From assembly GCA_944472135.2 (NCBI GenBank), contig OX235270.1, forward strand, positions 77,013,168-77,077,167: a stretch of 64,000 nucleotides of DNA, read 5' to 3'. This DNA comes from Trichobilharzia regenti (Eukaryota > Platyhelminthes > Trematoda > Strigeidida > Schistosomatidae). The position numbers and the translations under genes were made by a program. Shown here one piece after another: positions 1-64,000 of the stretch. Each line of letters starts with the position of its first letter. Position 1 is the first letter of the stretch. The notes under the pieces were generated by a model that was not told the DNA's origin, did no database searches, and worked only from the letters and a program-made list of their open reading frames with translations.

Positions 1-1411
1 TATTATAGATTGTTAGTGGGGTAGGTTGTGTGCCACTTGGTCAGCTCGTTACCATCATGGTTGACAAACACGCAGACTCGTGTGGGAAGTGGTTTAAATA
101 CAGACTGTCTGACTACCAGCATCCTCTCCATTCACAACTCTCCACTCGTATCTTACATGGTAGGACCAAAAGTCATTTCGAAGGAATACATGCTCTCAGC
201 CAGGTATAAAAACTCGACGGTACTCCATTCGGCCTGCTTGCGATATGGAAAAGATAGTGTTGAAAGCGAAACTTACGACTTACTGTGTGATTGCCATAAA
301 AATGGCTCAGCTATCCTCCCATATTTTTAATTTTGTGGTGGCACTATACCCACTATCTTTCAATCTTGTGTTATCACCACTATTACTATTCTTATCACTG
401 TTTCCTCCAATCCCAAACGCTGTTGCCGTCAATTTTGGGTGAGTGTACTCGGTAATGTATTTCCCCGTTGTTGTTATTGTTGATATCCGGTAAATTAGAT
501 ACGATATTGTACAAAATGCGGAAAATCTCACACCGTGTTGTGAGTACTGGTATGTAATGAAGCAAATCATTATTGCCACATATTACACTTAACTTGGTGA
601 ATTTTTTGTCGAAACAATACTATATGGAAGCGCCGGAGCATTTATTTTGGTCATTCAGAGATTGATATTGTCAGGAACAATCATACGTAGTGACGAATTG
701 AGGGGACATAGCCCACCGTCACTTCAGCTTTATTCACCATCTTCTCAACCGTGGCTTCGGTCTCGTGGTTCCAACAACGGAGTGGCGTTCTAATCATGTC
801 TCAGGATTTTGAGGTCGGTTGAATAAAAGAATCAGCAATGTCAGTGGGCCGCAAAATACCATGATTTACAGTTACATTGGTGAAAACATTTTTCGGATAC
901 GGTATGGTATCTGTGTCGATTATCATCTAAGAAGCCGGAAGACATTTCTACAACACATTTCAGACCATTATCTAGTTTATTGTCATGTTTTTAGCGTTTT
1001 TAGCACATTTATTGTCAACGACCGTGCCATCCTTTTTGGATCTAAATTCCAATCGTATGTCCAAGGTACCTCATAATTTGGCTATGAGAGTTCAAATTGC
1101 TCCCCACTCTCTAACTGCGATAATGCTTAACCGAGAAAAAGGTTCTGTCCCGTTTTAATGAGAACTCATCGCGATGGGCTGAAAAGATACTAGAAATGGG
1201 AGGCTGTGAATAATACGCTTGAAAGATATTACAGATTGTCTAAAACAAGAGGCACATGGGCAAATACGAGTAATGTGAGATTTCACGGAGTGTAGTGTTT
1301 CACTAGCACAAACTTCAAACAGTCAGGCTACAGGGAAGAAGATAAATTTTGTTGTAAGCCTTGCAGTTATAACAAGGATGCGGGGAAACAACCCCACCGG
1401 AAAGCTATAAC
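1..1411. other. AT-rich stretch without a recognised gene
   Basis: I see no recognisable domain here. An open frame of 100 codons at 28-330 on the plus strand has mixed composition and no motif I know. It could be a decayed piece of the gypsy element whose protease relic starts near 1640, but no gag-like signature is visible. No LTR copy matching the one at 17757 is seen, so the 5' end of that element probably lies outside the window or is lost. Confidence 0.4.
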
Positions 1412-1606
1412 GCCGTCGGTGGCACAGTGGTTAGGACTCTCGCCGACCATGCACATAGTCCGGGGTTCGAGCCCACGCCGGCGCACACCTGATATCTATG
1501 GTCGGCCCGCAAAATTCGGGCTACCGATATCCATGCTGAAAATTCCATACTTGTACCAAAAATACAGTGTGGAATCAAGCTGTAAATCAAAATAAAAAAA
1601 TAAAAA
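1412..1606 (+). mobile_element. tRNA-derived SINE, copy 1
   Basis: The head reads like a tRNA gene. A perfect A box (TGGCACAGTGG) lies at about 1419-1429 and a B box (GGTTCGAGCCC) at 1464-1474, and the ends can form an acceptor-like stem. A roughly 110-bp unrelated body follows, ending in an A-rich tail (AAATAAAAAAATAAAA). Head and body match the copy at 60777-60950 along their whole length, which shows a dispersed family rather than a lone tRNA gene. RNA polymerase III transcription through the A and B boxes is expected for such elements. It sits in the gypsy relic region, just upstream of the protease remains. Confidence 0.85.
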
Positions 1607-1639
1607 ACTGGATCTGGTGACGTTGATCGCTTGCTAGAT

Positions 1640-2001
1640 ATTCTGCATGTCGCAAGTAGAACATGGTACTTCGTCAACACTCGGAGAATCCTCACCGGAA
1701 AAACCTTGTCTGCAACTTGTGGGTCTCAAATATATGTCTACCTTAACGCGAAATTACGTAAAAATATTCAGTGGACATTCCCTTTATCTGACGCCAAAAT
1801 GCCTGTCTCAGGATCGAGTCTACTTGACCGAATTGATAGTCGTAGATGTTCGTTGTCGTCAGTTCGCTGGCTGTATACGTCCATTTGAACGTGGGTTTAC
1901 GCAAACCTATTCGGTGGAAATTCCTTCTCGCTGACGTTGCGATGCCCATCATTGGCGCGGACCTACTTAATCATCATGATTTACTCGTAGACGTCCGCTG
2001 A
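1640..2001 (+). pseudogene. Gypsy aspartic protease relic
   Basis: Retropepsin-type fragment. The last part, 1894-2001, is in one frame and reads GLRKPIRW, then ADVAMPIIGADLL, then a turn ending LLVDV, which is the usual C-terminal part of gypsy proteases just before RT. Upstream, near 1669-1683, the frame reads FVNTR where the catalytic FxDTG would be expected, so the active site seems lost (inference). Several frameshifts separate the pieces. No complete protease can be read. Confidence 0.65.
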
Positions 2002-2045
2002 AAACGACTGATTGACAATACTACTAGTTTGTCTATCAAAGGCAT

Positions 2046-2658
2046 TACCTACATAGGCCCCAGTTTGTCACCCATTAAGATAAAGGCGCGCAATTCAAAG
2101 GCTTTGTTACTTTTTCGCGTGTTATTTCTCAATTCTCTTTTTAACTCTATAGGCGACTTTTTAATGGGTCTCTCGACGACAATATTAAGTATTTCGTCCT
2201 ATTCTCTCATAGAATATAACTTCTACGTCTAAAATTATCCGCTATAGATAGTGTCCGTCTAAGTGCTACTTTCATAGCATCTTCGCATTTACAGTATTTG
2301 TATAGGGTATCTTAATATTCTATCTCGATATTTTTATTCGTATAAACTGTTAATTCTATACAGAACTAGACAGTTTGAATCCTCAACACTCTAAAACGGA
2401 CCTTACAGACACATTGCTCATTCCCTTATAATTAAGAATTTTAACTTTGTACTAAATGCCAATGGTCCAAACTAAGCGTCTAACTCCACTATCTGCTTCA
2501 CATCCCAGTAAAAAATCAAATCAAACAGAATAAGTGGGCCTGTAGGTAGTGAGAGCACCACATCTGTTGATTTAACAAACAAATATAGGTCTGCTGCGGT
2601 AGACACGTGAAGTCCGGACATTAAACTCCCCTCACTTGCTTGCGTAGTAAACAACATC
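2046..2658. other. Non-coding gap between gypsy protease and LINE ORF1
   Basis: No motif is visible. Part of it (to about 2300) may be decayed RT-proximal gypsy sequence and part the 5' region of the CR1-like LINE. The insertion boundary cannot be placed from sequence alone. Confidence 0.4.
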
Positions 2659-3497
2659 ATGGATGGTATACACAGTGATACTATATGTAATGATCTAGTC
2701 CCCGTAGACACCTGCAAAGCGTCTTGCGATAAGAATCACACGGCAAACATTCTTACTCCCATCACTAATCCAGTTTTTTGTTCTACGCTTAGTTGTGAAG
2801 ATAAATTCGAAGAACTATTTTCTATAATTAGGGGGCTTGAAAATAAGATGTCAAAACTGGCAGTAGTAGTACACCTAGAAAGTTACCACAAACTGCAAAC
2901 CTTATAAACTACGTTGCAACTGAAGTATATCAACGTGTAGTGCGCGAGAAGAACATAATTGTGTATAATATACCGGATAATGCACAGATCAACAAAGTCA
3001 AAAGCACTCTTTTAAATGCATGCTCTATGAATAACGTCCCATGCAGCCGCCATCGACTAAGAAAGTCTCGGAAGAACAAATCTTGCCCACTTGTGTTGAA
3101 ATTTGACTCGTCCTCCAATGCTGACATCTTTTACAGTAGGCAAACATTACTAAAAAATACGCGTTACCACACGATTAAGTTAGCTCGTGACAAAACGCCT
3201 ATCCAAAGAATGACTTATATGACCGATGCTAAAACTGTGAATCCCAGCTCCTCTACAACACCCCTGAGCACCCACAATTCCGTTGAGGTGGAGCGAAGGG
3301 GGGTGAACCGTTCTGTAAAAAGCACATCGCATTCGGAAACGAACATGCGTGAAAATATAAGTTCCGAAAATGGTTCGGTGTATAACCGTAGAAAAAGAAG
3401 GAAATCCACCGTAGATCTGGACTCCTATAATAGTGATCCCTGTAACCCGGTGACAAACTGCAGTAAATCACACCCAGTATTCCCCAAGCAGTCTTAA
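2659..3497 (+). pseudogene. CR1-like LINE ORF1 (RNA-binding protein), frameshifted
   Basis: Two overlapping open stretches, 2659-2907 and 2940-3497, join through a single frame change near 2900. The second contains REKNIIVYNIPDN, then a basic RKSRKNKSCPLVLKF segment and a KLARDKTPIQR segment. This is the layout of ORF1 proteins of CR1/Jockey-type LINEs, which bind element RNA through an RRM-like fold. The C-terminal third is rich in S, T, N and R with no zinc knuckle. ORF2 should follow directly, but the endonuclease and most of the RT are missing: a BEL element starts 484 bp downstream, and only the C-terminus of an ORF2 resumes at 7924. Confidence 0.7.
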
Positions 3498-3981
3498 TTC
3501 CAGGAAGTTGAAAAGTGGGGCTACCAGTTCGTCCACAAAGACAATGCATAATAAGAGATTATTGCCATTGATATGTATCCACACATGTATATTTATGTGT
3601 GTGTATGTTGGTCTCTCTTTCTGTTTGCTCGCTTAGTCTGTGACCATTTCACCTTGATTAACCTGTCTCCTTTAACAATGTATATTCCCCTTATATTATA
3701 TATAATATGAGTGTTTGTTGACAGTCCGTTGCTTGGTGACAGATATCCATATTATATGTGTGGTTGTTGACATGTCTGCTATATTTCGCTATGTATATAT
3801 GGATCGACACTTCACTATAATTAGCCATTCATGTTAAGACAGTCTAATGACTTGTTCACACACTTTGTCTGGAACATTCATATATATTTCGCATTCAAAA
3901 TTTGTGTGACTTACTTTACTTACTTACATTGGTGTGATACCATTTATTGCGTCTCCTTGTGTTTGGAAAAATAGAAGTTTC
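3498..3981. other. Spacer between LINE ORF1 and BEL LTR
   Basis: AT-rich with TATGTGTG-type runs. I cannot read an ORF2 start or endonuclease here. Confidence 0.4.
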
Positions 3982-4342
3982 TCTCAATGTAGTTGAAGAT
4001 TGAACGATCAATTCACGGTTGTTTGCTCAAAACCAACTTCCCCAATTTTCGCGGAGGCATCAATACGACAATCATCGTCTCATCGGTCGCTGTTCAGAGA
4101 GACGTCTGCAGTAAACCATCAGAGGTAACATTGTGATTTATTATTGTAATATTTGTTCACAGACCCTAGTAAAAACATTATTTTTATATGTTGGTGTTAC
4201 AATGAATAATCCTCGAGTCAACAATTGGTGTTTTGCATTTTTCGTCCGTTATAACTAAGCGTTTCTGAGAAACTTCAAGTGACAGCGTGAGCTCGAGCGT
4301 AGCAAGAGCTGGGCATTAACAGTTTATGAGACGTGATTGACA
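3982..4342 (+). repeat. BEL/Pao 5' LTR
   Basis: Matches 7564-7923 and the reverse complement of 20161-20517. The first base pair is TC where the other two copies start TG; the end is TTGACA. The first ~195 bp differ from the right LTR at about three positions by eye, whereas the last ~165 bp differ at about thirty. Confidence 0.85.
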
Positions 4343-4486
4343 GTTTCAGATGGTAGAAAAAGATTTGGCGGATTCAAACAGTTGGTGAAAGTTTGGATAG
4401 TCACCGTTCATCTTTCCTGGTGCCGGTCAAGTCCTCTTTGAGCAAGCAATATCTGGAACGTTTTTGGAATTGGGCTAAGTTCAACA

Positions 4487-6406
4487 ATGCCTGGGTCAAA
4501 GAAGGGACAGAGTGTCTTGGATGCAAACAGGAAAGTAAGTCATGGTGACTTGTCTGTTAATTGTAACGATGTGTCTGATGTTAAGCATGACATGGTTGAT
4601 GTTACTGTTTCGCCGTTCAGGGATAATAGGAACATCAAACTCCCTAAATTTGAACCACGGTGTTTTGATGGAAACCCGGCTGATTATTTACAATTTGTGA
4701 AGGAGTTTGAGATCATGTTGAGTGGTTTTATATTAAATGATGAATTGAAGTTAATGTATTTGGTGAGGTATTGCACTGGAGATGCTGCAAGAGCTATACA
4801 GTGCTGTAAGCTCATACCCCCTAATGAGGGCTACTATGAGGCTATGAGCATATTACGTCAAAGGTTTGGAAGACCTTCAATGATTGTAAGGAACGTATAC
4901 GAAGCTGTCAAAGGTAACGGCAGTCAGCTTCAAGATGACTCCAAGGCACTTACTGAGTTTTTAGATAATCTTATGACTTATAAGAACACCTTGATTTGTA
5001 TGAATTGCATGAGTGACCTCAACTCGAGTTTTATACTAGAGGTAATACCAAGACGCCTACCTACTCGACTGCAAAGGAAGTGGGTGAAGATGAGCTCCCA
5101 TATGGAGGATGAGGATATCGAGCCAAAGTTTGATGATATCCTGAAACTGGTAAAAGATAGCGTCAATCAATCTATGAGTAAGTTCGCCAGTCTATTACAT
5201 CTCACCCCTAGAATAGAGCAGTCTGAGAGCAAAATGCAATCATTGATGACGAGTAGGCCTCAGAGAGGTGGATATCGAGAAGACTCCATGATGTCTAGTA
5301 ATGCATATAGACCTAGTGAGTGTAACAGGTCTTGTAGTACATCCTCAACAGATAAGTTTCAAGATGCAAGACAAACACGGTTGTGTTTTACACATTTGCA
5401 AGAGGTGCATACAGAAGTGAACTGTGAACCAGTGAGCAAGTTCAGTGATAAGCTAAATGTAAACTCCAGGCCTGACTCCGAATTGTGTGACGATAACGGT
5501 GTTGTGAAGAAGTCTGTAGTTGCAACTGGTAAGCCGTTGTTGAATAGAGTGTCACAGAATAGAGTTACTGCTTCAGAGTCCAGTTCTGACCCTACAAGTT
5601 TACAAGGTATTACTATTCAGAGTGAAGATATAAAACCTTTAATGATTTGTGAGGAGGAACCAAAATTGTCTACTTCTGTTATTAAAGAGTTTGAAAATGA
5701 TGAAGTTGACGGTAAATTGAATATTTGTGATTATGATGATAATAGTGCAGATTTGTCTTTGGTTGATCATGATAAAATGGAGGGAATGCCTACTACCGCT
5801 AAGTTAAATAAAGTTTCTGTAGAACTTGAACGTGAAGTAGAAATAAATGCAGATGCAGTTGCAGAAGTTATGGATATTTGTGAGACCGTCAGTGTGAGTG
5901 ATCAGCATGTAGCCCACCTATCATCAGATGCTAGTGCTAAACCTGAGCTGATAGTAAAAGACAGCAGTGGTGGTGGTCTTGCAGGTAGACAAATTTCTGA
6001 AAGCCGAGCAACAACAGCTTTTGATCCACCGCTAACTTCATCAACTGTTATCAATCAGTCGTCGTTGGTGCTGTCATCCACAATGAAACAGACGCCCATC
6101 AACTCAAGTATCTTGTGCAATGACTATGCTAGTATCAGTTCGTTTGAAAGGACGAATATCAATGGTCAGTTTAGTGAGGATAAGCCAAGTGTAAACGAGA
6201 GAGTAATTGTTAAATTGACTTGCATGAATAAAGGCATTTCTAGTTTCAAGTTACTATTTGAATGTTATTATCTTTGGTGTAAATTACTCTGTGCCTACGC
6301 TTGGTTGACCAGATACTTCGTGTGTTTGTTGGTCATCTATATTCTACGATACAATGACATGAGCGTGTTACCGTTCAGATTTGAAGATATAGGCGATAGA
6401 AGGTAA
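4487..6406 (+). CDS. gag: BEL/Pao gag-like protein (DUF1759 region), 639 aa
   Basis: An uninterrupted frame of 639 codons. Residues about 51-145 carry the DUF1759-type pattern of BEL/Pao Gag proteins: KLPKFEPRCFDGNPADYLQF, then a helical stretch with LVRYCTGDAARAI and ILRQRFGRP. The family builds the capsid-like particle that packages element RNA. Residues 230-570 are low-complexity, acidic and Ser/Thr-rich. Residues about 585-625 are strongly hydrophobic and aromatic (FECYYLWCKLLCAYAWL), which is unusual for a gag C-terminus and could be a membrane segment. No CCHC knuckle was found. Only the first ATG gives the full length; it lies 145 bp after the LTR. The open frame suggests recent activity or trans-mobilisation. 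Confidence 0.75.
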   Translation: MPGSKKGQSVLDANRKVSHGDLSVNCNDVSDVKHDMVDVTVSPFRDNRNIKLPKFEPRCFDGNPADYLQFVKEFEIMLSGFILNDELKLMYLVRYCTGDAARAIQCCKLIPPNEGYYEAMSILRQRFGRPSMIVRNVYEAVKGNGSQLQDDSKALTEFLDNLMTYKNTLICMNCMSDLNSSFILEVIPRRLPTRLQRKWVKMSSHMEDEDIEPKFDDILKLVKDSVNQSMSKFASLLHLTPRIEQSESKMQSLMTSRPQRGGYREDSMMSSNAYRPSECNRSCSTSSTDKFQDARQTRLCFTHLQEVHTEVNCEPVSKFSDKLNVNSRPDSELCDDNGVVKKSVVATGKPLLNRVSQNRVTASESSSDPTSLQGITIQSEDIKPLMICEEEPKLSTSVIKEFENDEVDGKLNICDYDDNSADLSLVDHDKMEGMPTTAKLNKVSVELEREVEINADAVAEVMDICETVSVSDQHVAHLSSDASAKPELIVKDSSGGGLAGRQISESRATTAFDPPLTSSTVINQSSLVLSSTMKQTPINSSILCNDYASISSFERTNINGQFSEDKPSVNERVIVKLTCMNKGISSFKLLFECYYLWCKLLCAYAWLTRYFVCLLVIYILRYNDMSVLPFRFEDIGDRR

Positions 6407-7550
6407 TCAGCAAATGAACTCTGCAACGATTTTCCAACCTAGGGCGTCAACCTGTGAAGGGTTTTAGGTGTACTGCTGTAAGTCCTACAGTTCTTCAAAG
6501 GGCAGTGCATCAATGAGCAGTCCAATGTGCTCGGTGTGTGATTTTGTACATACCTTCATGTTGTATATACTGAATTGATATCATCTTTTATCTATCTGTT
6601 GGTAATTCTGTTTGTGTCCGGACGACTTCCACTTGGATCATCAACCTGAGAAGGAATGTAGGCGTACTGCTGTAAGTCCTACAGTTCTTCAAGAGTAGTT
6701 TGCCGTGCCAGAATCCACAACATTTGATGTGTTGATTGTACATATGTTTGTGTTAAATAATTGTGTGAGTTCCAATTATTGTAATTGTTGGTTAATCTTG
6801 TTTGTGTCCGGAAATTCCACAAATTACAATCGTCAACCTGTGAAGGGTTGTAGGCGTACTGGTGTAAGTCCTGCAATTCTTCAAAGGAATTCCACCAAGA
6901 CATGATCGCGAGGTTGTTTGTACTGTTTGTATATACGTGTGGTGTGTCATATCAATTGGTGTATTTTGGATTCATTGTGTTTACTTGTTGTTTTCGTGTC
7001 TTGTTGTTATTGCGTAATTTTGTTAAAATTTTCGTCTTGATTACTTCTGAAGTTGTTTCTAGTCTTCTACATCCGTGAATGAACTGATTGATGTTAGGGA
7101 CAGCAGATGGGTCGTATACGCTGGGGAGGCTAGGCTATTGCTGAGAATGAAATGCACACGGAGATAATTGTTAGCTCTGGTCCCACACGCCGGGGAGAAA
7201 GAGTGTAAACGACTGAGGCTCGCATACGTCACCGTAACTAGAACTGAGGCAGAATGAGTGACAAGCGACTGCAGTGATGATTGGTTATGAGTAGATAAGA
7301 GGATGTGCGAAGAGTATCGTGAGGTGGTGCTATGGTCACGTTGCATTCTGCAAGATTTATTCTAGCAAGTGGCGACTGTGTTGCTAGAGGATGCCTTTAA
7401 CTGGACGGCGCAGGTCATCATTGATGCGTGAGATTGTGATGTGTGTGTGTCTGTGGTGTGTTGGCTTTTCTGTTTGTTTTCCATTTCAGCTCTGTCGGTG
7501 TGACCCAGGTTCTCGCAATGGCATCCAAGTCAACGTGTATTGGTCGTGAT
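6407..7550. other. Non-coding 3' interior of the BEL element
   Basis: Holds the threefold repeat at 6445-6886 and then about 650 bp with no convincing coding signal. Pol would be expected here in an autonomous BEL/Pao element but is absent. Confidence 0.6.
6445..6886 (+). repeat. Three diverged direct repeats (period about 190 bp) with a hairpin core
   Basis: Copies at 6445-6500, 6640-6694 and 6831-6886 share a 50-55 bp block that starts TCAACCTG(T/A)GAAGG, contains CTGTAAGTCCTACAG and ends TTCTTCAA. CTGTA and TACAG can pair across a 5-base loop; the third copy has changes in the arm. Two of the copies are preceded by TTTGTGTCCGGA. The spacing of about 190 bp suggests old tandem duplication. 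Function unknown; a packaging or 3'UTR structure of the element is one possibility. Confidence 0.8.
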
Positions 7551-7562
7551 GGAAAAAAGGGG
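7551..7562 (+). other. Polypurine tract of the BEL element
   Basis: GGAAAAAAGGGG lies immediately before the TGTCAAT start of the 3' LTR, the expected plus-strand primer position. Confidence 0.7.
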
Positions 7563-7563
7563 T

Positions 7564-7923
7564 TGTCAATATAGTTGAAGATTGAACGATCAATTCACGG
7601 TTGTTTGCTCAAAACCAACTTCCCCAATTTTCGCGGAGGCATCAATACGACAATCATCGTCTCATCGGTCGCTGTTCAGAGAGACGTCTGCAGTAAACCA
7701 TCAGAAGTAACATTGTGATTTATTATTGTAATATTTGTTCACAGACCCTAGTAAAATCCTTATATTTATATGTTGGTGTAACAATAAAAAATTTTCGAGT
7801 AGCCAATCGGTCTTTTGGTTTTTCGTCCTTTATTACTAAGCGTTTCTGAAAAAGTGCAAGTAACAGCGTGGGCCCGAGCGTGGCAAGAGCTGGGCATTAA
7901 CGGTTTATGAGACGTCGCTGACA
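7564..7923 (+). repeat. BEL/Pao 3' LTR
   Basis: Begins TGTCAAT, ends CTGACA, with an AATAAA signal in the middle (CAATAAAAAAT). It is directly followed by the C-terminal coding part of a CR1-like ORF2, with no detectable target duplication shared with the left end. Confidence 0.85.
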
Positions 7924-8524
7924 CAAGCATCAAAGGTCAAAATGCTCTTTGGATTTTTATTCCGAAGCTTTAAGTCCAGTGAATCCAAAATTATGCTGTA
8001 CAAGTTGTGCGTAAGGCCCTTACTTGAATTTTGCCCCCGTATCATGGACAGTGTCTCCGTAGAAGACAGATGCAAATTAGAAAGTCTACAAAGGGCTTTT
8101 ACTAAACGTCTAGTAAGTGGAAATCTTCGCATTCCTTACTATGACAGATGTAACCTATTCGACTTGGAACCCTTATGGGTTAGACGACTGAAGTTCAACC
8201 TAAAAATTACATTTAGGATTGCTAAAGCGCTTATATATTTCCCCCACAATGACTACTTTCAGTTCACCTAATAAATATAACCGCAGAAATAAATCTTCTT
8301 CTTTTAAAGTTCCCCGCTGTCATACAAAATACAGATCAAACTCTTTCACTGTCAGATACCGTTGTATTTGGAAACGTCTTCCAACTGAAATTAGAAACAG
8401 TCCTACCCCAAAAACTTTCTCATCTCTGTTGAACAAATATTTTATTAACAACGGGTTAGAAGGGGTATGTGACAAACTAAAAATTAGAGATCTAATACGG
8501 CACTCCCCTGACCCTCACTGTTAG
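7924..8524 (+). pseudogene. CR1-like LINE ORF2, C-terminal remnant
   Basis: Two adjacent frames (7942-8271 and 8219-8524) read in sequence as the thumb and C-terminal region of a non-LTR RT: LYKLCVRPLLEFCP, LESLQRAFTKRL, FDLEPLWVRRLKF, and then WKRLPTEIRNSPTPKTF followed by LLNKYF. This pattern is typical of the end of CR1/Jockey ORF2. Endonuclease and catalytic RT are absent because the fragment starts right at the BEL LTR. One frameshift lies near 8240-8260. Confidence 0.75.
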
Positions 8525-10329
8525 CTCCCGAAATCTGTGAACTTTATGTTTGACACTACTTTCATTTTGTTTTCACAATCGTAGCCACCTATTTCTAATC
8601 AGCCTTAAATTTAAAAAAAATTTTTTTCAAATATTTTTGCATATATCCCTGATGATATTGTATTATGAGTATTTCAGTATTCTAAGGTTCAATCTCAAGT
8701 TCCAGATGCAAATCAACTGAAGACGACTGGTACTAAAATACCTCTGGAGCCTGCCTAATGCTATACGTAAGCACTGTCTAGCTCTACGCAAATTAAGGTC
8801 CAAATGGTGCTTGTCTAAATAATCAAATAAACGAACAACATATCATAACTTTCCACTACTTATTTGCTTAATGCTGCGCGATTATTCCCTGATTTTCTAA
8901 ACTACATTTGTTCATATCTAAAATGAGTCTTATCTTACTATTCTATAACTATAATCCTGTGTATTCAAATTTTCCAGAACAACATGTCATAACTTTCTAC
9001 TACTTATTTGCTTAATGCTGCACGATTATTCCCTGATTTTCTAAACTACATTTGTTCATATCAAAAATGTAGACTCCGATAGTCTATTTTCCTTACATTT
9101 TCCTTCTCCAAAATGCTGTAACAGACGAAACATACATGATGTTCTTCTGAAAGTGGTCATTCATACCATTACTTTGAGTGAGTCGATGAATATTTGGAAA
9201 AAAGTTTGTGGCATGTTGCAACAGAAATTTTAAAAAATAATAAAATAAAAAAATAATTAAAAATTGAAGCATCCCGCCAGGGCCTTACACAAAAAAGGTG
9301 GGAGGGTGGTGATTGCTAGTCAGCGGATATGATGGTGGAGACATATGAGAACCACACCTATCTGTGGGACAGCACTCTATTGCTAAGGCTCCTGAGTTCG
9401 AATGGCTTCTGTAAAATGAGAATAATTAAAAAAGTAAAAATAATAAATAATAAAGAAATAGAAGTTGAAAGTTACCTAAAGCCAAAGTTTAGATACGAAC
9501 TCCCGATTGAAAGTAAATGGTATGAGTCCGCTACTTCAGAAGGACACTTAACTGTATACTTCGGAAAAACAGATATTATTAGGCCCTCACTTTTCTCTTA
9601 CATAGCTCACGCACTCTGACTTTTGTGTTTAACTCCTTTTAAACCTCGTAAGTAGGTAAAATTATCACCTGTCTTTCACTTTAAACTAATTGTTCGCAGA
9701 AAAGTCTGTAAAATATCGGGAAAATAATATTTCTTGAAAAAAAACACAACAAGAAATGATGAACCCCATGCCTGTTATATATTTTGAATTATTAACACCT
9801 TTTATATACTTCTGCACCTGTCTGCCGGTTTTCTTATGTCTTCTACTATTTTCAAAGATACTGCTTTCAACGAAGGTACTGATACAGCGCCGCTATCCTC
9901 CACTTATTCGTGATATTGCTAGCTCATCTGGTGAATAACGGGATCACCGATATTATAAAATCTGCTGACAAGTTCAAAGTGGGTCTCATAAGCAACTGGA
10001 AATGTCACAAATATGGTGTACTTACAGATGAATTTAATGTTTAATAGACTTTGAAACACTTTATGAATCATTTACTGATAAATATTGTTTGTTCTTCATC
10101 TCCTATGTATTACGTCAGCACCTGTACGGAAATGCTACTTACCTTCCCCAACTAACGCAATCATTTGTAATTCCCGCGTGAAATAGACACGTATTTTTTC
10201 AATCACCGTCTAGATTCGACGCTATATCTATTTCCTTATTTGTGCACTTCATTTTAAATGTTTCTCTCACATTTACCAGTTTTCAACTTATTTATAGATT
10301 AACAAATCATATTATATATTCTATAAGTT
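8525..10329. other. AT-rich non-coding stretch, including LINE 3' sequence
   Basis: The first few hundred bases are probably the 3' UTR of the CR1-like LINE. A local duplication lies at 8832-9069. Short open frames such as 9329-9619 show no known motif. The left edge of the resumed gypsy element cannot be placed exactly. Confidence 0.4.
8832..9069 (+). repeat. Direct duplication of about 93 bp, spacing 146 bp
   Basis: 8832-8927 and 8977-9069 share a near-identical block starting ACAACAT(A/G)TCATAACTTT and containing TTATTTGCTTAATGCTGC and CCCTGATTTTCTAAACTAC. About four or five differences by eye. Local tandem duplication in non-coding DNA. Confidence 0.8.
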
Positions 10330-10377
10330 TTGATAAGTGTACATATGTTCATGCCTTTAAAAATGGCTGGTTTCTGT

Positions 10378-11555
10378 TCCAAAAATAAAAATATTATTAT
10401 TAAGGCAATCCTTGATCCAAATTTTCAACCGATTGTTGATAAATATCTGGAACTTAATTGCTCGTCTAACGACCTACCGTGCATAACCAGCAATGTCATG
10501 CACTACACCATAACCTCAGGATAGCCCGTGACATCTAAAGCACGACGATTAGCTCCTGACAAATGAGAATCGCCAGGAATGAATTTGACCATATGCTTAC
10601 CCTTGGCATCATTCGACCTTAGAATAGCCTATGGGCAGCCCCACTTCATATGGTTCCGAAAAAGGATAGCAACGATTGGCGGCCCACCGGTGATTACCGG
10701 CGAGTGAACGCAAAAACAACCCCTGATTGCTACCCATTGCCTCATATACACGACTTAACGGCAACCTTATCTGGCGCGGCTATATTCTCTAAAATCAACT
10801 TGGTCAAAGCGTATAACCAAATCCTGATGACACCAGGAGATATCCCGGAAACGGCTATCATTAAGCCTTTCGGACTTTTTGAATCTCTACGTATGCCATT
10901 CGGTCCCCGGAACGCAGCCCAAACATTCCAGCGCTTCATCGACGAAGTATTTCGCGGTCTCGACTTTGTATACGCATACCTAGACGACTGCCTCATTGCC
11001 GGTCCAGACAAGGAAACTCACCTTAAACATTTGGACTTGGCATTTGAAAGGTTACGCCAACATGGTGTTACCATAAATATTCCAAAGTGTCAGATAGGCG
11101 TTGACTCACTCGACTTCCTGGGTCACACTATTGACTGTAAGGGCATTCGCCCACTGGCTACTAAGGTCGAGGCTATACTGAACTTTCCGGAGCCACGGAG
11201 AGTGAAAATTCTGCGCACTTTTAACGGCTTGCCAAGTTACTACCGATGCTTTTATCCTGACCTTCGAGAGAATAACAAGTCCATCGAACTTGACGTGTCT
11301 GCTCGAAATGCTTTTGCTCAGGTTACAAAAGCTATTTCGGATGCCACACTTCTAATGAATCAGGATCCAACACCACCGTTATGTATGTTGGTTGATGCAT
11401 CAAACACTGCAATCTGCGCAGTTCTACAACGGCTGGTTAACAGAGAGTGGCAACAGCTCGCCTTCTTCTCCAAGCGCCTTCAACTAGCTGAAACAGAGTA
11501 CAGCACATTCGGCAGAGAACTTCTGTCTATGTACTGTGCTGTACTCCATTTTTGA
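10378..11555 (+). pseudogene. pol: Gypsy reverse transcriptase and RNase H remnant
   Basis: The N-terminal part (10378-10645) reads in several frames (ILDPNFQPIV; later ARRLAPDK) with at least one stop. The open part, 10650-11555, runs VPKKDSNDWRPTGDYRRVN, FSKINLVKAYNQI, MPFGPRNAAQTFQRF, YLDD (residues 110-113) and DFLGHTIDCKGI, then an RNase H start with CMLVDASNTAICAVL. RT motif A normally has Asp in FSKIDL; here it is Asn (residue 50), so polymerisation should be abolished. YLDD is intact. RNase H breaks off after LSMYCAVLHF. Confidence 0.85.
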
Positions 11556-11617
11556 CAATCAGTTGAGGATCGTGAATTCATGACTTTCACCACAAAGATA
11601 CCGACCTTCAACATGAG

Positions 11618-11784
11618 TTGCCGGAAACAACTCTAAAATTAGCCGAGAAACCCTTAGATAATATTGTAAGCTACGTTTCCTCCAGTACTCCTCGCACCAT
11701 CGTGCCTAAAAGTTACCGCCGCAACGTCCTCAATACGTTGCATGGCTTGTCCCACCCAGGTATTCGAAATACCGTCAAGCTCAT
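11618..11784 (+). pseudogene. Gypsy integrase N-terminal (zinc-binding) fragment
   Basis: Reads RTIVPKSYRRNVLNTLHGL followed by SHPGIRNTVKLM, the HHCC-region start of gypsy integrase (H and HPG). It is cut at CAAGCTCAT (11776-11784) by the RTE-type LINE, and its continuation resumes at 15265. Confidence 0.75.
11776..11784 (+). repeat. Target-site duplication, left copy
   Basis: CAAGCTCAT, repeated exactly at 15265-15273 on the other side of the RTE-type element. Confidence 0.8.
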
Positions 11785-14700
11785 GTTATTATTGTATCCT
11801 TTAGTTCCTAGAGGAACATAGGGCTTCAGCTGCGCACCTCCATGGCCTTTTGTTTTCTGACAAATTTTTCACCCCGCTCCACGTCTGTCCACATGCTTTC
11901 ATCCCCTCTTCGCATGACCTCCTCCAAGTCACCCTTGCACTGACGACCAACTCGCCGCCTCCCTTTCGGGTTCCACTCGAGGGTTGTCTAGTGATGTCAC
12001 ATGATGGTTTCCTCAGAGTATGGCCAATCCATCTCCATTTCTTTCTGCCCATTTTTTTTCACAATCGGTTCCTGCTGTGTTGGTTCGCTCCCAGAGATCC
12101 CTGTTGCTGATCGTTTCTGGCCATCTGATCTTGAGTATTGAGCAAAGACAACTGTTAATGAAGGTCTGTAGGTTGTTTGAGATGCTCTTTATGACGCGCT
12201 GGCCAAGTCTCTGATCCGTATAGTAGCACTGACTTCACATTGGAGTTGAAAATCCGGATCTTATTTTTGATGCTGAGTGCTGTTGACCTCCACACAGATT
12301 TGAGAGTAATGAAAGCTTGTCTTGCTTTAACGATTCTGGCTTTGATCTCCTCGTCAGTTCCCCCTGTAGTTCATTCAGGTTCCTCCCATTTATGCTGACT
12401 GTTTTCTGTTGTTGCTGTTGTTGTTGGACAATATTCTTCATCACCTCTATTTTATCTATGTTCACCTGAAGTCCTATCTTTGACGCTTCTTCTGCCAACT
12501 TGTTGCTTTTCACTTGCATATCTTCCAGTTTGTGGGAAATCAGACATATATCATCGGCGAAGTCCAGATCCTCCAAGTCTTTTGTGTGAGTCCACTTTAT
12601 GCCTGTTTCCTCATTGCCCGTTGTCTGTCGAATCATCCAATCTACTACAATCAGGAAGATCATTGGCGATAATGGACAGCCTTGCCTCACTCCCGTCCTC
12701 ACTTCGAAGGCTTCCGTAAGTTTCCCGTTGTGGATTACTTGGCATGCAGCATTGTCGTATAACTGTTGGATGAGATGTATAATTGTCGATGGGACCCCGT
12801 AGTAGCGAAGTAGTTTCCAAATCACCTCTCGATCGACGCTGTCGAAGGCCTTTTCAAAGTCGATGAAGTTGAGGTAGAGAGGTGACTGCCATTCCAAGCT
12901 TTGTTCAATGATGATCCGTAGAGTGGCGATTTGATCAATACATGATTTGTTTCTCCTGAATCCAGCCTGTTCCGGACGAAGTTTTTCATCTAGGGCTTGT
13001 TTGATTCTCTCCAGGATGATGCGACTTAGTATCTTGCTTGGAATGGACAGAAGCATAATTCCACGCCAGTTTTTACATTGACTTAAGTCTCCTTTCTTTG
13101 GAAGTTTGAATAAGTAACTGTTCTTCCAATCCTCGGGTACTTTGCCCTCTTTCCACACCTTCTCCAGCAGTGGTGTCATCAAGTCCGCTGTTGTCTCTGG
13201 GTCTATTTTCAAAGCTTCTGCTGGGATTCCATCTGGTCCCGGTGTTTTTCCAGCTTTTGGCATCTTGATTGCATTCAGGACTTCTGATTTCGTCGGGGGG
13301 TCAGTGTTCACTGGTAGTTCTGCTTCCGTTGTTGGTATTGCTGGACGTGTTGTAGGTGGCGGACGATTTAGAAGTCTTTTGAAGTGTTCAACCCAGTGCT
13401 TTCTCTGTTCCACCTCTTTGGTGATTGACTTTCCATTGTCGTCCTTTATTGGCTTAATCTGTGTCGAACGTTTGCCCAATAGGTGCCTAGTTGTTTGGTA
13501 GAGTGTGGCGAGGTCTCCTTTGCCTGCAGCTTGTTCTGCTTCGTTTGCCATGGTTTCATAATATTTTCTTTTGTCTTCCCTGGCACTCTTCTTCACTCTT
13601 TTGTTCAGTGTATTGTAGCTTGCATTCAGCTCCTGTTTTTGTTGCTCGTCCGTGCACTGGATAATCTTTTGCTTCACTGTCCTTCTCTCTTCTATTAGTT
13701 TCCAAGTGTCCGTAGTGAGCCACTGTTTGTCCTGTCTCTTCTTTCTGCCTAGAACTTCCATGCAGGTTTGACTCCACACCGTTTTCAAGTTGTTCCAGTG
13801 CTTTTCGACGCTGACTTTTCGCTAGTGTTGATTTGTGTCTCGGCTTTGTCCTTTATGCTTGCAATGAAGATGTCCTTTGTAGCCTGGTCCTTCAGCTTTT
13901 GAGTGTTGAACTTGGCTTGTGGTCTATCTGCAGCTGCTGTCTCTCTGAAAGCTTTTAATTTGATTTGGATTGTCCCTTGTACGAGATAGTGGTCTGAGCC
14001 AACGTCTGCTCCTCTTCTTGCTTTTGTGTCCAGTAGGCTGCGCCTCCACTTCCTTGAGATTGAGATGAAGTCGATTTGGTTTTTGGTTTGCCCACCTGGT
14101 GACACCCATGTAGCCTTGTGGATATCTTTGTGCTTGTATACACTGCCACCAATCACTAGTTCGTTGAAGGCGCAGAAGTCGGCGAAGAGTTCTCCGTTTT
14201 CATTCATTTCTCCTAGAGCTTCTCTACCCATGATGAGTTCCCTTCATGTGTTGTCTGGTCCCAGTTTGGCGTTCATGTCTCCCATTAGTATTTTCATGTC
14301 GCCAGCTGGTGTATTGTCCATTGTTGCCTGTAGTTGTCTGTAGAATTCTTCTTTCTTTTCGAGGTCTGTGTTGTTTGTGGGTGCATAAAATTGTATGATT
14401 GACACTTTCCTTCCCTTGGAGTTGAATCTGGCGGTCATTATCCTGGACAAGATCGCCTCCCATTGCATCAAGGCCTTCGTTGCCGTTGGTCACACCATGA
14501 TAGCCACGCCCTCGGTGTGCGTGTGGTTATCTTCTGGGTGACCGTAGTAGATCACTGACTCACCCGTTGATAATTTGGTGATTCCATTCCCGTTCCATCT
14601 ACTTTCACATATTCCCAGTATTTGGATTCTGTATCTTTTCATCTTGTTTGCGATCTGGGCAGCTTTGCCAATCTCATACATGATGTGGACGTTCCATGTC

Positions 14701-15264
14701 CCCACACAGGCTTTTTCTTTTGGTGCAAAGAGGTTTATTTTGCTGAAGGTTCTGTAGCAATTTTGTTTACAGGGTGGGGTTGCTAGCCTCACGCCTGAGA
14801 AAGAAATGGTTACATTAAGATAAGGTTTAGAGAGATGTGACTTTTTGGATTGCTCCCCTCAAAATCGGAGTATAACGGACAAAACCATGAGAACAACACT
14901 AGCAATAGGAAAACAGTTCACAGCAAAACGGGTAAAATCGACAACAACAATACAATACAACAACATGCAATATATTTCAGCACAGTTAACTAAAATGATA
15001 TATATACCATAGGCTCACTGTCTTGGAACAACTTGAACATGTAAATCCAACAATATATGCAATTATGGATGTGTTTATTTTTAAAAATTCCACAAATCCA
15101 AATAGTTATATGTATTATTTGTCAATGAGATTGTCTCCTTTGATTAAGTGTTCGAAAGGTAAATAATTGTGATAGTTTCCACAAACTTTTGGCATGAAAT
15201 TTTACAGAAACGAGAGGTTTTTTAAATAGGGGAAATGTAACGCAGTAGTCGAAAGCCGCGCGTC
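11785..15264 (-). mobile_element. RTE-type non-LTR retrotransposon, about 3.5 kb, inserted in gypsy integrase
   Basis: Flanked by the 9-bp direct repeat CAAGCTCAT (11776-11784 and 15265-15273), and the gypsy integrase reading continues across it. On the minus strand the order is endonuclease, RT and C-terminal region, followed by a short tail with ATAATAA repeats at 11785-11800. A second, 5'-truncated copy at 48625-51020 ends the same way (GAAGCCCTATGTTCC, a CTAGGAAC motif, then AATAATAATAA), which fixes the 3' end. The clade assignment to RTE rests on protein motifs only. Confidence 0.8.
11801..14792 (-). pseudogene. RTE-type endonuclease/reverse transcriptase ORF, several frameshifts
   Basis: Read on the minus strand. 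14792-14490 holds the AP-endonuclease start (VGTWNVHIMYEIGK, GICESRWNGNG). 14471-14244 carries IIQFYAPTNNTD and ILMGDMNAKLG. 14231-13785 holds the rest (TWVSPGGQTKNQIDF, RRGADVGSDHYLVQG). An uninterrupted 517-codon frame at 13788-12235 then carries RT: GPDGIPAEALK, FIDFEKAFDSVD (motif A, Asp kept), RQGCPLSPMIF and LDFADDICLIS (motif C, kept). A QQQQQQQ run precedes a frame change near 12370. The C-terminal part at 12052-11801 has KWRWIGHTLRKP. Three or more frame changes break the ORF, but the RT core looks fairly young. Confidence 0.85.
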
Positions 15265-15273
15265 CAAGCTCAT
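15265..15273 (+). repeat. Target-site duplication, right copy
   Basis: CAAGCTCAT, the second copy of the 9-bp duplication. The gypsy integrase resumes directly after it (SKLI, then YWPGNN). Confidence 0.8.
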
Positions 15274-15846
15274 AACTAGTCGGTCTTATTGGCCTGGCAA
15301 TAATAAGGAAGTAAGGAATTGGGCACACACGTACTTGGCTTGTCAAAAGTGCAAGGTAATAAGACACACCAAAAGCCCGTTTTGCGCCTTTCTTCTCCCT
15401 GACAATCGTTTCAAATATGTCAATATAGATTCGGTTAGACCCTTTGCGGAATCCCATGGACATATTTATATTTTAACCTAAATCGATCGATTCACACAAT
15501 GGCCGGAAGCAGTACTCCTCAAAGACGTACCTGCTAAAACAGTCGAACGCGTCTTTGCAGAAAGACGGATCGCTAATTTTCATGCCCATCTTCCATGACA
15601 ACTGATCGCGAGCGGCAATTCGAAAGCGGCTTATTCTTCGCCCTGACTAAAATCATAGGTCGCATGTGTTTTCGAACAACAGCCCACCATCCTCAAGCTA
15701 ATGGTATGGTAGAACGTCTACAGATGGTTCAAAGCTGATTTGTCAGCCACGAACAATACCTTCCGTTAGTTCTCCTAGGGATGCGGAACGCCTTGAAAAC
15801 TGATGCTGGTTGTACTACCACCGAGCTAGTATATGGCACGACATTA
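15265..15846 (+). pseudogene. Gypsy integrase core remnant
   Basis: Readable in shifting frames: YWPGNNKEVRNWAHTYLACQ with CQKC (the CC half of the zinc site), FKYVNIDSVRPF, YILT then IDRFTQWPEAV, TVERVFAER, and later TTDRERQFESGLF and HHPQANGMVERL. This is the standard DDE integrase order. At least three stops or frameshifts are present. It ends near 15846 in ELVYGTTLR, where Penelope-like sequence begins. Confidence 0.75.
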
Positions 15847-15849
15847 CGA

Positions 15850-16350
15850 TATGTCAAACCTTGAAAAAACGAAGTTGAAGCATGCAATTGATCAAACAAC
15901 TTCCTACTGTCGATATGTCGGTGACACATTTGTAGTATGCAACAACGAAAGTCATGCCTCCTACCTACTGAGACTATTCAACAACGCACATACAAATATT
16001 GTATTTACTATGGAACATGAAAATGATGGAAAGTTCCATTTCCTTGACGTCGCCATGCAACGCCTAGAAGATGGTAGTCTCCAGAGGTCAATCTATTGAA
16101 AGCCCACGTGGAATGGACAATACTTACATTTTAATAGTTTTTGTCCAAATAACTACATAAGAGCACTAGTCAAGACTCTGTACTATAGAGCGAGGAGAAT
16201 ATGATCTGCAGAGAAACTAGAGGAAGAATTTACGAATCTCGAAAAGGTGCTGAAAAACAACGGCTATCCTCAAAGATTCATTAACAAATATGGAAGATGT
16301 GAAGGCTCAAATACCAAACAAATCACAGTCGATAAAAGCCTGTCTTCATT
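15850..16350 (+). pseudogene. Penelope RT, C-terminal part, catalytic Asp lost
   Basis: 15850-16097 reads YCRYVGDTFVVC, FNNAHTNIVFTME and KFHFLDVAMQRLEDGSLQRS. A stop at 16097-16099 interrupts the expected IY-KPTWNGQYLHFNSFCP, which continues in frame. Penelope RTs have YVDD at motif C; here GGT (15920-15922) encodes Gly, giving YVGD, so the polymerase should be dead. Further stops follow before the endonuclease region. Confidence 0.8.
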
Positions 16351-16383
16351 CAACTAGATTTTAAAGGTGAAGACATTGCAGAA

Positions 16384-16821
16384 ATGGTCCACAGAAGACT
16401 GAGAACGTCACCAGCCAGGGCCTATCCTGCAGCTAAGTTGGTTCCCGTCCATAGAACAACATGCTCTTTGGTGCAGTCTAAAGTCGATAGATATTATTAT
16501 CATTATTACCCTTCTCATGTTGACTCCGACTGTGTATACAAATTTACGTGTATCTGCGGGAGCAGTTACATTGGGAGAACAGAAAAAAGGCCACACCTCC
16601 GGTTTTCTGAACATGTGCCGAAAAGCCTACGTCTCAAGGGAACAAACTCTTATAGTAGCGCTATCACCAGACATCTCTTCGACACGGGTCATGAGGTGGA
16701 AATCGAGAAATCCTTCAAAATTATCAACAGACAAAGGAGCTTCATTCTCCTCAAGTTTGCCGAAGCAATTTCTATCGGACGCTTGAAACCAAATTTGTGT
16801 TCAGAAAGAAGCAGTTATTAG
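16384..16821 (+). pseudogene. Penelope-like GIY-YIG endonuclease domain
   Basis: An open 145-codon stretch. Residues 50-64 read CVYKFTCICGSSYIG, the VY...YIG pair of the GIY-YIG fold. R73 lies in HLRFSEH, and E127 in KFAEAISIGRLKPNLC fits the catalytic Glu. In Penelope-like elements this domain nicks target DNA to prime reverse transcription. It is intact as a domain but separated from its RT by stops. The stretch ends with a natural-looking stop after ERSSY. Confidence 0.8.
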
Positions 16822-17537
16822 TCTTTCCTTACCCATCCTGGTAACTGGATGTCTTTTTTCTCTCATCTGGTTACGTAATCTTTGTATTTAACCTCACCCT
16901 CCTTTTATATTCTGTAGTTTTGCTTGTCTCTTGTTTCTATGGTTTGAGTTCAACTCAGTACATTGTTACCTAACTTATTAGTCACTAAGCATCTAACGCA
17001 CATCTTCTCTTTATTATGTAACTCATTTACCATTATTTTGTTTTAACTTGAACTGCCTGTGTAAAACTATATAAGCGCAATTTTCTGAGCACTGTTTACT
17101 AATTGTGGAACTTTCTGTCAACTGACAACATGTAAAATTTGCAAGTATGTTAAAACATGTCTGTACGTGAACTTCATAATTTATTTGGGCTGTAAGCAGA
17201 TGATGAGAAGCCAACGAAATAAATGATGGCAGCATATTATTCTGCGCAAACCACTGTTGTTCTTGCTTTATTCAAATTCGTCAAGGGGAATAAATGCATG
17301 GAATTATTCTTTTCTTTTCTGACACGTCAATATTTTTATACTACATCACCAAACAAAAGTAAAAATTTTTTGTTCTACAGTACATTTTACATGCACTAAA
17401 AAATTAAATGTATACTTTTTTTGATACCTAAACTTTGCATTATTTCACTGTATGGTAGATGCACATCATTTTTTTAAAACGCTGATTTAGTACATTTTCC
17501 TCAACAATGTTCCTAGTATTCTTGTTTTCTTTTCCAG

Positions 17538-17756
17538 GTGCGGCGGGCACTGCACAAGAAACTGACGAAGCATGAGATCCAGCTTACAACATCAAGGAAG
17601 AGATATACAGTCACTCAATTATCATGGGCGGACAGACCAGTAGGCACTCCATCAAGCTGCTCGGAAGAGTTTTTTCACCCCTAGGAAAATCATCGACTTT
17701 TATTTTATTCCGCCTGGTTCTGTCTTGGTGTCCTCCCAACACCACTAGTGGGAGAG
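17538..17756 (+). pseudogene. End of gypsy pol plus polypurine tract
   Basis: After the Penelope insertion an open frame reads VRRALHKKLTKHEIQLTTSR and then VTQLSWADRPVGTPSS to a stop at about 17686, consistent with the variable C-terminus of gypsy integrase. AGTGGGAGAG at 17747-17756 abuts the LTR start and fits a polypurine tract. Confidence 0.5.
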
Positions 17757-18134
17757 TGTGATGTGGCGGTGAATTATTCCCCTAAATTATTCACCACAGC
17801 AATCATCACTGAAAATTGGATGCTGACCCTCACTGTTTAAGTCAACTTGTTTAGCCCTCGGTCAGGCATCTACACCATTTGGTAATCCGTCGTGTCACAT
17901 TTGTGAACGATTACTAGCCAGTTAAGCAAGCATCTCGCAAACCGTTTTGGTCCCGAAATATATCCCATAATTTGGGCAACCAATCCCGTTGTTTTGCTTT
18001 GCATTTGTTCCACGAGAAACGAATACTATAGAAGTTGTTGGTATAAGATCTTGCGTTAGTATATTCCGTACAAATCGTGAACGTCAATACTGTCAGCCTC
18101 TAAATGTGTGTAGCACTCAAGTTTCGTGTTAACA
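17757..18134 (+). repeat. Gypsy 3' LTR (single copy in window)
   Basis: Starts TGTGATGTGGCGG directly after the purine tract and probably ends TTAACA at 18134, giving TG...CA ends. No second copy is seen, so the right edge is inferred from the end dinucleotide only. Confidence 0.5.
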
Positions 18135-19464
18135 TGTGAAGCTCGTCCAGCACAGGTGGCTTCGACCTGGGAATCATTGTTTATTAAAACATTTCGTAAA
18201 TTTCAATTAGCACTGGACTTTCAACGAACACAGTCACATAAAGGGTTGGTAGAACTAAGTCGAGATGATCCACAGGTTTTACTGTGTTATTCTGTATGGT
18301 TCGGAAATCCTCAAAATTGACACATTTCGTCAGTATCGCAAGACAAATTGATCTGACGTAATCTGTAATAATTCTATATAATAGAGAGTTGTGCATAAAA
18401 GTTGAGAATGACCTAAAAAGGCTTACGAATTTATTTTGCTTATATTGGACTAAAAGAGTTAGTCAAATCAATAAGACTTTCAACAGGCAATTCGTTTGCC
18501 TGAACAGACTGAAACACGGGATAGACGACTGCATTTTCAAGGGTCAGCTTCGTTGTGGTACGATTGTGTTTCTCGACACTACCTTCAAGTCATCGTCCAT
18601 AAATACACCGTTCGGCAACCGTAACTGTCATATTCTCGCTTCGCTAGTTTCGGGCGGTTTTAATGACGGCCTGGCCACCAGGTTGGTCGCGCCAAGCTAG
18701 CGAGTCGGCAGTCAGTGTGACCAGAGTGCAGGTCCAGCAGGATCGATGGACACGCGTCAATAGTGAGTGTTATTTCTAATCCATACCACCGAAAGAGAGC
18801 TTGACGTTGTTCAAGCGGCCCGACCAAGTGTTTCCCTAGAAGTTCGGCTATTTCTCAGATACAAGATAGAGAATGAAAAATTACCCACAGCACTTGCATG
18901 TGAAATACTTGGGAATCAACAGAAGTATTCTTCTAGAAATAGAATCCTATTGCTGTGTTCAAGGGCAGTACTGAAGGATTGAATTTGAATATCTATATGT
19001 TTATTCTTCTGTTGCCTACCCGTGAAATTTTTTCACTTTTAAATCAAGTTAGGTGATGACATGCATTCTCCCGCTGTGATTTGTGAAACATTTAAACTCT
19101 CAATATACCACACTACAAACCCCTAAATGACCGAGCCTGAACATACAGTTTTACGCAGAAGTGCAGATCTCGGGTTAACACGCTCCATCCACCATACAAA
19201 AGTAAAGGAAAGACATTCACAGGAACTGTAGTGAGCAAAACTGTGAGACAGAAACTACAGGAACATGGAGAAATACAAGGGTCCAGCGGGTGAGAGAGAT
19301 CACAGAGTGGATGAGCCTGAGAGTTACTTTTGACCATATCATCGTCATTCTCCAGCCATCGATTCCCTAATATCCAGATAACCCTAACCACGCAGCCCAC
19401 ACCTCCCTACCTGACCCAAGCTGGTTATCAAAGACTTCATGGTCTGATTGCAGGTAGCTTCTAT
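18135..19464. other. Stretch without recognised gene
   Basis: Open frames at 18126-18320 and 18389-18700 carry no motif I recognise and have no flanking signals. Possibly old repeat sequence. Confidence 0.35.
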
Positions 19465-19662
19465 CTAGCCCAATTTTCTACTGGATGCTGCACCTCGACT
19501 GAGAAGGCGATGACTTAGGTTCAGCAACGCGTGTCCGAGCCATCTCACTCTGTGCAGGTTCAAAACATTGAGGAGTAATTCGCTCTCCTTGACTAATACT
19601 CTGGGCCTAATCTCATTTGAATGCAATTTCCGTAAACGATGGTTACAATACCACTGTGACAA
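19465..19662 (-). pseudogene. LINE C-terminal fragment, minus strand
   Basis: Reads VLNLHRVRWLGHALLNLSHR followed by LLSRG. The RxRWLGH...HRL...R signature is common at the very end of RTE/CR1-type ORF2 proteins. No RT precedes it, so it is a short truncated copy. Confidence 0.55.
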
Positions 19663-19762
19663 AGGGATGCCACAATCTTACTATGGGTTTATGTGAAACA
19701 ACCCATGCACATAGTTCTGGTATATCTGCTCACTTTTTTGCCCTGGCACAGTCCCACACAGC

Positions 19763-20757
19763 GTGTCTGCGGATAGCAGGAATAGCAAGCCACTCTTGTG
19801 TCTCAACACAGTCTCATGCAGCTTTCCACCTGCTAACACCACACCACCAAAGCTTGGTAAAGACATCAATAAAGATACTCAAGTCGAACTGACTGGAAAT
19901 GCCAATCTTCATAAAGCGAAGACTCTCAAGGCTGCATCTACAACATCAAGGAAAGGTAGAATTGCCAAAGCACCACTTCCATCCACTAGGAAGCTTGGCG
20001 ACACAGCAGAGGCTAGTCGAAGCCTAATGAAGCCTAAGGCTACCGACCCTGCAAAGGAATACGAGCAGCCAAACCTAAGTCTGAGGTCAGTTGGTCTAAT
20101 TCTCCTATCCTGTTTAATGTACCTGCGAGCAGGGATAGCTTGCTTGAAAAGCAGACCCTGTGTCAGCCACGTCTCGTAAACCGTCAAAGCCCAGCTCTTG
20201 CTGCACTCGGGCTCACGCTGTTCCTTGAAGTTTCTCAGAAACGCTTAGTAATAACGGACGAAAAAACCAAAACACCAATTGGCGACTCGAGGATTCTTTA
20301 TTGTAACACCAACATATAAACAATGTTACAACCAAGGTCTGTGAAAAAATATTACAATAATGAATCACAATATTACTTCTGACGGTGTTTTACTTTTCTT
20401 TCTGAACAGCGACCGATGAGACGATGACTGTCGTATTGATGCCTCCGCGAAGATTGGGGAAGTTAGTTTTGAGCAAACAACCATGAATTGATCGTTCAAT
20501 CTTCAACTACATTGACACCCTGCTTGATCAGAAAAAGCGGTCTAATTTGTGCAATAAATTGTCTCTGAGGATTAGTTCAGCGAAATTATGCAGGCTGTAC
20601 ATGGGTGTCAACATACCTAAGGGTAAGCCACCTCCATTAAGGGTTACAATGGACTCTGCCGAAGAGGCCAAAAGGATACTGTTACTGGCTCAGGTGCTAG
20701 TCATCGACAGGAGTTCTAGCAGGGTGGTGAGACATGATAGACCATGGGCTAACAAAT
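19763..20757 (+). pseudogene. LINE ORF1, interrupted by a BEL solo LTR
   Basis: Left of the LTR the sequence reads KLGKDINKDTQVE and a Lys/Ala/Ser-rich linker; after a frame change it reads NSPILFNVPASRDSLLEKQT up to 20160. Right of the LTR, at 20523, the same frame carries on with LLDQKKRSNLCNKL, then KGKPPPLRVTMDSAEEAKRI, to a stop at 20757. This is an RRM-like ORF1 of a CR1-type LINE. The continuity across the LTR is good evidence that the LTR was inserted into a once intact frame. Confidence 0.7.
20161..20517 (-). mobile_element. Solo BEL/Pao LTR with 5-bp target duplication
   Basis: The reverse complement begins TGTCAATGTAG and ends GGCTGACA, matching the LTRs at 3982 and 7564. CCCTG occurs at 20156-20160 and again at 20518-20522, an exact 5-bp duplication. 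No internal BEL sequence lies on either side, so this is a solo LTR left by LTR-LTR recombination. It keeps an AATAAA-type signal (CAATAAAGAAT). Confidence 0.9.
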
Positions 20758-21539
20758 AAAAGTCGAGGGAGTCACCGGAGCTGATGCCTTCTGCCCCTAT
20801 AATCGTACACAGTGTTCCGGAGCTGGAAACTGGCACAGCTTGGGAAAACACATGCATGATACACAGCAGTGGAGACGGATGTCATCCCAGATGGCCCTTG
20901 GCGCTTCTGGAGCTATGTTCATTTTCCAACCATCTCGCCCCGTTCATCTCACACTGATTAGTTCTCCGAGGCTGCTTATCGTCAAATTCGACTCCCAGGA
21001 GCAGTTTGTCATAAGATTTCAACGGTGGTACGAGACCAAGAGGAAAGCTGGGAACACACCCGATGCTGCGAAAACAGACCTCGAACCATGAGGAGGCAAA
21101 CTGAGGCCTTAGTATGTCCCTAGCCTCAGTGACACTAGAGAGATGTGGTACTGAGAATAACACTGTGTGTCTTCCAAGTGTCCTACCTGAATCCATGGAA
21201 AAAACTACGACGGGCCGGTTCCATCGGAATCGTCCAACTGGTCGTAATATCAAGTCCCCTATCAGCAGACAAATTTATATCAACTACCCCACAACACACT
21301 GAGTTTGTGAGTCTCACTGTAGCAATGTGAGAGGGCTGAGTGGAAAAATAGGTGAATCAAAAACCTCCAGTCACACCTACACCTCAGAATAATATTCCTC
21401 ACTGAATCCTTGCTAACCCCCAAAATCGTAGACAACGAAATAAGTGATATGATTCTGGTCAGGAGAGACAGGGATAACAAGGAAGGCGTGAGCCGTCATA
21501 TGATTCGACAAGCAACTCAAGCGTGTACGTGCAGTGAAC

Positions 21540-22100
21540 CCACCATTTATTGAACTCCCAGACTCTAAATGGTGTCATTTCACCACACCAATCATTTACT
21601 GAGTGGCATCTACCGATCACCCACCTGTGGGGCAGAGCACAACCAGCCACTGCTCAACACCATCACAGGGATACGGGACTTGGGTTATGATCAAATCACC
21701 ACTGCTGGGACTTCAATGCTTCGTCACTGAAACTTGGCTTGGGGTATGCTCAGGGGAAATTTGGTCGAAATCTACTGCAAATCATTCGAAATACAGGACT
21801 GAATGAGAATGTCGGAGACAACGCTTGGTGGGGCCTTATTGGAAAGTCATCGAAATAAGACTACATTCTAATAGTGACAAACTACTCGTCAATAAGCTCC
21901 AGATCATGACTCCTCTAAGAAGTAGTGACCATGCAGTCATAGGTTTCGATCTCGTTCCCCATGAGCACTCGCAGCGGGACGTTATGCGACCATATTTGTG
22001 CTGTATTAAGGCAAACTATGCTGAAATGCGGAGGCTTTTGTTCAGCGCAGAATGGCCCTTAGCATGGGATGAATTACCTGTGGATGAGCACTGAGAAGCG
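21540..22100 (+). pseudogene. LINE endonuclease remnant
   Basis: Fragments in several frames: DFNASS preceded by HHCW near 21700, and SSDHAVIGFDLVPHEH near 21930-21970, the SDH catalytic signature of AP-type LINE endonucleases, followed by an RT linker (FSAEWPLAWDELPVDEH). Multiple stops are present. Confidence 0.6.
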
Positions 22101-22369
22101 GTAAAAGAGATCATTCATACAGCAATCTCGGATACCATCCCTTCAGTCACAAAACAGCCCAAAAGAATGTTATCATGGATGAAGAGAGGTACGCGATGCA
22201 TTCTGCAAGCAAACTGGAAGACTTGGTTTACGTAGAGCGTATCCAAGTGTCAGACCGACCACGATGCATAACTGGAACTCAGGAACCAGTGCAACGCGAG
22301 AGTCAGGATTGACAGGAGATCGTTTGGGGCTAACCTTGCCAAAAAACTCCTAGCAAACCCCAAAATTTT

Positions 22370-23310
22370 TATCAATTCATGTCGGAAAGAAAACAAGCAT
22401 GCGCCTTAGTAGGCCCAAACGGTCAATATCTCACTAGTCTGGAGATGGCAGAAACATTCAGTTTAGCCTTCACCAATCAGTTAAACAGCAACGTGGGTAT
22501 CACTGGTACAGACCAAAATAGCGGCGTTACTATTTCTCCGGAGAAAGGCCTAGTGACTACCCTCAAATAAACCCGACATTAGTACTAAAGAAGCTACAGA
22601 GACACCTGGGAAGTCCCCAAGTTGTGATGACATCAGGCCATCTGTTCTACAACAGTGCACCGAAGCTCTCTGTAGGCCCTAATGCGACTTGTTCCAATAC
22701 TCGATGGATCCGGGGAAGCTGCCAAGGGAGTGGGAAAGAGCCATCGTCTATCTGATTTTCAAAGGGTGAGGACAGGCAAAATGCCACTAGTTACAGACCA
22801 GTAGCTCTTCCCCAGTGGTATCAAAAGTGCTGGAAAATATTAATGATGATCATATCAGGGAGCACCTCGATAGGACTAATAGACTCCATGATGCCGAAGA
22901 TGGTTTCGGGAAAGGCAGATTCTGTGTAACAAACCTACTGTCACGTTGGGACGATTAGACGTCATGCTGGGATATGAATGTTCCAATCCATGTGGTCTTC
23001 CTAGACTCTGATAAGGCATTTGACACAGTTCGCCATTACCCTCCCTTACGATGCCATCTAAGCTGCCCAACTCTTCTGCACGCTGACGAGGTAAAGATTT
23101 GGAGAGCATTAAATTGTTTGGAAGACTCAGATAGGCTGCAGGCAGATCTAAGGCCTTTTGAAGACTTGGAGGTGGCCAATGGCATGACTTTCAACCTGAA
23201 AGAGTACAAAGTGGTGAAATTACGCACTTGTACGCTGCAGAATACAAGTAAAACCTTATGCGACGAAAGCTTGTCCTGCAAAACGTCGGGCGTAACTTGG
23301 GTGTAGTTCT
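22370..23310 (+). pseudogene. LINE reverse transcriptase remnant
   Basis: 22379-22570 carries an RT linker (FSLAFTNQLNSN). KLPREWERAIVYLIFKG lies near 22715-22765. VPIHVVFLDSDKAFDTVRH (22980-23035) is motif A with both the Asp and the FDTV context. LHADEVKIWRAL followed by LQADLRPFEDLEVANGMTFN (23080-23200) is the motif C region, in which the usual (Y/F)(A/V)DD reads HADE. Many stops. Confidence 0.7.
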
Positions 23311-23439
23311 AACAGAAAAATAGATACAAGAGTGAATCACACAGGGGAAGTAGCGAGGGCACATGTAGTCCTACAATTTACGCAAACAGGTAGTAGCACT
23401 CACTCCTCAGCTCTTTCTAAGGCTGAACAAAAAAATACA

Positions 23440-23900
23440 TCAGACCACTCCTTGAAGTGCATAATATCATTGTACCCGCACTGCCTAGAAGAGACGCCAA
23501 CCTCTTGGAAAGAGTGCAAAGATGGGCGAAAATAGGAGTGGTTGGTCTCCGAAATAAAACGAATTATGAAAGGCTAAAGAAATAAGGCCTATCCACACTT
23601 AGCTACCATCGGGGGTAGCTAGGGGTGATCTGATTACTGCCTACAAGATAACAAATGACCACAGTTGTCCAAACTAAGGTGTTCTGCCATTTAGTAGGTA
23701 TAGGCTTCCTCCTGGAAATCCCAGAGGGTTGGTTCATCAGAGGACAATGATCCAGGTGAGCTCCCACTTATTTTCACTGAGAGTTTACCATCCCTGGAAT
23801 TGATTACCGGCAGATGTACCTATGGCGACATCTGTAGCGCCTTTAGGTGACGGCTGGGCAGTCATGGAGAGGCAGAAGGACTGCGTAAAAATGGACTATC
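23440..23900 (+). pseudogene. LINE ORF2 C-terminal remnant
   Basis: Broken frames read LERVQRWAKIGVVGLRNKTN then YERLK near 23505-23575, and further pieces resembling the closing WNxLPADV-type segment near 23800-23850. Standard end of CR1-type ORF2. Confidence 0.6.
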
Positions 23901-24262
23901 CCCTTAACATCTCATACACCATTCGGGAGTAAACAATTAAGTTCGTCGATTTACTTCTTTACATTCCCTCCCGTCTTACTCTCCTGTCAGCCCTAACTAC
24001 ACTTATTATTATTTCTGATATACATATCTATATATACCAACTTCAAATATATTCAACTGTCTCTTTTACGTTTTCTTTATTTCGTTTTCTGTCTGCCAGT
24101 CTGATTAACTTCACCAAGTATATCTATTATTACGTTTATTATTATCTTATTTCATTTGACGACGATACAGAAGCAATAACTGGTGAAAGCATCAACTCCA
24201 CTCACAGTAGTGACAATCTTAACACCTCTTATTACAAACCATAAATAAATAATCCCAGCACC

Positions 24263-24620
24263 ACTCCTTTTGGAGCCAACCAAATCTAGGACGGTCGCGT
24301 GACGGGACTAGTAATGCAGAAGTTTGCCGAGGACCATGTACCTATACTACCTAATCAAAAAGTCAGAACAAAGAAATCAAACAGATTCACAATAACACGT
24401 AAAAAATGACACTGTATAAACAAAATATGATTACATTACACATTGTTTGATCGAGTAGCGGTCATGCACACACATATTCCATGCGCCGAAATCTACTCTT
24501 GGGTTTGAAAGTCCGTTTCGGGATACACAACTATTTATCTCTACTACTTGAACCAAATACCAAAAACCCTGTGAGTTTCTCCTTAATGTAGTTAAAATAT
24601 TTTCCCCAAGAAGTTGAATA
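24263..24620. other. Single-copy flank left of the tandem array
   Basis: No gene is recognised. The last bases, AAGAAGTTGAATA before 24621, resemble the unit junction AATAAGTCGAATG, so the left end of the array may have formed through short shared sequence. Confidence 0.5.
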
Positions 24621-24818
24621 GTTGTTTACACATAATGAGATTGATTAATTATTTTCCAAGGCTGTCGGATTGCTAGGCGAGACCTAAACGTCGTGCTACA
24701 CACACACACACACTTAAATAGTGTCTTTTGTGAGTAGATAACAAATTTTCGGCGTTCGCAGAAACTCTGGTGAGACAACTATAGAAACACCGACGTGCCG
24801 ACATCACACAACTCTCAA

Positions 24819-24842
24819 AATCGAAAGTATATGCTTTCGATT
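24819..24842. promoter_or_regulatory. Perfect 9-bp inverted repeat, present in all twelve units
   Basis: AATCGAAAG, a 6-base loop TATATG, then CTTTCGATT. The same hairpin recurs at the same place in every unit, about 106 bp upstream of the TATA box and next to the (TA)n tract. The arms do not vary even where the neighbouring TA tract does. It could bind a dimeric factor or extrude as a cruciform; function is inferred. Confidence 0.6.
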
Positions 24843-24947
24843 ATATACATATATATATATATATACTTATATAAGTAGAACAGCAAACAATTCTCTACAA
24901 TAGATTTTCATTTCTCATGAGTACAGTTAGGATTTGGGTGACACCGC

Positions 24948-24954
24948 TATAAAA
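24948..24954 (+). promoter_or_regulatory. TATA box (one per unit)
   Basis: CTATAAAATAAAAGG, followed by about 110 bp of candidate 5' UTR ending at CTT|GTAAGT (donor at 25064). The motif lies about 434 bp upstream of the exon A ATG and recurs in each unit, for example at 44148 in unit 12. If functional, the array is a row of twelve promoters. Not proven without transcript starts. Confidence 0.5.
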
Positions 24955-25251
24955 TAAAAGGGACAGTCGACATAAAGACGGTAGACGGTGTTTTCGAGTT
25001 GTTATTCATTGCTTGGCATAGTCCGAGTTGTTTTTATCTTCACTTGAGAGTAATTAGGCACTTGTAAGTTATGAGTGGGTTTTGTCGGAGTAAACAGCAG
25101 TTGGCCCCGAGTTCAGACATATTTCCATCGACTTTTATCTTCGGATAATGCCATCAGTCTTCGTGTAATAAGTGTCTCTCATTGATACATATAAAGCTGT
25201 ATCTGTCAACTGATAGTTGAATTTGATTAGCAGTTTAATGTTGTTGTGCAG

Positions 25252-25282
25252 GCTTCCATTTGAAAACACACAAGGGAAGTAG
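25252..25282 (+). other. Candidate 31-nt non-coding exon (per unit)
   Basis: TTGTTGTGCAG precedes and TAG|GTAAAT follows a 31-nt segment lying between the TATA box and exon A in every unit. It has no ATG. It could be an alternative 5' UTR exon; the donor is weak except in unit 9. Confidence 0.35.
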
Positions 25283-25381
25283 GTAAATGATGAGGCAATA
25301 CTCATATGGAAGATGAATAATGTGTGTAGTTATTTTGGAAGTATATAGCGTTTCCTCCTAGTGGTATTTGCATTTTTTCAG

Positions 25382-25453
25382 ATGGCGCGCCGCGAACCAC
25401 ATTCAGAAGAAGTCTGTCATCGACCTGTGGGGAAGTTGACAAAGTCTAGTGAC
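25382..25453 (+). CDS. Exon A, representative copy (unit 1)
   Basis: TTTTTTCAG|ATGG...AGTGAC|GTAAGT. 72 nt, 24 codons, phase 0 at both ends, no stop: MARREPHSEEVCHRPVGKLT followed by KSSD. The ATG sits directly after the acceptor and has G at +4. Identical in the copies I compared. It can be the first coding exon of each unit or, because it is symmetric, an internal exon in a read-through transcript. The protein is basic and hydrophilic, with no known domain. Confidence 0.65.
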
Positions 25454-26035
25454 GTAAGTCTCCTCCATTTGAATTAAAAATGCTTTTCTATACTCTTAAA
25501 TCATATGAGCAGTTGGTAGAAGTAAAAATGTCCTATGCAGTGATTTATTTCGAGTAGTAGTACGTTGCATGTGTACTTGACTTTTTCAGGTCTGAAGCAT
25601 CCGGTATTGTCATGTTATATTGTGTAAGTGCTAAGACAGTTAAGACACCTAGCCATCAGTTTGAAGGACATATGCATCATCTACGATGATTGTAGTGATC
25701 GCCGTAGAATGGGTATGCTGTACAGTGATGAATTGTTGGTTAGAGTTTTTATTGTATTTATAATGTATTGTCATGACTAGAGCTGACTGAATTTTATGGC
25801 GAGAATTGTGGTCATTTTTACAACAAGCCACTACTAGTTTGCAAGTTTATTTTCATGATGTTTGTGAATGAAATCGGTTACAGATAACAAGTGACATTGT
25901 CTACTTGTGCGTAGCATGGCACTTGCGAATAACAATTTGACTTATGTCTGCTCAATTATACGCTTCTATTTGTAATCACACTGCCTGTCCAGAAGTATTT
26001 CACTTTAGTTGTTTTGTTTTTTTCACATTCCATAG

Positions 26036-26128
26036 GATGACGTTCTATGTGTGAGAATGGAACGTCTCAATTCCTTACGGTCATCCTTGTCTAGTAAGAG
26101 ACTTACAACGGACAGCCATGAAGCTGGC
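26036..26128 (+). CDS. Exon B, representative copy (unit 1)
   Basis: TTCCATAG|GATGAC...GCTGGC|GTAAGT. 93 nt, 31 codons, phase 0 at both ends and open only in that frame; the other two frames stop within 18 nt. The encoded start is DDVLCVRMERLNSLRSSLSS. It joins exon A without frame change. The match of open frame, length divisible by three and consensus borders is the main evidence that both are real coding exons. Confidence 0.65.
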
Positions 26129-26363
26129 GTAAGTGTTAGTCCTTGTCAACCGCTTATATTTCAATAACTCTTATCGCTTCATCAAAGTTTTTAATACCAT
26201 ATGCATGATCTATCAACTATTTGGAGTTTTCGATGTGCTTTTGTTTTTTATCTTTTCTTCCTCTGACGAAATACAATATTCAGTCTGGTGATAGCCATTA
26301 TCTCATCCTTTGCCCACGGTTATTTCTAGACAATTTCAGGGCTTGTAGAGAATAAGTCGAATG

Positions 26364-28110
26364 GTTGTTTACACATAATGAGATTGATTAATTATTTTCC
26401 AAGGCTGTCGGATTGCTAGGCGAGACCTAAACGTCGTGCTACACACACACACACACACACTTAAATAGTGTCTTTTGTGAGTAGATAACAAATTTTCGGC
26501 GTTCGCAGAAACTCTGGTGAGACAACTATAGAAACACCGACGTGCCGACATCACACAACTCTCAAAATCGAAAGTATATGCTTTCGATTATATACATATA
26601 TATATATATATACTTATATAAGTAGAACAGCAAACAATTCTCTACAATAGATTTTCATTTCTCATGAGTACAGTTAGGATTTGGGTGACACCGCTATAAA
26701 ATAAAAGGGACAGTCGACATAAAGACGGTAGACGGTGTTTTCGAGTTGTTATTCATTGCTTGGCATAGTCCGAGTTGTTTTTATCTTCACTTGAGAGTAA
26801 TTAGGCACTTGTAAGTTATGAGTGGGTTTTGTCGGAGTAAACAGCAGTTGGCCCCGAGTTCAGACATATTTCCATCGACTTTTATCTTCGGATAATGCCA
26901 TCAGTCTTCGTGTAATAAGTGTCTCTCATTGATACATATAAAGCTGTATCTGTCAACTGATAGTTGAATTTGATTAGCAGTTTAATGTTGTTGTGCAGGC
27001 TTCCATTTGAAAACACACAAGGGAAGTAGGTAAATGATGAGGCAATACTCATATGGAAGATGAATAATGTGTGTAGTTATTTTGGAAGTATATAGCGTTT
27101 CCTCCTAGTGGTATTTGCATTTTTTCAGATGGCGCGCCGCGAACCACATTCAGAAGAAGTCTGTCATCGACCTGTGGGGAAGTTGACAAAGTCTAGTGAC
27201 GTAAGTCTCCTCCATTTGAATTAAAAATGCTTTTCTATACTCTTAAATCATATGAGCAGTTGGTAGAAGTAAAAATGTCCTATGCAGTGATTTATTTCGA
27301 GTAGTAGTACGTTGCATGTGTACTTGACTTTTTCAGGTCTGAAGCATCCGGTATTGTCATGTTATATTGTGTAAGTGCTAAGACAGTTAAGACACCTAGC
27401 CATCAGTTTGAAGGACATATGCATCATCTACGATGATTGTAGTGATCGCCGTAGAATGGGTATGCTGTACAGTGATGAATTGTTGGTTAGAGTTTTTATT
27501 GTATTTATAATGTATTGTCATGACTAGAGCTGACTGAATTTTATGGCGAGAATTGTGGTCATTTTTACAACAAGCCACTACTAGTTTGCAAGTTTATTTT
27601 CATGATGTTTGTGAATGAAATTGGTTACAGATAACAAGTGACATTGTCTACTTGTGCGTAGCATGGTACTTGCGAATAACAATTTGACTTATGTCTGCTC
27701 AATTATACGCTTCTATTTGTAATCACACTGCCTGTCCAGAAGTATTTCACTTTAGTTGTTTTGTTTTTTTCACATTCCATAGGATGACGTTCTATGTGTG
27801 AGAATGGAACGTCTCAATTCCTTACGGTCATCCTTGTCTAGTAAGAGACTTACAACGGACAGCCATGAAGCTGGCGTAAGTGTTAGTCCTTGTCAACCGC
27901 TTATATTTCAATAACTCTTATCGCTTCATCAAAGTTTTTAATACCATATGCATGATCTATCAACTATTTGGAGTTTTCGATGTGCTTTTGTTTTTTATCT
28001 TTTCTTCCTCTGACGAAATACAATATTCAGTCTGGTGATAGCCATTATCTCATCCTTTGCCCACGGTTATTTCTAGACAATTTCAGGGCTTGTAGAGAAT
28101 AAGTCGAATG
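26364..28110 (+). repeat. Array unit 2
   Basis: 1747 bp, (AC)10. Exon A 27129-27200, exon B 27783-27875. Carries the GAAATTGG variant (shared with units 3 and 6). Confidence 0.95.
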
Positions 28111-29853
28111 GTTGTTTACACATAATGAGATTGATTAATTATTTTCCAAGGCTGTCGGATTGCTAGGCGAGACCTAAACGTCGTGCTACACACACACACA
28201 CACACACTTAAATAGTGTCTTTTGTGAGTAGATAACAAATTTTCGGCGTTCGCAGAAACTCTGGTGAGACAACTATAGAAACACCGACGTGCCGACATCA
28301 CACAACTCTCAAAATCGAAAGTATATGCTTTCGATTATATACATATATATATATACTTATATAAGTAGAACAGCAAACAATTCTCTACAATAGATTTTCA
28401 TTTCTCATGAGTACAGTTAGGATTTGGGTGACACCGCTATAAAATAAAAGGGACAGTCGACATAAAGACGGTAGACGGTGTTTTCGAGTTGTTATTCATT
28501 GCTTGGCATAGTCCGAGTTGTTTTTATCTTCACTTGAGAGTAATTAGGCACTTGTAAGTTATGAGTGGGTTTTGTCGGAGTAAACAGCAGTTGGCCCCGA
28601 GTTCAGACATATTTCCATCGACTTTTATCTTCGGATAATGCCATCAGTCTTCGTGTAATAAGTGTCTCTCATTGATACATATAAAGCTGTATCTGTCAAC
28701 TGATAGTTGAATTTGATTAGCAGTTTAATGTTGTTGTGCAGGCTTCCATTTGAAAACACACAAGGGAAGTAGGTAAATGATGAGGCAATACTCATATGGA
28801 AGATGAATAATGTGTGTAGTTATTTTGGAAGTATATAGCGTTTCCTCCTAGTGGTATTTGCATTTTTTCAGATGGCGCGCCGCGAACCACATTCAGAAGA
28901 AGTCTGTCATCGACCTGTGGGGAAGTTGACAAAGTCTAGTGACGTAAGTCTCCTCCATTTGAATTAAAAATGCTTTTCTATACTCTTAAATCATATGAGC
29001 AGTTGGTAGAAGTAAAAATGTCCTATGCAGTGATTTATTTCGAGTAGTAGTACGTTGCATGTGTACTTGACTTTTTCAGGTCTGAAGCATCCGGTATTGT
29101 CATGTTATATTGTGTAAGTGCTAAGACAGTTAAGACACCTAGCCATCAGTTTGAAGGACATATGCATCATCTACGATGATTGTAGTGATCGCCGTAGAAT
29201 GGGTATGCTGTACAGTGATGAATTGTTGGTTAGAGTTTTTATTGTATTTATAATGTATTGTCATGACTAGAGCTGACTGAATTTTATGGCGAGAATTGTG
29301 GTCATTTTTACAACAAGCCACTACTAGTTTGCAAGTTTATTTTCATGATGTTTGTGAATGAAATTGGTTACAGATAACAAGTGACATTGTCTACTTGTGC
29401 GTAGCATGGTACTTGCGAATAACAATTTGACTTATGTCTGCTCAATTATACGCTTCTATTTGTAATCACACTGCCTGTCCAGAAGTATTTCACTTTAGTT
29501 GTTTTGTTTTTTTCACATTCCATAGGATGACGTTCTATGTGTGAGAATGGAACGTCTCAATTCCTTACGGTCATCCTTGTCTAGTAAGAGACTTACAACG
29601 GACAGCCATGAAGCTGGCGTAAGTGTTAGTCCTTGTCAACCGCTTATATTTCAATAACTCTTATCGCTTCATCAAAGTTTTTAATACCATATGCATGATC
29701 TATCAACTATTTGGAGTTTTCGATGTGCTTTTGTTTTTTATCTTCTCTTCCTCTGACGAAATACAATATTCAGTCTGGTGATAGCCATTATCTCATCCTT
29801 TGCCCACGGTTATTTCTAGACAATTTCAGGGCTTGTAGAGAATAAGTCGAATG
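28111..29853 (+). repeat. Array unit 3
   Basis: 1743 bp, (AC)10. Exon A 28872-28943, exon B 29526-29618. Carries both the GAAATTGG variant and the ATCTTCTCTT variant (the latter shared with units 4, 6 and 8). Confidence 0.95.
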
Positions 29854-31604
29854 GTTGTTTACACATAATGAGATTGATTAATTATTTTCCAAGGCTGTCG
29901 GATTGCTAGGCGAGACCTAAACGTCGTGCTACACACACACACACACACACACACACACTTAAATAGTGTCTTTTGTGAGTAGATAACAAATTTTCGGCGT
30001 TCGCAGAAACTCTGGTGAGACAACTATAGAAACACCGACGTGCCGACATCACACAACTCTCAAAATCGAAAGTATATGCTTTCGATTATATACATATATA
30101 TATATACTTATATAAGTAGAACAGCAAACAATTCTCTACAATAGATTTTCATTTCTCATGAGTACAGTTAGGATTTGGGTGACACCGCTATAAAATAAAA
30201 GGGACAGTCGACATAAAGACGGTAGACGGTGTTTTCGAGTTGTTATTCATTGCTTGGCATAGTCCGAGTTGTTTTTATCTTCACTTGAGAGTAATTAGGC
30301 ACTTGTAAGTTATGAGTGGGTTTTGTCGGAGTAAACAGCAGTTGGCCCCGAGTTCAGACATATTTCCATCGACTTTTATCTTCGGATAATGCCATCAGTC
30401 TTCGTGTAATAAGTGTCTCTCATTGATACATATAAAGCTGTATCTGTCAACTGATAGTTGAATTTGATTAGCAGTTTAATGTTGTTGTGCAGGCTTCCAT
30501 TTGAAAACACACAAGGGAAGTAGGTAAATGATGAGGCAATACTCATATGGAAGATGAATAATGTGTGTAGTTATTTTGGAAGTATATAGCGTTTCCTCCT
30601 AGTGGTATTTGCATTTTTTCAGATGGCGCGCCGCGAACCACATTCAGAAGAAGTCTGTCATCGACCTGTGGGGAAGTTGACAAAGTCTAGTGACGTAAGT
30701 CTCCTCCATTTGAATTAAAAATGCTTTTCTATACTCTTAAATCATATGAGCAGTTGGTAGAAGTAAAAATGTCCTATGCAGTGATTTATTTCGAGTAGTA
30801 GTACGTTGCATGTGTACTTGACTTTTTCAGGTCTGAAGCATCCGGTATTGTCATGTTATATTGTGTAAGTGCTAAGACAGTTAAGACACCTAGCCATCAG
30901 TTTGAAGGACATATGCATCATCTACGATGATTGTAGTGATCGCCGTAGAATGGGTATGCTGTACAGTGATGAATTGTTGGTTAGAGTTTTTATTGTATTT
31001 ATAATGTATTGTCATGACTAGAGCTGACTGAATTTTATGGCGAGAATTGTGGTCATTTTTACAACAAGCCACTACTAGTTTGCAAGTTTATTTTCATGAT
31101 GTTTGTGAATGAAATCGGTTACAGATAACAAGTGACATTGTCTACTTGTGCGTAGCATGGTACTTGCGAATAACAATTTGACTTATGTCTGCTCAATTAT
31201 ACGCTTCTATTTGTAATCACACTGCCTGTCCAGAAGTATTTCACTTTAGTTGTTTTGTTTTTTTCACATTCCATAGGATGACGTTCTATGTGTGAGAATG
31301 GAACGTCTCAATTCCTTACGGTCATCCTTGTCTAGTAAGAGACTTACAACGGACAGCCATGAAGCTGGCGTAAGTGTTAGTCCTTGTCAACCGCTTATAT
31401 TTCAATAACTCTTATCGCTTCATCAAAGTTTTTAATACCATATGCATGATCTATCAACTATTTGGAGTTTTCGATGTGCTTTTGTTTTTTATCTTCTCTT
31501 CCTCTGACGAAATACAATATTCAGTCTGGTGATAGCCATTATCTCATCCTTTGCCCACGGTTATTTCTAGACAATTTCAGGGCTTGTAGAGAATAAGTCG
31601 AATG
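29854..31604 (+). repeat. Array unit 4
   Basis: 1751 bp, with the longest dinucleotide run, (AC)14. Exon A 30623-30694, exon B 31277-31369. Confidence 0.95.
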
Positions 31605-33349
31605 GTTGTTTACACATAATGAGATTGATTAATTATTTTCCAAGGCTGTCGGATTGCTAGGCGAGACCTAAACGTCGTGCTACACACACACACACACACA
31701 CACTTAAATAGTGTCTTTTGTGAGTAGATAACAAATTTTCGGCGTTCGCAGAAACTCTGGTGAGACAACTATAGAAACACCGACGTGCCGACATCACACA
31801 ACTCTCAAAATCGAAAGTATATGCTTTCGATTATATACATATATATATATACTTATATAAGTAGAACAGCAAACAATTCTCTACAATAGATTTTCATTTC
31901 TCATGAGTACAGTTAGGATTTGGGTGACACCGCTATAAAATAAAAGGGACAGTCGACATAAAGACGGTAGACGGTGTTTTCGAGTTGTTATTCATTGCTT
32001 GGCATAGTCCGAGTTGTTTTTATCTTCACTTGAGAGTAATTAGGCACTTGTAAGTTATGAGTGGGTTTTGTCGGAGTAAACAGCAGTTGGCCCCGAGTTC
32101 AGACATATTTCCATCGACTTTTATCTTCGGATAATGCCATCAGTCTTCGTGTAATAAGTGTCTCTCATTGATACATATAAAGCTGTATCTGTCAACTGAT
32201 AGTTGAATTTGATTAGCAGTTTAATGTTGTTGTGCAGGCTTCCATTTGAAAACACACAAGGGAAGTAGGTAAATGATGAGGCAATACTCATATGGAAGAT
32301 GAATAATGTGTGTAGTTATTTTGGAAGTATATAGCGTTTCCTCCTAGTGGTATTTGCATTTTTTCAGATGGCGCGCCGCGAACCACATTCAGAAGAAGTC
32401 TGTCATCGACCTGTGGGGAAGTTGACAAAGTCTAGTGACGTAAGTCTCCTCCATTTGAATTAAAAATGCTTTTCTATACTCTTAAATCATATGAGCAGTT
32501 GGTAGAAGTAAAAATGTCCTATGCAGTGATTTATTTCGAGTAGTAGTACGTTGCATGTGTACTTGACTTTTTCAGGTCTGAAGCATCCGGTATTGTCATG
32601 TTATATTGTGTAAGTGCTAAGACAGTTAAGACACCTAGCCATCAGTTTGAAGGACATATGCATCATCTACGATGATTGTAGTGATCGCCGTAGAATGGGT
32701 ATGCTGTACAGTGATGAATTGTTGGTTAGAGTTTTTATTGTATTTATAATGTATTGTCATGACTAGAGCTGACTGAATTTTATGGCGAGAATTGTGGTCA
32801 TTTTTACAACAAGCCACTACTAGTTTGCAAGTTTATTTTCATGATGTTTGTGAATGAAATCGGTTACAGATAACAAGTGACATTGTCTACTTGTGCGTAG
32901 CATGGTACTTGCGAATAACAATTTGACTTATGTCTGCTCAATTATACGCTTCTATTTGTAATCACACTGCCTGTCCAGAAGTATTTCACTTTAGTTGTTT
33001 TGTTTTTTTCACATTCCATAGGATGACGTTCTATGTGTGAGAATGGAACGTCTCAATTCCTTACGGTCATCCTTGTCTAGTAAGAGACTTACAACGGACA
33101 GCCATGAAGCTGGCGTAAGTGTTAGTCCTTGTCAACCGCTTATATTTCAATAACTCTTATCGCTTCATCAAAGTTTTTAATACCATATGCATGATCTATC
33201 AACTATTTGGAGTTTTCGATGTGCTTTTGTTTTTTATCTTTTCTTCCTCTGACGAAATACAATATTCAGTCTGGTGATAGCCATTATCTCATCCTTTGCC
33301 CACGGTTATTTCTAGACAATTTCAGGGCTTGTAGAGAATAAGTCGAATG
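31605..33349 (+). repeat. Array unit 5
   Basis: 1745 bp, (AC)11. Exon A 32368-32439, exon B 33022-33114. Confidence 0.95.
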
Positions 33350-35092
33350 GTTGTTTACACATAATGAGATTGATTAATTATTTTCCAAGGCTGTCGGATT
33401 GCTAGGCGAGACCTAAACGTCGTGCTACACACACACACACACACACTTAAATAGTGTCTTTTGTGAGTAGATAACAAATTTTCGGCGTTCGCAGAAACTC
33501 TGGTGAGACAACTATAGAAACACCGACGTGCCGACATCACACAACTCTCAAAATCGAAAGTATATGCTTTCGATTATATACATATATATATATACTTATA
33601 TAAGTAGAACAGCAAACAATTCTCTACAATAGATTTTCATTTCTCATGAGTACAGTTAGGATTTGGGTGACACCGCTATAAAATAAAAGGGACAGTCGAC
33701 ATAAAGACGGTAGACGGTGTTTTCGAGTTGTTATTCATTGCTTGGCATAGTCCGAGTTGTTTTTATCTTCACTTGAGAGTAATTAGGCACTTGTAAGTTA
33801 TGAGTGGGTTTTGTCGGAGTAAACAGCAGTTGGCCCCGAGTTCAGACATATTTCCATCGACTTTTATCTTCGGATAATGCCATCAGTCTTCGTGTAATAA
33901 GTGTCTCTCATTGATACATATAAAGCTGTATCTGTCAACTGATAGTTGAATTTGATTAGCAGTTTAATGTTGTTGTGCAGGCTTCCATTTGAAAACACAC
34001 AAGGGAAGTAGGTAAATGATGAGGCAATACTCATATGGAAGATGAATAATGTGTGTAGTTATTTTGGAAGTATATAGCGTTTCCTCCTAGTGGTATTTGC
34101 ATTTTTTCAGATGGCGCGCCGCGAACCACATTCAGAAGAAGTCTGTCATCGACCTGTGGGGAAGTTGACAAAGTCTAGTGACGTAAGTCTCCTCCATTTG
34201 AATTAAAAATGCTTTTCTATACTCTTAAATCATATGAGCAGTTGGTAGAAGTAAAAATGTCCTATGCAGTGATTTATTTCGAGTAGTAGTACGTTGCATG
34301 TGTACTTGACTTTTTCAGGTCTGAAGCATCCGGTATTGTCATGTTATATTGTGTAAGTGCTAAGACAGTTAAGACACCTAGCCATCAGTTTGAAGGACAT
34401 ATGCATCATCTACGATGATTGTAGTGATCGCCGTAGAATGGGTATGCTGTACAGTGATGAATTGTTGGTTAGAGTTTTTATTGTATTTATAATGTATTGT
34501 CATGACTAGAGCTGACTGAATTTTATGGCGAGAATTGTGGTCATTTTTACAACAAGCCACTACTAGTTTGCAAGTTTATTTTCATGATGTTTGTGAATGA
34601 AATTGGTTACAGATAACAAGTGACATTGTCTACTTGTGCGTAGCATGGTACTTGCGAATAACAATTTGACTTATGTCTGCTCAATTATACGCTTCTATTT
34701 GTAATCACACTGCCTGTCCAGAAGTATTTCACTTTAGTTGTTTTGTTTTTTTCACATTCCATAGGATGACGTTCTATGTGTGAGAATGGAACGTCTCAAT
34801 TCCTTACGGTCATCCTTGTCTAGTAAGAGACTTACAACGGACAGCCATGAAGCTGGCGTAAGTGTTAGTCCTTGTCAACCGCTTATATTTCAATAACTCT
34901 TATCGCTTCATCAAAGTTTTTAATACCATATGCATGATCTATCAACTATTTGGAGTTTTCGATGTGCTTTTGTTTTTTATCTTCTCTTCCTCTGACGAAA
35001 TACAATATTCAGTCTGGTGATAGCCATTATCTCATCCTTTGCCCACGGTTATTTCTAGACAATTTCAGGGCTTGTAGAGAATAAGTCGAATG
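33350..35092 (+). repeat. Array unit 6
   Basis: 1743 bp, (AC)10. Exon A 34111-34182, exon B 34765-34857. Has the same two variants as unit 3, three units away. Confidence 0.95.
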
Positions 35093-36837
35093 GTTGTTTA
35101 CACATAATGAGATTGATTAATTATTTTCCAAGGCTGTCGGATTGCTAGGCGAGACCTAAACGTCGTGCTAACACACACACACACACACACTTAAATAGTG
35201 TCTTTTGTGAGTAGATAACAAATTTTCGGCGTTCGCAGAAACTCTGGTGAGACAACTATAGAAACACCGACGTGCCGACATCACACAACTCTCAAAATCG
35301 AAAGTATATGCTTTCGATTTATATATATATATATATATACTTATATAAGTAGAACAGCAAACAATTCTCTACAATAGATTTTCATTTCTCATGAGTACAG
35401 TTAGGATTTGGGTGACACCGCTATAAAATAAAAGGGACAGTCGACATAAAGACGGTAGACGGTGTTTTCGAGTTGTTATTCATTGCTTGGCATAGTCCGA
35501 GTTGTTTTTATCTTCACTTGAGAGTAATTAGGCACTTGTAAGTTATGAGTGGGTTTTGTCGGAGTAAACAGCAGTTGGCCCCGAGTTCAGACATATTTCC
35601 ATCGACTTTTATCTTCGGATAATGCCATCAGTCTTCGTGTAATAAGTGTCTCTCATTGATACATATAAAGCTGTATCTGTCAACTGATAGTTGAATTTGA
35701 TTAGCAGTTTAATGTTGTTGTGCAGGCTTCCATTTGAAAACACACAAGGGAAGTAGGTAAATGATGAGGCAATACTCATATGGAAGATGAATAATGTGTG
35801 TAGTTATTTTGGAAGTATATAGCGTTTCCTCCTAGTGGTATTTGCATTTTTTCAGATGGCGCGCCGCGAACCACATTCAGAAGAAGTCTGTCATCGACCT
35901 GTGGGGAAGTTGACAAAGTCTAGTGACGTAAGTCTCCTCCATTTGAATTAAAAATGCTTTTCTATACTCTTAAATCATATGAGCAGTTGGTAGAAGTAAA
36001 AATGTCCTATGCAGTGATTTATTTCGAGTAGTAGTACGTTGCATGTGTACTTGACTTTTTCAGGTCTGAAGCATCCGGTATTGTCATGTTATATTGTGTA
36101 AGTGCTAAGACAGTTAAGACACCTAGCCATCAGTTTGAAGGACATATGCATCATCTACGATGATTGTAGTGATCGCCGTAGAATGGGTATGCTGTACAGT
36201 GATGAATTGTTGGTTAGAGTTTTTATTGTATTTATAATGTATTGTCATGACTAGAGCTGACTGAATTTTATGGCGAGAATTGTGGTCATTTTTACAACAA
36301 GCCACTACTAGTTTGCAAGTTTATTTTCATGATGTTTGTGAATGAAATCGGTTACAGATAACAAGTGACATTGTCTACTTGTGCGTAGCATGGTACTTGC
36401 GAATAACAATTTGACTTATGTCTGCTCAATTATACGCTTCTATTTGTAATCACACTGCCTGTCCAGAAGTATTTCACTTTAGTTGTTTTGTTTTTTTCAC
36501 ATTCCATAGGATGACGTTCTATGTGTGAGAATGGAACGTCTCAATTCCTTACGGTCATCCTTGTCTAGTAAGAGACTTACAACGGACAGCCATGAAGCTG
36601 GCGTAAGTGTTAGTCCTTGTCAACCGCTTATATTTCAATAACTCTTATCGCTTCATCAAAGTTTTTAATACCATATGCATGATCTATCAACTATTTGGAG
36701 TTTTCGATGTGCTTTTGTTTTTTATCTTTTCTTCCTCTGACGAAATACAATATTCAGTCTGGTGATAGCCATTATCTCATCCTTTGCCCACGGTTATTTC
36801 TAGACAATTTCAGGGCTTGTAGAGAATAAGTCGAATG
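35093..36837 (+). repeat. Array unit 7
   Basis: 1745 bp. An extra A before (AC)10 (GCTAACAC) and a changed start of the TA tract (CGATTTATATAT). Exon A 35856-35927, exon B 36510-36602. Confidence 0.95.
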
Positions 36838-38591
36838 GTTGTTTACACATAATGAGATTGATTAATTATTTTCCAAGGCTGTCGGATTGCTAGGCGAGAC
36901 CTAAACGTCGTGCTACACACACACACACACACACACTTAAATAGTGTCTTTTGTGAGTAGATAACAAATTTTCGGCGTTCGCAGAAACTCTGGTGAGACA
37001 ACTATAGAAACACCGACGTGCCGACATCACACAACTCTCAAAATCGAAAGTATATGCTTTCGATTATATACTATATATATATATATATATATACTTATAT
37101 AAGTAGAACAGCAAACAATTCTCTACAATAGATTTTCATTTCTCATGAGTACAGTTAGGATTTGGGTGACACCGCTATAAAATAAAAGGGACAGTCGACA
37201 TAAAGACGGTAGACGGTGTTTTCGAGTTGTTATTCATTGCTTGGCATAGTCCGAGTTGTTTTTATCTTCACTTGAGAGTAATTAGGCACTTGTAAGTTAT
37301 GAGTGGGTTTTGTCGGAGTAAACAGCAGTTGGCCCCGAGTTCAGACATATTTCCATCGACTTTTATCTTCGGATAATGCCATCAGTCTTCGTGTAATAAG
37401 TGTCTCTCATTGATACATATAAAGCTGTATCTGTCAACTGATAGTTGAATTTGATTAGCAGTTTAATGTTGTTGTGCAGGCTTCCATTTGAAAACACACA
37501 AGGGAAGTAGGTAAATGATGAGGCAATACTCATATGGAAGATGAATAATGTGTGTAGTTATTTTGGAAGTATATAGCGTTTCCTCCTAGTGGTATTTGCA
37601 TTTTTTCAGATGGCGCGCCGCGAACCACATTCAGAAGAAGTCTGTCATCGACCTGTGGGGAAGTTGACAAAGTCTAGTGACGTAAGTCTCCTCCATTTGA
37701 ATTAAAAATGCTTTTCTATACTCTTAAATCATATGAGCAGTTGGTAGAAGTAAAAATGTCCTATGCAGTGATTTATTTCGAGTAGTAGTACGTTGCATGT
37801 GTACTTGACTTTTTCAGGTCTGAAGCATCCGGTATTGTCATGTTATATTGTGTAAGTGCTAAGACAGTTAAGACACCTAGCCATCAGTTTGAAGGACATA
37901 TGCATCATCTACGATGATTGTAGTGATCGCCGTAGAATGGGTATGCTGTACAGTGATGAATTGTTGGTTAGAGTTTTTATTGTATTTATAATGTATTGTC
38001 ATGACTAGAGCTGACTGAATTTTATGGCGAGAATTGTGGTCATTTTTACAACAAGCCACTACTAGTTTGCAAGTTTATTTTCATGATGTTTGTGAATGAA
38101 ATCGGTTACAGATAACAAGTGACATTGTCTACTTGTGCGTAGCATGGTACTTGCGAATAACAATTTGACTTATGTCTGCTCAATTATACGCTTCTATTTG
38201 TAATCACACTGCCTGTCCAGAAGTATTTCACTTTAGTTGTTTTGTTTTTTTCACATTCCATAGGATGACGTTCTATGTGTGAGAATGGAACGTCTCAATT
38301 CCTTACGGTCATCCTTGTCTAGTAAGAGACTTACAACGGACAGCCATGAAGCTGGCGTAAGTGTTAGTCCTTGTCAACCGCTTATATTTCAATAACTCTT
38401 ATCGCTTCATCAAAGTTTTTAATACCATATGCATGATCTATCAACTATTTGGAGTTTTCGATGTGCTTTTGTTTTTTATCTTCTCTTCCTCTGACGAAAT
38501 ACAATATTCAGTCTGGTGATAGCCATTATCTCATCCTTTGCCCACGGTTATTTCTAGACAATTTCAGGGCTTGTAGAGAATAAGTCGAATG
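36838..38591 (+). repeat. Array unit 8
   Basis: 1754 bp, the longest unit, because of an expanded and altered TA tract (ATATACTATATAT) and (AC)11. Exon A 37610-37681, exon B 38264-38356. Confidence 0.95.
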
Positions 38592-40340
38592 GTTGTTTAC
38601 ACATAATGAGATTGATTAATTATTTTCCAAGGCTGTCGGATTGCTAGGCGAGACCTAAACGTCGTGCTACACACACACACACACACACACACTTAAATAG
38701 TGTCTTTTGTGAGTAGATAACAAATTTTCGGCGTTCGCAGAAACTCTGGTGAGACAACTATAGAAACACCGACGTGCCGACATCACACAACTCTCAAAAT
38801 CGAAAGTATATGCTTTCGATTATATACATATATATATATATACTTATATAAGTAGAACAGCAAACAATTCTCTACAATAGATTTTCATTTCTCATGAGTA
38901 CAGTTAGGATTTGGGTGACACCGCTATAAAATAAAAGGGACAGTCGACATAAAGACGGTAGACGGTGTTTTCGAGTTGTTATTCATTGCTTGGCATAGTC
39001 CGAGTTGTTTTTATCTTCACTTGAGAGTAATTAGGCACTTGTAAGTTATGAGTGGGTTTTGTCGGAGTAAACAGCAGTTGGCCCCGAGTTCAGACATATT
39101 TCCATCGACTTTTATCTTCGGATAATGCCATCAGTCTTCGTGTAATAAGTGTCTCTCATTGATACATATAAAGCTGTATCTGTCAACTGATAGTTGAATT
39201 TGATTAGCAGTTTAATGTTGTTGTGCAGGCTTCCATTTGAAAACACACAAGGGAAGTAGGTAAGTGATGAGGCAATACTCATATGGAAGATGAATAATGT
39301 GTGTAGTTATTTTGGAAGTATATAGCGTTTCCTCCTAGTGGTATTTGCATTTTTTCAGATGGCGCGCCGCGAACCACATTCAGAAGAAGTCTGTCATCGA
39401 CCTGTGGGGAAGTTGACAAAGTCTAGTGACGTAAGTCTCCTCCATTTGAATTAAAAATGCTTTTCTATACTCTTAAATCATATGAGCAGTTGGTAGAAGT
39501 AAAAATGTCCTATGCAGTGATTTATTTCGAGTAGTAGTACGTTGCATGTGTACTTGACTTTTTCAGGTCTGAAGCATCCGGTATTGTCATGTTATATTGT
39601 GTAAGTGCTAAGACAGTTAAGACACCTAGCCATCAGTTTGAAGGACATATGCATCATCTACGATGATTGTAGTGATCGCCGTAGAATGGGTATGCTGTAC
39701 AGTGATGAATTGTTGGTTAGAGTTTTTATTGTATTTATAATGTATTGTCATGACTAGAGCTGACTGAATTTTATGGCGAGAATTGTGGTCATTTTTACAA
39801 CAAGCCACTACTAGTTTGCAAGTTTATTTTCATGATGTTTGTGAATGAAATCGGTTACAGATAACAAGTGACATTGTCTACTTGTGCGTAGCATGGTACT
39901 TGCGAATAACAATTTGACTTATGTCTGCTCAATTATACGCTTCTATTTGTAATCACACTGCCTGTCCAGAAGTATTTCACTTTAGTTGTTTTGTTTTTTT
40001 CACATTCCATAGGATGACGTTCTATGTGTGAGAATGGAACGTCTCAATTCCTTACGGTCATCCTTGTCTAGTAAGAGACTTACAACGGACAGCCATGAAG
40101 CTGGCGTAAGTGTTAGTCCTTGTCAACCGCTTATATTTCAATAACTCTTATCGCTTCATCAAAGTTTTTAATACCATATGCATGATCTATCAACTATTTG
40201 GAGTTTTCGATGTGCTTTTGTTTTTTATCTTTTCTTCCTCTGACGAAATACAATATTCAGTCTGGTGATAGCCATTATCTCATCCTTTGCCCACGGTTAT
40301 TTCTAGACAATTTCAGGGCTTGTAGAGAATAAGTCGAATG
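38592..40340 (+). repeat. Array unit 9
   Basis: 1749 bp, (AC)12. Exon A 39359-39430, exon B 40013-40105. Private A-to-G change at the donor of the 31-nt candidate 5' UTR exon: TAG|GTAAGT in place of TAG|GTAAAT near 39260, a closer match to the splice consensus. Confidence 0.95.
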
Positions 40341-42081
40341 GTTGTTTACACATAATGAGATTGATTAATTATTTTCCAAGGCTGTCGGATTGCTAGGCGA
40401 GACCTAAACGTCGTGCTACACACACACACACACACTTAAATAGTGTCTTTTGTGAGTAGATAACAAATTTTCGGCGTTCGCAGAAACTCTGGTGAGACAA
40501 CTATAGAAACACCGACGTGCCGACATCACACAACTCTCAAAATCGAAAGTATATGCTTTCGATTATATACATATATATATATACTTATATAAGTAGAACA
40601 GCAAACAATTCTCTACAATAGATTTTCATTTCTCATGAGTACAGTTAGGATTTGGGTGACACCGCTATAAAATAAAAGGGACAGTCGACATAAAGACGGT
40701 AGACGGTGTTTTCGAGTTGTTATTCATTGCTTGGCATAGTCCGAGTTGTTTTTATCTTCACTTGAGAGTAATTAGGCACTTGTAAGTTATGAGTGGGTTT
40801 TGTCGGAGTAAACAGCAGTTGGCCCCGAGTTCAGACATATTTCCATCGACTTTTATCTTCGGATAATGCCATCAGTCTTCGTGTAATAAGTGTCTCTCAT
40901 TGATACATATAAAGCTGTATCTGTCAACTGATAGTTGAATTTGATTAGCAGTTTAATGTTGTTGTGCAGGCTTCCATTTGAAAACACACAAGGGAAGTAG
41001 GTAAATGATGAGGCAATACTCATATGGAAGATGAATAATGTGTGTAGTTATTTTGGAAGTATATAGCGTTTCCTCCTAGTGGTATTTGCATTTTTTCAGA
41101 TGGCGCGCCGCGAACCACATTCAGAAGAAGTCTGTCATCGACCTGTGGGGAAGTTGACAAAGTCTAGTGACGTAAGTCTCCTCCATTTGAATTAAAAATG
41201 CTTTTCTATACTCTTAAATCATATGAGCAGTTGGTAGAAGTAAAAATGTCCTATGCAGTGATTTATTTCGAGTAGTAGTACGTTGCATGTGTACTTGACT
41301 TTTTCAGGTCTGAAGCATCCGGTATTGTCATGTTATATTGTGTAAGTGCTAAGACAGTTAAGACACCTAGCCATCAGTTTGAAGGACATATGCATCATCT
41401 ACGATGATTGTAGTGATCGCCGTAGAATGGGTATGCTGTACAGTGATGAATTGTTGGTTAGAGTTTTTATTGTATTTATAATGTATTGTCATGACTAGAG
41501 CTGACTGAATTTTATGGCGAGAATTGTGGTCATTTTTACAACAAGCCACTACTAGTTTGCAAGTTTATTTTCATGATGTTTGTGAATGAAATCGGTTACA
41601 GATAACAAGTGACATTGTCTACTTGTGCGTAGCATGGTACTTGCGAATAACAATTTGACTTATGTCTGCTCAATTATACGCTTCTATTTGTAATCACACT
41701 GCCTGTCCAGAAGTATTTCACTTTAGTTGTTTTGTTTTTTTCACATTCCATAGGATGACGTTCTATGTGTGAGAATGGAACGTCTCAATTCCTTACGGTC
41801 ATCCTTGTCTAGTAAGAGACTTACAACGGACAGCCATGAAGCTGGCGTAAGTGTTAGTCCTTGTCAACCGCTTATATTTCAATAACTCTTATCGCTTCAT
41901 CAAAGTTTTTAATACCATATGCATGATCTATCAACTATTTGGAGTTTTCGATGTGCTTTTGTTTTTTATCTTTTCTTCCTCTGACGAAATACAATATTCA
42001 GTCTGGTGATAGCCATTATCTCATCCTTTGCCCACGGTTATTTCTAGACAATTTCAGGGCTTGTAGAGAATAAGTCGAATG
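40341..42081 (+). repeat. Array unit 10
   Basis: 1741 bp, (AC)9. Exon A 41100-41171, exon B 41754-41846. Units 10-12 share this short form and are probably the youngest copies. Confidence 0.95.
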
Positions 42082-43822
42082 GTTGTTTACACATAATGAG
42101 ATTGATTAATTATTTTCCAAGGCTGTCGGATTGCTAGGCGAGACCTAAACGTCGTGCTACACACACACACACACACTTAAATAGTGTCTTTTGTGAGTAG
42201 ATAACAAATTTTCGGCGTTCGCAGAAACTCTGGTGAGACAACTATAGAAACACCGACGTGCCGACATCACACAACTCTCAAAATCGAAAGTATATGCTTT
42301 CGATTATATACATATATATATATACTTATATAAGTAGAACAGCAAACAATTCTCTACAATAGATTTTCATTTCTCATGAGTACAGTTAGGATTTGGGTGA
42401 CACCGCTATAAAATAAAAGGGACAGTCGACATAAAGACGGTAGACGGTGTTTTCGAGTTGTTATTCATTGCTTGGCATAGTCCGAGTTGTTTTTATCTTC
42501 ACTTGAGAGTAATTAGGCACTTGTAAGTTATGAGTGGGTTTTGTCGGAGTAAACAGCAGTTGGCCCCGAGTTCAGACATATTTCCATCGACTTTTATCTT
42601 CGGATAATGCCATCAGTCTTCGTGTAATAAGTGTCTCTCATTGATACATATAAAGCTGTATCTGTCAACTGATAGTTGAATTTGATTAGCAGTTTAATGT
42701 TGTTGTGCAGGCTTCCATTTGAAAACACACAAGGGAAGTAGGTAAATGATGAGGCAATACTCATATGGAAGATGAATAATGTGTGTAGTTATTTTGGAAG
42801 TATATAGCGTTTCCTCCTAGTGGTATTTGCATTTTTTCAGATGGCGCGCCGCGAACCACATTCAGAAGAAGTCTGTCATCGACCTGTGGGGAAGTTGACA
42901 AAGTCTAGTGACGTAAGTCTCCTCCATTTGAATTAAAAATGCTTTTCTATACTCTTAAATCATATGAGCAGTTGGTAGAAGTAAAAATGTCCTATGCAGT
43001 GATTTATTTCGAGTAGTAGTACGTTGCATGTGTACTTGACTTTTTCAGGTCTGAAGCATCCGGTATTGTCATGTTATATTGTGTAAGTGCTAAGACAGTT
43101 AAGACACCTAGCCATCAGTTTGAAGGACATATGCATCATCTACGATGATTGTAGTGATCGCCGTAGAATGGGTATGCTGTACAGTGATGAATTGTTGGTT
43201 AGAGTTTTTATTGTATTTATAATGTATTGTCATGACTAGAGCTGACTGAATTTTATGGCGAGAATTGTGGTCATTTTTACAACAAGCCACTACTAGTTTG
43301 CAAGTTTATTTTCATGATGTTTGTGAATGAAATCGGTTACAGATAACAAGTGACATTGTCTACTTGTGCGTAGCATGGTACTTGCGAATAACAATTTGAC
43401 TTATGTCTGCTCAATTATACGCTTCTATTTGTAATCACACTGCCTGTCCAGAAGTATTTCACTTTAGTTGTTTTGTTTTTTTCACATTCCATAGGATGAC
43501 GTTCTATGTGTGAGAATGGAACGTCTCAATTCCTTACGGTCATCCTTGTCTAGTAAGAGACTTACAACGGACAGCCATGAAGCTGGCGTAAGTGTTAGTC
43601 CTTGTCAACCGCTTATATTTCAATAACTCTTATCGCTTCATCAAAGTTTTTAATACCATATGCATGATCTATCAACTATTTGGAGTTTTCGATGTGCTTT
43701 TGTTTTTTATCTTTTCTTCCTCTGACGAAATACAATATTCAGTCTGGTGATAGCCATTATCTCATCCTTTGCCCACGGTTATTTCTAGACAATTTCAGGG
43801 CTTGTAGAGAATAAGTCGAATG
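42082..43822 (+). repeat. Array unit 11
   Basis: 1741 bp, (AC)9. Exon A 42841-42912, exon B 43495-43587. Confidence 0.95.
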
Positions 43823-45549
43823 GTTGTTTACACATAATGAGATTGATTAATTATTTTCCAAGGCTGTCGGATTGCTAGGCGAGACCTAAACGTCGTGCTA
43901 CACACACACACACACACTTAAATAGTGTCTTTTGTGAGTAGATAACAAATTTTCGGCGTTCGCAGAAACTCTGGTGAGACAACTATAGAAACACCGACGT
44001 GCCGACATCACACAACTCTCAAAATCGAAAGTATATGCTTTCGATTATATACATATATATATATACTTATATAAGTAGAACAGCAAACAATTCTCTACAA
44101 TAGATTTTCATTTCTCATGAGTACAGTTAGGATTTGGGTGACACCGCTATAAAATAAAAGGGACAGTCGACATAAAGACGGTAGACGGTGTTTTCGAGTT
44201 GTTATTCATTGCTTGGCATAGTCCGAGTTGTTTTTATCTTCACTTGAGAGTAATTAGGCACTTGTAAGTTATGAGTGGGTTTTGTCGGAGTAAACAGCAG
44301 TTGGCCCCGAGTTCAGACATATTTCCATCGACTTTTATCTTCGGATAATGCCATCAGTCTTCGTGTAATAAGTGTCTCTCATTGATACATATAAAGCTGT
44401 ATCTGTCAACTGATAGTTGAATTTGATTAGCAGTTTAATGTTGTTGTGCAGGCTTCCATTTGAAAACACACAAGGGAAGTAGGTAAATGATGAGGCAATA
44501 CTCATATGGAAGATGAATAATGTGTGTAGTTATTTTGGAAGTATATAGCGTTTCCTCCTAGTGGTATTTGCATTTTTTCAGATGGCGCGCCGCGAACCAC
44601 ATTCAGAAGAAGTCTGTCATCGACCTGTGGGGAAGTTGACAAAGTCTAGTGACGTAAGTCTCCTCCATTTGAATTAAAAATGCTTTTCTATACTCTTAAA
44701 TCATATGAGCAGTTGGTAGAAGTAAAAATGTCCTATGCAGTGATTTATTTCGAGTAGTAGTACGTTGCATGTGTACTTGACTTTTTCAGGTCTGAAGCAT
44801 CCGGTATTGTCATGTTATATTGTGTAAGTGCTAAGACAGTTAAGACACCTAGCCATCAGTTTGAAGGACATATGCATCATCTACGATGATTGTAGTGATC
44901 GCCGTAGAATGGGTATGCTGTACAGTGATGAATTGTTGGTTAGAGTTTTTATTGTATTTATAATGTATTGTCATGACTAGAGCTGACTGAATTTTATGGC
45001 GAGAATTGTGGTCATTTTTACAACAAGCCACTACTAGTTTGCAAGTTTATTTTCATGATGTTTGTGAATGAAATCGGTTACAGATAACAAGTGACATTGT
45101 CTACTTGTGCGTAGCATGGTACTTGCGAATAACAATTTGACTTATGTCTGCTCAATTATACGCTTCTATTTGTAATCACACTGCCTGTCCAGAAGTATTT
45201 CACTTTAGTTGTTTTGTTTTTTTCACATTCCATAGGATGACGTTCTATGTGTGAGAATGGAACGTCTCAATTCCTTACGGTCATCCTTGTCTAGTAAGAG
45301 ACTTACAACGGACAGCCATGAAGCTGGCGTAAGTGTTAGTCCTTGTCAACCGCTTATATTTCAATAACTATTATCGCTTCATCAAAGTTTTTAATACCAT
45401 ATGCATGATCTATCAACTATTTGGAGTTTTCGATGTGCTTTTGTTTTTTATCTTTTCTTCCTCTGACGAAATACAATATTCAGTCTGGTGATAGCCATTA
45501 TCTCATCCTTTGCCCACGGTTATTTCTAGACAATTTCAGAGCTTGTAGA
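43823..45549 (+). repeat. Array unit 12, joined to single-copy gene
   Basis: (AC)9. Exon A 44582-44653, exon B 45236-45328. Private C-to-A change (AACTATTATCGC near 45367) and G-to-A at 45540, which creates an extra AG at the acceptor of the next exon. Similarity to the other units stops at about 45549, inside that exon. Confidence 0.95.
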
Positions 45550-48500
45550 AATCATGTCAAAAGAAGGGGAAAATCGAGGAAACACTGTTCGCCTTCGTTT
45601 CCGTGAGCTGCCGAACAGAAGACGTCCCCGTGGTTTTTCTGGTGTGGAAAACGAATTGGGAGATGGCAACATTTCCAACAAAAATGCGTGTGATTCTTCT
45701 GGAGCATGTGAAGAGAAATGTGGAATGTCTTCTATCGGATCACCGGGTTGTAGTCATCGTCGTATTTCGATAACCGCTTCGAGTAATGCAAATACCGATC
45801 ATTGCAGGGCAAATATTGGTCGACGGTAACTTTTTGTAGTGTACATTTAATATGTTCTTTCTGTTAGGATTTTGAGTTATCTGGTTCCCAACTTGTGATA
45901 GACTGAAGTATAAAGCAATACGGTCTATGCACTTGTCTATTTACCTATATGGGAAGAATGGCTTTTACATTTGTGGTGTCTGTGAAGGCTGTAGGTATTT
46001 GATTGGTAGCTGTGATTCAGGCATCAACTAGGTAACGTGTTGTTAAGTAAAACAGTTGAAGCAGTTAAGGATAATGTGATACATCTTATGAATTATTCTA
46101 TATATGGCATTAATTGTTTTGCCACTTCTTATCTAACTATGACTATAATCACAAACATTTTAATTGCATTTCGTCCTATTATTATATTATTATGCATTGC
46201 CAGCTATGATTCAATTTCCTCACCGGATATACTTTCTTAAAAGCCATATATGCGTGGTTGTACAGCTTGATAATAAATTCGTTGTTGAAAAGAATGTCTT
46301 CACTGACTCACTTGTTTCGGCTGTTTTATATGTCCCAATAGGGATTTTCCATGATAGACATCTATCATGTGATGTAGCTTGGGTGTGCCTATAACAACCA
46401 TTTACTTCGACGAACTGTATTAAATGAAGTAAGATTAAACTGGTGGGGTGGCTGAGGTGGCTACACCTAGATGTGATGGAAGTCCATTCAGTACTTAACA
46501 GTTAATCTATGCGGTTTATGGAAGAGTAGATTGCGTGTTCTGAATCCACATGGCTACGTCAAACCACGTCTTGGAATTACTTGCAATAGCGCTGATGTGG
46601 TCTTACTTTATTTTTCCTTTTAATAAAATATTTCCTGTCTGCATATTCACGATGCGTTTTTTCTACGACATACTATCTTCTTATTATCCATGGTTTCATT
46701 TTGATGTGCTCTTATTGCCTGTTACTCGATATGGTGATATGCGGTATGATGACTTGTACAGTGGTGATAGATGTAGAACTGTTATAGTCTAAATGTATTG
46801 CTAGATATATAGGTGTACTAATGCTTATCTCAGGTGGGAACACTCTGTTGATGATAGGTGTTGGTGGTGAGAAATTTATGCTTTTTATGACCATCTATAT
46901 GCATACTGGTGAGTCATTCTTGAGTTATTGATCCAGCAGACTGAAGTAGGACCATGTTTTATAATCCCATGCAGCTGGAAACTGCGAAGTTGGAAAGAAT
47001 CAGATATTTTCAAATTTAGGTTTATTTATCTTGGTCACTTGGTATGTGGTCTGTTTTCTAGCGATTAGTGAGCCACATGGAATAGCATTACATTTTTTTA
47101 TTGCCAGGTGTGCCGAATATGCAGGCGTAGTATTTACTTGAAGGTAGTTTTTATCACGGAAAGTTACGCTGGCTAGTTACGTTTGAGGTTGATGGGACAA
47201 TGATTTATGAGTCTCGTGTTGATTGACTTTAGACTTGTCAAATGACAACTGATATAGGGATGAGTTTGAATGCTTAGACTATCCAGTGTTTATTTCTGCT
47301 TTCATGTGACCATGACTTAAAATCATATGTATCTTGATGAATTAGAATGTATACGCTACACCTATTGTACAGATGGTAATGCTACTAATTTGCTGTTCAC
47401 ATGTTGGTAAATAGAGTAGAGAAATGTGGCTCATCGGCTTATTGGCACAGCTTCATCTTGGGTAACTGGACATTATCATCAGCGCTCACACACACGCATG
47501 CACACGGTGGATGTGATTGTCAGCCTGGTACACAACAAATCTATCCTAAGTAACTAAGTTTCCACTAAGTGAATGTAATTGATTTGAGAGACATGATCAA
47601 CTTGATTATCTGCTTTCACTCAACTGTGTTATGGTATATTTGTTACTTGTCTTTCTTTCCAACGATAAATTACTGTAATTCTTTGTTTGCAGAAAAGCCG
47701 TTGCAAAAAGAAATCCGTGTTCACCACCCACAAGAAAAGTATCTTTCAAGTCTGAGAGCATTGATAAATATGCTACTTGCAGCTCTCGGAAGAAATTGCG
47801 AACGCAAACTTTGAAGGTAAAACGAAGGTCGGTAGCCACTCCAGTTAGTTCAGTAATCCCCTCCAAAGGTATGTATAGATTCACATAATTTTCACTTTGA
47901 TTTCGGAAAAATACATTTTCGGTTGAGTAAACGAGGGTTTCATGTGCAGTATTGTTTCTGTTATATGCTTAGTGTCTTTTATTTTCTTCTGACTAGTAAA
48001 GTAATTTAGTCACAGTGGTGTGTATGAGTGCGTGTTTTGTCATTTTACTTCAGTATGGGAATGGTCTTATCAAATTGATAAGTTGTGTTGTGAAAAATGT
48101 GCTTTTTTTCTCTTTAGCCTTTTGGCAGTAATCATGATGAAATTGTCAGTGTAGGTTTATGACTGTCAACAGCCGGACGTGATGGGATAACGCCAGATAT
48201 ACTTAAGGAGGGTAGTGATGAAGTGTTGTTTGGGTTAACTAAAGTACTAAGGGGTTTCTGTGAATCAGAGATGCATCCATGGAACTGGTGTAAATGATTG
48301 ATTATGGGAGTGTATAAAAAGGAGTCAAGTCTTTGTGTGATAATCATGGAGGATCAGCTTGACTAAGACAGTGGTCCTGCGTAGACCGAGCGGTGATCGG
48401 GAGAAACAAACCCTGGAAAAACTGTTCGGGCTTTAGGCCAGGGATGGAGTGTATTGATGATGTCTTCATCTGTCGACAGGATACATGGGATGCTTTATTT

Positions 48501-51500
48501 CATCTGAAATGTTTCTATCGTTTCCTTACGTGAGGTACTTAGCTGTTTTCGTGGTAACTGGTTAATCCCTGAGACTGTGAAGTCGGCCAAAGTTACATTC
48601 ATCAGTACATCTGCAGTGAATATGTTAGCATCAAGTATCGTTGACGTGGATTTCACCAGATGGGCACACCAAAAACCAGATAGACTTCATTTCAATCTCA
48701 AAAAAGTGGGGACGCAGCCTATTGAACACAAGGTCGAGGAGAGGAGCAGATGTTGGTTCAGACCACTATCTAGTACAAGGGACTTTCAAAGTGAAGCTTA
48801 AAGCCTCGAGGTTAGGCCACAATGCAAGTTCAGAAACTGAAGGACACTTTCACTGCGACTGTCAGAGTAAACCAGGAAACACTACGCGACATCACTGAAG
48901 AATCATGCGTAGAAGAACATTGGAAGTCTCTGAAGGCGATTCTCAACGAAATGTGTTCAACGGTTCTAGGAAGAAAGAAGATACAAGACAAGGAATGGGT
49001 CCTAATGGACACTTGGAAGGTAATAGAGGAAAGGAGAATGGTGAAAGAGAAAATGATTCAATGCAAAGACGGGCAAGAGGAAGAGATGCTGAGCTCGACG
49101 TACACAGCACTGGACAAAGAAGTGAAGAAGAGTGCTAGGAAGGACAAAAGACAATTCCACGACAACCTCGCCACTGAAGCTGAGAAGGCAGCGGGCAAAA
49201 GGGACCTGAGGACACTATATCAGATAACCAAGTCTCTATCCGGTAAGAGATCAACACAAGCGAAACCTATAAAAGACAGCCACGGGAACCCAATTACCGA
49301 GGAAGAAAGACAGAATAAACAATGGGCGAATCACTTCAAAGGACTTTTGAATCGACCAACACCTTCAATTTGTCCAGAAATACCAACAACAGCACGTACA
49401 CAACTGCGAGTTGACGCCATTCCTCCAACGAAAGCTGAAGTCTTGAATGTAATCAAGCTTCTGAAGGCTGGAAAAGGAGCTGGACCAGATTGAATACTCG
49501 ATGTAGCACTGAAAGCGGACCCAGAGACGACAGCAGACATGCTGACTCCATTATTGCAAAAGGTCTGAAAGGAGGTAAAGGTGCCTACTGACTGGAGGAA
49601 AGGTTACCTCGTGAAACTACCAGAGAAGGGCGACTTAGGACTCTGCAAGAACTGGCGAGGAATCATGCTCCTGTCGACGCCGAGTAAAATCCTGAGTCGC
49701 ATCATCCTGGAGAGAATAAATGACACACTGGATGCAGAACTCCGATCGGGACAAGCTGGATTCAGGAAAGGCAAATCCTGTTTTGACTAAACTGCAACTC
49801 TAGGTATCATCACCACAGAACAAAGCATGGAATGGCAATCAAACCTCTACCTCAACTTTATAGACTTCGAGAAGGCTTTTGACAGAGTTGATCGTGAAGT
49901 AATTTGGAAACTACTCGAGTACTACGGCGTACACCAAATATCCATCAACCTTATTCAACAACTGTACGACAACGGAACATGTCAAGTCATCCACAATGGA
50001 AAACTCAGAGAAGCCTTTGGAGTAAACACAGGAGTCAGACAAGGGTCCTGGCTTATTATCACCAATGATATTCCTAATTGTGGTGGACTGACTAGATTGT
50101 GCGTCAGACAGTGGGAAACGAGAAACGGGACAGGGATATCCTGGACCGACGTGAAGAACCTAGAAGACCTGGATTTCGCGCGTGGATGATTTATGTTGGA
50201 TGTCACACAAAATCGAAGACTTACAAGCGAAAACCGACAAACTGGTCGAAGAAGCAGTCGGCAAAGACAGGGCTCCATGTGGACATAGAAACGACGGAGG
50301 TTGTGAAAATAACCAACCAACAACAACTGCAGCAACATCCAGCGCCAGTCACCATCAATGGGAGGGATTTGAAAGAGGCTACTTCATTCACTTATCTAGG
50401 GAGTATTGTCTCAACTACAGGAAGTCGGAACGGACAAGGATGTCAAATTGAGCGAGAATCGGGAAGGCGAGAAACACATTCATCAACCTGAAACCAATCT
50501 GGAAATCTTCGTCACTTAGCCAGCGTCAGCAACAAAATTCGGTCGGATTTTCAATACAAACGTCACGTCAGTCAATTCTCCTATACGAAACGGATCAGAA
50601 ACTTGGCGGATGGGTCACAAAGGATATTTCCAACAGCTTGTTGCAGACCTTTACCAACAACTGTCTTCGCTCTATACTTAAGATGAGATGGCTGGAAAGA
50701 ATCACCAACAAGGAACTATGGGAAGAAACAAAACAAGAACGAATCGCCCAACAAATATGCAGGAGAAAGTGGAGATGGATTCGACACTCGTTGAGGAGGC
50801 CGGTTGGTGACATCGCTCGAGTGGAATCCGAAAGGGAAGAGGCGAGTGGGACGTCAGTGCAAGGGTGTCATGGAGGAGATCGTGTGAAGAGGAGTTGAAA
50901 CAGTATGGACTAAGATGGATGCAGGTGAAAAGTACAGCAAAAGAGAAAAGCAAGTGGAGACGTGCAGTTGAAGCCCTATGTTCCACTAGGAACCCAAGGG
51001 AACAATAATAATAATAAAAATCGTTGACTCATGCGACTGGTTATGATTAGTTAAGATGAGAACTTTTAGCGAACTGTTACACAACTACATATGTTGGGAA
51101 AGATTGCTTTGATTGGCGTGTAGTGTTTCTTTAACACTCCCGTATAATTGAGGTTATGTCACGAAGCACGTTGATCGAGATGGAAATGCACCTGTGGGTC
51201 AGTGAATTTGGACAAGAGTTTCCTTTTGATGGCATTATAATATCTCAATGCAGGTAAACACATAAATGTGTTATTCGAGTACGGATTGAATACACCAACC
51301 ACGTGAGATGTAATTTCTGAAGACTCTTCCATCTGTGTGTGTCGAATGCATCATACACATCTTATGAGAAATTATTCTGTGTGATACTGTGATTTAAACT
51401 CTACATTTCACTTTTGATGAATTATGTTTTCAAGATAGAGATCTATTTTGAAAAGTCCAGTGTTAATTTGGCTGTTTTGTGTGGTTCTACTTCACTCTCT

Positions 51501-52330
51501 TCTTTTTCACAATTAATTTCATGGTTTTTAAGATAGTATGTTTTCGTTTAACAGTTCGTTCACGTCAGTCGGCCTATTCTTTTGCCTATTGGTCCAGCTG
51601 TATATCAGCTAGATGTTTTTTCTTGCTTTTCATGTTTTTGTTTATATGCATGTGTGACTAAGTTTGCTTTTAGTTTGTTACTACCTTCATGAGTTTCCAT
51701 ATGTTTCCCTTTGTTTCAAGCTACTAATTGTTTGTTAACTCTGATATACTCTTAACAACGATAAAACCTATTTTTCGAGCAAACTAGTCCAAGGTGTTTA
51801 ACTCTGAAGTTTATTTTGGGATTCTTCTATCTTGGTATATTGCCTATATGCGGATGAGAATTTTCAGTTTAAGTGATCTTCTTCCTGTATAAGTGTTTCC
51901 GCATATGCACTTGATACATACTATTTTTTGTTTGGCTGACGTCATCAGTTTAAGGACTGTAAATGTAACCACCAATTTTTCAACATCTCATCCTCATTGC
52001 ACTGAAGTCTTGAGTAAGTTGATTTGTAGATTCTTATTCTTACTATTATTGTCAGAATATAGTCATTGTGGTACGATATTATTCTACAAGTGGATAATTT
52101 TATCTGATAAAGCTTGAATGATGCAGTGTTATTTACTGGCAAGGTTTCAAGGATGATTTATTGCTCATAATCATATTGAGCTGCTCACATAACTTTCCGA
52201 CTTCTTATCCTATGAATTTATAGGTAATAATAAGTCCCACATCTCTAGTATTGTCACTGTCATTCCTGTTGCAGGTGTTTGCGATGCATGCATTAACACG
52301 ATCACACAATTGGGTCAAACGGAGGGGTAG
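44582..52330 (+). CDS. Host gene of unknown function, five coding exons, 226 aa if started in array unit 12
   Basis: Join of 44582-44653, 45236-45328, 45542-45825, 47693-47868 and 52275-52330. Junction phases are 0, 0, 2 and 1, and every downstream exon continues in the single open frame, with TAG at 52328. The product is Arg/Lys- and Ser-rich with eight Cys in the third to fifth exons, no signal peptide, no membrane segment and no domain I recognise. The composition suggests a nuclear or nucleic-acid-associated protein (inference only). The weak point is the third acceptor: CAG|AG would give an immediate stop, so the frame requires the second AG (45540-45541). Alternatively translation could start at ATG 45554, with exons A and B used otherwise. 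Confidence 0.55.
45542..45825 (+). CDS. Exon D, first single-copy exon of the gene
   Basis: Acceptor CAATTTCAGAG|CTTGTAG; donor CG|GTAACT at 45826. It reads LVEIMSKEGENRGNTVRLRF then RELPNRRRPRGF, and a Ser/Cys/Asn-rich part including CDSSGACEEKCGMSS and CSHRRISITAS. It ends with two bases of an Arg codon, completed by the A at 47693. If unspliced the frame ends at TAA, 45827-45829. The first ~8 nt are the only part shared exactly with the array units. Confidence 0.6.
45826..47692 (+). other. Intron between exons D and E
   Basis: 1867 bp, AT-rich, GTAACT...TTTGCAG borders. Contains a SINE-like relic at 46441-46560. No other coding signal seen. Confidence 0.5.
46441..46560 (+). mobile_element. 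Possible degenerate tRNA-derived SINE
   Basis: TGGCTGAGGTGG at 46449-46460 resembles an A box with one extra base, and TGTTCTGAATCC at 46536-46547 a B box with one extra base. It is not the same family as the copies at 1412 and 60777. Weak evidence. Confidence 0.3.
47693..47868 (+). CDS. Exon E
   Basis: Acceptor CTTTGTTTGCAG; donor CCAAAG|GTATGT. 176 nt. It takes one base to finish the Arg codon, then 58 open codons: KAVAKRNPCSPPTRKVSFKS, then a Lys/Arg-rich RKKLRTQTLKVKRRSV segment with SPPT and TPV motifs that could be proline-directed kinase sites. It leaves one base (G) for the next exon. Other frames hit stops. Confidence 0.6.
48165..48600 (+). pseudogene. Old LINE RT fragment in intron
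   Basis: Reads AGRDGITPDILKEGSDEVLF then GLTKVL, CESEMHPWNWC and, after a stop, GVYKKE near 48304-48322. This is the start of a LINE RT domain (GPDGI...ILK; PxWK...IxPIYKKG). Many stops downstream. It lies in the intron between exons E and F. Confidence 0.6.
48625..51020 (+). mobile_element. RTE-type LINE copy 2, 5'-truncated, in host-gene intron
   Basis: Starts inside the endonuclease (LTWISPDGHTKNQIDF) and continues RRGADVGSDHYLVQG, a long linker frame (48822-49493), then RT pieces: LLKAGKGAGPD followed by a stop; FIDFEKAFDRVDREVIWKLL (49858-49917); TGVRQGS; LEDLDFARG, where the FADD motif is broken. It has WRWIRHSLRRP near 50770 and ends in AATAATAATAATAAAAA at about 51005. It is homologous to the element at 11785-15264 but more damaged and in the opposite orientation. 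It has the same orientation as the host gene. Confidence 0.85.
51021..52274 (+). other. Remainder of the intron before exon F
   Basis: AT-rich, no coding signal recognised. TTCCTGTTGCAG closes it. Confidence 0.45.
52275..52330 (+). CDS. Exon F with stop codon
   Basis: Acceptor TCCTGTTGCAG. The first two bases complete Gly, then VCDACINTITQLGQTEG and TAG at 52328-52330. The CDAC pair stands out. About 200 bp of presumed 3' UTR follows; no AATAAA is seen close by. Less certain than exon E because it is short and lies beyond a 4.4-kb intron filled with transposons. Confidence 0.45.
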
Positions 52331-52487
52331 TTCTAAAACGACTTGTCGTCAGAAATGTACTGTTGTATATATCTTTGTATTTGTAATTGCGTGTACAATT
52401 TAATTGCTTAAAATACTCACATTTCCATGTGTTATTTTTTTGTTGTTGTTGCGCTATTAATGGTGATTGTCATCGGGATTTTCGAAT

Positions 52488-52591
52488 GTTCCTGAAATCA
52501 CTACATGGTACTTTTCTACCGGAACTTTGGCAAGATCATACAGGTCAACCTCCTTTAGTGTCTGACTTTATTAAGTTTTTATGCAATTATG
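52488..52591 (+). CDS. Possible exon of unknown gene
   Basis: ATG followed by an open run MFLKSLHGTFLPELWQDHTG then QPPLVSDFIKFLCNY, ending at ATG|GTAAGT, a strong donor. Codon use looks more protein-like than its surroundings. No AG acceptor precedes it for about 90 bp, so it would be a first exon, or a shorter exon starting after CATACAG at 52542. No partner exon was found downstream. Confidence 0.3.
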
Positions 52592-52739
52592 GTAAGTTGG
52601 TTTATAAAACAGCTTCTAAGTTTCTTTCTTCTTTCCATTCATATATATATATATATACCAAAAGCACATACATTGGATGAAAGCTTTACTTTTTGTTGTT
52701 TTTTGTTACTGACCGGCTTGTCCCACTGTACACATCGTT

Positions 52740-54240
52740 GAAGCTGACTGACGTTAACTCGTTTCTGTTTGTCACCTCTTCGGATGGTATATACTTGACC
52801 CCGTCTTTTTGTGATTTTTTATGGTCCTTCCCACTTTGAAAGGAATGTCCGTGAACCTAGCCCGCATCCAACTGCATATCTTCTGTCTCTACACTTCATT
52901 TGGTCCCCGACAGCAAAGGTAATGCACTCAATCTTCCCTTTCAGCTGAGACTTCGCGACATCACTCCGCTGCTTCTATATTACATTCTTGACTGCTTCTT
53001 TCCGCTCTGCTTTTAATTTCGTCTTACTCCACTTTTGGTGAGTGGGCCAGGTCTCGTTGTGTATCGGTAATCGTGTTTTTCTACCATACATCAGTTGAAA
53101 GGGTGACTTCTTCGTTGTTTCCTGAGTGGTAGCACGATGTGCTAGTAAAATCAGTGGAAGCTCCGTTTCCCAGTTACCGCTCTTCGAGGCCAGCCACTCC
53201 TTCAGTGTACAGTTGTTTCTCCCCGTTAGGCTATTCGTTTGTGGATGATATGGGGTCCTTCTGATCCTCTTGATGCCCAACTGAAGTAAATTCTTCACTT
53301 TCGAAACAGGGACTTTGTTCTATCAGTATTGTCTTTGGTACGCCGTGGTCTGCAACAATGTGTCTAACTACTGCATCTGTCACTGTCCTTGCATGTTGGT
53401 CTGGGATTGCTACGGCGTCTACCCATCGTGTCGCGTGTTCTGTCATCATCAAGGGGTACTGATTACCATTGGATGTCTGAGGAAACAGACCCATAACATC
53501 TACGGACCACAAGTCACCTATCGCCGTAAATGAAATCGACTGAAGCAGTGGTCGTATGCACCGGTCGCCTTTCATTAGCTGGCACCGTGGACATCCAAGT
53601 ACGTATCTTGCTACGTCTTCTCTCATACCTGGCCAGTACATACTTTGTCTTAGGAGGTTGGTTTTTCTGGCCACGTCTGTATGTGCTAGCTGGTGACATT
53701 GTTCTATCATGTCGTGGCGCGACGATTGAGGTATGACAGCCAGCCAGCTTCCGTCGTTCTCTCGCCAGGTCAGAGTCTCGTAGGCATTCACTCTTAGTCG
53801 ATCTCTCTGTCAGAGTAGTGTGGTTAGCTCCTTACTCGCTGTAAATTGATCCACTTCTATTCCGTTGGTGATCACCTGTATCACTGTATTCAGCGTATCG
53901 TCCAACCTTTGCCTGCGTGCGAGTCTTAGTTGATCTTATTCTACTGCATGCACTCCGTAAGCGACCTCAGGCAACTCAGACTCGTCTTCTGGTCTCGATA
54001 ACAAATCTGCCAAGACTTTTTCACTTCCAGGAACGTGTGAGATCGTAAAATCGTACTCCTGAAGACGCAACATCCACCGTGACAATTTCCCCCGTGGGTC
54101 TCTCACTGTCTTCAAACTGTAGCGGCTTATGATTAGTTTCGATGTGGAACCGCCGGCCGAATAAATAAGGTCTCCATTTGTCGACTGCCCATACCATTGC
54201 TAAACATTCTTTCTCTATCGTTGAATACTTTCGCACTCAT
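52740..54240 (-). pseudogene. pol: Second gypsy element, RNase H and integrase remnant, minus strand
   Basis: Minus-strand order: RNase [21 protein letters not shown] then [17 protein letters not shown] (54236-54100); integrase zinc site HQLAHTDVARK with MYWPGMREDVARYVLGCPRC (53700-53600); the core from DLWSVDVMG onward; and a separate overlapping frame RRTPYHPQTNSLTGRNN followed by CTLKEWL (53250-53165). The core position normally Asp in TDQG reads IEQS, and the catalytic Glu in the usual VERFN reads TGRNN, so the integrase is dead. Distinct from the gypsy element at 1640-18134 by its integrase sequence. No LTR seen. Confidence 0.8.
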
Positions 54241-54459
54241 CACTTCATGTTGCTCTCAGAAAGAGGAGGATGTTTGCCATTGATTGCAATTCCTGGTCAT
54301 ATCTGATTAAGTTTCCAACCACCGATTAAAATCGTCTCTCGGATTTCAACCAGGTGGTCATGATTTACCAACTGATTCTAACCTAACACAAATACCCTGC
54401 ATCCTACTGTCTCGCATCGTGTGCCGGCCGCGTCTTCACTTTTTCAATCCAATCCCAGG

Positions 54460-54975
54460 ACTCACGAACCGACAGCGGTATAGAATTCTGTAGGATGACA
54501 TTCGTAGCACATGTCCGAAGCACCGAAGTCGGTGTTTCCAGATGACGACACTGAATGAATGGTGACCTCCACCGTATTCAAACACACATTGCTAAACATC
54601 AGACTTACGACGATGCCATACAGGTGTGTTAACGCGAAGTAAGATAACATCGTCTTCATATTCGAGGTCGAAAAGTCCTCCAGGAAGCTGATCAACACCA
54701 CCACACATCCTTCAAAGCTGACTCCAGAATGTCATTGATGGCAAAGTTGGGCACAATGATGATAGCTCGTTGTCTACCCTCACTCTACCTGAGGTGTTTT
54801 CGTATAAAGCTTTAAGGGTGTTAACAAAATCTTTAGGTACACCTCTCTCTAACATGCAGTTCCAGAGATCAGTTCTATTCAAAGAATTCATGGCAGCCTT
54901 TGTATCAAGAAACACAACGATTGTTGGCCTGTGATATGCCTGACGGTGTTCAAGAAAATGACGAAGGGTGGACAC
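54460..54975 (-). pseudogene. LINE RT remnant, minus strand
   Basis: 54975-54712 reads LRHFLEHRQAYHRPTIVVFL then DTKAAMNSLNRTDLW, and later GVPKDFVNTLKALYENTSGR followed by VRV. This is the motif A region of a LINE RT in which the second conserved position has drifted (AAF to AAM). 54704-54462 may be a frame-shifted continuation. It abuts the gypsy relic on its right side. Confidence 0.7.
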
Positions 54976-57059
54976 GTGAACATTGCCTTAACGAAACTCA
55001 GCCAAATCTTCGTGAATCAGTTCCTCACGTGTTCGCACAACTTGTTAAGCAAGCCAACATTTTAGTCAAGACTTACAGCAAGCCAATACCTTTATGATTG
55101 TTACACGTATTACGTCGGCCTTTTCAAAGATGGGCATGGTAATGGCTTTAATCGAACACTCATTTTCCCATACTTTCCTGACGAAAGTATCTCCACCATC
55201 TTTAAAAAGAGACGGCAGTAGGTTGTGTGGTTGTCTGTCAGGCGTTTCAACACTTGGAGTTCTTTTCGGACCTCCGCTTCGTTTGGTTAGTCGGTACTAA
55301 CCGACCCTGAGGCATTGTAGTTAGTGATGTTGGATGCTGGTGCTACTGAACAACTAAACTGCCTTTCGGAGTGCTCTGTCCGGTGTCCCATGCATCTTTG
55401 GTAATTGGTGTACTACCTGCTCTATAGACGGTCTAGCTGCCGGGGGCTCTGATGAGCTAGAATGGCTTCCAGCTGTCGCCAGATGCAACCGCCGATTCCA
55501 TTTAACACGCACATTCTGACCACCAAGGCTTTGAGGTCCTTGCGTAAACTCTGTTCGAGCTTACGCGTAAGCGCCTTTTGTATATTGTTTTACTTGATGT
55601 CTTCCGGAATCCATCGGTGCTCATCCAGAAGTTGCAACGAAGTCGCAGAAACCCCAGTGGCTTTTATCGGAGCATTCTAATCCTCAAGTGGTTTCACTTG
55701 TCATTTTCTGAACGTCTTACAGGTGTAGTCAATCTTAATCTATACTACATGGAGCGTTGCTGACTAGCTTTGAGTCCAACTGTCCGGTACTTCGCGAAGG
55801 CAACAGGTGCTTCTAGTTTACTTGCATCAGCTTCTAGAAGACGTCATTTATAAACACCACCTAATCAGAATCTGGCACACTAAAGCATGATGGGATTCCA
55901 GACATATGCTCCAGAAGCAGCGGTAGTCATGTAAATCTATGCCATTGGAAATTGGTATCAGTGTCAATAGTCTGAGTTCAGGCTTAATTGGTAGAGGTAT
56001 AACGCAAGGTAGAGGTACGGCGACGGCTGTACCGCAAGTTGTTACTGGCCAGAAATAGGTTGTGATCTGCTCAAAGCAGCAGAAGACGGTCCCCATCATA
56101 TTATCTGCGACCATATAGAGCCCGCTGACCACCTAGATGACTGTCGTCTAAGCTTAGACTTGTGTATTCAAGTCACAATATCTCTCTGATGCACTTGTCT
56201 TAGAAGCTCGCATCTTTAATTGTTTCCAGGTTGTAATCCGTCGCCCCATAGGAAAATATAACAAATAGGCAGCGCTCTTCTGGTCAATCAGTTCTTACTT
56301 TCGTATAACCTTCAAGCCTCAAAGCACATAAATAACTGTTAATGGAGATCCAATCAAGTAGCGCAACCTCTGTCCTATAGCTAAGTGCAACACTGATATC
56401 ATCTTCGCTGGATGTCGTTTCCACACTGACCCAGATAAGCTCAGGCGGTACACACCGTTTTGACTTCTAGATGGAGATATTTAAAACACTTCACTGGGAT
56501 ATTGAGTAGGGGCCTCCGGAATGCAGCTGACATCCATGGTGAGGATTTCTAATGTGCTGGAAAGACCTGTATTTTGCAATTAATAGTGTTCTCTGAGGCG
56601 GTTGGTTTAGTTACGGAGCTTTCGTCGTCCTTCTGGACAACATCCTCAGCGCAATATATAGCATAAAGTGAAATGATTTACATTTCTTCATGAGTGATAT
56701 AATTGCATCTTTATATATGTACTGCCCATTTTCTATTGACTTGGATTTTAAACTTTCTGGTCACCTAATTTACTCTTTGTTAGTTGGTATATTTGGTGTA
56801 TATTAACGTGTTTGTTAATTGCATATTCGTTTGAGTACCAGGCTTCTAGGAATTCCCTGGCACTTTTGGTGTTTCCTCTGTCCAAGATTTCGACATTATC
56901 GCAATCAAATTGATGTCCACAATTGTCTATGTGGATGATGATGATGACAATTGTTTCAGGATATCCGTGTTAGAATTTGCATCAGCATTTGGAAGGCTAC
57001 TCACTGGTAAATCTAAAGGGTACAGAAGTGCCGAGAAATCAAACAATGGTGAAGGGCTT
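54976..57059. other. Stretch without recognised gene
   Basis: Somewhat GC-richer at 55300-56450 than its flanks, which suggests decayed transposon, but no motif could be read on either strand. An open frame at 56910-57098 (with an Asp-rich VYVDDDDDN start) is not supported by splice signals in a matching phase. Confidence 0.35.
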
Positions 57060-57121
57060 GATATAAGTATAAAACTTGGTCACTATGGTAGACTATAACT
57101 CCATTATGGAAAAGATCTTAT
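57060..57121 (+). repeat. 60-bp block repeated inverted at 63145-63204
   Basis: The block from GATATAAGTATAAAACTTGG to CCATTATGGAAAAGAT matches the reverse complement of 63145-63204 with roughly six or seven differences. Flanks do not match. Either the ends of a dispersed repeat or remains of an inverted duplication 6 kb apart. Confidence 0.65.
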
Positions 57122-58065
57122 TTTTTTAATCACTCAGTGACAGACTGGCGAGAGTGAAGACACCAAAGATATTGAATCCAGTGGAAATAAAACTCAAAGA
57201 TGGTCTATGTATAAAATTAAAATCAAAGAGGAGCAATTTGCTAGAAATATGACTGTAGTTTATAGCAGTAACTGCCCAGTTATAATGTGTCATTAATTAT
57301 CGACTCATTGTTTGTGCGACGGCTAGGATGCTGCTCAGGCGCCCAGGCGGGAACAGGTGATTGTTCCAAGGGGTCACCCCTAAGCGTTTGACTTTAATTC
57401 TGATCAACAAGACAGTGGAGCTGCATTCCCATGATTGATAGTGACTGAAACAGGTTTATACGCCATTTGATCCATGTGGATTCTGGAACACATGTGCACC
57501 GTAGGTTTGGAATCAAAGTTTCTCAGCCCTACTAGGTAGACCTGGATTTCCACTTGTTCGGTTGTTAGCACAAGACGTTCACATTTTCCGTTTCACTTAT
57601 GTTAGGAACATCCACTCAGTGTGAAGGTAGTGAATAGTATTTTCTTGGCAGGGACTGTGAACTCCTGGTCAGATGAGAGAGAATGCATTTTGAAGGAAAG
57701 ACGAATGCCTACCCAACCTCATCCGTACCAGGTCGTTTGGAAACAAAAGTGTTATTCAAAAAACCACTTCCATCAAGTCTCTGAAACAAATAAACAGTGA
57801 TTACACATTAGCGTTAAAAATTTTAGTGGTGTTGATTATGATGAGACCTATAAATCTGATTTCCAATGAATACACTCCTGTCTTGTTATCTTTATCTTCA
57901 CTGGATATAACATCCTCATCTGTGCCGCCTGTAGTTGAAAGGATTACTTTATTATTATTTTACAACGCTTCTATCTTGCAAATCGTCACTCAGTGGAAAT
58001 TCTAATTTTTTTGCAAAGCAAAACACAGTACACATGTTTACACTGCTAACTTTATTCATTCTTAT
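57122..58065. other. Stretch without recognised gene
   Basis: Contains a GC-richer block at 57330-57430 (GCGCCCAGGCGGGAACAGG) that looks like part of a dispersed repeat, but it has no second copy in this window. Confidence 0.35.
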
Positions 58066-58380
58066 ATGATCAAAGATTCCAAAGATACTTGTATTCCAAA
58101 TAAAGAATGGTTCGGTATACCTCATGTCTTACATGGAAAATCTCTTCCACGGTCCTCACAAAGCAGTCAACCTTCATCCAAATCATCAAAGAGAGAGCAA
58201 CTCAATAGCAACACAATGAATTCAACCGCAAATATTACTGTTGAATGCTCTGAACAAATAAAACCTAAAGAACATTCCTGGTTAAGGGGAGTTACTATCC
58301 CCCGAAAATTTCCGCACATTGAACAACCACGATTCACTTGTTCTGCCCATGACTTTCTTCTTGAAAATGGATTTCGATGA
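58066..58380 (+). CDS. Unclassified ORF or exon, 104 aa
   Basis: Open from ATG 58066 to TGA 58380: MIKDSKDTCIPNKEWFGIPH, a Ser/Lys-rich SSQSSQPSSKSSKREQ linker, and HSWLRGVTIPRKFPHIEQPR then FTCSAHDFLLENGFR. Composition and low bias toward A/T at third positions differ from the neighbouring DNA and look protein-like. No domain recognised. GGCTCACGG|GTAAGC at 58430 could be a donor for a longer exon in another frame. It may be an exon of a gene that extends beyond what I can trace. Confidence 0.35.
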   Translation: MIKDSKDTCIPNKEWFGIPHVLHGKSLPRSSQSSQPSSKSSKREQLNSNTMNSTANITVECSEQIKPKEHSWLRGVTIPRKFPHIEQPRFTCSAHDFLLENGFR

Positions 58381-58595
58381 TTGTAAACAGACCAAACATC
58401 CTTCAACTACATAGCTATGTAACAGGCTCACGGGTAAGCTCTTGTCCGTTGTTACGTCCTCAACTTTTGTTATTCATCTCTTCTCCGTTGTCTGTAAACA
58501 AACTATCGACTGAAGTTTATTCACATGTGTTTAGATGTTCTGAACTAGCCGCTGATTTTCAAACTCGAATTTTAACCGTCCTACCACAGCTTTGA

Positions 58596-59444
58596 TACTT
58601 GAGCTTGATTTCTTAAGGTTGAACAAAGTCACTAGACACTGGCGGAAGTGGGAGTCATCTTCATGAAACATGTGATTATCTCCTGTCGACTGCAACAGTG
58701 GAAATAGTGATACCAATAGTTGGAGTCCTGCACTCTAAAGATTTTAAAAGGCAATGAATTTAAGAAGCTTTATTGAAACTGATTCCGGCTGGACATAAAG
58801 AGGAGTGAGAACTGCGTGAAAGTGAACTGACTCAAATTTTTCGTTTTATAGTGTTTTTGAGGAACGGTAGATGACAAGAAGGGAAGAAATTTAAACGGTT
58901 TGGGCAATATGTGGTCACTGTCTGTAATGTAGACTTAGAAGACGAGTTTCTGATAGATTCTGGTAGGTTAAAGGGTCTCCAGGATGAACAGGCAGCTTGA
59001 GGAGGAGTGGTTTAGATGCCCATGAGTTGCAGTAGGATTAACTACCATTCAACTCCAGTCATTTCGTTTTTTCTGGAATTGTGAAACCTATTTGTATTTC
59101 TATGTATTACAAATTGGCCTTACTTAGGATTTGAACTCTGGAAGTGTTTCGGCCAGAATAACGAAACTTGTTTAGTGTATGGAAATCAAAGGTAAATCCA
59201 TCAGCCTGGTGCGCATCATTAACCTTGTAAATTTAGAAAGAAAGGGACAAGCTCTGTTTTGATAAGATCATAGACTGACTGACTTGACTAATATACCGTT
59301 CAAGATTCATGGTGATTCTGAAGCTGTTTGAGTCTGAAAAGCATCAGATGTGTGGAGAGCTGAGGTGGTTTTCGGGTCTGGACGTAATCCCAACATAGCA
59401 ATGAGTTGTAAATTAAGATGAGTTACTGGCATCTGAGAATTGCT
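58596..59444. other. Stretch without recognised gene
   Basis: No coding or repeat signal seen. Confidence 0.35.
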
Positions 59445-59600
59445 ACATTTCTTGACCTGAAAGCAGCATTCAACTCTGTTGACTGTGTGGTGTGGTGGGA
59501 AGTGTAGAGATTGTTATCATACAAGCTGAATAGTGTACGATAGTTTAATTTCCACCAATTACTAAATAGAATTTTGAATGTAGTGCATGATTAAAGACGT
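59445..59600 (+). pseudogene. Short LINE RT remnant
   Basis: ATFLDLKAAFNSVDCVVWW (about 59442-59500) is RT motif A of the LINE type also seen at 54712-54975. The rest is destroyed by stops. Confidence 0.6.
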
Positions 59601-60742
59601 CCGAAACATATAATTCTCTCGTTTAATGCAGTAAACTGTCTGTCTATGTGACTTGCTTTGTATTCATCTATTGACAATTCTTTGCTTACACAACATATCG
59701 TCGTTGTGTTCATCTAAGGTTTATTAATGTACTTGATAGACTGTTTTTCAACTCAGTTTACTGATATGCAACAAGAGAGCGTTGTCGATGAAATAACTGA
59801 CATATTAATGTTCCATCTTCAACTTCGAATTATTTTCGTGTCGCGTTACCTTTAGAAGATGTGAACATCTCTACTCTAGAATCTGGTTTCATTCAGTAAA
59901 AATACTTTTGTATTACTTTGGTTGAAAGTTTGCGAAATAAACTCTGATAAGTTGATATATATATATAAAATTGAGGAGTTAGATGGAAGATGGATTAAAA
60001 TAGAGACTGATCATAGTGACATAGAATCAACTTGACATACATTTTCCTTTCTCATACCTAGTACGTTAGTATAGTGTATATATCGTGGATTCCATGCCAT
60101 GGATTATGAGAATTCGGATAGACTTGGAGTAGTAGTATTAGTAGATGGTGTGGTGGTGGTGGTGGGGAGAAGAATTGATGTTGTAGTGTTGTGACATTTT
60201 ATCCACTTAAATGGTCGAGATGTATGTGTTATGGGCGTCTGTGTAGTATGAATCACTATTATTATGCGACTGCATTTTATGTTAATACTGTTGTAGATGA
60301 CATCAAGTGTATTCTATGACAAGCTTTTGAGATCCTTTGTTTTCATTCATACAAAATAAGAATGGAATTTTGACTGTTTAACGTCAATTACCATCTATCT
60401 GTCTAACGGGTTGAAAATTGCTTACATGTCGTCTATAGATATCTGTCTACTATTTGCTTTTTCTAATTTTAGAGGAAACTGAACTGAACGCACAAATTTA
60501 CTTTAAAGTTTTACTGTGTAACAGAATCATGCTGAAAGTTAATCATTCTTGTTTGATAGTTATGAATGTGTTTCGTTTTCATGTAAGTTACACACCATAA
60601 TCAGTGTTTCGATTTACTGATTTCTTGTAGTAGATGACTTTATTCGATTTTTGAAAATTTCATTTTTCTAAAGCTTCCTTCCTTTCTAGGCACTTGAACA
60701 TTGTTGTGAAGTTTAGTATTCCATTGGTAGTTATTGAGTTTG

Positions 60743-60744
<2 letters not shown>
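59601..60744. other. Stretch without recognised gene
   Basis: A simple repeat (GTGGTGGTGGTGGTGG) lies at about 60147-60164. Otherwise nothing supported. Confidence 0.4.

Positions 60745-60776
<32 letters not shown>
60745..60776. repeat. (AT)n microsatellite
   Basis: About 16 AT repeats directly in front of the second SINE. The SINE may have inserted into it. Confidence 0.9.
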
Positions 60777-60779
<3 letters not shown>

Positions 60780-60950
60780 TCGGTGGCACAATGGTTATAA
60801 CTCTCACCGACCATGCACATGGTCCGGAGTTCGATCCCCTGCCGTCGCACACCGGATATCTATGGCCAGCCTGCAAAATTTGGGCTACCGATATCACATG
60901 CTGAAAATTCGATACTTGTACCAAAAATACGGCATGTAATCAAGCTATAA
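60777..60950 (+). mobile_element. tRNA-derived SINE, copy 2
   Basis: Matches 1412-1606 along head and body: A box TGGCACAATGG, B box region GAGTTCGATCCC, then the CGATATC...CTTGTACCAAAAATAC body, ending near CAAGCTATAATG. It differs from copy 1 by scattered substitutions and a few small deletions and lacks the long A-rich tail. Confidence 0.85.
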
Positions 60951-61740
60951 TGTATATGCTCAATTTCTTCTCTGAAAAGGTGTCTTTCTCGAATGATACA
61001 TCTGTAACACATAAGAATAAGGTTTCTGAAAAACAGTGATGTTTAACCTTTCTCATATGTGACTTCAAAACATGCAGTGTTCCGATTCTTTTTGAGGTAC
61101 GAGCAAATAATACGGGTCTGCATATTGCGAAGGCAATGTAGCACCGTAATACGTATAAGATTGTTCTTTTTTGAAGTGTAATATCATTTGTATTTGATGC
61201 ATCAACAATATCCTCATTGTTGTGCAGATGGACTATTTTCAAGTAGGGTGTTCAGTTTTGTGTTCGTTTAGTTGTACTGTGAACTTCAGATCATGCGGGT
61301 AGTGATTTTGACGTAATTCAAAGTGTCATTTCTATCGGTTTTTCAAGAGGATAACACTTAAGTGATCGAAATCCTAAATGATATTATGATCGGAAGTCAG
61401 TCTAAGTCAATAGCGAGCCTCATCGAATAATAGTGGTAATTCCAGTTTCTCCCATACACATCTGCATACTGTACAATAAGTAACGCAGTGTGCTGTTCCT
61501 ATTTCTGAATGAGGAAATGGCAGACTGACTATTCTTGTATGTTGGTCGTGCTATGGTAAGCAATAAGTCAGTGAAAAGCTCATCAATGGAAATAGTGCAA
61601 GATAACTCTCATGTGAAATTCCTTTTTATGTTTCACATAAGTTTACTTGCTCAGGTCCAACAGGTTTCTTTTCGTTGACTTCCGTTGTTATATGAGATGC
61701 TTAGAATTCGCTTCATTTAAACCGATTAGTTTGTGTAAAA

Positions 61741-61790
61741 CAGTACATCTCTGATGAGCTACTCTGAAACGTGCGTAACGACCATCTAAT
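61741..61790 (+). ncRNA. Degenerate hammerhead-ribozyme-like sequence
   Basis: CAGTACATCT, then CTGATGAG (61751-61758), a short GCTACTCT and GAAACGTGCG (61766-61775). The two catalytic core blocks are present in order, and the flanks resemble the layout of the schistosome satellite (Smα-type) hammerhead, GTACATC...CTGATGAG...GAAACGCGC. The stem II segment is too short to fold in the usual way, so it is probably inactive. No tRNA-like promoter was found next to it. Confidence 0.35.
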
Positions 61791-63144
61791 GTTTGCGTCA
61801 CCTCAAGATGAGCACATTCCAGAAGGCCAGGTAGTCATGGGACTCCGATTGAGGTTGGATTGATCATATCTCCACTCTTTGATAAGTTTGTGAACGTTGA
61901 CAATACACTCATGGTGTCAAACATTTGCTATATTTTAGGGAATAAAATTGGTATATGGTTATGGAAATGACTTTCGCACTAATCATTGTAAAGGTATTTT
62001 TTTATAAAGCCCTTTTATTGATTTTTAAAGTTGATCGCTTTATTATAGCTTAGTATGTCCGTGTATTCATTTGTAACGATGATTTACTATGCTTTCTTTT
62101 GTGTCTTTCGATGCGAAAACTCAATGATAGTTTAACTTTCGTGCATTCTGTTTTTGGAATTGATCAAATACACACACTTCGTAAAGCACCAATAATAATT
62201 GGCCGTCAAATTTCAGATCGCTCTCGGATGGATTCGAAGTTATTCTCTAAATTGACTATTAAACTTTGAATGGTACTGAAAAAGCGGGTTGCATTTGTCA
62301 TCATAATTTCCGTTTTTCACTGTATAGATTATTAATATTCTTAGTAGTATTGTATTATATTCGTAGTATTCAAATTTGGATTCAGTCGGAATTTGCTGTT
62401 GAAATTGTTCACACTTTTAGTTTATTTTGATAAAATATACATTTGTTATATTGAGTAAATCTTATGTCGTCTACTGGTGCAAAGTTATTCACTATCACGT
62501 TGTTAGTGTGTTGAAAGACTTCAGTAAACGAATGAATCCAGTGATAAGTTGGGATTATTAATTTTCACTTCAGTCATTGTCAGGAAATTAACGCCTGATT
62601 ATTAGGTTGGGTCCTACAGGTGAGCTGGTGAAGACTAAGGCCATCCATAATTCTAAGTAGTTCTCGTGTATACTTAATGCTGCTAGCCATATTTTCATGG
62701 CAATTCCATTGCTTTCCAATACTTACTAATATCCAGTGTCAGCGTGCTTATTTTTTGATTTTAGCAAGGACGTATTGGTCAAGGTAACATGATTTGACTT
62801 CAACGTCTGGCTTATTTAGGTGATAGAAGCGTTCTAGACGTGGACAAAGTATAGTCTTCTACAGGTCCTCCACGAATATTGGATTATGTTTTAGAAGCAA
62901 TGCAACATCACTGAATGTTAGTTTACACGTGGAGCGTAGACGGCTGGTCGAAGTATTTACAAGGTCAATGGACTTCCGAAGTGACTTACTGAGTTCAAAG
63001 AAAAATCCAGTGTTGGCAGTGTAGTCAGTTAGCTGCTGGTAGGTCCCACTTACAGGGATGTAAGATAAATTGTTGTAATTTCTTGAGAAGAACTTAGCAT
63101 CATTTAATATTACTGTATAACACCGTGTGATTTATCGAATTAAA

Positions 63145-63204
63145 ATCTTATCCATAATGGAGTTATACTCTACCATGGTGCCCAAGTTTTATACTTATAT
63201 CAGA
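63145..63204 (-). repeat. Inverted partner of the 57060-57121 block
   Basis: Reverse complement of the block at 57060-57121, about 90% identical by eye. Confidence 0.65.
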
Positions 63205-64000
63205 AACTTAGCATTGTAACTGGTTTCATCAATGTGGTGTTGGCGGATTTCATCTTGCAATTTTGCAAGATGATTAGTACAGGAAAATGTCATACGGGAG
63301 GTGTGTCAGGATAGATATTTTCTCATATGATAGATGTTATCAACTGTGTCAGTTCTGTGGAAAGCGGGATTGTGAAATAAAAGTACATCTATGTATTTCC
63401 CTACTTTCAGGATTGTTTATTTTAGGAGAAATATTTGTTTCCCATAAATGCACTTCGTTTGGCGTTTGTTTAGATGGACTTCAGAGCTCTAGGTGTGTGA
63501 ATTAAGTCCACTAATGAGGTTGTGTAATTCCGCATCATTGGAGGTAGTTAAGCCGACGTCTTCTGGTGGGAGGCTATGTGAGGATGTCGGAAGTGGTCAG
63601 AATGACGATCGAATTCAGCTTCTGGAGATGGCAGGCGTTCGCAAGTGGCTTTAATATAATCGCTCGAGATAGTGTGGATGAGTGATTGGAAAGTCTTAGT
63701 GCCAAAATGTCAGTGATTTCGTGCATGTTATGTGTGAGCAATATCGAGATTGTCAACAAAGAATCACAATGTTGGTTAGGAAACTTGTTTTTCAGTTGTT
63801 ATCCTGTATTCATCCGAAGGTGTGACCACTGGACCAGCAGTTTGTGAATGGATTTGATTGCGATTAATAACAGGAGGAAAGGGAAATATTCAAAGCTAGT
63901 TAGTTATGAAGTTGTGTGAATGCGATGAGATTTTTATGTGCAATAAACTGTGCTTTAAACATCATCGAGTCATCAATACTATGTGTCATGTCAGGTTGAT

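Follow-up and report, generated by a model that had tools for sequence, protein, structure and literature searches.

Twelve near-identical cassettes of a putative promoter and first coding exons upstream of one set of downstream exons in Trichobilharzia regenti

Introduction

Why should a gene have twelve successive copies of its putative promoter and first coding exons, and only one set of its remaining exons? This question is raised by a locus within the window, by which we mean the whole 64,000-nucleotide stretch of Trichobilharzia regenti DNA analyzed here. A first-pass annotation of the letters proposed that such an arrangement might raise promoter dosage, produce many truncated proteins or feed a protein with a variable number of repeats. 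As read from the sequence, the anatomy fits all three outcomes. We find that the array is real and odd, beyond what chance would give, and that the gene copy carrying it looks partly broken.

Results

Structure and uniformity of the array

The array consists of 12 head-to-tail units of ~1.74 kb each (Table 1). A repeat search reveals 12 direct copies in register with a spacing of 1741-1754, and a BLAST search of the window with unit 12 as the query returns 12 contiguous matches at 99.1-100% identity, so that the twelvefold amplification claimed in the first-pass annotation is borne out. Unit 1 is incomplete at its start, matching from unit base 12 onward, and was trimmed at 24621 for the unit alignment, whose variant columns are given in unit 12 coordinates.

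In this alignment, the units differ in the lengths of (AC)n and (AT)n, in one single-base insertion (44044, unit 7) and in six single-base substitution columns (44052, 44487, 45075, 45120, 45370 and 45455). The mean pairwise difference among units is 0.0009, with a maximum of 3 for any pair; units 10-12 have the same length, and neighbors among them differ by 0 and 1. Variant 45075 is common to units 2, 3 and 6 and variant 45455 to units 3, 4, 6 and 8, non-adjacent units in both cases, which points to exchange inside the array. Variants private to one unit are seen in units 1, 7, 9 and 12, inner and end units alike, and the ends are therefore not favored.

The inner unit boundaries reveal how the units are joined. 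Here, approximately the first 20 nt of exon C (with one base different) are fused to left-flank-like sequence, the likeness to the left flank at the unit starts being interrupted by two mismatches, both in the first bases. We therefore place the array breakpoint inside exon C.

Table 1. Features of the array and of the downstream single-copy exons (window positions)
Feature	Position	Strand	Basis or remark
12-unit direct tandem array	24608-45539	+	repeat search, BLAST, unit alignment
Upstream putative promoter segment, unit 12	43884-44141	+	similar segment inverted at C4
TATA-like TATAAAATAAAA, unit 12	44148-44159	+	read from sequence
Putative 5' UTR exon, unit 12	44188-44263	+	C4 homology from 44188; start site inferred
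Exon A, 72 nt, phase 0-0, unit 12	44582-44653	+	identical in 12/12 units
Candidate 34-nt microexon, unit 12	44790-44823	+	in all 12 units and C4
Exon B, 93 nt, phase 0-0, unit 12	45236-45328	+	identical in 12/12 units
Exon C, 296 nt, single-copy	45530-45825	+	array breakpoint at about its first 20 nt
Exon D, 176 nt, single-copy, open in frame	47693-47868	+	frame check
Exon E remnant	52450-52590	+	lacks the acceptor AG that C4 has
Exon F counterpart	58076-58432	+	early stop in a frame open in C4

Unit anatomy and coding potential

The two small open exons with splice borders reported earlier are found, with acceptor and donor, in every unit: exon A reads CAG/ATG ... GAC/GTAAGT and exon B reads TAG/GAT ... 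GGC/GTAAGT. Upstream, the donor GTAAGT at 44264 ends the putative 5' UTR exon of unit 12. The reported TATA box corresponds to a TATA-like TATAAAATAAAA, inside which an AATAAA sits at 44153, while the hairpin said to lie in each unit takes the form of a repeat (44023-44046) whose arms are 12 bp long, next to an AT-rich palindrome. The candidate microexon has the form TTTTTCAG/.../GTAAGT, with its ATG in frame with exon B. We note that it lies within a 79-nt run identical between C8, the contig of the array, and C4, the longest such run among six intron segments examined; 103 of 5000 column shuffles of its intron reached this length. Rfam gave no match within the window at gathering scores.

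As the first-pass annotation stated, the last unit runs without break into single-copy exons: unit 12, exon C and exon D form one open frame, exons A-D amount to 212 residues in all, and (A+B)n+C+D stays open at every n tried (1, 2 and 12). Were the array transcribed, exons C and D would directly follow unit 12 and no other unit. The exon start proposed at 45542 is a possible acceptor and in frame, but the acceptor shared with C4 lies 12 nt earlier, at 45530 (TAG/ACA). Read through, the exon C stub of an inner unit gives 29 residues and then a stop; an inner unit using its own stub would encode 24+31+29 = 84 residues before stopping.

Outside the array, open frames at 12235-13821 (-), 48816-50898 (+), 10623-11555 (+) and 53231-53809 (-) of the window resemble retrotransposon reverse transcriptase or integrase.

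A single-copy relative on C4

The single-copy form that the first-pass annotation proposed seeking in other fluke genomes is present in the same genome, on the minus strand at C4:59.69 Mb, the array copy being at C8:77.06 Mb. It is collinear with the window from 44188, just downstream of the TATA-like box, as far as the end of the window, with insertions on either side, and the aligned introns are ~92% identical. Its exons A (72 nt), B (342 nt), C (296 nt), D (176 nt), E (162 nt) and F (367 nt) are all open in one frame. Exon B of the array copy is a net 249 nt shorter and lacks a ubiquitin-interacting-motif-like (UIM-like) stretch. The view of a 5' gene segment amplified with one 3' end thus gains support from the C4 relative, but that of an intact gene does not, given the lost exon E acceptor and the early stop in exon F. 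Sequence comparison indicates that the array copy is probably a diverged duplicate of the C4 gene, which is itself single-copy. A processed retrocopy was rejected: introns are retained and align with C4.

Across the genome searched (954 Mb, 548 contigs), the 121-nt exon A probe recovers the 12 units, a single C4 place (90% identity) and a partial place of 38 bp (14 of 14 candidates scored; counts are lower bounds). On this exon A probe, satellite DNA was rejected, in keeping with the earlier description of the array as no ordinary satellite. Exon C DNA matches C8, once at this locus, and C4 only (C4 at 79% over 250 of 290 nt), and no third copy was seen in the genome with either exon as the query. 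The 38-bp partial place is at C8:29.07 Mb, where a stretch of 106 nt from the A-B intron (L014:1501-1606), 94.5% identical, also lies beside other repeated sequence.

At C4, a segment like the putative promoter segment is found in inverted orientation ~2.4 kb ahead of the gene; directly oriented homology picks up again immediately past the TATA-like box, and no second copy of the segment was found within 230 kb of C4 sequence. This arrangement would fit an inversion that had one of its breaks near the promoter, an independent repeat copy being the alternative. Separately, window positions 3569-3987 have five matches spaced ~2.1 kb apart on C4, ~115 kb downstream of C4 exon F (156-165 kb of the joined C4 sequence), which suggests another tandem array there.

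Divergence between the two copies

Between 44188 and 58800, the exons are more changed than the neighboring aligned introns, at synonymous as well as nonsynonymous sites. Pooled codons (A, C33-98, D and F1-60, leaving out C1-32, B, E and the remainder of F) differ at ~80 of 477 nonsynonymous and ~22 of 147 synonymous sites, compared with 318 of 4113 sites in the aligned intron pieces counted (Fisher, p 1.5e-9 and 0.0046, respectively). Codons C1-32 are still more diverged (pS 0.48, pN 0.34), and exon E has a pS of 0.21 and a pN of 0.07. Simple positive selection was not adopted as an explanation, pN and pS both being above the introns. The pattern is unusual and suggests either intron homogenization, which conversion between the loci could bring about, or diversifying change.

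By exon, dN/dS is 1.33 (A), 0.93 (C), 1.07 (D) and 0.31 (E). In a neutral simulation, drift keeps exons A, C and D open with a chance of 0.01-0.24, a range set by the assumed branch share and rate; under this model, their retention of length and frame may be read as a weak sign of constraint.

Gene identity

The UIM-like stretch of C4 exon B was searched against the PDB (177635 distinct sequences; 7 matches at E<=10). The best four of the seven matches are to JARID2, all weak (E 0.041-0.37), followed by proteasome subunit 4 and Vps27. The C4 A-E protein has no PDB match at E<=1 and the exon E/F piece none at E<=10; in Pfam, the C4 protein has a sub-threshold NYD-SP28 match and the window protein none. 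The genome holds at least six ARID and at least 12 JmjC places, and among those listed none was found near C4:59.69 Mb or C8:77.06 Mb, the single JmjC place listed on C4 being 5.3 Mb away from the relative.

Human JARID2 query pieces gave two matches in 230 kb of C4 (E 0.52 and 1.0) and one in the window (E 0.70), all judged to be chance. The ARID-like C4 match (E 0.52) has stops close by and no clear donor, and a laxer scan gave nothing convincing among its best 50 hits. The same pieces match better at C3:41.65 Mb (L041; E 2.5e-7 and 7e-4) and on C1 (L042; E 3e-7), loci that we take to be rather KDM5-like, and this counts against C4 as a full JARID2 gene. JARID2 as the whole gene is therefore unsupported and this identity not established: neither ARID nor JmjC was found near either locus, and the C3 locus is the better fit to JARID2/KDM5. 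A weak likeness to the JARID2 N-terminus lies in the C4 exon B stretch, which the array copy lacks. C4 may provisionally be described as a gene carrying a JARID2-like N-terminal motif.

Discussion

We favor, as reasonably probable, a partial tandem duplication broken inside exon C, homogenized by exchange and situated in a relaxed or truncated paralogue. From the structure and uniformity of the array, both observed directly, we infer the mechanism: a break upstream of the promoter could have been linked with a second one near nucleotide 20 of exon C, a joining that would give a 1.74-kb direct duplication of promoter, UTR exon, exons A and B and an exon C stub, and unequal exchange could then have expanded it to twelve units and kept them uniform. 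Unit starts that join ~20 nt of exon C to left-flank-like sequence, a collinear single-copy relative and the restriction of exon C DNA to two genomic places all agree with partial duplication, as do near-identical units with variants common to non-adjacent ones, which exchange predicts; the unique variants of inner units 7 and 9, with ends not favored, speak against exchange. With exons E and F impaired in comparison with C4, even the longest product would most likely be truncated, and we regard relaxed constraint on the locus as probable, in preference to selection for dosage. The dN/dS values of exons A, C and D point the same way. Against relaxation stand the simulated chance of keeping these exons in length and frame, the low dN/dS of exon E and the excess of exon over intron divergence, unforeseen under plain decay.

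Other readings account for parts of the evidence. A promoter-dosage cluster under selection, with twelve identical promoters, one 3' end and long splicing past the inner units, would raise output or spread start sites; it would resemble a variable-first-exon cluster with identical first exons. Each of the 12 units retains an intact TATA-like box, UTR exon and exons A and B, and the A-D frame is open, exons A, C and D showing a weak sign of constraint. However, the inner units hold competing exon C stubs with acceptors, and exons E and F are damaged, and we regard this reading as unlikely. Those same stubs, open for 29 codons before a stop, and the AATAAA inside the next unit's TATA-like box, a putative polyadenylation signal, would instead suit eleven mini-genes, each giving the 84-residue protein, perhaps as a decoy of the C4 protein; the tail, which originates in upstream sequence, may owe its open frame to chance, which leaves the mini-genes quite unlikely.

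Splicing of exon B to the next unit's exon A would yield a variable-repeat protein in which a block of 55 residues recurs up to 12 times. Phase 0-0 exons with acceptor and donor and the open (A+B)n+C+D frames permit it, but splicing must skip every exon C stub and UTR exon and transcription must read past each AATAAA, and inclusion of the candidate microexon after exon A leads to a stop; we find such a protein improbable. That the units are almost identical could also betray an assembly artefact, an explanation made very hard to credit by differing microsatellite lengths and single bases, by variants common to non-adjacent units and by the position of the array on a 166-Mb contig.

A further, doubtful reading is that of a new architecture, in which twelve identical promoter-plus-first-exon cassettes share one 3' end and copy number, which could change by unequal exchange, sets output or the count of 55-residue blocks. 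The locus offers a clear natural example of a 5' gene cassette that is repeated while its single-copy form is present in the same genome. Consequently, promoter dosage, splice choice among identical exons and concerted evolution could become directly readable here from RNA and long reads.

Known systems repeat one or the other part of such a cassette. In arrays of rDNA spacer promoters, several promoters precede a single gene, and in intragenic coding repeats of the LPA type, phase-compatible exons are multiplied; the array described here differs from both in repeating a putative promoter and coding exons together. Among the papers listed, our literature search found no description of identical repeated promoter-plus-exon cassettes and did find the UGT1 kind. 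According to passages of PMC1885805 and PMC3325998, multiple-variable-first-exon clusters (UGT1, GCNT2, protocadherins) have tandem first exons with their own promoters and shared downstream exons. The likeness lies in the one shared downstream set, exon C being present once here and once on C4 and the frame continuing into it, and it would extend to the tandem first exons with putative promoters of the 12 units. The difference lies in the first exons, which diversify the protein in those clusters and are identical here (A and B in 12 of 12 units), and in the unit itself, which comprises several exons and a stub of the first shared exon.
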